In this document: positions 1-35,666 of the stretch, in pieces
Layout of the letters: each line of letters begins with the position of its first letter
Numbering within the stretch: position 1 is the first letter of the stretch
Assembly (NCBI GenBank): GCA_030684775.1
Contig: JAUXXW010000178.1
Location: 1-35,666, forward strand
Source: Pseudomonadota bacterium
GTDB lineage: Bacteria; Pseudomonadota; Gammaproteobacteria; Burkholderiales; Thiobacillaceae
Length of the DNA: 35,666 nt
Direction of reading: 5' to 3'
The notes under the pieces: generated by a model
Told to the model about the DNA's origin: nothing
Seen by the model: only the letters and a program-made list of their open reading frames with translations
The model's database searches: none
Made by a program: the position numbers and the translations under genes

Positions 1-195
1 ATCTGGTCAAGCAGACCCGCTTTGCCTCGGCGGCCGAGTTGGAGACCACCCTGGAACACTATTTGAAAATCTACAATCACCACATTCCACAACGGGCCTT
101 GCTCCACCAGACACCCATCCAGGCGTTGAAGAAATGGCAGACGGAAAAACCCGAATTATTCGTCAAGCGCGTTTACAAACAGGCGGGACTTGACA
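1..195 (+). mobile_element. Right end of an IS481-family insertion sequence (partial, left edge of window)
   Basis: The stretch encodes the C-terminal end of an IS481-type transposase and ends at TTGACA. Read inward on the other strand the tip is TGTCAAGTCCCGCC, with the TGT start usual for IS481-family ends. A related end occurs inverted at 35527-35666, and the two sequences part company right after this tip, which fixes the element border at about 195. The rest of the element lies outside the window. Confidence 0.85.
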
Positions 196-200
196 GCTAG
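3..200 (+). CDS. IS481-family transposase, C-terminal fragment
   Basis: An open frame runs from the window edge to TAG at 198-200. The last 65 residues include NHHIPQRALLHQTPIQALKKW and ELFVKRVYKQAGLDS, the usual end of the DDE integrase-core transposases of the IS481 family. The catalytic residues are upstream of the window. The element border lies near 195, so the stop codon is not inside the IS: TAG comes from the target sequence GCTAGC (196-201). That matches the known preference of IS481 for NCTAGN targets. Family assignment is confident; completeness of the gene cannot be judged. Confidence 0.85.
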   Translation: MVKQTRFASAAELETTLEHYLKIYNHHIPQRALLHQTPIQALKKWQTEKPELFVKRVYKQAGLDS

Positions 201-201
201 C
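196..201. other. IS481 target site / presumed target duplication (GCTAGC)
   Basis: The six bases just outside the IS tip are GCTAGC, matching the NCTAGN target that IS481 elements duplicate. The other copy of the duplication would lie beyond the left edge. The site falls on two lipobox codons (CTA GCA, Leu-Ala) of the interrupted esterase gene and provides the transposase stop. Confidence 0.65.
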
Positions 202-775
202 AGCCTGCGGCCAAGTGGAGCGCCATCCGGCCATTCCGGTAGGCGCCACGGTACTGGTACTGGGCGACAGCCTCAGTTACGGCACCGGCGCGGCACACGG
301 CGAGGACTACCCGACCCTGCTCGCCGACATGACCGGCTGGAACGTAGTCAACGCCGGCGTGCCTGGCGATACCACGGCCGACGGCCTGAAACGCCTGCCC
401 GGCCTGCTGGAGGAGCACATCCCCAAACTGGTTCTGGTCGAACTCGGCGGCAACGATTTCCTGCGCCAAGTGCCGCCGGAGCAGGTCGCCGCCAATCTCA
501 AGGCCATCCTCGCGGCGATCAAGGCGCAGGGCATTCCTGCCGTGGTGCTGGCGATACCGCGGCCCGCGCTGTTCGGTGCTGCGCTGGGCCGGCTTTCCGA
601 CGCGCCCATTTACGAGGAGATCAGCAAGAAGACACCCGTGATGACGGACGTGCTTTCGGATGTACTGGGAAACAATGCGCTCAAGGCCGACCCCCTCCAC
701 CCCAATGCAGCCGGTTACCGGCGACTGGCGGAAGGGCTGCGGGAAAAGCTGAAAGAGCAGGGATTTCTGCGCTGA
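197..775 (+). pseudogene. TesA-like GDSL/SGNH esterase, 5' end removed by IS insertion
   Basis: The remaining frame encodes an SGNH-fold esterase/lysophospholipase of the TesA (arylesterase) type. Block I is VLVLGDSLSYG with the nucleophile Ser, block II is GVPGDTT, block III is GGNDF, and block V is ADPLHPN with the Asp/His pair, so the catalytic core is complete. Read upstream in frame, the codons after the IS junction give LAACGQVERHP, a classic lipobox. The native protein was therefore probably a lipoprotein whose signal peptide is now on the far side of the IS. A GTG at 215 could start a 186-residue cytoplasmic form, but no convincing ribosome binding site precedes it. Whether it is still expressed, for example by readout from the IS, is unknown. 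Convergent with ychF. Confidence 0.75.
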
Positions 776-776
776 T

Positions 777-836
777 TCCCAGGTCTGAAGCCAACGGCTT
801 GGGCTAAGGGACGAAGCCCAACTTACGCGACCACGT
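777..836. repeat. Palindromic intergenic repeat between convergent esterase and ychF
   Basis: Two nested arms can be read: AAGCC/GGCTT and TTGGGCT/AGCCCAA, followed by an ACTTACGCG edge. On the minus strand it reads GTAAGTTGGGCTTCG and so on, which resembles the GTAGGTTGGGC edge of the repeat at 27306-27435. It fills the gap between two convergent genes and may also act as a transcription barrier, although no U-tract follows. Confidence 0.45.
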
Positions 837-840
837 CGAT

Positions 841-1932
841 TCACACATTGAACAAGAAGTTCAGAACATCACCGTCTTTAACCACGTATTCCTTGCCTTC
901 CGAGCGCATCTTGCCGGCCTCCTTGGCGCCCTGTTCACCCTTGTAGGCGATGAAATCCTCGAAGGCGATGGTTTGCGCGCGGATGAAGCCGCGTTCGAAG
1001 TCGGTGTGGATGACGCCGGCCGCCTGCGGCGCGGTATCGCCCTTGTGGATGGTCCAGGCGCGCACTTCCTTCACGCCGGCGGTGAAATAGGTTTGCAGGC
1101 CGAGCAGGTCGTAGGCGGCGCGGATCAGGCGGTTGAGGCCAGGCTCGTGCAAGCCCATGGACTCAAGAAAGTCCAGCTTGTCGGCTTCGTCGAGGACGGA
1201 GATTTCCGCTTCTATGGCGGCGCAGACGGCAACCACCGGGGCATGTTCCGCATCCGCGATCTGATGCAGGCGATCGAGATGGGGGTTGTTCTCGAAGCCA
1301 TCCTCGGCGACATTGGCCACATACATGGCGGGTTTGATGGTCATCAGGCAGAGCGGCGCGAGCAGCGTCTTGTCGTCCTCCGACAGCTTCAGGCTGCGCA
1401 CCGGCTTGGCTTCGTTCAGATGCGGCAGCAGCTTGTCGTAGAGGGCGATCAGTTTGATGGCTTCCTTGTCGCCGGCGCGCGCCTTCTTGCTGTCGCGGTG
1501 ATGCGCCTTCTCGACCGTGGCGAGGTCGGCCAGCGCCAGTTCGGTAATGATGACTTCGATGTCGGAGATCGGGTCGATGCGGCCCGCCACGTGCACCACG
1601 TTTTCATCCTCGAAACAACGCACCACGTTGACGATCGCATCGGTCTCGCGAATGTTGGCGAGGAACTGGTTGCCCAGGCCTTCACCTTTGGAAGCGCCCG
1701 CCACCAGGCCGGCGATGTCGACGAATTCGACGATGGCCGGAACCCTGCGTTGTGGTTTGACGATCTCGGCCAGTTGTTGCATGCGCGGGTCCGGCACTTC
1801 GACGATGCCGACGTTGGGCTCGATGGTGCAGAAGGGATAGTTCTCGGCCGCGATGCCCGCCTTGGTGAGGGCGTTGAACAGGGTGGATTTGCCGACGTTG
1901 GGCAGGCCGACGATGCCGCATTTCAGACTCAT
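841..1932 (-). CDS. ychF: Ribosome-binding ATPase YchF (Obg-family P-loop protein)
   Basis: A 363-residue protein, the usual YchF length. The P-loop GLPNVGKS is at residues 9-16, followed by the [14 protein letters not shown] switch region typical of the family. Where GTPases carry NKxD, this has NVAE (in ANVAED), the change that makes YchF prefer ATP. The C-terminal TGS domain ends in the [15 protein letters not shown] block. YchF binds ribosomes and is linked to stress and redox control. Its ATG overlaps the pth stop by 4 nt (ATGA-type overlap), so it is the last gene of the prs-rplY-pth-ychF run. The pth-ychF pairing is widely conserved. Confidence 0.97.
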
Positions 1933-2534
1933 GACTTCTCCGATGGAGCGGGGGGTTTGGTGTGCCGAGTGTTTGCGTAATTGAGGGCCGCGTTCCAGTC
2001 GCCTTTGGCGATCAGCGGCCAGGCCAGCAGCGCACGGTCGAGGGCGCCGTCGATCTGTTCCTGTTCCTCGCGGCGCGGCGGCTTGAGCACGTAATTGGCA
2101 ACGATGTTGCGATCACCCGGATGGCCGATGCCGACACGCAAGCGCCAGTAATCCTGGGTGCCGAGGTGGGCGGTGATGTCCTTGAGGCCATTATGGCCGC
2201 CGAGGCCGCCGCCGAATTTCAGGCGCAGATCCCCCGGCGGGATGTCCAGCTCATCATGCACGACGAGTATCTCGGCGGGCTGGATGCGGTGAAAGCGAAT
2301 GAAGGCGCCGACCGACTGGCCGGATCGATTCATGAAGGTCTGCGGCTGCAACAACCAGATACCAACTGCTCTGGCCTGTGCCACGCGCCCGTGAAAACGA
2401 GACTCGACGGCAAAGCGGGTATCCAGCTCGCGCGCCAGACGCTCACAAAACCAAAACCCGGCGTTGTGCCGGGTTTCGGAATAGTCGGCGCCGGGATTGC
2501 CGAGGCCGACGACCAATCGTGGGGGAGTCTGCAC
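1929..2534 (-). CDS. pth: Peptidyl-tRNA hydrolase
   Basis: A 201-residue Pth that frees tRNA from peptidyl-tRNAs that drop off the ribosome. The N-terminal VVGLGNPG is followed by TRHNAGF, placing the catalytic His at residue 23 (E. coli His20) and a substrate-binding Asn at 13. FMNRSG, HDELD and GHNGLKDI carry the remaining conserved Asn and Asp residues. The start is GTG at 2534, preceded by an AAGG-type ribosome site; there is no ATG nearby that fits. It lies 20 nt after rplY and overlaps ychF. The C-terminal tail ([14 protein letters not shown]) is a low-complexity extension with no known role. Confidence 0.97.
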
Positions 2535-2554
2535 GACTCTGCCTTGAATCAGCC

Positions 2555-3172
2555 TCAGGCGGCGGAAGCCTCGCCTTCACCCTCGCCCTCCACCACGACC
2601 GCCTCGGTCTTGGTGAGGAGGATGGTGGCCACGACCGGGTCTTCACCGTGCAGACCGGACAGTTCGACGCCTGCCGGCAAGGTCAGATGCGACATGTAGA
2701 TGGACTGGTCGGAACTCAGCGGGGTGAGATCCACCTCGATGAACTCGGGCAGATCGGCGGGTAGACAGGTCACTTCCACTTCCGTGCAGACATGACTGAC
2801 CATGCCGCCGGACAGCTTCACGCCGGGCGCGGTGTCGGCATTGAGGAAATGCAGCGGGACCTTGACGTGAACCTTCTGGGTGGCGTCGACGCGCTGGAAA
2901 TCGACGTGCTGCACAAACGGCTTGTACGGGTGCATCTGGAAGTCACGCAGCAGCACGGATTCCTTGACGCCATCCAGATTGAGGGTCAGCACGGAGGAAT
3001 GGAAGGCTTCGTTCTTGAGGCCGAAGTAGAGTTCCTTGTGGTCGAAGTCCACGGACTGGGCACCCTTGCCCGCGCCATAAACGATACCGGGAACCCGGCC
3101 GGCGCGACGCAGGCGGCGGCTCGCTCCGGTGCCCTGAGTGTCACGCTTGACGGCGTTGATTTCGATTTGCAT
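2555..3172 (-). CDS. rplY: 50S ribosomal protein L25 (long, Ctc/TL5 type)
   Basis: A 205-residue, two-domain L25. The N-terminal 5S rRNA-binding domain (about residues 1-95) contains [20 protein letters not shown], and the C-terminal TL5-like beta domain (about 100-185) is followed by a short acidic, Ala-rich tail. This long form is typical of betaproteobacteria, in contrast to the short E. coli L25. AGGAG sits 6 nt before the ATG. It is followed closely by pth. A terminator-like hairpin separates it from prs upstream, so prs read-through would be only partial. Confidence 0.96.
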
Positions 3173-3189
3173 GTCTTGCTCCTTGAGGT

Positions 3190-3218
3190 AAAAAAAGACC
3201 GCCCGCGACCAGGCGGCC
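3190..3218 (-). terminator. Intrinsic terminator between prs and rplY
   Basis: On the minus strand a 7-bp stem (GGCCGCC / GGCGGTC, one G-U pair in RNA) with an 8-nt loop is followed by a run of seven T. It lies just after the prs stop and before the rplY ribosome site. It may be an attenuator, since the operon order is conserved. Confidence 0.65.
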
Positions 3219-3233
3219 CAGCTACGTGGCTCG

Positions 3234-4184
3234 CTATTCGCTGAACAGCGAGCTCACGGAATCTTCGTCGCTGATGCGGCGGATGGTTTCCGCCATCAGA
3301 TTGGCAACCGACAACTGGCGAATACGGGGACTGGCCTTGGCATCGTCGCGCAACGGAATGGTGTCGGTCACGACCAGTTCGTCGAGTGCCGAATTACTCA
3401 CCCGCTCCACCGCGCTACCGGAGAGAACGGCATGGGTGCAATAAGCCACGACCCGCTTGGCGCCCTGTTCCTTGAGCGCATTGGCGGCTTCGCACAACGT
3501 GTTCGCGGTATCGACCATGTCGTCCATGATCAAGCAGGTGCGGCCCTGCACATCGCCGATGATGTTCATCACCTTGGCGACATTGGGTTTGGGGCGGCGC
3601 TTGTCGATGATGGCGAGTTCGCATTCCAGACGCTTGGCGACCGCGCGCGCTCGCACCACACCACCGACATCGGGGGAGACCACCATCAGATCGTCGTAGT
3701 TCTGCTTCCAGATGTCGCCCATGAGAATGGGCGTGGAATAGATATTGTCGACGGGAATATCGAAGAAGCCCTGAATCTGGTCGGAGTGCAGATCCATGGT
3801 CAACACGCGGTTGACCCCGACCACGGTGAGCATGTCGGCAACCACGCGAGCCGTGATGGGCACGCGCGCGGAACGCACGCGGCGGTCCTGGCGGGCATAG
3901 CCGAGATAGGGAATGGCGGCGGTAATGCGTCCGGCGGAAGCGCGGCGCAGGGCGTCCACCATCAACATGATTTCCATCAGGCTGTCATTGGTGGGCGAGC
4001 AGGTGGACTGAAGCACGAACACGTCCTTGCCGCGCACGTTCTCCATGATTTCCACATTCACTTCGCCATCGGAAAAGCGGCCGACGGTCGCGCGCCCCAT
4101 GCTGATATTGAGGTAGCGCACCACATCCTCGGCAAGCTTGGGATGCGAATTGCCGGTGAACACCATCAAGCTGTCATATGCCAT
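3234..4184 (-). CDS. prs: Ribose-phosphate pyrophosphokinase (PRPP synthase)
   Basis: Makes PRPP from ribose-5-phosphate and ATP for nucleotide, His and Trp synthesis. The 316-residue length is standard for class I enzymes. Visible blocks are [13 protein letters not shown] at the N-terminus, [12 protein letters not shown], the ATP loop [24 protein letters not shown], and the PRPP-binding signature [13 protein letters not shown]. The ATG at 4184 is chosen because GGGG sits about 7 nt before it; an in-frame TTG at 4190 is less likely. The start region lies in a 16-bp tandem repeat. It follows tRNA-Gln and its terminator, so prs probably has its own promoter within 4185-4250, where no clear consensus is visible. 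Confidence 0.97.
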
Positions 4185-4220
4185 CAGCAACCCCTGCCAT
4201 CAGCAACCCCGGCCATCAGC
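4181..4220. repeat. 16-bp tandem repeat over the prs start site (2.5 units)
   Basis: The units 4181-4196 and 4197-4212 differ at one base, and 4213-4220 is a half unit. Each unit on the minus strand contains a GGGG ribosome-site-like stretch and an ATG (GCTGATGGC). Three ATGs are thus lined up 16 nt apart, and only the last opens the prs frame. The middle ATG opens a short frame (MAGVADGI) that stops inside the prs start region. Confidence 0.85.
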
Positions 4221-4250
4221 GCCCCACGGGCACTCATGTTCAGGTCAACA

Positions 4251-4282
4251 AATAAAAAAGCGTGCAGCCTAACGCTGCACGC
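4251..4282 (-). terminator. Intrinsic terminator after tRNA-Gln
   Basis: A perfect 9-bp stem, GCGTGCAGC (4260-4268) and GCTGCACGC (4274-4282), with a 5-nt loop, is followed on the minus strand by TTTTTTATT. It lies about 43 nt downstream of the tRNA 3' end. Confidence 0.88.
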
Positions 4283-4324
4283 CCCGTTTGTCCGCCGGGA
4301 CGTAAGCCCGGTGCGAACCTTGTA

Positions 4325-4399
4325 TGGCTGGGGAGGTAGGGATCGAACCTACGAATGCCGGAATCAAAATCCGGTGCCTTACCACTTGGCGACTCCCCA
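4325..4399 (-). tRNA. tRNA-Gln (anticodon TTG)
   Basis: On the minus strand the gene starts TGGGGAG and ends CTCCCCAGCCA, so the acceptor stem is fully paired and CCA is encoded. The T-arm contains GGTTCGATCC. The anticodon stem-loop CCGGATTTTGAATCCGG carries TTG, which reads CAA/CAG as Gln. The U1-A72 pair agrees with glutamine tRNAs. It sits between ispE and prs, a known betaproteobacterial arrangement, 17 nt after the ispE stop. Confidence 0.97.
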
Positions 4400-4416
4400 A
4401 ATTCGACCGATGCGCA

Positions 4417-5271
4417 TCAATCAGCAAAAGCGTGAAGCGGGTGCTGATCCATGCCATCGGCAACAAAACCTTCTATCGCGGGCAAACCCGCCCCTACATG
4501 CTCGCTACGGATGCGGGCCAAGGCCGCTTCCGCCTGAACCCGCTCGCGGAACGCCACGAAAACGCAGGCGCCCGAACCCGTCATACGCGCATCTCCGTAA
4601 GGCTTTAACCAACCGAGATACTCGCCAACCTCAGGGTGTTGCGCGCAGGCTATCGGCTCAAGATCGTTGTGCCCATAGCCATCCAAGAGGGCCGCGATTC
4701 TGACGGAGGGCGTATTTCGTGTCAATCCCGGATCAGCAAAGATACGCGGGGTAGCCACATGCACGGGCGGAATCAACACCAGGTAAGTTGCCGGCGCCGG
4801 CGTCCAGGGCGTGAGAATTTCGCCCACCCCTTCGGCGAAGGCGGAACGACCGAACACGAATACCGGCACATCGGCGCCCAGGCGCAACCCCAGTTCCATC
4901 AGGGTGCTCCTCGGCAAATCCAGCCGCCAGAGCCGGCTCAGCGCCAGCAGCACGGTGGCGGCATCGGAACTGCCGCCGCCAAGTCCGCCGCCCATGGGTA
5001 GCCGCTTGATTAGTCGGATATCCGCGCCGAGATGACAGCCGCTGTGCTGCTGCAACAAGTGCGCGGCGCGCCAGCACAGATCTTGTTCCGGGGTGACCCC
5101 GGGAAGTGGAGCAAGCAGGCGAATCTCACCATCGCCACGCACCTGAATGTCCAGGCTGTCGCCGTAATCGAGAAAGATGAAGAGGCTTTGCAGCAGGTGG
5201 TAACCATCCGGCCGCCGCCCCACCACATGCAGGAACAGGTTCAGCTTGGCCGGCGCCGGATAAAGTGTCAT
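4417..5271 (-). CDS. ispE: 4-diphosphocytidyl-2-C-methyl-D-erythritol kinase
   Basis: A GHMP-family kinase of the non-mevalonate (MEP) isoprenoid pathway that phosphorylates CDP-methylerythritol. It opens with PAPAKLNLFLHVVGRRPDGYH, holds the ATP-binding glycine loop PMGGGLGGGSSDAATVL around residues 90-106, and ends with the conserved GFVADGMDQHPLH. The ATG at 5271 overlaps the lolB stop (ATGA), which is why it is preferred over the GTG-type start further upstream. Length is 284 residues. Odd point: just before the conserved C-terminal block it reads HVGAGLPAIEG, encoded by a stretch that matches an intergenic palindrome elsewhere in this window (27462-27486), so part of the protein appears to be repeat-derived. 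Confidence 0.96.
   Translation of the reverse strand: MTLYPAPAKLNLFLHVVGRRPDGYHLLQSLFIFLDYGDSLDIQVRGDGEIRLLAPLPGVTPEQDLCWRAAHLLQQHSGCHLGADIRLIKRLPMGGGLGGGSSDAATVLLALSRLWRLDLPRSTLMELGLRLGADVPVFVFGRSAFAEGVGEILTPWTPAPATYLVLIPPVHVATPRIFADPGLTRNTPSVRIAALLDGYGHNDLEPIACAQHPEVGEYLGWLKPYGDARMTGSGACVFVAFRERVQAEAALARIRSEHVGAGLPAIEGFVADGMDQHPLHAFAD
4473..4497. repeat. REP-like palindrome inside the ispE coding sequence
   Basis: These 25 bases match 27462-27486 at 23 positions. The core is GCGGGC-AA-CCCGC followed by CCCTAC. Read on the coding (minus) strand it is translated as VGAGLPAI within IspE, close to the C-terminus and in frame. Confidence 0.7.
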
Positions 5272-5861
5272 GGCCGCCACCAACTCGGTTCCCACTTATC
5301 CACGACCAGCCGGATTTCCAGATCGTCGCCGCGTCGGGCCACCAGCTTGCCGGGGAGAAAATGGCCGCCGGTACGGGCGTAGCGGGAAAACTCGATATGC
5401 CAGCCATCCTGCCGCAATAACGCCAGCCGGCCCTCGGCATCGGCTTCCGCCTGGTAGGGCACGCCCGGCCGCGGATTGCCGACCACCCACCAGGCCAGAC
5501 CCTTGAGCGGCAGAGTCAAGCCCAACGATTGACGCACCAGGGTTTCCGCATCCGCCGCGCGACGCAGGCGGCCTTCGGAATCGCGCAATTCGACACCCAA
5601 CTCATCACCGCGCAACTCGGCCACGCCCTGGCCGAGCGGTGTGCTCAGCAACAATTCCTGCCGCCCGGCGGCATGCCGCCAGGTCATGCCACCGGAGAAG
5701 GATTCCTCGTTGGCTTTGAGTGATACCCGCCCTTCCAGACGAAAAGCGCTGGGCGGCGCCGGCAGAACGAGTGGAGGCGGCGCTGGACGAAAGCCCGGCA
5801 ACCCGGCGCAGGCAGCCAACAAGCCCCCCAGCAACAGGGGTAGTACGAGTTTGAAACTCAA
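5268..5861 (-). CDS. lolB: Outer membrane lipoprotein LolB
   Basis: LolB accepts lipoproteins from LolA and inserts them into the inner face of the outer membrane. The 197-residue protein starts with a lipoprotein signal (LVLPLLLGGLLAACAG) with Cys at about residue 18, followed by FRLEGRVSLKANEESFSGGMTWRHA, the LolB beta-barrel opening. The start is a TTG that overlaps the stop of the upstream TPR gene (TTGA), and the stop overlaps ispE. The tight overlaps imply translational coupling through TPR-lolB-ispE. This order is common in betaproteobacteria. Confidence 0.92.
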   Translation of the reverse strand: MSFKLVLPLLLGGLLAACAGLPGFRPAPPPLVLPAPPSAFRLEGRVSLKANEESFSGGMTWRHAAGRQELLLSTPLGQGVAELRGDELGVELRDSEGRLRRAADAETLVRQSLGLTLPLKGLAWWVVGNPRPGVPYQAEADAEGRLALLRQDGWHIEFSRYARTGGHFLPGKLVARRGDDLEIRLVVDKWEPSWWRP

Positions 5862-7564
5862 GGCGTCAGACGCGAGACGACTTCGCGCAGGCTCTCATTG
5901 TCGGGGTAGGCCTTGAGCGAACCCTGCCAGACGCGGCGGGCTTCATCGCGGTCACCCTTGCCATTCTTCAACCAGAGCGCTTCGCCCAGGTGCGCGGCGA
6001 TCTCCGGATCGGGCTTGCTGTTGTAGGCACGCCGCAAATGATCGATTGCTTCAGGCAGGCGTTTGAGCTTCAGCAGTGCCCAGCCCATGCTATCCAGGAT
6101 GAAGGGGTCATCCGGTGAGAGCTTCAGCGCCTGAGTCAGCAATTCGACCGCCTCCGGCAGACGATTGGTGCGATCCGCCAGGGTGTAGCCCAGGGCGTTG
6201 TAGGCGTGGGCATGATCCGGCTTCAACTTGATCAGGCGGCGCAGATCCTGTTCCAGCACGTCCAGGCGATTCAGTTTTTCCGCCACCATGGCCCGGTCAT
6301 ACAGCAACTCCAGAGCGTCAGGCATTTTCTCCAGCGCGCGACTGAGCACCTCGAATACCGCCGGGTAGTTTTTGGTATCGCGCAGAAGAAGGGCTTCGGT
6401 CTGCACCACCTGGACGCGTTCGGCATCGTCTCCGGCATTCAGACCGGCCAGCCAGTCGCGCGCCTCCTGCAACCGGCCGAGACGGTTCAACATGGTGGCG
6501 ACACGCAACTGGGCCGCGAAACGATGGCGCCCCTCATTAGTCTGCCGATACCACTTCAACGCGGCGTCGAACTGGTTGTCCGCCTCGGCCAGTTGGCCCA
6601 GGTAATAACGCACGCTCTCGGCATCCGGGTGCCCAAGTTCGAGCGCCTTGAGAAATGCGCCGCGCGCGCTGACCAGGTCATTGGTCTGCATGGCAACCAA
6701 ACCCAGAGTGAAATGCGCGTCCGGATCGTTCGGCGCATCCTGCGCCAGGCGCTCGAACTCCACCCGTGACTCGACAAAACGCCCGCCACGGGCCAGATGC
6801 TTGGCATAGGCCAGACGAACCTCACGGGCACCGGGATTGGCTTTCAGAAAATCACGCAGAAATGCCTGCGCGGCGCCCTCCCCGTCCTTTTTCAGCAAGG
6901 CCTGGGCCTTGAACAGGGCAGCCGTCTCCCATTGCGGCCGCAGACGCAGCACTTCGTCCAGCGCGACCAGAGCGCGTGGCATCTGGCCTGCCTGCATGGC
7001 AACCTGCGCGACGGCGAAGCGCGCCTCGGGCAGGGCGGGATAGACCGTGGCCAGATCGGCGACCAGATCCAGTGCGGCCTGCTTATCCTTCTGGCGCGCA
7101 AACAACGCATGCAACTGTGAGAAAACATCCGCGCTCTTGCCGGCTTTCAACCAGGCCTCCAGATGCGGCTTGGCTTCCTTGACCCGGCCTTTGTCCAGCA
7201 AAAGCGAGATCAGCCTCTGCATCGCCTTCACGGAATCAGGTTCCAGTTCCCGCCAGAGCTGGGCATTACGCAAGGCCAGCGTGGGCTGGTGCGCGTACTG
7301 CGCCAGTTCGACAGCGCGTTGCGCGATACGCGCATCTCGTGTCTTGCCCGCCAGATCCGCATAGGCTTCGGCGGATAGCCGCAACTCACCCCGTTGGCTG
7401 GCGATCTCGCCGAGCAATATCTGATACAGCACCTGACTGGTCAGGCCCGTACTCGCCGGCCTGGCCGTGACAGGAACAGGCGCCGGATCGAGCACGACCT
7501 GCGACTGGGCGCAGGCGGAGAGCGAAAACGCGATGAGGGTGGCAATCAGAGGGCTGAGGTTCAT
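5858..7564 (-). CDS. TPR-repeat lipoprotein upstream of lolB
   Basis: A 568-residue protein starting with a lipoprotein-type signal (MNLSPLIATLIAFSLSACAQ; Cys near residue 18), then a string of tetratricopeptide repeats to the end. Clear units include ALRNAQLWRELEPDSVKAMQ, DPDAHFTLGLVAMQTNDLVSA, HAYNALGYTLADRTNRLPEA and DPFILDSMGWALLKLKRLPEA. It presumably acts as a periplasm-facing scaffold. Proteins of this type stand before lolB-ispE in many betaproteobacteria, but the specific role is not known to me. The start at 7564 is chosen over much longer upstream readings because it gives the signal peptide and because the upstream part would run into mutM on the other strand. Confidence 0.85.
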   Translation of the reverse strand: MNLSPLIATLIAFSLSACAQSQVVLDPAPVPVTARPASTGLTSQVLYQILLGEIASQRGELRLSAEAYADLAGKTRDARIAQRAVELAQYAHQPTLALRNAQLWRELEPDSVKAMQRLISLLLDKGRVKEAKPHLEAWLKAGKSADVFSQLHALFARQKDKQAALDLVADLATVYPALPEARFAVAQVAMQAGQMPRALVALDEVLRLRPQWETAALFKAQALLKKDGEGAAQAFLRDFLKANPGAREVRLAYAKHLARGGRFVESRVEFERLAQDAPNDPDAHFTLGLVAMQTNDLVSARGAFLKALELGHPDAESVRYYLGQLAEADNQFDAALKWYRQTNEGRHRFAAQLRVATMLNRLGRLQEARDWLAGLNAGDDAERVQVVQTEALLLRDTKNYPAVFEVLSRALEKMPDALELLYDRAMVAEKLNRLDVLEQDLRRLIKLKPDHAHAYNALGYTLADRTNRLPEAVELLTQALKLSPDDPFILDSMGWALLKLKRLPEAIDHLRRAYNSKPDPEIAAHLGEALWLKNGKGDRDEARRVWQGSLKAYPDNESLREVVSRLTP

Positions 7565-7658
7565 GGCTGAAAATCCGGGGGACGTCGGGACATTATGCTG
7601 GCCCGGGATAATATGGGCAAAGCGATAAGCGCCCCCCGACAACCGCCGCCCTAGCGTC

Positions 7659-8474
7659 ATGCCCGAACTGCCCGAAATAGAAACCGTGCGCCGCGGCCTC
7701 GCCCCACATTTGAGCGGGCGCGGCTTCGTCGCCGCCGTCGTGCGCGAGGCCCGGTTGCGCTGGCCGGTACCGGCCGATCTGGATGCGCGGATACGAAACC
7801 GTCGAATACTCGACCTGCGGCGACGCGGGAAATACCTGCTCCTGAAACTGGATGATGGCTGGCTCATCTGCCATCTGGGCATGTCCGGCAGCCTGCGCCT
7901 GATGCCATCCGACACACCCTTGCGGAAACACGACCACATCGACCTCCAGCTCGATGACGGACAAGTGTTGCGTTATCACGATCCGCGCCGCTTTGGCGCC
8001 CTGTTATGGAGCGCCGATCCCGCCATCCACCCGCTCATCGCCGCGCTGGGCGTGGAACCGCTGTCCGACGACTTCGATGGCCCCCACCTGCACGCCCTCT
8101 GCCGGGGCCGCACCAGCGCGATCAAGCAGCTCATCATGGATTCCCATCTGCTGGTGGGGGTGGGCAACATCTATGCCAATGAAGTGCTGTTCCATGCCGG
8201 CATCGACCCGCGCACGCCCGCCGGCAGCCTTTCCCGGCCTCGCTGCGCGCGTCTGGCCGCCGCCATCAAGGAAATTCTCCTGCTCGCCATCGCGGCCGGC
8301 GGCAGCACCCTGCGCGACTTCGTGGATGGGCACGGCAATCCCGGCTGGTTCCAGCAGACTTACCGAGTCTATGGCCGCGCCGGACAACCCTGTGCGGTCT
8401 GTGGCGGCACCATCCGCACCCAGCGCTTGGGCGCGCGCGCCACCTGCTACTGCCCACGCTGCCAACATCGTTGA
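7659..8474 (+). CDS. mutM: Formamidopyrimidine-DNA glycosylase (Fpg/MutM)
   Basis: Base-excision repair enzyme that removes 8-oxoguanine and FaPy lesions and nicks the abasic site. After Met removal the N-terminal PELPEIETVRRGL provides the catalytic Pro and Glu. The helix-two-turn-helix segment includes LLVGVGNIYANEVLF. The C-terminal zinc finger has Cys spacing C-x2-C-x16-C-x2-C (CAVC ... CPRC). The 271-residue length is normal. It is divergent from the TPR lipoprotein gene with a 94-nt gap, which should hold both promoters. The CCCTG/CAGGG hairpin followed by CTTTT at about 8495-8513 could be a weak terminator. Confidence 0.97.
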   Translation: MPELPEIETVRRGLAPHLSGRGFVAAVVREARLRWPVPADLDARIRNRRILDLRRRGKYLLLKLDDGWLICHLGMSGSLRLMPSDTPLRKHDHIDLQLDDGQVLRYHDPRRFGALLWSADPAIHPLIAALGVEPLSDDFDGPHLHALCRGRTSAIKQLIMDSHLLVGVGNIYANEVLFHAGIDPRTPAGSLSRPRCARLAAAIKEILLLAIAAGGSTLRDFVDGHGNPGWFQQTYRVYGRAGQPCAVCGGTIRTQRLGARATCYCPRCQHR

Positions 8475-8587
8475 ATGCGTGCCCGCTCCCCTGAAAAACA
8501 GGGCTTTTATGCTAGAGTGCCCGCCAGCATTTGCAGTCAAGCACGCCGGAAAACACGCCGACCCAAGGCGCCCTGGAGGAACACTGT

Positions 8588-10552
8588 ATGAGCACCGCCT
8601 CGCTTGCCAACGATTTCGAAATCTATAGCCAATGGCGCGAGGATCTTTCCCGCCGCATCGCCGACTATCGGCAATGGCTGAATCGGGAGGATCTCAACGA
8701 CTCGCAACGAGATCTACGCCTGCAACAGGTGGTCGAGCGGCTCGCGGAAGACAAGTTGCACGTCGCTTTCGTCGCCGAGTTCTCGCGCGGCAAATCCGAG
8801 CTGATCAACGCCATCTTCCTGCCCGACCTCAAGCAACGACTGCTCCCCTCCACCGCCGGGCGCACCACCATGTGCCCCACCGAACTCCTCTACGACGCCG
8901 GCAAGCCTCCGAGAATCGAACTGCTGCCGATCGAAACCCGCTCCGCCAGTTCCACCATCGCGGAATACAAGAATTATCCCGAGGAATGGAAAATTATCGG
9001 CATTGATCCCACTTCGGCCGAAAACGTCACCCAGGTGATGCTGGAGGTCTGCCGGGTCAAGAATATTTCTCACGATGACGCGATCAAATTCGGCCTCTTC
9101 GACCCGAACAACAGCGATCCCCGCAACGGCCTCAACGACGATGGCACGGTCACCGTCCCGGCCTGGCGCCACGCCGTCATCAACTTCCCGCATCCTTTTC
9201 TGAAAAAGGGCCTGGTGGTCTACGACACGCCCGGCCTCAACGCCATCGGCGTGGAACCGGAACTCACCTTCAACCTGCTGCCCAACGCCCATGCCGTGCT
9301 GTTCGTGCTGGCGGCCGACACCGGCGTCACCAAGTCCGACATCGAAGTCTGGCGCAACCATATCTACGCGCGCGGCAAGAACCGCGGTCGCCTGGTGGCC
9401 CTCAACAAGATCGACGGCCTTTGGGACGAACTCAAGAACGAAACTCAGATCAACGCGGAAATCGATGACCAGGTGAAATCCTGTGCCGACCTGCTCGGCG
9501 TCGACAGATCGCAGATATTCCCGGTGTCCGCGCAAAAAGGCCTGCTGGCGAAAATCAACGGCGATGCCGCCCTGCTGGAAAAAAGCCGTCTCACCGCCCT
9601 CGAAAAAGCGCTGTCGGAAGAGTTGATTTCCTCCAAGCAAGCCATCGTGCGCGACCAGACCGACGCGGAACTCTCGGATCTGCTCGATTCCAGTGACTCC
9701 CTGCTGGAAGCGCGGCGGCGCGGCATCGAGGAACAAGTGAGCGAACTCAAGGGCCTGCAAGGCAAGAATCAGGATGTGGTGGAACACATCATGCTCAAGA
9801 TTTCCGGCGACAAGGAAACCTTCGAACGCGGACTGCAACAATTCCAGGCCCTGCGCTCGATCTTTTCCCAACAGAGCATCAAGCTGTTCTCCCAGATCGG
9901 CATGGACATCCTCCGAAATGAAGTCCGCGACGCCCGCGAAGCCATGGTGCAGAGCCGCTTCACCAAGGGCATCCGCGATGCCATGAGCAGCTTCTTCAAG
10001 CATGTGGATGGCCACCTCGACACGGCCAACGGCCAGATCGAGGAAATCAACAAAATGATGGACGCCATGTACCAGAAGCTGAACCGCGAACACGGCATCA
10101 GTCTTGTCGCCATCCCCCCCTTCTCGATCCTGCGCTATCGCAAGGAAATCCAGCGACTGGAAAACGCCTACGACCAGCAGTTCAACACTTTCTACACCTT
10201 CCTCACCACTGAGCAATACACCCTCACGTCGCGCTTTTTCGAAACTCTGGCATCACGCGTGGTGCAGGTATTCGAAGTACTCAACAAGGATGTGGACGGC
10301 TGGCTGAAGGCCGTGATGTCGCCGATGGAAGGCCAGGTGCGCGAGCACCAGATGCAACTGCGCCGGCGCCTGGAAAGTGTCAAACGCATCCACAAAGCGG
10401 CCGACACCCTGGAAGGCCGAATCGGCGAACTGGATCAGATGTACCTCGATGTCTCGCGCCAGATCGCGGAACTCGACAATCTGGCGAATCACATACGCGG
10501 TTTGCTTGTGGAACCGTCAGGCGAGTCGCGGGGATTCGCAATGGCGGCCTGA
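8588..10552 (+). CDS. Dynamin-like GTPase, stand-alone
   Basis: A 654-residue bacterial dynamin-family protein. The G1 loop EFSRGKSE is at about residues 64-71, G2 lies in TAGRTTMCPTELL, G3 is DTPGLNAIG, and G4 is NKIDGL. The C-terminal half is long and helical with heptad-like stretches (EEQVSELKGLQ, IEEINKMMDAMYQKLNRE, RIGELDQMYLDVSRQI), consistent with a stalk. In G1 an Ala stands where many dynamins have the first Gly. GGAGGA lies 7 nt before the ATG. Possible roles by family are membrane remodelling or nucleoid/replication-fork association as in CrfC (YjdA); the sequence does not decide. No second dynamin gene is adjacent, unlike tandem LeoA-type pairs. It is a single transcription unit ending at a strong terminator. 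Confidence 0.85.
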   Translation: MSTASLANDFEIYSQWREDLSRRIADYRQWLNREDLNDSQRDLRLQQVVERLAEDKLHVAFVAEFSRGKSELINAIFLPDLKQRLLPSTAGRTTMCPTELLYDAGKPPRIELLPIETRSASSTIAEYKNYPEEWKIIGIDPTSAENVTQVMLEVCRVKNISHDDAIKFGLFDPNNSDPRNGLNDDGTVTVPAWRHAVINFPHPFLKKGLVVYDTPGLNAIGVEPELTFNLLPNAHAVLFVLAADTGVTKSDIEVWRNHIYARGKNRGRLVALNKIDGLWDELKNETQINAEIDDQVKSCADLLGVDRSQIFPVSAQKGLLAKINGDAALLEKSRLTALEKALSEELISSKQAIVRDQTDAELSDLLDSSDSLLEARRRGIEEQVSELKGLQGKNQDVVEHIMLKISGDKETFERGLQQFQALRSIFSQQSIKLFSQIGMDILRNEVRDAREAMVQSRFTKGIRDAMSSFFKHVDGHLDTANGQIEEINKMMDAMYQKLNREHGISLVAIPPFSILRYRKEIQRLENAYDQQFNTFYTFLTTEQYTLTSRFFETLASRVVQVFEVLNKDVDGWLKAVMSPMEGQVREHQMQLRRRLESVKRIHKAADTLEGRIGELDQMYLDVSRQIAELDNLANHIRGLLVEPSGESRGFAMAA

Positions 10553-10572
10553 ACCGCGGAGGGCCTTGTGCG

Positions 10573-10610
10573 CGAAGCCCCGCCAGAATCGGCGGGGCTT
10601 CGTTGTTTTA
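10573..10610 (+). terminator. Intrinsic terminator after the dynamin gene
   Basis: A perfect 12-bp stem, CGAAGCCCCGCC (10573-10584) and GGCGGGGCTTCG (10591-10602), with a 6-nt loop, is followed by TTGTTTTA. It also separates this gene from the convergent moaE. Confidence 0.9.
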
Positions 10611-10621
10611 TAAGCCCTGTT

Positions 10622-11083
10622 TTAAGTGTCTGAACCACCCCAGCGCGCCGCCGCCCGATCATCGCTTTCGCGCGCGTCCACCCAGTGCTCGCCTTCCGGG
10701 GTGACTTCCTTCTTCCAGAACGGCGCACGGGTCTTCAGGAAATCCATGATGAACTCGCAGGCGGCGAAGGCGTCGCCGCGATGGCCGGAGGCCACGGCCA
10801 CCAGGACGATGGGCTCGGTGGGGAGCAGCGCACCGACGCGGTGGATGACGGCGGCGTCGAGCACTTCCCAGCGTTGCCGGGCGTTCTCGACAATTTGCGC
10901 CAGGGCCTTCTCGGTCATACCCGGGTAGTGCTCCAGGCTCAGGGTCGATACACCCTGCCCTTCATTGATGTCACGCACCAGACCGAGAAAGCTGGCGACG
11001 GCACCGACTTTCGGATTGGCCTGATAGAGGGCGCCGACTTCGGCATTGAGATCAAAGGCTTCAGTCTGGACGGCGATTTTCAT
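10622..11083 (-). CDS. moaE: Molybdopterin synthase catalytic subunit MoaE
   Basis: Large subunit of molybdopterin synthase, which moves sulfur from the MoaD thiocarboxylate onto cyclic pyranopterin. The 153-residue protein shows the family blocks GAVASFLGLVRD, LEHYPGMTEKAL, VIHRVGALLPTEPIVLVAVASGHRGDAF (in two parts) and the catalytic-site APFWKKE. Its ATG directly follows the moaD stop. It is the last gene of mobB-moeA-moaD-moaE. The C-terminal RESDDRAAARWGGSDT is a short nonconserved tail. Confidence 0.96.
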   Translation of the reverse strand: MKIAVQTEAFDLNAEVGALYQANPKVGAVASFLGLVRDINEGQGVSTLSLEHYPGMTEKALAQIVENARQRWEVLDAAVIHRVGALLPTEPIVLVAVASGHRGDAFAACEFIMDFLKTRAPFWKKEVTPEGEHWVDARESDDRAAARWGGSDT

Positions 11084-11341
11084 TCAGCCCCCCGTTACCG
11101 GCGGAAAGATGGCGACTTCATCGCTCTCATGCAGCAGCGCATCCCGTTCGACCAGATCCTGATTGATCGCGACCCGGTAGGCGCGTCCCGCCGCCAGCTC
11201 CTCGGCCCAGACGCCGCCACGTTGCCGCAGCCAGTCGAGCAGATCGGCCAGGGTGGTCACGTTCTCAGGAATATCCGGCGTTTCCTGGCCGGTGGCGAAG
11301 ACCTCGCGCAGGCGGGCGAAATAAAGCAGGCGGACTTTCAT
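11084..11341 (-). CDS. moaD: Molybdopterin synthase sulfur carrier subunit MoaD
   Basis: A small ubiquitin-fold protein of 85 residues ending in the obligatory Gly-Gly (FPPVTGG), which is adenylated and thiocarboxylated before sulfur transfer. VRLLYFARLREVF at the N-terminus and VAINQDLV-x-RDALLHESDEVAIFPP are family hallmarks. The start overlaps the moeA stop by 4 nt and the stop abuts moaE, giving coupled expression with its partner subunit. Confidence 0.95.
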   Translation of the reverse strand: MKVRLLYFARLREVFATGQETPDIPENVTTLADLLDWLRQRGGVWAEELAAGRAYRVAINQDLVERDALLHESDEVAIFPPVTGG

Positions 11342-12549
11342 TTCAGCAACTCCGAGAGCGGAATGAAGCGCACACGATCGCCATTCTCGACACTGGCTCC
11401 AGCCTCGATATCGACCAGGCCATCGGCCCAGGCCAGCGAGGTGAGCACCCCGGAACCCTGGTTGGGATAGAGCATGGCCCAGCCATCCTCCAAACGCGCG
11501 CGCAGGAATTCCCGGCGCTTCCCCGGTTTTGTCCAGTCGAATCCGGCCGGCACGGTGAAGCCGGCGGTAGGCTGGAATTCGGCACCCATGCGGCGCAGCA
11601 GAAAAGGGCGCACGAACAGGCAGAACACCACGAAGGCGGATACCGGATTACCGGGCAAACCAAGGAAATCGGCGTTGCCGACGCGGCCATAAACCAGGGG
11701 CTTGCCGGGCTTCATCGCCACTTTCCACATCTCGATACGGCCAAGTTGCTCCACAGCGGCCTTGACGTGATCCTCCTCGCCCACCGAAACGCCACCACTG
11801 GTGATGACCACGTCGGCGGCCTGCGCCGCGCGCTCCAGTGCGGCGACGGTGGCGTCGAGGCGATCCGGCACCTGGCCCAGGTCAATGACTTCGATGCCCA
11901 ACTGGGTGAGCAGGGCGATCAGGGTGGCGCGGTTCGAGTTGTAGATGCGGCCGGGGGCCAGCGGCTGGCCGGGCAAGACGATCTCGTCACCGGTGAAGAA
12001 CATGGCGGCCTTCAGGCGGCGTACCACGCCAAGTTCGGTCGCCCCCACCGAGGCGGCCACGCCGAGTTGCGCCGGACCGAGACGAGTACCGACTTCCAGC
12101 ACGGTCTGGCCGGCGCGGATGTCCTCACCGGCACAACGGATATGGCTACCCATTTTGGGGGTAGCGGCGAGCCGTACCTTGCCATCATTGAACTCGCAGT
12201 CTTCCTGCATCACCACGCAATCGGCGCCGGCCGGCACTGGCGCCCCGGTGAAAATGCGCGCCGCCGTGCCGGGGGCCAGCTCGGCGCCCAACGCGCCGGC
12301 TGCAATGCGCTGCGAAATCGGCAACCACGCAGGCAATCCGGCCGCGTCACTCCAATCAGCCAGGCGCAGGGCATAACCGTCCATCGCCGAGTTATCGAGC
12401 GGCGGCACAGTGACATTGGCGACCAGCGGGGTGGACAGGACGCGGCCCAATGCAGCTTCGGCCGGACAGGTTTCATGATCGGAAATCGGCATGGCGGCAG
12501 CGAGCAGGTTCGCCAGGGCCACGTCGACGGAAAGCGGAGATTCACTCAT
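11338..12549 (-). CDS. moeA: Molybdopterin molybdenumtransferase MoeA
   Basis: Inserts molybdate into adenylylated molybdopterin. At 403 residues it has normal length. Visible blocks are VPPLDNSAMDGYAL in the N-terminal domain, RIFTGAPVPAGADCVVMQED, the MoCF-domain TSGGVSVGEEDHVKA, KPGKPLVYG, and FLGLPGNPVSAFVVF. The C-terminal domain IV follows. Overlaps of 4 nt with both mobB and moaD indicate one polycistronic message. Confidence 0.97.
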   Translation of the reverse strand: MSESPLSVDVALANLLAAAMPISDHETCPAEAALGRVLSTPLVANVTVPPLDNSAMDGYALRLADWSDAAGLPAWLPISQRIAAGALGAELAPGTAARIFTGAPVPAGADCVVMQEDCEFNDGKVRLAATPKMGSHIRCAGEDIRAGQTVLEVGTRLGPAQLGVAASVGATELGVVRRLKAAMFFTGDEIVLPGQPLAPGRIYNSNRATLIALLTQLGIEVIDLGQVPDRLDATVAALERAAQAADVVITSGGVSVGEEDHVKAAVEQLGRIEMWKVAMKPGKPLVYGRVGNADFLGLPGNPVSAFVVFCLFVRPFLLRRMGAEFQPTAGFTVPAGFDWTKPGKRREFLRARLEDGWAMLYPNQGSGVLTSLAWADGLVDIEAGASVENGDRVRFIPLSELLK

Positions 12550-13034
12550 TGTGCGTACTCAAGAATGAAGGCCAGGATGGCCTCGATGTCATCGATGGAA
12601 AGATATTTGATCTGGCCGGGCGGCGGCTGATCCGCCGCCACGGCGATGAAGTTTGCATCATCCGGATGTAGCCAGGGCCGCTCATTGGCGCCGCGCCAGA
12701 TTTCCAGTTTGGGTATATCGGCGTGCTTGTAACCTTCCACCAACACCAGGTCGCAGGGTGACAAGCGTTGCAAATGCTCGATGAGACCGGGTTCCGGCGT
12801 ACCGCGCAATTCGTTCACCAGCACCCAGCGATGCGGCGAAGTGAGCAGCACTTCCTGGGCGCCCGCCGCGCGATGCCGCCAGGAGTCCTTGCCCGGCACA
12901 TCCACCTCGAAATCGTGATGGCTCTGCTTGATGACCGAGATGCGTAGACCGGTCGCCCGCAGCCGAGGCAGCAGTTTTTCGAGCAGCGTGGTCTTGCCGC
13001 TGCCGCTGTAGCCAGCGATGCCGAGCGCTTTCAT
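12546..13034 (-). CDS. mobB: Molybdopterin-guanine dinucleotide biosynthesis adaptor MobB
   Basis: A P-loop GTPase that assists MobA in making the bis-MGD form of the cofactor. The P-loop GYSGSGKTTL is at residues 8-17. Later come VIKQSHHDFEVDVPGKDSWRH, characteristic of MobB, and LVLVEGYKHADIPKLEIWR. Its 162 residues are typical. It is first in the minus-strand moa/moe operon and divergent from moaA. No mobA or moaC is seen in the window, so these must be elsewhere. Confidence 0.95.
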   Translation of the reverse strand: MKALGIAGYSGSGKTTLLEKLLPRLRATGLRISVIKQSHHDFEVDVPGKDSWRHRAAGAQEVLLTSPHRWVLVNELRGTPEPGLIEHLQRLSPCDLVLVEGYKHADIPKLEIWRGANERPWLHPDDANFIAVAADQPPPGQIKYLSIDDIEAILAFILEYAQ

Positions 13035-13142
13035 GGAAGGATTCTCCCGTCGCGCGAGGCGGTCTTTTCATGACCAAAGTCAAGGTTTGCATCGGTTGGA
13101 ACCACGATCATGCGACGCATTGCACCTCCAGGAATTCGCGAG

Positions 13143-13151
13143 TGCTATATT
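13143..13151 (+). promoter_or_regulatory. Possible extended -10 promoter for moaA
   Basis: TGC-TATATT matches an extended -10 element, 38 nt before the chosen moaA start. No good -35 is at the usual spacing; a TTGCAC lies 20 nt upstream, which is too far. The assignment is tentative. Confidence 0.35.
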
Positions 13152-13188
13152 CTGCCGCACATAACGCTTTTTGGGCACAACCGCTGCC

Positions 13189-14193
13189 ATGACCACCGCA
13201 TTGACCACCGCATTGGCCTCGAATCCGCTTGTCGATCGCTTCGGACGCACCATTGAATACCTGCGGCTTTCCGTGACGGATCGCTGTGATCTGCGTTGCG
13301 CCTACTGCATCCCGGAAGGCTTCAAGGACTTCGAGGAGCCGGAACACTGGCTCAACTTCGACGAACTGGAACGCCTGCTCGGCCTGTTCGCCAGCCTGGG
13401 CATGAAACGCGTGCGCCTGACCGGCGGGGAACCGCTGCTGCGCCGTAATGTGGTCGACCTGTGTGGACGCATCTCCGCCCTGCCGGGCATCGAGGATCTA
13501 TCCCTGTCGACCAACGCCACGCAATTGGCCAAGATGGCCGGCGACCTCAAGCAGGCCGGCGTCACCCGTCTGAATGTCAGCCTCGACTCACTGCAACCGG
13601 AGCGAGTGGAAAAGATCAACGGCCGCCCGGCGCTGGACAAAATGCTGGCTGGCCTGGAAGCCGCGCGGAGCGAAGGCTTCACGCCGATCAAGGTCAACAT
13701 GGTGGTGATGCGGGAAAACGCCGACGAAATTGACGCCATGGTCGCCTTCTGCATGGAACGTGGCTTCGTACTGCGCCTGATCGAACTCATGCCGATGGGC
13801 GAGACCGCCCGGCGCATGGGCTACGTCGACCTGCAGCCGGTGATCGCCCGCCTGCGCCGGCGCTTCGGCCTGGTCGACACACTGATGCGCGGCGGCGGTC
13901 CGGCACGTTATCTGGGCACCCCCGACGGCCGGTTCACGGTGGGCTTCATCACCCCCATCTCGCAGCACTTCTGCGAAACCTGCAATCGCGTGCGCCTGAC
14001 CGTGGATGGCGTCCTGCACCTGTGCCTGGGCCAGGAAGAACGTATGGACTTCCGTGTCCTGATGCGCGCTGGCGCTTCCGACGCTGATCTGGTCGAGGCC
14101 ATCCACCGCGCCATCGACATGAAACCGGAACGCCATGAATTCCGCGAGCAACCGCAAAAACTGGTTCGCTTCATGAGCATGACCGGCGGTTGA
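13189..14193 (+). CDS. moaA: GTP 3',8-cyclase MoaA (radical SAM)
   Basis: First step of Moco synthesis: with S-adenosylmethionine it turns GTP into the precursor that MoaC converts to cyclic pyranopterin. The radical-SAM cluster is CDLRCAYC near residue 30. A second cluster for GTP uses CETC plus a Cys 14 residues on (LHLCLGQEE). LTGGEPLLRR and the C-terminal Gly-Gly (SMTGG), needed for activity in studied MoaA proteins, are intact. The ATG at 13189 gives 334 residues; an in-frame TTG at 13171 would add six residues without better support. It is divergent from mobB. Confidence 0.96.
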   Translation: MTTALTTALASNPLVDRFGRTIEYLRLSVTDRCDLRCAYCIPEGFKDFEEPEHWLNFDELERLLGLFASLGMKRVRLTGGEPLLRRNVVDLCGRISALPGIEDLSLSTNATQLAKMAGDLKQAGVTRLNVSLDSLQPERVEKINGRPALDKMLAGLEAARSEGFTPIKVNMVVMRENADEIDAMVAFCMERGFVLRLIELMPMGETARRMGYVDLQPVIARLRRRFGLVDTLMRGGGPARYLGTPDGRFTVGFITPISQHFCETCNRVRLTVDGVLHLCLGQEERMDFRVLMRAGASDADLVEAIHRAIDMKPERHEFREQPQKLVRFMSMTGG

Positions 14194-14266
14194 GCACAGC
14201 CATGGCGTTGAGAGCCCCTTCTTCAAGCAGTAGAATCGCGCAAATTTTTGTAATCGGAGTGACACG

Positions 14267-14371
14267 ATGAACATATTCAGCAAATACAACCTGCCCTTCA
14301 CTTTGGTCATCTCCCTGATTGTCTGGGCTTGGCTCAGCCTGTTCTCGGTGATATTGGGCTCATTGTTCTGA
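14267..14371 (+). CDS. Small single-pass membrane peptide, 34 residues
   Basis: An ATG at 14267 is preceded by GGAG 7-8 nt upstream, and the frame runs 34 codons to TGA. The product begins MNIFSKYNLPF and continues with LVISLIVWAWLSLFSVILG, one hydrophobic span covering roughly residues 12-33, with a single Lys at the short N-terminus. The codons sit right between moaA and a perfect bidirectional terminator whose stem begins 11 nt after the stop, so a real transcript end follows the frame. No family is recognised. It could be co-transcribed with moaA or come from its own promoter in 14194-14255. The good ribosome site and terminator argue for a gene; the short length leaves doubt. Confidence 0.6.
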   Translation: MNIFSKYNLPFTLVISLIVWAWLSLFSVILGSLF

Positions 14372-14381
14372 TTCCGCCGAA

Positions 14382-14424
14382 CCCCAAAGAAAAAGCCCCG
14401 CACTGCGGGGCTTTTTCTTTGGGG
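14382..14424. terminator. Bidirectional intrinsic terminator between the small membrane ORF and rpoH
   Basis: A perfect 19-bp stem (14382-14400 with 14406-14424) surrounds a 5-nt loop. The GC core is GCCCCG/CGGGGC and it is flanked by A-rich and T-rich arms on both sides, so it can terminate in either direction. It serves the convergent rpoH and the 34-residue ORF (with moaA). Confidence 0.93.
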
Positions 14425-14434
14425 TAAAACCGGA

Positions 14435-15286
14435 TCAGACCGTCAGTGCCGCGCGCATCTTCTGCAAGGCCTTGGCCTCGACCTGACGCACCCGCTCGGC
14501 GGAAATGCCATATACGGCGGCCAGTTCATGCAGGGTGGCGGGATTTTCCTCGTTCAGCCAGCGTGATTTGACGATATGCCGGCTACGCTCATCCAGGCTA
14601 TCCAGGGCGCGCGAAAGACCCACGGTGGCGAGCTTCTCGCGCTCCTTGTTCTCGATATGCTGTGTCGGCTCGGCATTCGGCGCGGCCAGGTAAGCGATCG
14701 GTGCGTAGCTTTCCTCATCGCCATCCACACTCGGCTCCAGCGATACATCCTGGCCGTACATCCGGATTTCCATTTCCCGCACGTCCGTGTGATTGACATT
14801 GAGAACGCGCGCCATTTCTTCGACGGCACCGCTGGTGAGGCTGCCATCGCGCGTCTTCATGCTACGGAGGTTGAAGAACAGTTTGCGCTGCGCCTTGGTG
14901 GTCGCCACCTTGAGCAAACGCCAGTTCTTCAGGATGTACTCGTGAATTTCCGCTTTGATCCAATGCACCGCAAAGGACACCAGGCGCACACCCCGTTCCG
15001 GGTCATAACGCTTCACCGCCTTCATCAGGCCGACATTGCCTTCCTGAATCAGGTCGGCATGGGGCAGGCCGTAACCCAGATAACCGCGCGCGATGGCCAC
15101 CACCAGACGCAGGTGCGACAACACCAGTTGGCGAGCCGCTTCGACATCTTCCTTTTCGTGAAAACGCACGGCCAGATCATGTTCCTGCTCGGCGGTCAGC
15201 AGCGGGAAACGGTTCACCGCCTGGATGTAGCTCTCCAGACTGCCCAGTGTGGATGGGACGGGAAAATCAAGTGTGGTAGCGGTCAT
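14435..15286 (-). CDS. rpoH: RNA polymerase sigma-32 factor (heat shock)
   Basis: Sigma factor that directs RNA polymerase to heat-shock promoters. The 283-residue protein contains the RpoH box QRKLFFNLR, unique to sigma-32, the region 2 block DLIQEGNVGLMKAVKRYDPERGVRL (in overlapping parts), and the region 4 helix-turn-helix LHELAAVYGISAERVRQVE. The ATG at 15286 has AGGAG 7 nt upstream; an earlier in-frame start seven codons before lacks this. A perfect CIRCE lies 34 nt upstream, so HrcA repression is likely. It follows ftsX by about 95 nt, the ftsY-ftsE-ftsX-rpoH order known from E. coli. Confidence 0.97.
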   Translation of the reverse strand: MTATTLDFPVPSTLGSLESYIQAVNRFPLLTAEQEHDLAVRFHEKEDVEAARQLVLSHLRLVVAIARGYLGYGLPHADLIQEGNVGLMKAVKRYDPERGVRLVSFAVHWIKAEIHEYILKNWRLLKVATTKAQRKLFFNLRSMKTRDGSLTSGAVEEMARVLNVNHTDVREMEIRMYGQDVSLEPSVDGDEESYAPIAYLAAPNAEPTQHIENKEREKLATVGLSRALDSLDERSRHIVKSRWLNEENPATLHELAAVYGISAERVRQVEAKALQKMRAALTV

Positions 15287-15319
15287 CTGCTTACTCCTGT
15301 AGCTCAAGTCGGTTGGATT

Positions 15320-15346
15320 TTAGCACTCGCCAGAGTTGAGTGCTAA
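15320..15346. promoter_or_regulatory. CIRCE element (HrcA operator) upstream of rpoH
   Basis: The sequence is TTAGCACTC, nine bases, GAGTGCTAA: a perfect match in both half-sites and spacer length to the CIRCE operator bound by HrcA. On the minus strand an extended -10 (TGC-TAAAAT, the hexamer at 15317-15322) overlaps its inner half-site, so repressor binding would cover the rpoH promoter. The -35 is weak. Confidence 0.92.
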
Positions 15347-15381
15347 GCACCGGAGCGAGTTCCCGAGTTTTTTAATCAACT

Positions 15382-16278
15382 TTAGTCGCCCTGTCGCAGC
15401 GCGCGTCCCACCGCGAAGTAAGCGCCCAACCAGCCGAGCATCGACGAGAACAGAAGCAGGAGGCCGGTTTCCTGGAGCGAGAGGCCGGCCAGGAGGAATT
15501 GTGAGCCATAGGCGGCGGCGACCTGCGCGACGCTGCTTTCCAGGAGCAGGCCGCCGGCGATCACCAGCGACCAGCCGGCGAGACCGCCGACCAGACCCTG
15601 GATACCGCCAAAATAGAGGAAGGGGCGACGGATGAAGCGGTCGGTGGCACCGATCAGACGGGCGACTTCGATCGCGTCCTCCTGTGCGTAAATTTGCAGG
15701 CGAATCGTGTTGGCGGTAATGGCCGCGAGCGCCACGCCGAGCACGACGATCAACATGCCGACCAGGTCGCGGCCCAATTGCATGAGGGCGGCGAGTCGTT
15801 TTATCCAGTCTGTATCCACCAGCACCCGTTCGATATCCGGGTTGCTTTTGACTTCGGCGGCCAGCGCCTCCAGAGCCTCCGGCGTGGCCTCCTTGGGGGT
15901 GAGTACCAGGGTGTGCGGCAGGGGGTTTTCCGGCAATCCCAAGGCGACTTCCGCGAGGCCGGCGGACTCCAGGCGTTGGATGCCATCAGTCTTGCTGACG
16001 AACTGGACATCGGCGACATCGACACGCTTCTTCAGGCTCGCCGCGAGGGCACGGGCTTTTGTCTCATCCACTTCCTTGAAGAAGGCGGTGACTTCAGCTT
16101 GCGGTTTGACGCCGCCGGCCGCGCGTTCCAGGTTGCCGAGCAGCACATAAAGACCGGCGGGCAGGCTGACCGCCACCCCGATCACCAGGATGGTGAACAA
16201 GGTGGCGACCGGCGCGGCGCGGAATTGCTCGGCCGCGATCTTGAGGCTGTGCAGGTGGTGGGCGAGCCAGGCTTTCAT
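15382..16278 (-). CDS. ftsX: Cell division protein FtsX (ABC transporter permease)
   Basis: Membrane partner of FtsE; the pair links the divisome to peptidoglycan hydrolase activation. The 298-residue protein has a first transmembrane span around residues 22-44 (VATLFTILVIGVAVSLPAGL), a periplasmic domain, and three more spans in the C-terminal half (LIVVLGVALAAITANTI; GLVGGLAGWSLVIAGGLLL; LLLFSSMLGWLGAYFAVG). The ATG at 16278 shares one base with the ftsE stop (TGATG), so translation is coupled. A longer upstream reading in this frame only shadows ftsE. Confidence 0.95.
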   Translation of the reverse strand: MKAWLAHHLHSLKIAAEQFRAAPVATLFTILVIGVAVSLPAGLYVLLGNLERAAGGVKPQAEVTAFFKEVDETKARALAASLKKRVDVADVQFVSKTDGIQRLESAGLAEVALGLPENPLPHTLVLTPKEATPEALEALAAEVKSNPDIERVLVDTDWIKRLAALMQLGRDLVGMLIVVLGVALAAITANTIRLQIYAQEDAIEVARLIGATDRFIRRPFLYFGGIQGLVGGLAGWSLVIAGGLLLESSVAQVAAAYGSQFLLAGLSLQETGLLLLFSSMLGWLGAYFAVGRALRQGD

Positions 16279-16946
16279 CAAACCACCTGTTTGCCGTAGG
16301 CCAGGGTGACCTTGTGGCCGCCATAGCGGTTGATCAGATCCTGGTCGTGGGTGGAAATAACCAGGGTGACGCCGACTTCGTTGAAGGCGCGGAACATGTC
16401 CATGATGTCGCGGGCATAGGCATCGTCCAGGTTGGCGGTGGGCTCGTCGGCCAGCACCAGGGCGGGACGGCTGACGATGGCGCGGGCGATGCACAGGCGC
16501 TGCTGTTCGCCGCCGGAGAGCGTGATGGGGCGGGCGCGTTCCTTGTTGAGCAGACCGACCTTGTCGAGGGCGGCGCGCACCCGGCGGGCTGCGTCGTTGC
16601 CGATCACGCCCTGGATGTGCAGGGGCATCAGTACGTTGTCGAACACACTGCGGTCATACAGCAATTTGTGGTCCTGGAAGATCAGACCGATGTTGCGGCG
16701 GAAGAAGGGCAGCGCCGGGCGTTTCATGCGGCCGACATTCTGGCCGTTGACGATGATGTGGCCGCTGGTGGGGCGCTCGATGGCGGCGATGAGTTTGAGC
16801 AAGGTGCTTTTCCCGGCGCCGGAATGGCCGGTGAGAAACACCATTTCGCCCTGTTCGATGCCCAGCGAGATATTGGACAGTGCTTCATGGCCGCCGGGGT
16901 AACGCTTGGTGACCTCGGAGATTTCAATCAGCGGCTGTGCGGACAT
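16278..16946 (-). CDS. ftsE: Cell division ATP-binding protein FtsE
   Basis: ABC ATPase of the FtsEX complex. It has 222 residues. Walker A GHSGAGKSTLLK lies at about 39-50, the Q-loop in IGLIFQDHKLLYDRSV, the signature LSGGEQQRLCIARAI, Walker B LVLADEPTANLD, and the H-loop ISTHD. It is placed after ftsY with a 132-nt gap that contains two inverted repeats, which may loosen the transcriptional link to ftsY. Confidence 0.97.
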   Translation of the reverse strand: MSAQPLIEISEVTKRYPGGHEALSNISLGIEQGEMVFLTGHSGAGKSTLLKLIAAIERPTSGHIIVNGQNVGRMKRPALPFFRRNIGLIFQDHKLLYDRSVFDNVLMPLHIQGVIGNDAARRVRAALDKVGLLNKERARPITLSGGEQQRLCIARAIVSRPALVLADEPTANLDDAYARDIMDMFRAFNEVGVTLVISTHDQDLINRYGGHKVTLAYGKQVV

Positions 16947-16985
16947 GGTTTTAATGTGAACGTCGCGCCAGCGACGCTCGAAGCA

Positions 16986-17008
16986 CCCCTCTCCCTAAGG
17001 GAGAGGGG
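16986..17008. repeat. Short palindromic repeat (CCCCTCTCCC hairpin) between ftsY and ftsE
   Basis: A perfect 10-bp stem (CCCCTCTCCC / GGGAGAGGGG) with loop TAA is followed by GTTGGGGGTGAGGG. This is the look of a dispersed intergenic repeat rather than a terminator, since no T-run follows on either strand. Confidence 0.7.
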
Positions 17009-17022
17009 TTGGGGGTGAGGGA

Positions 17023-17080
17023 AACGGGCATGGCGCGAAACGTTCATGATTCGTGGTGGCGCTAAGTCGCCATGCCCGTT
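17023..17080. repeat. 13-bp inverted repeat reaching into the ftsY stop codon
   Basis: AACGGGCATGGCG (17023-17035) and CGCCATGCCCGTT (17068-17080) are perfect complements with a 32-nt loop. The inner loop holds GTTCATGATTCGTGG. The outer arm overlaps the first two bases of the ftsY stop codon. Confidence 0.75.
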
Positions 17081-18140
17081 AGGCGAACAACGCGTCGACA
17101 AACTCGACGACACGGAACGGTTGCAGGTCTTCCAGGCCCTCACCGATACCGATGAAGCGCACTGGCACAGCTTGCTTTTGACCAAAACGCGCCGCCAGCG
17201 CCGCGATGACGCCGCCCTTGGCGGTGCCGTCCAGCTTGGTCATGACCAGGCCGGTCAGGCCCCGCGCCTCGTCGAAGGACTTCACCTGCGTCAGCGCGTT
17301 CTGGCCGATGTTGGCATCGAGCACCAGCAGCACTTCGTGTGGCGCGCTGGGATCGACTTTCTGGATCACGCGCTTGACCTTGCGGATCTCTTCCATCAGG
17401 TGCAACTGGGTGGGCAATCGCCCGGCGGTATCGGCCAGCACCACATCGATGCCCCGCGCGCGCGCGGACTGGATGGCATCGAAAATCACGGACGCGGAGT
17501 CGCCAGCCTGCGAGGAAATCACTTCCACGTTGTTGCGTTTGCCCCACTCGGCCAGTTGTTCGCGCGCGGCGGCGCGAAAAGTGTCACCGGCGGCCAGCAG
17601 CACGCTTTTGCCCTCGGCCTGGAAACGTCGCGCCAGTTTGCCGATGGTGGTGGTCTTGCCGGCGCCGTTGACCCCGGCCAGCATGATCACAAAGGGTTTG
17701 TTACTGCTGATATCGAGCGGACGCTCCAGCGGCGCCATCAGATCCACCAACTCGGCCTTGAGCGCAGCGCGTAGTTGACTGGCATCGGTGAGGCGCTCGC
17801 GCTTTACGCGGCCGCGCAGCCTGTCTATCAGATGCTGGGTGGCCTCCACGCCGACATCGGCGGAGAGCAACACGGTTTCCAGTTCTTCGTACAGCGTCTC
17901 ATCGATCTTGGCGCCGACACCGAACAAGCCTGTGACCTGGCTGGAAAAAACATTGCGCGTACGCGACAGGCCGGTTTTGAGGCGTTGCGCCCAGGACAGC
18001 TTGGGCGCGGGGTCCGGAGCAGGCGCGGGGTCTACTGCCACCTCGGTGTCCACCGAGGTGGCAACTTCGGCCACCACCTCAGCAACGGCACTGCCGGCAA
18101 CATCGGGCTGCGTCTTGCGGGATTTTAAGAAACCAAACAC
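17079..18140 (-). CDS. ftsY: Signal recognition particle receptor FtsY
   Basis: SRP-receptor GTPase that docks ribosome-SRP complexes at the inner membrane. In 353 residues it has an N-terminal acidic/Pro-Ala linker (about 10-50) and then the NG domain: G1 GVNGAGKTTTIGKLA, the insert-box segment LLAAGDTFRAAAREQL, G3 DTAGRLPTQ, G4 TKLDGTAKGG, and the closing FIGIGEGLEDLQPF. The start is GTG at 18140. No clear Shine-Dalgarno sequence is visible before it, so the exact start is uncertain by a few codons. It is divergent from the M16 peptidase pair. Confidence 0.96.
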   Translation of the reverse strand: MFGFLKSRKTQPDVAGSAVAEVVAEVATSVDTEVAVDPAPAPDPAPKLSWAQRLKTGLSRTRNVFSSQVTGLFGVGAKIDETLYEELETVLLSADVGVEATQHLIDRLRGRVKRERLTDASQLRAALKAELVDLMAPLERPLDISSNKPFVIMLAGVNGAGKTTTIGKLARRFQAEGKSVLLAAGDTFRAAAREQLAEWGKRNNVEVISSQAGDSASVIFDAIQSARARGIDVVLADTAGRLPTQLHLMEEIRKVKRVIQKVDPSAPHEVLLVLDANIGQNALTQVKSFDEARGLTGLVMTKLDGTAKGGVIAALAARFGQKQAVPVRFIGIGEGLEDLQPFRVVEFVDALFA

Positions 18141-18222
18141 GGAGAATGAGCGTCAGAGGCTGCGTTATAAGCCCGGAAATTCTATCATGCGCCCCCCTCT
18201 GCCCCGCCTTGGTTCCCCCTCC

Positions 18223-19581
18223 ATGAAGAGATTGTTATTTGTCCTGAGCCTTGCCGTCACCACTGTAGCCCACGCCGAAATCGTCGAACAGACGCTCGCC
18301 AACGGCATGCGCGTCATCGTCAAGACCGACCGCCGCGCCCCGGTGGCGGTATCGCAGGTCTGGTATCGCGCCGGCAGCATGGACGAGAGCTATGGCACGA
18401 CCGGCGTGGCGCATGTGCTGGAACACATGATGTTCAAGGGCACCCCGGACGTGCCGGCTGGCGAGTTCTCGCGCCGCATCGCCGCCGCCGGTGGGCGTGA
18501 GAACGCTTTCACCTCGCGCGATCACACCGCTTATTTCCAGACCTTGCAGAAGGATCGCCTGGAACTGGCGCTGAAACTGGAAGCCGACCGCATGGTGAAT
18601 CTGGTGCTCTCCGGCGACGAGTTCGCCAAGGAAATCCAGGTAGTCATGGAAGAGCGCCGGCTCCGTACCGAGGACAGCGCGCAGGGGCGGCTTTACGAAG
18701 GACTGATGGCCAGCGCGTTCCAGACACATCCATACCGGCACCCGGTGATCGGCTGGATGGACGACCTCAAGAACATGAGCGTGGACGACGCGCGCGCCTG
18801 GTATCAACGCTGGTACGCCCCCAACAACGCCACGCTGGTGGTGGCCGGCGATGTCGACCCCACCCAGGTGTTCGCCTGGGCACAACAGTATTTCGGGCCA
18901 CTGGCCTCACGTGCCCTGCCCCAGCGCAAGCCGCAACGCGAGCCGGAACAGAACGGCGCGAGGCAGGTGACGGTGAAAGCGCCGGCCAAGCTCCCGGTGG
19001 TGGCACTCGCCTGGCAGGCGCCGAGCCTGGCCGACCCGGAAAAGGACAGCGACCCCTATGCCCTGGAAATTCTCGCCGGAGTGCTGGATGGCCACGCCTC
19101 GGCGCGACTGAACCAGACTCTGGTGCGGGAGAAACGGCTGGCCACCGAAGCCAGCGCCGGCTACGACGCAGTTTCGCGCGGACCCGCCCTGTTCATGGTC
19201 GATGCCACACCGGCCGAAGGCCATACGGTGGCGGAACTCGAAGCGGCGCTGAAACAGGAAATCGCCCGCATCGTGAAAGACGGCGTCGACGAAAAGGAAC
19301 TCGCCCGGGTCAAGGCGCAGGTGCTGGCGAGCCAGGTGTATCAGCAAGACTCCCTGTTCTATCAAGCCATGCTGATCGGCGAGTGGACCACCGCCGGGCT
19401 CGATTACCGGGCGCGCGATATTCGCTTCCGCAAATTGAAGGAAGTCACCGCCGAGCAGGTGCGCGCGGTGGCCGCGAAATATCTGGTGGACAGCACATTG
19501 ACCGTGGCGCAACTCGACCCGCAACCGCTGGACAGCAACAAACCCGCCAAACGTGGCTTCGGAGGCCGTCATGCGAATTGA
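18223..19581 (+). CDS. M16 zinc metallopeptidase, catalytic subunit, exported
   Basis: A 452-residue M16B (PqqL/processing-peptidase type) enzyme with a Sec signal peptide (KRLLFVLSLAVTTVAHA, cleavage near residue 19). The inverted zinc motif HxxEH is present as HVLEHMMF, with the downstream Glu in the EIQVVMEERRLR helix. It should act in the periplasm as the active half of a heterodimer with the next gene, which it overlaps by 11 nt. The ATG at 18223 is preferred over an earlier in-frame ATG at 18187 because it places the signal peptide at the N-terminus. Confidence 0.92.
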   Translation: MKRLLFVLSLAVTTVAHAEIVEQTLANGMRVIVKTDRRAPVAVSQVWYRAGSMDESYGTTGVAHVLEHMMFKGTPDVPAGEFSRRIAAAGGRENAFTSRDHTAYFQTLQKDRLELALKLEADRMVNLVLSGDEFAKEIQVVMEERRLRTEDSAQGRLYEGLMASAFQTHPYRHPVIGWMDDLKNMSVDDARAWYQRWYAPNNATLVVAGDVDPTQVFAWAQQYFGPLASRALPQRKPQREPEQNGARQVTVKAPAKLPVVALAWQAPSLADPEKDSDPYALEILAGVLDGHASARLNQTLVREKRLATEASAGYDAVSRGPALFMVDATPAEGHTVAELEAALKQEIARIVKDGVDEKELARVKAQVLASQVYQQDSLFYQAMLIGEWTTAGLDYRARDIRFRKLKEVTAEQVRAVAAKYLVDSTLTVAQLDPQPLDSNKPAKRGFGGRHAN

Positions 19582-20893
19582 GCGTCTTTTCTGCATCCTC
19601 GCCACCCTGCTGCTGACCGCGCAGGCACAGGCTGGGCTCGACATCCAGAACTGGACCACGCCGCAGGGCGCGCGCGTCTATTTTGTGGAAAACCACGAAC
19701 TGCCGATGCTGGACATCAGTGTCGATTTCGACGCTGGCAGCGCCCGCGACAGCCGCGAGAAATCCGGCCTCGCCAGCCTCACCCGCCATGTCATGGCCCT
19801 GGGTGCCGGCAGTTATGAGGAACGCGACATCGCGGAAAAGATGGCCGATGTGGGCGCCAATCTGGGCGGCCGCCTCGATGCCGACCGCGCCGGCTTTCAG
19901 GTGCGCACACTCTCCGGCAAGGTGGAACGCGATCAGAGCATGGATCTGCTCGCTGCCATCCTGTCCGCGCCGCGCTTTGATGCCGGTGTGCTGGAGCGGG
20001 AAAAGGCGCGCGTCATCGCCGGCTTGCAGGAAGCCGAAACGCGTCCCGAGTACATCGGCGCCAAGGCCTTTCAGGCCGCGATCTACGGCGACCACCCCTA
20101 TGCCCTCAATGAAGGCGGCGAACAGGAAACCGTGGCGAAACTCGGCCGCGACGACCTGGTCGCCTTCCATCGCAACTATTACCGGGCACAGAACATGGCC
20201 ATCGCGGTGATGGGCGACATCAGCCGCGCGGAAGCGGAAAAACTGGCGGAGAAGCTGGCTGGCGGCCTGCCGCCGGGCGAAGCGCCCACCGCGATTCTGC
20301 CGGTCACAGTCAAGCAGCAAGGCAAACAACAAGTCATTCCCCACCCCGCCACGCAAAGCCATTTGTTCATGGGACTGCCCGGCCTCAAGCGCGAGGACCC
20401 CGATTACTTTCCGCTCTATGTCGGCAACTACGTCCTCGGCGGCGGCGGCTTCGATTCACGCCTGACCAAGGCCATCCGCGACAAGAAGGGCCTGGCCTAC
20501 AGTGTCTACAGCTACTTCATGCCGATGCGCGAGCAGGGGCCGTACCAGATCGGACTGCAAACCCGGCGCGAGGCGACCGATGATGCGGTTCGCTACGCTC
20601 ACCACATCCTACGCAGCTATCTGGAGGAAGGCCCCAGCGACGCCGAACTGACCCAGGCCAAAAACAACCTGGTCGGCGGCTTTCCCATGCGCATCGACAG
20701 CAACAAGAAGATCCTCGAATACCTGTCCATGATCGGCTTCTATCGATTGCCGCTGAACTGGCTGGATACCTACATTCCCCAGGTGGAAGCCGTCAGCCAT
20801 GACGACATCCTGCGCGCCTTCCGCGCGCGGGTACCGCCGGCGGCGATGAGCACAGTGATCGTCGGTGGGCAAACAGATGGCCAGAGCAAGTAA
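19571..20893 (+). CDS. M16 peptidase-like protein, non-catalytic subunit, exported
   Basis: A 440-residue partner of the preceding peptidase with its own signal peptide (IERLFCILATLLLTAQAQA). The segment that would hold HxxEH reads GLASLTRHVMALGAG, so the zinc ligands and the catalytic Glu are missing. The C-terminal half has the family GGGGFDSRLTKAIRDKKGLAYSV block (read in pieces) typical of M16 beta-type subunits. Known M16B pairs combine one active and one inactive chain, which fits this arrangement. The ATG at 19571 lies inside the end of the previous gene. Confidence 0.9.
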   Translation: MRIERLFCILATLLLTAQAQAGLDIQNWTTPQGARVYFVENHELPMLDISVDFDAGSARDSREKSGLASLTRHVMALGAGSYEERDIAEKMADVGANLGGRLDADRAGFQVRTLSGKVERDQSMDLLAAILSAPRFDAGVLEREKARVIAGLQEAETRPEYIGAKAFQAAIYGDHPYALNEGGEQETVAKLGRDDLVAFHRNYYRAQNMAIAVMGDISRAEAEKLAEKLAGGLPPGEAPTAILPVTVKQQGKQQVIPHPATQSHLFMGLPGLKREDPDYFPLYVGNYVLGGGGFDSRLTKAIRDKKGLAYSVYSYFMPMREQGPYQIGLQTRREATDDAVRYAHHILRSYLEEGPSDAELTQAKNNLVGGFPMRIDSNKKILEYLSMIGFYRLPLNWLDTYIPQVEAVSHDDILRAFRARVPPAAMSTVIVGGQTDGQSK

Positions 20894-21419
20894 CTCGGTC
20901 CGCATCATCGGCGGCCGATACCGCAGCCGGGTGTTGCATTTCCCCGATGCACCCGGCCTGCGGCCAACGCCGGATCGGGTGCGGGAAACCCTGTTCAACT
21001 GGCTCGGCCAGCGCCTCGACGGCCTGGTCTGCCTGGATGCCTTCGCCGGCAGCGGAGCGCTCGGTTTCGAGGCCGCCTCGCGCGGCGCCGCGCGGGTGGT
21101 GCTGCTGGAACAGGAACGCGGCGCTCATGAAGCCCTGCTGAAAAACGCACAAGCACTGGCGATATCCGGCGTGGAAATCCTGCGCCGCGATGCACGCAGC
21201 CATCTCGCAAGTAGCAGCGACAGCTACGACCTGATCTTTCTCGACCCGCCCTTCGCCGGCGATTTGTTACCGATCATCCTCCCGCTCGCGGCGACACGCC
21301 TGGCACCTGACGGTAGAATCTACGCCGAATCGCCCAGGCCACTGGCACCGGAAGGCATGACAGTGTTGCGCCAGGGCCGCGCCGGGCTATCCCATTTCTG
21401 CTTGCTGGAGCTTGCTTGA
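20877..21419 (+). CDS. rsmD: 16S rRNA (guanine(966)-N2)-methyltransferase RsmD
   Basis: Methylates G966 of 16S rRNA during 30S assembly. The 180-residue protein has RIIGGRYRSRVL at the start, LRPTPDRVRETLFNWL, the SAM-binding DAFAGSGALGFEAASRGA, and the catalytic motif LIFLDPPF. It begins inside the end of the M16 gene (17-nt overlap with ATG at 20877; a GTG at 20865 is the alternative) and its stop overlaps the coaD start. Confidence 0.95.
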   Translation: MARASNSVRIIGGRYRSRVLHFPDAPGLRPTPDRVRETLFNWLGQRLDGLVCLDAFAGSGALGFEAASRGAARVVLLEQERGAHEALLKNAQALAISGVEILRRDARSHLASSSDSYDLIFLDPPFAGDLLPIILPLAATRLAPDGRIYAESPRPLAPEGMTVLRQGRAGLSHFCLLELA

Positions 21420-21898
21420 AACGCATCATCGTCTACCCCGGTACATTTGACCCAGTCACCCGTGGGCACGAAGATCTGGTGCGGCGCGCGTTGAAGCTGT
21501 GCGATGAAGTGGTCGTGGCGGTAGCTGACAATGCGCCGAAGAGTCCCTGTTTCAGCCTGGATGAACGCGTCGAGTTGCTGAGCCTGGCCCTGGCCGATCT
21601 GCCGGGGCTACGGGTACAGCCGTTCACTGGTTTGCTGGTCGACTTCGTACGTAGCGTCGGTGCCAACCTGGTGTTGCGCGGTCTGCGCGCGGTATCGGAC
21701 TTTGAATTCGAGTTTCAGTTGGCGGGCATGAATCGCCGTCTCGACCCGGAAATGGAAACCGTTTTTTTGACGCCGGCGGAACAGCACATGTTCATTTCCG
21801 CCAGCATGGTGCGCGAAATCGCGCGGCTTCATGGGGATGTGAGGCCGTTCGTACATCCAGAGGTGGCCAAGCGACTGGCCGCCAGATACAGCAATTGA
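21416..21898 (+). CDS. coaD: Phosphopantetheine adenylyltransferase CoaD
   Basis: Penultimate step of coenzyme A synthesis: transfers AMP to 4'-phosphopantetheine. The 160-residue protein shows YPGTFDPVTRGHEDLV, with the nucleotide-binding T-x-G-H, LRGLRAVSDFEFEFQLAGMNR, and the closing FISASMVREIARLHGDV. It begins with TTG, overlapping the rsmD stop (TTGA). rsmD-coaD-ferredoxin is a known neighbourhood in proteobacteria. Confidence 0.97.
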   Translation: MKRIIVYPGTFDPVTRGHEDLVRRALKLCDEVVVAVADNAPKSPCFSLDERVELLSLALADLPGLRVQPFTGLLVDFVRSVGANLVLRGLRAVSDFEFEFQLAGMNRRLDPEMETVFLTPAEQHMFISASMVREIARLHGDVRPFVHPEVAKRLAARYSN

Positions 21899-22168
<270 letters not shown>

Positions 22169-22187
22169 AGCGCTTGCGGTCATCCAG

Positions 22188-22216
22188 AAAAAAGCGCGGC
22201 CCGGCCGCGCTTTTTT
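22188..22216. terminator. Bidirectional intrinsic terminator after the ferredoxin gene
   Basis: A 13-bp perfect stem (22188-22200 with 22204-22216) with loop CCG has six A on the left and six T on the right, so it works for the ferredoxin operon and for the convergent PilZ-like gene. Confidence 0.92.
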
Positions 22217-22246
22217 CATCCCGGGTGCTTTTCCGCCGCGCCTGTC

Positions 22247-23824
22247 TTACTTTCCCCTTGGCGCAAGCGGCGGCTCGGCATCTTCCATCTGGAAGCGATA
22301 TATATCCACGCTGGGGGTGGACTCCAGGCGCGCGTCCACCTTGATGTCGTGCTTGCCCTGTGCGGTGCGCACTTCGGCCAGGACACCTGGTGCAAAGGTG
22401 CCGGGCAGGGAAAGCAGCATCGGCACCTGGCGGGTAATCGGGTTGGGCAGGAGCAACAGGCCGGGCCATTGGCGGCCGTTATCGATACGGCGCAATTGCA
22501 CGGCATCGGCCTGGGGCGCCAGGAGCTGCACACCAAAGAACATGTCGCCCGCCTCCGAAATGCGAAACCAGCGCACCAGGCCGATGCTCCAGGCGCCGTT
22601 GGCCTGAAGCAAGCCCACCACATCACCCACCCGGATCTGCACGCCGGGGCCGCTATGGCGCAAGGCCAGGCCACCCATGCTGTCGTCCACGATCCGGCAA
22701 CGTACCCGCGCGGGCGGTGCCTCGTTGCCGCCGGCGCTGAAGTGGGCGGCATTACCGGTCTGCGGCGGTGAGATCAGGTGATGCAGGGCCTTGAGACCAA
22801 AGCCGACTTCGAATTCGCGTTCGTCCTGATGCCGGCGGCGTTGCGCCATGCGTTGCAGGGAAGCCCCCCAATTCAGCCGGAGGCGGCGCAACATGCTGGT
22901 GTAGGCGGGATCGCGCGCGACTTCGGGCAGGCCGAGTTTCCCGATGTCTTCCTGTCCACGCAGATGCGAGCTGAGCAGTGCCAGATGCTTGGCCAGATCG
23001 GTGGTGTTGAGCAACAGTTCCCAACGCGGACTCATGGGATGCGGCTCGCGCGCGAGGGGACGCGGCGGGGCATCGGTATTGACCTCGATCAGGAACAGGC
23101 CGACATGGCTCTGAGTGGACTCATCGGCGGGGAACAGGCGCGCCAGATTGGAAAAACGGGCAATGATGTCCTTGGTCCATGGCAGTTCGCTTTGCGGAAA
23201 ATGGTAAGGATCGGACAGTGCCATCAGCAACGTGTCGAGGTAGATCCGCTCCAGCGAAAGCATGTGCTTGCCGCCCTCCGGAACCACATCCTTGAGGCCA
23301 CTGCGCAAGGCGTAGTTATAGGTCTGGTGCAAATCCATCCAGAGCCCATGCGGGCAGGACTCATGCGTCTCGTAGCAGATTTCCAGGAGTGACTGCAAAG
23401 CCAGAAGGATGCGTTGCAGGTATTGCGGCACCGGATTGCCGCCAAACAAATGGAAACGCTGCCCCAGCCATTCGAGGGTCAACACCTTGTGGCAATCGGC
23501 GATTTCCAGCAGCAGACGCCGCGCCAGTTCCGCATTGCGATGCTGCCTGGCGGGCAAAGGCAGAGGAACCGACCCGTATTGCTCGCGCAAGGAACCGACC
23601 ACGTCATCCACCACACGGTAGAGACGTTCGGCCACTTTGACGCGCACATCGTGGGAAACGTCGGCGCGGTTGAGCGTGGCGAGGTAATCGGCCAGTTCCT
23701 CAGCCGCCTCGGCGGGGTTGGACATGGGCAAGCGCAGGAGCCAAGCATCAACTTGCTTGGGCTTTGTCTCCAAGCTTATAGTGCGCGCCGGCTCGCGAGC
23801 GGGCAGGACGTATCTGGGTTGCAT
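22247..23824 (-). CDS. Large protein with C-terminal PilZ-like domain
   Basis: A 525-residue soluble protein. The N-terminal 350 residues look all-helical, with segments such as ADYLATLNRADVSHDVRVKV and QRILLALQSLLEICYETHE, and match no family I can name. From about residue 375 a beta-rich part begins with RCRIVDDSMGGLALR, which fits the [DN]xSxxG motif of PilZ domains. A properly spaced RxxxR motif is not obvious, so cyclic-di-GMP binding is uncertain. The start at 23824 has GGGA close upstream; a second in-frame ATG at 23725 lacks a ribosome site. It is a single-gene unit, convergent with the ferredoxin. Confidence 0.7.
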   Translation of the reverse strand: MQPRYVLPAREPARTISLETKPKQVDAWLLRLPMSNPAEAAEELADYLATLNRADVSHDVRVKVAERLYRVVDDVVGSLREQYGSVPLPLPARQHRNAELARRLLLEIADCHKVLTLEWLGQRFHLFGGNPVPQYLQRILLALQSLLEICYETHESCPHGLWMDLHQTYNYALRSGLKDVVPEGGKHMLSLERIYLDTLLMALSDPYHFPQSELPWTKDIIARFSNLARLFPADESTQSHVGLFLIEVNTDAPPRPLAREPHPMSPRWELLLNTTDLAKHLALLSSHLRGQEDIGKLGLPEVARDPAYTSMLRRLRLNWGASLQRMAQRRRHQDEREFEVGFGLKALHHLISPPQTGNAAHFSAGGNEAPPARVRCRIVDDSMGGLALRHSGPGVQIRVGDVVGLLQANGAWSIGLVRWFRISEAGDMFFGVQLLAPQADAVQLRRIDNGRQWPGLLLLPNPITRQVPMLLSLPGTFAPGVLAEVRTAQGKHDIKVDARLESTPSVDIYRFQMEDAEPPLAPRGK

Positions 23825-23948
23825 GTGTTCCCGTTACTCCTACGAGGGATTCGACGCTTCCGCTAACCGCGTCGCACCGTCGCATTCTACCTGCCGATAT
23901 TTCCCCCCGGAACGGCATTTTCCCCTCCTGTATCCCGGAGTCCTGGCG

Positions 23949-24084
23949 ATGAACCTGATCGAAAAAATCTTTGAAGGCCTGCTCCGGCGCGGTCGCCTTG
24001 ATCGGTCTGGTGCTGTACCTGACGCATGCCTCTGACGGGCATGGCGGGCAGGCCGCCGAGCAGCAAGCCGATAAATCCCACTGA
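23949..24084 (+). pseudogene. Small single-span membrane protein gene with an apparent frameshift
   Basis: An ATG at 23949 with GGAG upstream opens MNLIEKIFEG. The frame then turns into a basic, non-hydrophobic string, while the +1 frame continues with SGAVALIGLVLYLTHASDG and a hydrophilic tail ending KSH at TGA 24082-24084. Removing one C near 23979 joins both into a 44-residue protein with one membrane span. It stands 48 nt before the tlpA-like gene. The alternatives are a real small gene starting at TTG 23971 without a ribosome site, or a sequencing error. No family is recognised. Confidence 0.4.
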
Positions 24085-24132
24085 ACCTCCCCGGGCTCAC
24101 CCGGTCTGAAACGCTTTTGCCAGGACAGCGCC

Positions 24133-24582
24133 ATGATTTCACGCCTCAGCCTCTTCCTTTTCCTTCTCGCCGGCGCCTTCAGCGCCCAGGCCTTCACTTT
24201 CACCGACAGCAAGGGCAAGACCCAGAGCCTGGATCAGTACAAGGGCAAGTGGGTGCTGGTGAACTTCTGGGCCACCTGGTGCCCGCCCTGCCTGGAGGAA
24301 ATTCCCGACCTCGTCGCCCTGCACGAGAGCAAGAAAAACAACCTGGTGGTCATCGGCGTGGCGCTGGATTACCGCGACCCCAAGGAAGTGTTGCAGTTCT
24401 CCGACCAGATGATGATCTCCTACCCCATGGTGCTGGGCGATCACAAACTCGCCGCCCAGGTCGGCGCCATTCCCGGCCTGCCCACCACCTATCTGTTCAA
24501 CCCGCAGGGCAAACAGGTGGCCTACAACGTCGGCGCCGTCACCCGCGACGCCATCGAACGCTACATCCGCAACAAGAAATAA
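24133..24582 (+). CDS. TlpA/ResA-type periplasmic thiol-disulfide oxidoreductase
   Basis: A 149-residue thioredoxin-fold protein with signal peptide (MISRLSLFLFLLAGAFSAQA) and active site NFWATWCPPCLEEIP near residue 53. The cis-Pro loop is in GLPTTYLFNPQG. The WCPPC motif is that of TlpA/ResA/CcmG reductases, which deliver electrons to periplasmic cysteines. It is followed 10 nt later by a second exported thioredoxin-like gene. The substrate is unknown; the downstream proteins offer no obvious cysteine-rich or haem-binding client. Confidence 0.9.
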   Translation: MISRLSLFLFLLAGAFSAQAFTFTDSKGKTQSLDQYKGKWVLVNFWATWCPPCLEEIPDLVALHESKKNNLVVIGVALDYRDPKEVLQFSDQMMISYPMVLGDHKLAAQVGAIPGLPTTYLFNPQGKQVAYNVGAVTRDAIERYIRNKK

Positions 24583-24592
24583 GGTCACCCCT

Positions 24593-25108
24593 ATGCGCTG
24601 GCTCCTCCTCACGCTCGCCCTTGTCCTGCCGACCCTGCCCGCCCTGGCCGAAGTGCGCGACCCACACAGTCATTTCTTCATGTCCAAGATGGGCGACTTC
24701 AAGGACGAACTCGCCACCGCCAAGCAGGAAGACAAACAGGGCGTGCTGATCATGTTCGAAATGGAAGAATGCCCGTTCTGCTCACGCATGAAAGGCACGG
24801 TGCTCAACCAGTCCGAAGTACAGGACTGGTACCGCAAGCACTTCCTCATCTACACGGTGGACGTCAAAGGCGGCACCGACATGACCGACTTCCAGGGCAA
24901 CGCCACCACTGAAAAAGCCTTCGCCCTGGCCAACCGGGCGCGCGCCACCCCCACCTTCCTGTTCTTCGATCTGGAAGGCAACGCCATCACCCGCTTCACC
25001 GGCGCCACCCAGACCGCCGAGGAATTCATGCTGCTTGGCCGTTATGTGGTGGAAGGCGCCTACAAGACCCAAGCGTTCAACGTCTACAAGAAGGCCGCCA
25101 AACCATGA
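24593..25108 (+). CDS. Exported thioredoxin-fold protein with CPFC active site
   Basis: A 171-residue protein with signal peptide (MRWLLLTLALVLPTLPALA) and a thioredoxin_2/SoxW-like domain. The redox motif is EMEECPFCSRMK at about residue 60, a cis-Pro is found in ARATPTFLFFD, and the Gly-rich strand ITRFTGATQ follows. The CPFC motif and charged flank resemble DsbD-gamma-like or SoxW-type proteins rather than TlpA, so the two neighbours probably form a relay. It overlaps the next gene by 4 nt (ATGA). Confidence 0.85.
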   Translation: MRWLLLTLALVLPTLPALAEVRDPHSHFFMSKMGDFKDELATAKQEDKQGVLIMFEMEECPFCSRMKGTVLNQSEVQDWYRKHFLIYTVDVKGGTDMTDFQGNATTEKAFALANRARATPTFLFFDLEGNAITRFTGATQTAEEFMLLGRYVVEGAYKTQAFNVYKKAAKP

Positions 25109-26385
25109 AATGCTGGTTGCCGATCCTCGCGCTCCTCACCAGCGGCGCCCTGGCAGCCGAACCGGCGCCGCCCCTCACTCTGGAAACCGTGCTGACGCAG
25201 GCCGAAGCGCCGCACCCCGACCTCGACCTCGCCCGCGCGCAACGGGCCGGCGCCCTGGCCGAACAACAACTCGCGGAGAGCCTCTCCGACTTCCGCGTCA
25301 CGCTGGAAGGCGCGCTGCGCACCGGGCGCAACCAACTCAACAACGACCGTTTCCAGCCCGACCACCAGGCCCGCCTCAACGCCCGCAAGACCCTGTTCGA
25401 TGCCGGCCGCCAGGACAGCGGCCTGGCGGCCGCGCGCGACGAAACCGCCGCGCGTGACCTGCAACTGCTCGACACCCGTGGCCAGCGCCGCCTCACCCTG
25501 ATGGCGCGCTATTTCGATGTACTGCTGGCCGACATGCAATACACCGCCGACACCGAATTCATGGCGACCGCCTACGTGTCCTGGGACAACGCCAAGGACC
25601 GCCTGGCCCTGGGGCAGATGGCGCAGTGGGAACTGGCGGAACTGGAGGCGCGCTACCTCGACAGCCTGGCGCGTCGCAATGACGTGCGCCGCAAGTTGCG
25701 CGACAAGCGCATGCAACTCGGCCTCGCGCTCAACCGTTCGGAAACCGTGCGGGAAGACTTGGTCGACCCCAAGCTCAGCGGCAACGAACGCAAGCTGCCG
25801 GAACTGATGCCGCTGCTCGACACCATGCTCGCGCACAACCCGCGCCTGCTGGCCCAGAAGCAATTGCTCACCGCCACGCGCAACCGCATCGAAGGCGTGC
25901 GCGCCGACAACCGTCCCAGCGTCGAATTCGAAGCCGAAGCCGCCGCCTGGAGCCGTGATTCCAGCACCCGCGACGACCTCCGCGCCGGCCTCAACTTCGT
26001 CTGGCCGCTATGGCAGGGTGGCCGCGTCGATGCCCGCATGGCGCGCGAACAGGCCACCTTCCAGGAACGCCAGGCCCAGCACGACAAGCTGCAACAGGAA
26101 CTGCGCCAGACCCTGGCCGACACCTGGGAAGAAATCCACTATCTGCGCGAAAGCGAACGCCGCGGCAGCGAAGCCAACTCACTCTACCGCGACCTCGCCC
26201 TGGAAAAAGCGCGCGCCGAATATGAACTGGAACTGAAAACCAACCTCGGCAGCAGCATGGCCGAAACCCAATCCGCCCGGCTGCGCAAACGCGCCGTCGA
26301 ATACCGCCTGGCACTCGCCATCGCGCGCCTGGAAGCCCTGCTGGGCACACCGCTGGAAACCGTGAAAGTAGAGGAAAAGATATGA
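25105..26385 (+). CDS. TolC-family outer membrane efflux protein
   Basis: A 426-residue protein with signal peptide (KCWLPILALLTSGALA). It carries two OEP-type halves rich in long amphipathic helices (LDLARAQRAGALAEQQLAES; RMAREQATFQERQAQHDKL; ETQSARLRKRAVEYRLALAI). This is the layout of outer membrane channels that dock with a membrane-fusion protein. It is translationally coupled to both neighbours by ATGA overlaps. A typical N-terminal lipobox is absent. Confidence 0.88.
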   Translation: MKCWLPILALLTSGALAAEPAPPLTLETVLTQAEAPHPDLDLARAQRAGALAEQQLAESLSDFRVTLEGALRTGRNQLNNDRFQPDHQARLNARKTLFDAGRQDSGLAAARDETAARDLQLLDTRGQRRLTLMARYFDVLLADMQYTADTEFMATAYVSWDNAKDRLALGQMAQWELAELEARYLDSLARRNDVRRKLRDKRMQLGLALNRSETVREDLVDPKLSGNERKLPELMPLLDTMLAHNPRLLAQKQLLTATRNRIEGVRADNRPSVEFEAEAAAWSRDSSTRDDLRAGLNFVWPLWQGGRVDARMAREQATFQERQAQHDKLQQELRQTLADTWEEIHYLRESERRGSEANSLYRDLALEKARAEYELELKTNLGSSMAETQSARLRKRAVEYRLALAIARLEALLGTPLETVKVEEKI

Positions 26386-27227
26386 ATCAGAGTCTTGTCG
26401 AGACTTTGCGAAACCCGCAGCACAGCTATTCCGTAGGGTGGATAAGCGAAGCGCATCCACCATTGGCGGCGAGGATGGTGGATGCGCTCCGCTTATCCAC
26501 CCTACCGCTTCTGTTCGCTTTGGTCGCCGGTAACGCCATGGCGGCTGACCTTCCCGCCACGCTTGACTGGTCCGGCCGCGTCAGCCTCACCTTGCCGGTC
26601 GCCGGCGTGATCGAACAGGTCAACGTCCAGGCCGGCCAGACGGTGAAAAAGGACGAACTGCTTGCCGCCCTCAACCCCACCCTGTTCAAAGCCGGCATCG
26701 CGGAAACCCGCGCCGACCTCGACCGCCTCATTCAGGAAGAAGCCGACGCCAGCCGCGACCTCGACCGGGTCAAGGAGCTCTACGCGCGCACCGTCTCCTC
26801 CACCACCGAACTCGACGCCGCCAAACTCCGCCACGCCCGCGCCCAGGCCGGGCTGGCCGCCGCCCAGGCGCGGGTGGAAAAAGCCCGCCGTCTGCTCGCC
26901 GAATCGGAACTGCGCGCCCCCTTCGACGCCATCATCCTCGCCCGCCATGGCGAACCCGGCCTGGTCATCACCTCCCCCTGCCAGCCCGCCGCCGTCGTCA
27001 GCATCGCCCGCGCCGACGAATGGCTCGCGCGCGCGCCCATCGAAGCCGCGCAAGCCGCCAACCTGCGTCTAGGCGAAGAAGCCAGCGTGCAGATCGCCGG
27101 CCAGACCGTCAAAGGCCGCATCCGCGCAATCACCGCGCAACCGGAAGGCCGCGCCCTCCTCGACGTCGTCCTCCCCCGCACCGCCGGCACCTGGGCCGGC
27201 CAGGCCGCCAGTATTCGCCTGCCCTGA
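26382..27227 (+). CDS. HlyD/RND-type periplasmic adaptor with repeat-derived N-terminus
   Basis: A 281-residue membrane-fusion protein. A split lipoyl domain is visible (VAGVIEQVNVQAGQTVKKDELLAALN and LRAPFDAIILARHGEPGLVI, each read in parts) around a helical hairpin with ELYARTVSSTTELDAAKL, followed by a short beta-barrel. The start at 26382 overlaps the tolC stop and has GAGG upstream. Between this start and the hydrophobic export segment (LPLLFALVAGNAMAA) lies a 73-bp palindromic repeat, translated in frame as VGWISEAHPPLAARMVDALRL. The n-region of the signal is therefore very long unless translation begins at ATG 26475, inside the right arm of the repeat. No inner-membrane pump follows. 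Confidence 0.85.
   Translation: MNQSLVETLRNPQHSYSVGWISEAHPPLAARMVDALRLSTLPLLFALVAGNAMAADLPATLDWSGRVSLTLPVAGVIEQVNVQAGQTVKKDELLAALNPTLFKAGIAETRADLDRLIQEEADASRDLDRVKELYARTVSSTTELDAAKLRHARAQAGLAAAQARVEKARRLLAESELRAPFDAIILARHGEPGLVITSPCQPAAVVSIARADEWLARAPIEAAQAANLRLGEEASVQIAGQTVKGRIRAITAQPEGRALLDVVLPRTAGTWAGQAASIRLP
26433..26505. repeat. 73-bp palindromic repeat inside the adaptor gene
   Basis: Two 31-bp arms (26433-26463 and 26475-26505) are complementary except for one position and enclose an 11-nt centre. The edges are GTAGGGTGGAT and ATCCACCCTAC. This edge style (GTAGG...CCTAC) is shared with the repeats at 27306-27435 and 27462-27487. The element keeps the reading frame of the adaptor open. 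Confidence 0.9.
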
Positions 27228-27305
27228 CACCCACCTTGTTAGGTAGCGTGGGGCGTTGATGCTTCACGACCTCTCCTCGCCCGATCAATCTGAATCCATA
27301 GAAGC

Positions 27306-27435
27306 GTAGGTTGGGCAAAGCGCAGCGTGCCCAACAACCCGTCGCCATGTTGGGCACGCCGCGCTTTGCAGCCGCAAGGGGCACGCCGGATTCGTAAGCC
27401 GCTAAAGCGGACAACGACTCCGCTGCCCAACCTAC
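27306..27435. repeat. Composite palindromic repeat downstream of the adaptor gene
   Basis: Outer arms GTAGGTTGGGC (27306-27316) and GCCCAACCTAC (27425-27435) are perfect complements. Inside them lie 20-bp arms (27317-27336 and 27349-27368) with one mismatch. About 55 nt of further sequence stand between the right inner and right outer arm, as though a second element had inserted into a symmetric palindrome. Confidence 0.8.
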
Positions 27436-27440
27436 GTCTA

Positions 27441-27487
27441 CTTGCCCGCGATTGGTGGCGGCTATCGCGGGCAAGCCCGCTCCTACG
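27441..27487. repeat. REP-like element related to the palindrome in ispE
   Basis: CTTGCCCGCGAT (27441-27452) and ATCGCGGGCAAG (27464-27475) are perfect inverted copies. The right part continues as GCGGGCAAGCCCGCTCCTACG, of which 27462-27486 matches ispE 4473-4497 at 23 of 25 positions. It lies between the adaptor gene and the convergent GH77 gene. Confidence 0.75.
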
Positions 27488-27512
27488 ACGCGGCCAACGG
27501 CTGTTTCCAGGA

Positions 27513-29453
27513 TCAATCGACGCGCCAGCCCGCGCGAGCCTCCAACCTGGCGATGAGTGCCGAACTGGCGCGGGCGATTTCCGGGCGGGCGCGCAAGGCC
27601 AGCGCCAGCGCCGCGTGGAGGTTGAGCGCCTCGCCTCGACTCGTGTCTTCTGCATGGCGGCGGGCAAAGTCCGGTGGCACCCGCAGGATCCAGTTGTCCT
27701 CGGCCACTTTGCCCGGCACGTTGTAGCTCTCCTCCAGCCCGAACAGGTCGGCGAAGAACAGCATGACGTGGCGGGCGGGACTCAGGAACAGGTCCGCCAC
27801 CTTGGCGTGGGCCAGTTTTCGGTAGTCGGCGGCCAGAACGGCGGCCAGTGGCTCGGGGGCATCCGGGCGCAAACGACGCGCGAGATAGGCCGCCTGCCGG
27901 CATCCTTCATCCCGCCCCTGCCAACCTTTAGCCAGGCGCCATAGTGACGGCGTGTCGTGGTTACCCACCATGACCCAGTCCTCGGGCTGCGCGTTCTCGC
28001 CACGATAGACGTCTCGGGGATCGTCCAGATTCGCCTTCTGGGTCACCCGGAAGCGACCCAGACCGTGCTGCAGGCGTACCCGCCGCAGCGGCAGCGGCTC
28101 GGTAGAGAGCACCTCGCACAAAATATCCTCGCGGCGCCGGCCGTGGGTGCTCACCTGTGCCATGAGGGCATCCACGAGCAACGCGTAGCGACCCTCCTGA
28201 TCGAGGTCGAGGTCTCGCACCCAATCGTCCGCGTAACGCGGCCGTGTCCGGTCGACCTGCTCCGGCCGCGCGATGGCATGTCGGCCCAACCCGGGATGGT
28301 CGGGCAGGTCCGGTGAAGCGAACAGCCGCGCCCCGTTCTGCACCGCGTGATACGGGTCAGGGTCGTCAGCGCGATAGACCCAGGGGCAGACCAGGCCGTG
28401 CGGATGATCCAGACGCAGGCCGTCAAACTCCGCGAGCATCTTGCCCAGGCGCTCGGCGACGAAATCGAGCACCGGGCCGGAGCCGCCATCGGCGCCCAGA
28501 TAGCGCGCCGGGTCCAGCACCTGGTAGTTCCACGGCTGGCCCTCGACATTGGTACGGCTGGGTGGCGCGCCCATGCAGTAGTCGCGCAGCAGCAAAGCCT
28601 GCCGACTCCAGGCATCGCGCTGTGAAAAACCCACCTGCACGTCACCGTAAATCTTCAGCCCCAACGCCCGCATGCGGCCAAGGAGGGCCCGATGCTGTTC
28701 CAGCAGGATGAGTTGGACCAGGGCGTAGCGTTCCAGGAGGCCACCATATTTCAACCGCAAAGCCTGCCGCCTACCCTCGCAGGCCGCCGCGACCGCGGCC
28801 GGCGGGTCGGGCAACAATCGGTCCAAACCGCCCTCACCTGCTTGCGGCCACTGCCGCCAGGGCAGGTGTCCGTGTTCCTGGCAAAGCGCCTCATACAGGG
28901 CGTCGTCGCGCAACCAGCGGTTGTTTTGCCAGAGGTCGGCAAGCGCGATGCTCAGCCGCACCGCTTCGGGCTCACCCTGCCGGCGCGCCTCGGTGAAACG
29001 GTGATGGATCTCGTCCAGCGCATGCTCATAGGTGTCGAACGCGTAAGCGTAGGCCACCCCGCACCCGTCGGGACGCGGATTGCCGGCCACCGCCGCGCGC
29101 CAGGTTTCTTCGCTCAACAAGCCGCCCCACGCGGCATCGTGAGCGAGGGCGCCCAGATCCAGGGAAAGGAAATTGCGGGAGAACAGCGTGCCGTCATAGG
29201 GCGAAGGGTTGACCGAAGAGGTCTGCCCCTGCGGGCCCAGTTGCAGACCCGTGAAACCCAGGGAACGAGCGAAGCCGGCCAGCGCCAGCCCCCCCGCGCC
29301 GTAGGGACTGCCACGCCCGCAGTCCTCGCCTTCCACACCGGGAAAACTGGCATCGTGCACCGCCAGAAGAAAATCCGACTTGCCCAGCAGGCGCAGGGCC
29401 TCGGAAAGGTCAGGGTCGGGCTGGAATTGCGTTGATCTCGGCGGGTCGAGCAT
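27513..29453 (-). CDS. Divergent GH77 4-alpha-glucanotransferase (amylomaltase-like)
   Basis: About 646 residues. GH77 landmarks are SPYDGTLFSRNFLSLDL near the N-terminus, IYGDVQVGFSQRDAW, the nucleophile region FDGLRLDHPHGLVCPW, the acid/base block EDILCEVLSTEPLPL, and the transition-state stabiliser VGNHDTPSLW. This suggests transfer of alpha-1,4-glucan segments in glycogen or maltodextrin metabolism. The substitutions (RLDHPHG instead of the usual RIDHFRG; CEVLS instead of AEDLG) mark a divergent branch, so the activity may differ. ATG 29453 is chosen; an in-frame TTG at 29471 is equally free of a clear ribosome site. No glycogen genes are adjacent. Confidence 0.78.
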   Translation of the reverse strand: MLDPPRSTQFQPDPDLSEALRLLGKSDFLLAVHDASFPGVEGEDCGRGSPYGAGGLALAGFARSLGFTGLQLGPQGQTSSVNPSPYDGTLFSRNFLSLDLGALAHDAAWGGLLSEETWRAAVAGNPRPDGCGVAYAYAFDTYEHALDEIHHRFTEARRQGEPEAVRLSIALADLWQNNRWLRDDALYEALCQEHGHLPWRQWPQAGEGGLDRLLPDPPAAVAAACEGRRQALRLKYGGLLERYALVQLILLEQHRALLGRMRALGLKIYGDVQVGFSQRDAWSRQALLLRDYCMGAPPSRTNVEGQPWNYQVLDPARYLGADGGSGPVLDFVAERLGKMLAEFDGLRLDHPHGLVCPWVYRADDPDPYHAVQNGARLFASPDLPDHPGLGRHAIARPEQVDRTRPRYADDWVRDLDLDQEGRYALLVDALMAQVSTHGRRREDILCEVLSTEPLPLRRVRLQHGLGRFRVTQKANLDDPRDVYRGENAQPEDWVMVGNHDTPSLWRLAKGWQGRDEGCRQAAYLARRLRPDAPEPLAAVLAADYRKLAHAKVADLFLSPARHVMLFFADLFGLEESYNVPGKVAEDNWILRVPPDFARRHAEDTSRGEALNLHAALALALRARPEIARASSALIARLEARAGWRVD

Positions 29454-29471
29454 CTGAAGGTCTGGCGGCAA

Positions 29472-30051
29472 GCTGTGCTCAGCTTACACCATCCCGTCTC
29501 ACCGCTTCACCCTGCCAGGGGATTGGCGATCATGTGAAAGCCAACTTCACTTGAGCCGTTGGATGTTCTGAAGCGCCGCCAGCCTGATAGGCAGCAAGTA
29601 CCGACCAGGAACAGCCGCCGAGATAACCTTTATTAGCACAGATGAGTGGCTGGTGTTCAGCGCCTTGCCGACCCTCAGGACGAAGAGACCGATGACTCTT
29701 GATCGGCCAAACCGGACGGCTAGGCGGTGCCTCCAGCTTGGTGTGAACGTCAGCAATTGGGATCGCATGCGTCGGGCCGTGTCCGGCCAGGCACCACCGT
29801 TGGCGGAGCGGGAAAACTGTGTTGATGTGCGACCGGTTTGCTGCGGTAAACGGCCTGCCGTGAGACTGACACGGTCATCGGTGCATCAGCCATGGCATCA
29901 GTCAGACACATCGCGGCGGCCGAGCTCAGTTTTGCTTTATCAGCGGCCTTCATGCTCAGCAAGCTGATAGTCACGGAGCATGATGTATCGACCTTCACCC
30001 GCACAGTTCAACCAGACAACCAGAGGGTAACAAGGAGGCGTAATCAACGGA
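29472..30051. other. Intergenic region without recognisable genes (580 bp)
   Basis: Between the GH77 gene and the Sel1 gene stop there is no frame with a convincing ribosome site or known family. Short open stretches on both strands (for example minus 29750-30004) have no recognisable domain. Nothing resembles a tRNA or a strong terminator. It may be decayed sequence at the border between core and accessory DNA. Confidence 0.5.
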
Positions 30052-31101
30052 CTACCGCCGCCCTACTCGTTGGTCATCGACAGGTATCGGTTGCCATTTC
30101 TCAATCTGGCGATCGGCGGTCTGTCGCTGGGTGGGGGTCAGGCGCTCGCGGCCCAGATCACGAAGTTCAGACACTTGCGGCATTTGGCGAGCGGCCAGAG
30201 ACCACCAGACATAGGCCTGCACGGGATCTATGCCGACACCGACGCCTTCATCATAAAAACTACCGAGTTCCACTTGCGACCGAGGGTGCCCGCGTTCAGC
30301 TGCGGCCAAAACCCAGCGCAGGGCCTCGTCATCGCTCTTCGTCACACCCTGCCCATTCAGGTAAGCAAGTCCAAGCTCATATTGCGCCGGCGGGTATGCG
30401 GCGTGGGCGGCGCGCGTCAGCCATCGGACCGACTCCGCGTCGTCCTTCGGTACCCCTTGTCCCTTCCTGTGAAGCAAAGCTAGATAGAACTGCGCGGCGG
30501 GCAGGCCGTCATCTGCGGCGAGCCGAAACCACTTGGCCGCCTCTGATTCGTCCTGGGCAACGCTCCGGCCAAACCGATAAAAGACACCGATGTTCAAACG
30601 CGCGCTGGGATGTCCTGCTTCCGCGGCCTTGCGAAACCACTCAAACGCCTGAGCATTGTCCCTGGCGACGCCTTCCCCATCCGCGTACAACACGCCCAGG
30701 TTGTAGGCACCGCTGGCGTGGCCTTGGCTTGCCGCCTTGCGATACCACTCAGCCGCAACCGCCTGATCCTTGGACACCCCACGGCCGCCCGCATACATCA
30801 CGCCGACGTTGTACTGTCCTTCGAGATGGCCCTGTCTTGCAGACTTGCGATACCAGGACAAGGCCAAGTCATCGTTGCGCGGAACCCCCAGCAGCCCGTA
30901 GGAATAGACGCTGCCGAGCACGGCCTGCGCTTCCGCGTCCCCCTGTTCCGCTCCAGCACGCAAGGTCTGCACAGCGACGGTACGGTCGCCTCGTTCCAGC
31001 GCCTTCTGAGCTTCTTGGGTCGGGCTCGCATAAACATGTGCCGAAAACAGCACTACCACGAACCCACACAGCGTGATCAGACGCACGATCAACCTCCGCA
31101 T
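30052..31101 (-). CDS. Secreted Sel1-repeat protein
   Basis: Up to 349 residues with a signal peptide (VRLITLCGFVVVLFSAHVYA) and seven Sel1-like repeats in tandem. Examples are EGQYNVGVMYAGGRGVSKD, SGAYNLGVLYADGEGVARD and PAQYELGLAYLNGQGVTKS; the last unit ends in VWWSLAARQ. Such solenoids mediate protein-protein contacts in the periplasm or at the surface. Start choice: ATG 31101 has no ribosome site, whereas GTG 31086 is preceded by GGAGG at 6 nt, making a 344-residue protein more likely. Sel1 proteins are known as immunity proteins of some T6SS phospholipase effectors and as signalling scaffolds; neither partner is visible here. It is divergent from the ankyrin genes. Confidence 0.9.
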   Translation of the reverse strand: MRRLIVRLITLCGFVVVLFSAHVYASPTQEAQKALERGDRTVAVQTLRAGAEQGDAEAQAVLGSVYSYGLLGVPRNDDLALSWYRKSARQGHLEGQYNVGVMYAGGRGVSKDQAVAAEWYRKAASQGHASGAYNLGVLYADGEGVARDNAQAFEWFRKAAEAGHPSARLNIGVFYRFGRSVAQDESEAAKWFRLAADDGLPAAQFYLALLHRKGQGVPKDDAESVRWLTRAAHAAYPPAQYELGLAYLNGQGVTKSDDEALRWVLAAAERGHPRSQVELGSFYDEGVGVGIDPVQAYVWWSLAARQMPQVSELRDLGRERLTPTQRQTADRQIEKWQPIPVDDQRVGRR

Positions 31102-31303
31102 CCAATGATGGTCTTTTCAGCTTAGACGACCACCATTCATGCCGACTGGTGGCTGCACACCGATTGCGCGAGATCTGGATGCCAAGACAGCCATCGACCG
31201 GATCCGACCAGGGGCCGGCGGTCTTGGTCCCATGGAGAATCCTGCAGTAGTGGTCTAGAAATCAATAAGAAGAGCAGGATGTTTTTTTGAACGGGGGGCA
31301 AGG

Positions 31304-32401
31304 ATGAAATTGATCGCTCATGGATTTCCGGTCAGGTTGGTGGCTTTGCTCGCTGCTTGTGGGTTGCCTCTCTCTAGTCTGGGCGCCGCGGAAACAGACC
31401 CTGTATTGGAACGGATTATGGAGGCGTGCGTTAAAGCCAAGACACCCGCCGCCTTGAAGCAGATCGGGCCAAAGTTCAAAAATCGTGAAGAAGCCGCCCA
31501 ATTAGTCCAATTCATTTGTCGAACCCAGGCGCGCGTCTGCATGGATAAACCTGATGGCGATGATTGCCTGAAGGTACTTCACGACTACAGATTAGGCGAT
31601 CCGAACTACACCCCGCAGCTTGGAGCATCTTTGTATGGTGCCGCAGAGCGGGGTGCCAGCGATATCGTTCGTGACTTGCTGGCCAACGGCTTCGATCCGA
31701 ACTGGCATAACGAGGTAGGCTGGACGCCATTGATGATCGCCGCCGCCGAGGGGCATAAGGACACGGTGGCCTTGCTGCTGGAAGCCAAGGCCAACCCCAA
31801 CGCGCGCAACACTTTTGGGCGGACTGCGTTGATGTACGCGTCGAAATACGGCTTCATATCCATAGTCAAAATGCTGCTTGAGGCCGGTGCCGATCCCAAT
31901 GTCAGACCGAAGAAGATTGATGACCAGACTGCCCTGATAGCGGCATCAGAGCAAGGCCACCTTGAAGTGGTACTTGCCTTGTTGGGGCATGGGGCGGACG
32001 CCAACATAGAAATCATCTATGGCTATTCGCCTCTATCGGCCGCAGTGGGGAAGGACTACGCCAACATTGTGAACGCCTTGTTGAAGGCACGCGCCGACCC
32101 GAACCAGAAAAATACTTTTGGGAACAGCCCATTTCTCCTTGCCATATCCGCCGGTCATACTGAGATAGTCAAACTCATGCTGGAATCCGGCGCCAATCCT
32201 GACTCAAAGAACGTCATATCGAACACCGCATTGATGATTGCCTCGCTGCGTGGGAATATGGATATCGTGAAAGTATTGATCGCCAAAGGCGCCGAGGTCA
32301 ATGCCCTTAACATGATGGGGAGGTCGGCTATCACGATGGCAAAAGATGGAGGCTACGATATAGTAATTGAAATACTCAGACAAGCGGGAGCAACTGAATA
32401 A
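31304..32401 (+). CDS. Exported ankyrin-repeat protein (8 repeats, three-Cys module)
   Basis: A 365-residue protein starting with a Sec signal-like segment (PVRLVALLAACGLPLSSLGA). Residues about 30-95 form a helical, cysteine-containing module (ICRTQARVCMDKPDGDDC). Eight ankyrin repeats follow to the C-terminus, for example GWTPLMIAAAEGHKDTVALL and GRTALMYASKYGFISIVKML. The ribosome site GGGGGGCAAGG precedes the ATG. Repeats 1-4 and the last repeat align with those of the lipoprotein at 34151, so the two are paralogues. Function is unknown: ankyrin stacks bind proteins, and export suggests a periplasmic partner. LAACG in the signal could also be a lipobox, but it lies early. Confidence 0.85.
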   Translation: MKLIAHGFPVRLVALLAACGLPLSSLGAAETDPVLERIMEACVKAKTPAALKQIGPKFKNREEAAQLVQFICRTQARVCMDKPDGDDCLKVLHDYRLGDPNYTPQLGASLYGAAERGASDIVRDLLANGFDPNWHNEVGWTPLMIAAAEGHKDTVALLLEAKANPNARNTFGRTALMYASKYGFISIVKMLLEAGADPNVRPKKIDDQTALIAASEQGHLEVVLALLGHGADANIEIIYGYSPLSAAVGKDYANIVNALLKARADPNQKNTFGNSPFLLAISAGHTEIVKLMLESGANPDSKNVISNTALMIASLRGNMDIVKVLIAKGAEVNALNMMGRSAITMAKDGGYDIVIEILRQAGATE

Positions 32402-32423
32402 TATCTGACAGGAGGGAAAGGAC

Positions 32424-33296
32424 ATGAAAACCAGATTCCAAACGTTTATTATTACAGCATTGGCATGTATTATTTATTCGTCTTCAAGTATGGCGGGACC
32501 ACTCCATGACGCCATAAAAGATAAAAACAAGAAGCAGATAGAAATGTTGATCGTTCAAGGCGTCGGATTGAATGAGACAGATAAGGAAGGGTATACGCCA
32601 CTCCACTTGGCAGCCATGGCCGGTAACCTGGAATTAGGAAAACAGCTTATTTCTCATGGCGCCAACCCTAATGCCAGAGGTAAACATGGCGCCCCACCTC
32701 TGCAATGGGCGATCCTTGGTGGGCATGCTGAGTTTGTTGAATTACTGATTAATAAGGGGGCAAGTGTTGAACTAAGGGACGATTATTTTCTCACCCCGCT
32801 GCATATCGCAGCAATGGAAGAAAATACGGACATAGTGATATTTCTCGTTGCACAGGGTGCCGACGTGAATGCTCAAGGGAAAGATGGCGCCACGCCTTTG
32901 CACTGGGCAGCCAAGCCTGGGAATCAGACCGTGGTGGAAGTGTTACTCGCGAATGGCGCCGATGTCGATGCTACGAACCAATACGGCACCACCGCGCTAC
33001 ATGTCGTGGCCGAGACGGGACATATCCCTATTGCAACCATACTGATCGCCAGGGGGGCGAATGTCAATGCCAAGGGCATCATCAACTCGACACCTCTCCA
33101 CTATGCGGCGCTGACTGGGCAGTTGCAGATGGCAAAGCTCCTTATTGAAAGGGGCGCCAAAGTCAATGCCACCAACGAAATGGGTGCCACCTCTTTACAA
33201 ATAGCCGCAGAATATGGTCATGCCGATGTTGTTGATCTCCTCAAGAAGCATGGAGGTCGTCAAGGCTCAATCAATAATAGTGGTGGGCATGAGTGA
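32424..33296 (+). CDS. Exported ankyrin-repeat protein (8 repeats)
   Basis: A 290-residue protein with a signal peptide (TFIITALACIIYSSSSMA; cleavage before GPLHDA) followed directly by eight ankyrin units close to consensus, such as GYTPLHLAAMAGNLELGKQL, GATPLHWAAKPGNQTVVEVL and NSTPLHYAALTGQLQMAKLL. Unlike its two neighbours it lacks the cysteine module. CAGGAGG lies 9 nt before the ATG, and the gap to the preceding gene is 22 nt, so they are probably co-transcribed. Codons with A/T at the third position are frequent, unlike the housekeeping genes, which points to transfer. No binding partner is known. Confidence 0.87.
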   Translation: MKTRFQTFIITALACIIYSSSSMAGPLHDAIKDKNKKQIEMLIVQGVGLNETDKEGYTPLHLAAMAGNLELGKQLISHGANPNARGKHGAPPLQWAILGGHAEFVELLINKGASVELRDDYFLTPLHIAAMEENTDIVIFLVAQGADVNAQGKDGATPLHWAAKPGNQTVVEVLLANGADVDATNQYGTTALHVVAETGHIPIATILIARGANVNAKGIINSTPLHYAALTGQLQMAKLLIERGAKVNATNEMGATSLQIAAEYGHADVVDLLKKHGGRQGSINNSGGHE

Positions 33297-33354
33297 TTAG
33301 CCTGCTCATGCCACGCTCCATAGGTGATCGAGCGGCGAAATATCAGGAGTAGAC

Positions 33355-33420
33355 ATGCTTTACGTAGTGCCATGGAGGCCATGGCTCACAATAAGTTCAA
33401 GCCTTGGTAAGATAATGTGA
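33355..33420 (+). CDS. Possible 21-residue leader or gene remnant
   Basis: An ATG at 33355 has a strong ribosome site (AGGAG, 5 nt spacing) and opens 21 codons beginning MLYVVPWRPWLTISSSLG, ending at TGA 33418-33420. It stands in the gap before the orphan lipoprotein. It could be a leader peptide, a small protein, or the start of a gene lost by deletion. Support rests on the ribosome site alone. Confidence 0.25.
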   Translation: MLYVVPWRPWLTISSSLGKIM

Positions 33421-33475
33421 ACTAGGCTCATTTGGCACGGCTCATTTAAAAATACCTACATATTGGACAATCATT

Positions 33476-34045
33476 ATGCCCCGTTACCTAGCGACACTAT
33501 TTTGCTTGCTTGGCATACTTATTCAAGGGTGCGCGACTAATTATGAAGCGCCACAAGGCGAACCAATTGCAAAGTTGCGAATTATTTCAAACGTCTCCAA
33601 TAACAATTACATAACAGTTGGCGACAATCCAACCTGTATTGCTGCTGGTAGTCCTGAATTCGAGCCAAAGATTGCAGTGCTTGGCGCTCTTGCTAATTCG
33701 ATGATAAATAATGGAGCGGGTGTTAGTGTGGGTGTCCCGCTCCCAACAGGCAGACTTTCAAAACAAACCACAGAGGTTCTCGTTCCTGCGGGGAAGCCGT
33801 TTGTGCTACATGGCGCTGCCATGTCGCTTTGGCGAATCCAGTGGCCAGGCACCATAATTTATAATTACTGTAAAGCTGGGGTTATATTCACGCCTGATGA
33901 AAATAGCGCATATGAAGCGGTCTTTAACAAAGAGCCATCAGATAACTGCACATTTTCAATATATCAGTTTGAACAGGTCGGCGAGTCAGCATGGATACGC
34001 GTGCCACTAGTGAGCGCAAAGTCGATAACAAAACTCTGTCGCTAA
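33476..34045 (+). CDS. Orphan lipoprotein, 189 residues
   Basis: The N-terminus MPRYLATLFCLLGILIQGCATN is a lipoprotein signal with the acylated Cys at about residue 19; the following Ala-Thr does not suggest inner-membrane retention. The mature part is beta-rich (AKLRIISNVSNNNYITVGDN; TEVLVPAGKPFVLHGAAMSLW) and has four further Cys residues. No family is recognised; the shape is that of a small outer-membrane-anchored beta-domain. It is AT-rich like its neighbours. The gap before it includes a TTGGCA and a TACATAT, but their spacing of 19 is not convincing as a promoter. Confidence 0.75.
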   Translation: MPRYLATLFCLLGILIQGCATNYEAPQGEPIAKLRIISNVSNNNYITVGDNPTCIAAGSPEFEPKIAVLGALANSMINNGAGVSVGVPLPTGRLSKQTTEVLVPAGKPFVLHGAAMSLWRIQWPGTIIYNYCKAGVIFTPDENSAYEAVFNKEPSDNCTFSIYQFEQVGESAWIRVPLVSAKSITKLCR

Positions 34046-34150
34046 TTAAAGTGGTCAACCAAAGGGGCTGGGCTTGAATTGTTGAGTGGGATGTAACACC
34101 TGCCAAGCATATGAAAATGACACCATCGGAAGACTGAAAAAGGGAAACAA

Positions 34151-35317
34151 ATGAACGCCATAGGAAGGGTGATGATATTGCTGATGGTCGTAGGCATGGC
34201 CTCCTGCGCATCAGTAGGTGAAGATGTGGTGCCGGAAGCGCTTAAGGAAACGCCAATTTCTGGGCTTCTGATGACATGCGATAGCCCATACCAGCTTACA
34301 CAAGATTGTTCCGCCACCACTGGGGCAAGCAGACGTATTGTCCTCGACGGAATAGAAGCAAGAATTGCTGGGTCCAAGGATGGCAAGCATGTATTTCTTA
34401 TGAATGCGCCCCCAGGAGGCATGGACTTTCTTGTCACGCAGTATGATACTGAACTCAGCAATAGCGTCTACTACGCTTTGCAGCGAGTATTGCGAAATCA
34501 TGGCATGAAAATAGAGCGGGTGGTGCCGGTGGGAAACCTCGGAAAAGCGGTAGGGTACCTATTAGAAGTTGATGGTGACGCGTACTCCATACTCCTTACT
34601 GCTGGTCGAAAACAGGAAGAACGCTCGTTTGATCAAGTTATTTATGATGACTGTATGCTGGTGCAAGTAAAAGAATTCAAGAAAAATGGGAAAGATAAGC
34701 CAGAAATGGTCGCCCATTACGTCTGTAAAGTAATTTCCGGTATATGCCGGGATAACGCAGGTGGAAACGGGGAAGAATGTAGAAAAGGAACTGCTGCTTA
34801 TATTTATATTAAAGACAGGGAGGGTTATGGCCCATCAGGGTTATACAAAGCAGCCGAGGCTGGAAATACCTTACTTGTTAAGAAGCTTCTTGAGGTGGGG
34901 TATGACCCTAACGCCAACTTGGGTGGCCCGGGATTAACGCCATTGATGATCTCGGCGGCGGTAAATAATCCAGAGTCTGTGGCAGTGCTTATAAAATCTG
35001 GGGCGAATGTCAATGCACGTAATAAACTTGGTCGAACTTCGTTAATATTGGCATCCAAATATGGTTTTGTGCCAATTGTAAAATTGCTTTTGGACGCAGG
35101 TGCAGACCCCGATATAAGACCTAATGACATGGAAGGGCACACAGCGCTGATTGCGGCATCTAAACAAGGCTATTCGGAAGTGGTGCAAGTCTTGTTGGCG
35201 CAAGGCGCGAATGTTAATGCACCCGACAAGATGGGCATTACGGCCATGGGAATTGCCAAGAAGCAGGGGCATGCAGAGATAATAAGAATTCTCAGCCAGG
35301 CCGGGGCGGTCGAATAG
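34151..35317 (+). CDS. Ankyrin-repeat lipoprotein (5 repeats, three-Cys module)
   Basis: A 388-residue protein with a lipoprotein signal (VMILLMVVGMASCAS; Cys near residue 19). Residues about 30-190 form a domain with no recognised family (FLMNAPPGGMDFLVTQYD; VGYLLEVDGDAYSILLTAGR). Then comes the module CKVISGICRDNAGGNGEEC, matching in spacing the one of the protein at 31304, and five ankyrin repeats (GLTPLMISAAVNNPESVAVL to GITAMGIAKKQGHAEIIRIL). It is probably tethered to a membrane with the repeats facing the periplasm. It appears related to the 31304 protein through loss or gain of three internal repeats plus a different N-terminal part. Confidence 0.85.
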   Translation: MNAIGRVMILLMVVGMASCASVGEDVVPEALKETPISGLLMTCDSPYQLTQDCSATTGASRRIVLDGIEARIAGSKDGKHVFLMNAPPGGMDFLVTQYDTELSNSVYYALQRVLRNHGMKIERVVPVGNLGKAVGYLLEVDGDAYSILLTAGRKQEERSFDQVIYDDCMLVQVKEFKKNGKDKPEMVAHYVCKVISGICRDNAGGNGEECRKGTAAYIYIKDREGYGPSGLYKAAEAGNTLLVKKLLEVGYDPNANLGGPGLTPLMISAAVNNPESVAVLIKSGANVNARNKLGRTSLILASKYGFVPIVKLLLDAGADPDIRPNDMEGHTALIAASKQGYSEVVQVLLAQGANVNAPDKMGITAMGIAKKQGHAEIIRILSQAGAVE

Positions 35318-35342
35318 AACCGGAACGGCTTTGGGTAGAGTA

Positions 35343-35366
35343 GAGGGCAGGCTTTCTCCTGCCCTC
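35343..35366. repeat. Hairpin downstream of the last ankyrin gene
   Basis: GAGGGCAGG (35343-35351) and CCTGCCCTC (35358-35366) form a perfect 9-bp stem with loop CTTTCT. No T-run follows on either strand, so it is not a standard intrinsic terminator. The 160 bases after it, up to the IS border, hold no gene that I can support; the sequence has the feel of mobile-element flank, but I cannot name the source. Confidence 0.55.
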
Positions 35367-35455
35367 CCACATCAAAGCGCGCATGCGATTTTCCCGCACA
35401 CGGCTTTCCGATGTTCTTCACACCAAGGCATGCACCCTTTTCCGTCCTACGTTTA

Positions 35456-35666
35456 CTAGCGCGCCTGAGGATGTCGCGCGTATGCACTCAACCATTGAGT
35501 GCCAACAATAGGGCACCTCGAATAACTGTCAAGTCCCGCCTGTTTGTAAACGCGCTTGACGAATAATTCGGGCTTATCCGCCTGCCACTTTTTCAGCGCC
35601 TGTATGGGGGTTTGATGGTGCAAAGCCCTTTGTGGGATGTGATGGTTGTAGATTTTCAAATAGTGC
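35456..35666 (-). CDS. IS481-family transposase, C-terminal fragment with read-out extension
   Basis: The frame enters at the window edge and encodes IYNHHIPQRALHHQTPIQAL and so on, ending ELFVKRVYKQAGLDS, nearly the same protein as the left copy (three substitutions in the shared 46 residues). The IS border is near 35527. Here the flank reads GTTATT instead of a CTAG, so no stop is supplied and the frame runs another 23 codons (YSRCPIVGTQWLSAYARHPQAR) to TAG at 35456-35458. The C-terminal tail is thus host-derived. Whether this transposase still works is unknown. Confidence 0.8.
   Translation of the reverse strand, partial: HYLKIYNHHIPQRALHHQTPIQALKKWQADKPELFVKRVYKQAGLDSYSRCPIVGTQWLSAYARHPQAR
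35527..35666 (-). mobile_element. Right end of a second IS481-family copy (partial, right edge of window)
   Basis: The tip is TGTCAAGTCCCGCC at 35527, identical to the left copy and in inverted orientation to it. The outer 47 bases are identical between copies, while the next 94 bases differ at about 16 positions, mostly silent. They are related but not identical elements. Confidence 0.85.

What the first reader, a model, noticed from the sequence alone, without database searches (positions are those of the whole stretch)
30052..35317. Cluster of exported solenoid proteins: Sel1 plus three ankyrin proteins plus an orphan lipoprotein
Five exported proteins, four of them built of repeats, lie together in AT-rich DNA next to an IS. 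Sel1 and ankyrin proteins with signal peptides occur as immunity proteins against type VI lipase effectors, so this could be an orphan immunity array gathered from different donors. Alternatively they may form a surface- or periplasm-based recognition system. This is the best candidate in the window for an undescribed system.
Basis: inference. Interest (0 to 1): 0.7.

Follow-up and report, generated by a model that had tools for sequence, protein, structure and literature searches.

The report
Exported ankyrin and Sel1 gene cluster
Five neighbouring genes encode exported proteins, four of them built of binding repeats; two of them form a pair kept together in one related bacterium, and the set is probably a locally acquired kit that binds something in the cell envelope, possibly incoming toxins, although no toxin partner was found.

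Summary
The cluster is real. It holds sel1 (-), ank1, ank2, a lipoprotein gene and ank3 (all +), each product with an export signal by pattern. Corrections: sel1 is not AT-rich; the "orphan" lipoprotein has distant relatives in other families of the order; the IS is an IS481-type 3' remnant at the contig end. ANK1 and ANK3 are homologues sharing an N-terminal cap with four invariant cysteines that matches no Pfam family. The divergent sel1/ank1 pair, plus a 91-aa cap-only lipoprotein, recurs in one same-genus MAG at a different locus; no comparable match was seen in 59 other relatives. In a close relative the site carries marR-, glgB- and glgE-like genes instead, so the block is an insertion or rearrangement. 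The immunity idea has good precedents: E. cloacae Tli is an ankyrin lipoprotein and Klebsiella Sel1E a Sel1 immunity protein. But neither bearer shows a T6SS sheath gene, no effector was matched among the ORFs scanned on either contig, and orphan immunity cannot be shown by sequence. Best reading: a rare, mobile, envelope-localised binding module, possibly orphan immunity (about 0.35). Moderately interesting; not a demonstrated new system.

The parts
30052..31101 (-). sel1: exported Sel1-repeat protein, 349 aa, 7 Sel1 stretches
   Evidence: Pfam Sel1 E 1.9e-67; G004 ortholog 58% over residues 4-349, next best of 61 genomes 41%
31102..31303 (.). 202-bp divergent intergenic region between sel1 and ank1; a stretch just upstream of ank1 (CTAGAA..CAATAAGAAGAG) is kept in the relative G004
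   Evidence: alignment of the two intergenic regions
31304..32401 (+). ank1: probable lipoprotein, four-Cys cap plus about 8 ankyrin repeats (by length), 365 aa
   Evidence: Pfam; G004 ortholog 51% over 4-262; cap alignment
32424..33296 (+). ank2: exported ankyrin protein without cap, 290 aa, 22 bp downstream of ank1
   Evidence: Pfam; scores higher against ankyrins of other genomes than against ANK1
33476..34045 (+). small lipoprotein, 189 aa, member of a family with no Pfam model
   Evidence: lipobox-like site C19; relatives mostly 26-30% identical in other families of the order; no Pfam match for it or for four relatives
34151..35317 (+). ank3: lipoprotein, unique N-terminal domain (about residues 20-163), four-Cys cap, about 5 ankyrin repeats (by length), 388 aa
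   Evidence: Pfam; 41% to ANK1 over 220 aa; N-domain found in 1 of 399 order genomes, its own
35456..35666 (-). IS481-type transposase 3' end, cut by the contig end
   Evidence: NCBIfam IS481 E 4e-4, far below its cut-off; about 71% DNA identity to plasmid genes annotated ISKpn27 (IS481-like) transposase
29495..30051 (.). 557 bp without recognised genes between the end of synteny with G019 and sel1; left border region of the block
   Evidence: synteny with G019 stops at 29494; no similar DNA in plasmids or in the other loci held at that time

Best explanation
A rare, horizontally placed module of exported repeat proteins whose core is a divergent sel1/ank1 pair, expanded here by an ANK1 homologue (ANK3), a second ankyrin (ANK2) and a small lipoprotein. 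Shown: the gene order, the homology of ANK1, ANK3 and the G004 proteins through a four-cysteine cap, conservation of the divergent pair at another locus in a second species, and absence of the block at the same site in a close relative. Inferred: Sec export, lipid anchoring of ANK1 and ANK3, disulfides in the cap, and binding of a protein ligand in the periplasm by the concave ankyrin/Sel1 surfaces. Most likely ligand, as a guess: enzymes delivered by competitors, such as lipases, which the solenoids would cup and neutralise as E. cloacae Tli does. That makes it an orphan immunity set. Structural and envelope-binding part about 0.75; immunity part about 0.35.
For: Family matches and export patterns. 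sel1/ank1 divergent pair kept in G004 at 58% and 51% with intergenic spaces of 202 and 155 bp and different flanks. Four invariant Cys in all four cap copies. Cap rare: own genome only, plus one partial hit that is not credible, in 369 class genomes, and one other contig in a GTDB collection scan that reaches close relatives only. Synteny with G019 stops 23 bp past the malQ start, where G019 has marR-, glgB- and glgE-like genes. Precedents: Tli of E. cloacae is an ankyrin lipoprotein that neutralises a phospholipase in the periplasm (PMC11470151, passages); Sel1E protects against VgrG4 (PMC7108748, passages).
Against: No effector family among 32 window ORFs or 18 ORFs of the G004 contig; vipA absent from both bearers. 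Tle1 domain also 0 of 2, but that search's controls were silent, so it shows nothing. Only two genomes are known to carry the pair, so conservation rests on one comparison. Ankyrin and Sel1 repeats bind many kinds of partner. No structure could be predicted.
Confidence: 0.37

Rival explanations
1. An envelope-maintenance set: periplasmic and lipid-anchored scaffolds that help assemble or protect an endogenous protein of the cell envelope, as exported ankyrin and Sel1 proteins do in other contexts.
For: Some ankyrin genes of relatives lie near TonB, ExbB-type, ExbD or porin genes; several of the lipoprotein's relatives lie beside housekeeping genes, named by eye.
Against: Matches comparable to SEL1 and ANK1 are seen in 2 of 61 genomes only, own included, and at different loci, unlike a housekeeping function; no client gene is shared by the two flanks.
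Confidence: 0.33
2. A chance pile-up at a breakpoint rich in insertions: sel1/ank1 is one transferred pair; ank2, the lipoprotein gene and ank3 arrived or were duplicated separately and share no function.
For: GC differs from gene to gene; ANK2 and the lipoprotein have other nearest relatives; IS remnant at the edge.
Against: ank1 and ank2 are 22 bp apart, all four + genes are co-directional and all products look exported; ANK3 is an ANK1 homologue.
Confidence: 0.2
3. A surface or periplasmic recognition (defence) system against phage or predators.
For: Patchy, inserted, built of binding repeats; PADLOC ankyrin models match, but only over the repeats. PHROG families of unknown function also match SEL1 (E 5e-81) and the ankyrins, again over repeats.
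Against: No enzymatic or pore-forming partner matched in the block; no relative of the lipoprotein, the ANK1 cap or the ANK3 N-part in three scans of viral contigs, which speaks only to carriage by phages.
Confidence: 0.1

Closest known systems
Tli, immunity protein of the Tle6-type phospholipase of Enterobacter cloacae (PMC11470151; passages read)
   Same: Ankyrin-repeat lipoprotein exported to the periplasm; six repeats, close to the five to eight here.
   Different: Tli is encoded with its lipase and works with a T6SS; here no lipase neighbour and no vipA. No four-Cys cap is mentioned in the passages read; the Tli sequence was not compared with ours.
Sel1E, immunity protein for VgrG4 of Klebsiella pneumoniae (PMC7108748; passages read)
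   Same: Sel1-repeat protein encoded in a group of repeat-protein genes.
   Different: Five sel1 genes lie downstream of vgrG4 there, and no lipoprotein signal was predicted for Sel1E; ours is single, divergent from an ankyrin gene and without vgrG.
Imm-ank and polyimmunity loci of polymorphic toxin systems (PMC3482391; passages read)
   Same: Ankyrin proteins listed as immunity proteins in heterogeneous polyimmunity loci.
   Different: No immunity-family domain (SUKH, SuFu, Imm families) was matched in the Pfam scan of the five proteins.
Periplasmic ankyrin AnkB paired with a catalase in Pseudomonas (recalled; only a search listing was seen)
   Same: Exported ankyrin protein.
   Different: No catalase among the 32 window ORFs scanned.

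Membership tests
T6SS lipase immunity (Tli) | Exported or lipid-anchored binding protein | tested here: met
   Signal and lipobox patterns only
T6SS lipase immunity (Tli) | Cognate lipase effector gene adjacent | tested here: not met
   32 window ORFs, the five of the block included, scanned with Pfam: no lipase, VgrG or PAAR. G004 contig: 18 ORFs scanned, the three of the module included, none either; two of them and the 91-aa protein had no match. The window ends 349 bp after ank3, so the right side is unseen
T6SS lipase immunity (Tli) | T6SS in the same genome (not needed for orphan immunity) | tested here: not met
   VipA 0 of 2 bearers; 7 of 23 genus genomes have it. Given 7 of 23, 0 of 2 has probability 0.47 by chance. 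Both genomes are draft assemblies
T6SS lipase immunity (Tli) | Binds and blocks an effector | not testable with these tools
Polymorphic-toxin immunity array | Immunity-family domains next to or among the genes | tested here: not met
   Only ankyrin-type and Sel1 families reach their cut-off in the five proteins, apart from a weak TPR match in SEL1
Known anti-phage defence systems (PADLOC) | System-specific proteins beyond ankyrin repeats | tested here: not met
   Three of the five proteins match PDC-M72A, Ankyrin and MzaA models, over their ankyrin stretches; SEL1 and the lipoprotein match nothing
Catalase-associated AnkB | Adjacent catalase gene | tested here: not met
   No catalase in the Pfam scans of 32 window ORFs
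Sel1-repeat proteins | Sel1 repeats above the curated cut-off | tested here: met
   221.8 bits against a cut-off of 30.7
Ankyrin-repeat proteins | Ankyrin repeats above the curated cut-off | tested here: met
   ANK1, ANK2 and ANK3 all above cut-off

The most novel reading that the evidence does not exclude
A small, mobile, so far undescribed envelope-defence cassette: a divergent pair of an exported Sel1 protein and a lipoprotein with a new four-cysteine cap on ankyrin repeats, which grows by duplication and by gain of repeats (ANK1 has about three more than ANK3 or the G004 protein) and neutralises envelope-targeted toxins in bacteria that lack the weapon themselves.
Probability: 0.2. Interest if true: 0.6.

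Novelty: new variant of a known kind. Interest (0 to 1): 0.35.

Why it matters
Bacteria without a type VI system may carry borrowed immunity genes; exported ankyrin and Sel1 clusters like this would be an under-annotated form of them. The four-cysteine cap gives a tag by which such ankyrin lipoproteins could be told from the mass of ankyrin proteins. If the immunity reading fails, it is an ordinary acquired cluster of repeat proteins.

Tried and rejected
Plasmid collection by protein: lipoprotein none; ANK3 189 records, none covering 80% of the query, the 20 listed matching from residue 207 or later, that is mainly the repeats. Viral contigs: no relatives in three scans. Solved structures: nothing credible for the lipoprotein, the ANK3 N-part or the cap profile; whole ANK3 gives 459 distinct sequences, and the two Tli entries were not among the 60 shown. 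The weak G295 cap hit (E 0.005, 22-aa open frame, a stop inside) was rejected. Sel1 and ankyrin genes near each other in other relatives: besides G004, 2 of 29 fetched loci (L054 and L061). In L054 they are codirectional 257 bp apart, in L061 1.4 kb apart; neither was pursued, since neither is the capped family. Consensus promoters and terminators were not above chance. Short DNA repeats of 17-29 bases inside the genes look like coding repeats and give no block border. NCBIfam hits to Dot/Icm ankyrin effectors, MzaA and MerG are far below their cut-offs and reflect repeats.

Full report
What is there. The window is the whole of contig C16 of a 3.85-Mb, 227-contig genome. The region holds sel1 (30052-31101, -), ank1 (31304-32401, +), ank2 (32424-33296, +), a lipoprotein gene (33476-34045, +) and ank3 (34151-35317, +), followed by the end of an IS481-type transposase (35456-35666, -) cut by the contig edge. 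Export is supported by patterns only: lipobox-like sites at C19 in the lipoprotein and ANK3, LAAC at C19 in ANK1, ordinary signal-like segments in SEL1 and ANK2. The G004 counterpart of ANK1 has a clear LAGC lipobox. GC falls from 0.67 in malQ and 0.62 in sel1 to 0.46-0.53 in the four + genes; in G004 the ank1 counterpart is at 0.61. Of five matches to ANK1 in this genome, probably four genes, three lie here.

Family structure. ANK1 and ANK3 are homologous over cap and repeats: 41% over 220 aa. The cap, about 65-80 residues, keeps four cysteines in all four copies found: ANK1, ANK3, G004 ANK1 and a 91-aa G004 lipoprotein that is little more than signal and cap. It has no Pfam match and no credible solved relative. 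Four conserved cysteines in an exported protein suggest two disulfides; that is inference. The first repeats of ANK1 match ANK3 at 48% and G004 at 51%. The last repeat of ANK1 matches the last of ANK3 (17 of 34) better than its positional equivalent does (8 of 33), though against the G004 tail both score 8. So ANK1 carries about three extra repeats, central by the ANK3 comparison, gained there or lost in the others. ANK2 has no cap and scores higher against ankyrins of other genomes than against ANK1 (175 against 118 bits). ANK3 also carries an N-terminal domain found in 1 of 399 order genomes, its own.

The lipoprotein is not an orphan. It has no match in the 60 nearest relatives but matches in 17 other genomes of 399 in the order at E<=0.01; eight of these are at E<1e-4, the rest weak. 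The nine fetched loci, from those eight genomes, hold proteins that share the lipoprotein-like start; six of the nine ORFs are 175-207 aa, two are longer as read from the first start codon and one is short. Several lie beside pyk-, fba-, pgk- and metK-like genes (named by eye from the translations), and none of the nine has a SEL1 or ANK relative in the stretch at E 1e-3.

Distribution. SEL1 at E<=1e-40 matches 11 of 61 genomes, but only G004 (58%, residues 4-349) looks like an ortholog; the next is 41%. For ANK1, 57 of 61 genomes match; in the rows listed (the list was cut) G004 is the only other genome whose match covers the cap, the others starting at residue 85 or later. The cap profile rings in the own genome and, not credibly, in one other of 369 class genomes; G004 was not reported in that sample. 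The GTDB collection scan gave one relative out of 30 pattern matches, CAMDGQ010000041.1, a MAG named Tepidiphilus sp. J10 MiH-14oct19-223, whose contig length equals that of G004:C41. So two genomes are known to carry the pair. In G004 it is flanked by a Rieske protein, a sigma-54-type activator and Rnf genes on one side and by a cytochrome c and CRISPR genes (cas3, CT1975, cas5) on the other. In the window the left flank is malQ.

Insertion. Synteny with the close relative G019 (mostly 89-93%) runs over 18631-29494, from the edge of the fetched stretch and with small gaps, and stops 23 bp past the start of malQ. G019 continues with a MarR regulator, a glycogen-branching-enzyme-like protein and GlgE, then a treS-like gene (by eye). 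malQ itself is in 3 of 23 genus genomes. The block is therefore an insertion or one side of a rearrangement; the other border is off the contig.

Mechanism. Repeat solenoids bind proteins. Published precedents make immunity plausible: E. cloacae Tli, an ankyrin lipoprotein, cups and inhibits a phospholipase (PMC11470151, passages; commentary PMC10294624, passages). Sel1E protects against VgrG4 (PMC7108748, passages). [quoted passage not shown] In Ralstonia, T6SS auxiliary clusters include Sel1 immunity genes, and two of them hold ankyrin genes upstream of vgrG (PMC11481896, passage). Against a T6SS link: vipA is found in 0 of 2 bearers and 7 of 23 genus genomes, a difference that chance explains easily (0.47). 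No lipase, VgrG or PAAR was matched among 32 window ORFs or 18 ORFs of the G004 contig. An orphan immunity set predicts just such an absence, so the test does not separate the readings. Literature searches for the combination returned no paper whose listing described such a sel1/ankyrin lipoprotein pair; that is not proof that none exists.

Verdict. A real, rare, acquired cluster with one conserved core pair and a new cysteine-rich cap. Function is unproven; orphan immunity is the leading specific guess at about 0.35, an envelope-maintenance role close behind.

Noticed in passing
L048:5154-10585 (G002), L047:148-5597 (G015), L053:1921-5386 (G029): Ankyrin genes near a DUF2341/laminin-G-fused ExbB, ExbD, TonB or Porin_5 gene, in parts, in three genomes of the genus and family; looks like a Ton-type motor cluster with an ankyrin partner.
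   Followed up: partly
window 57-199 and 35523-35666: Inverted, 88% identical IS481-type pieces at the two ends of the contig: the assembly probably broke at IS copies.
   Followed up: no
L054:4035-5749 (G051): A Sel1 gene with a lipoprotein-like start and an ankyrin gene with a signal-like start, codirectional and 257 bp apart, in a single-contig genome of another family; not the capped family.
   Followed up: no
L028:11032-11307 (G004): A 91-aa lipoprotein that is little more than a signal and the four-Cys cap, without ankyrin repeats.
   Followed up: partly
L083-L091 (nine loci): Family of small lipoproteins across families of the order; no Pfam match for the window member or four relatives tried.
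   Followed up: partly
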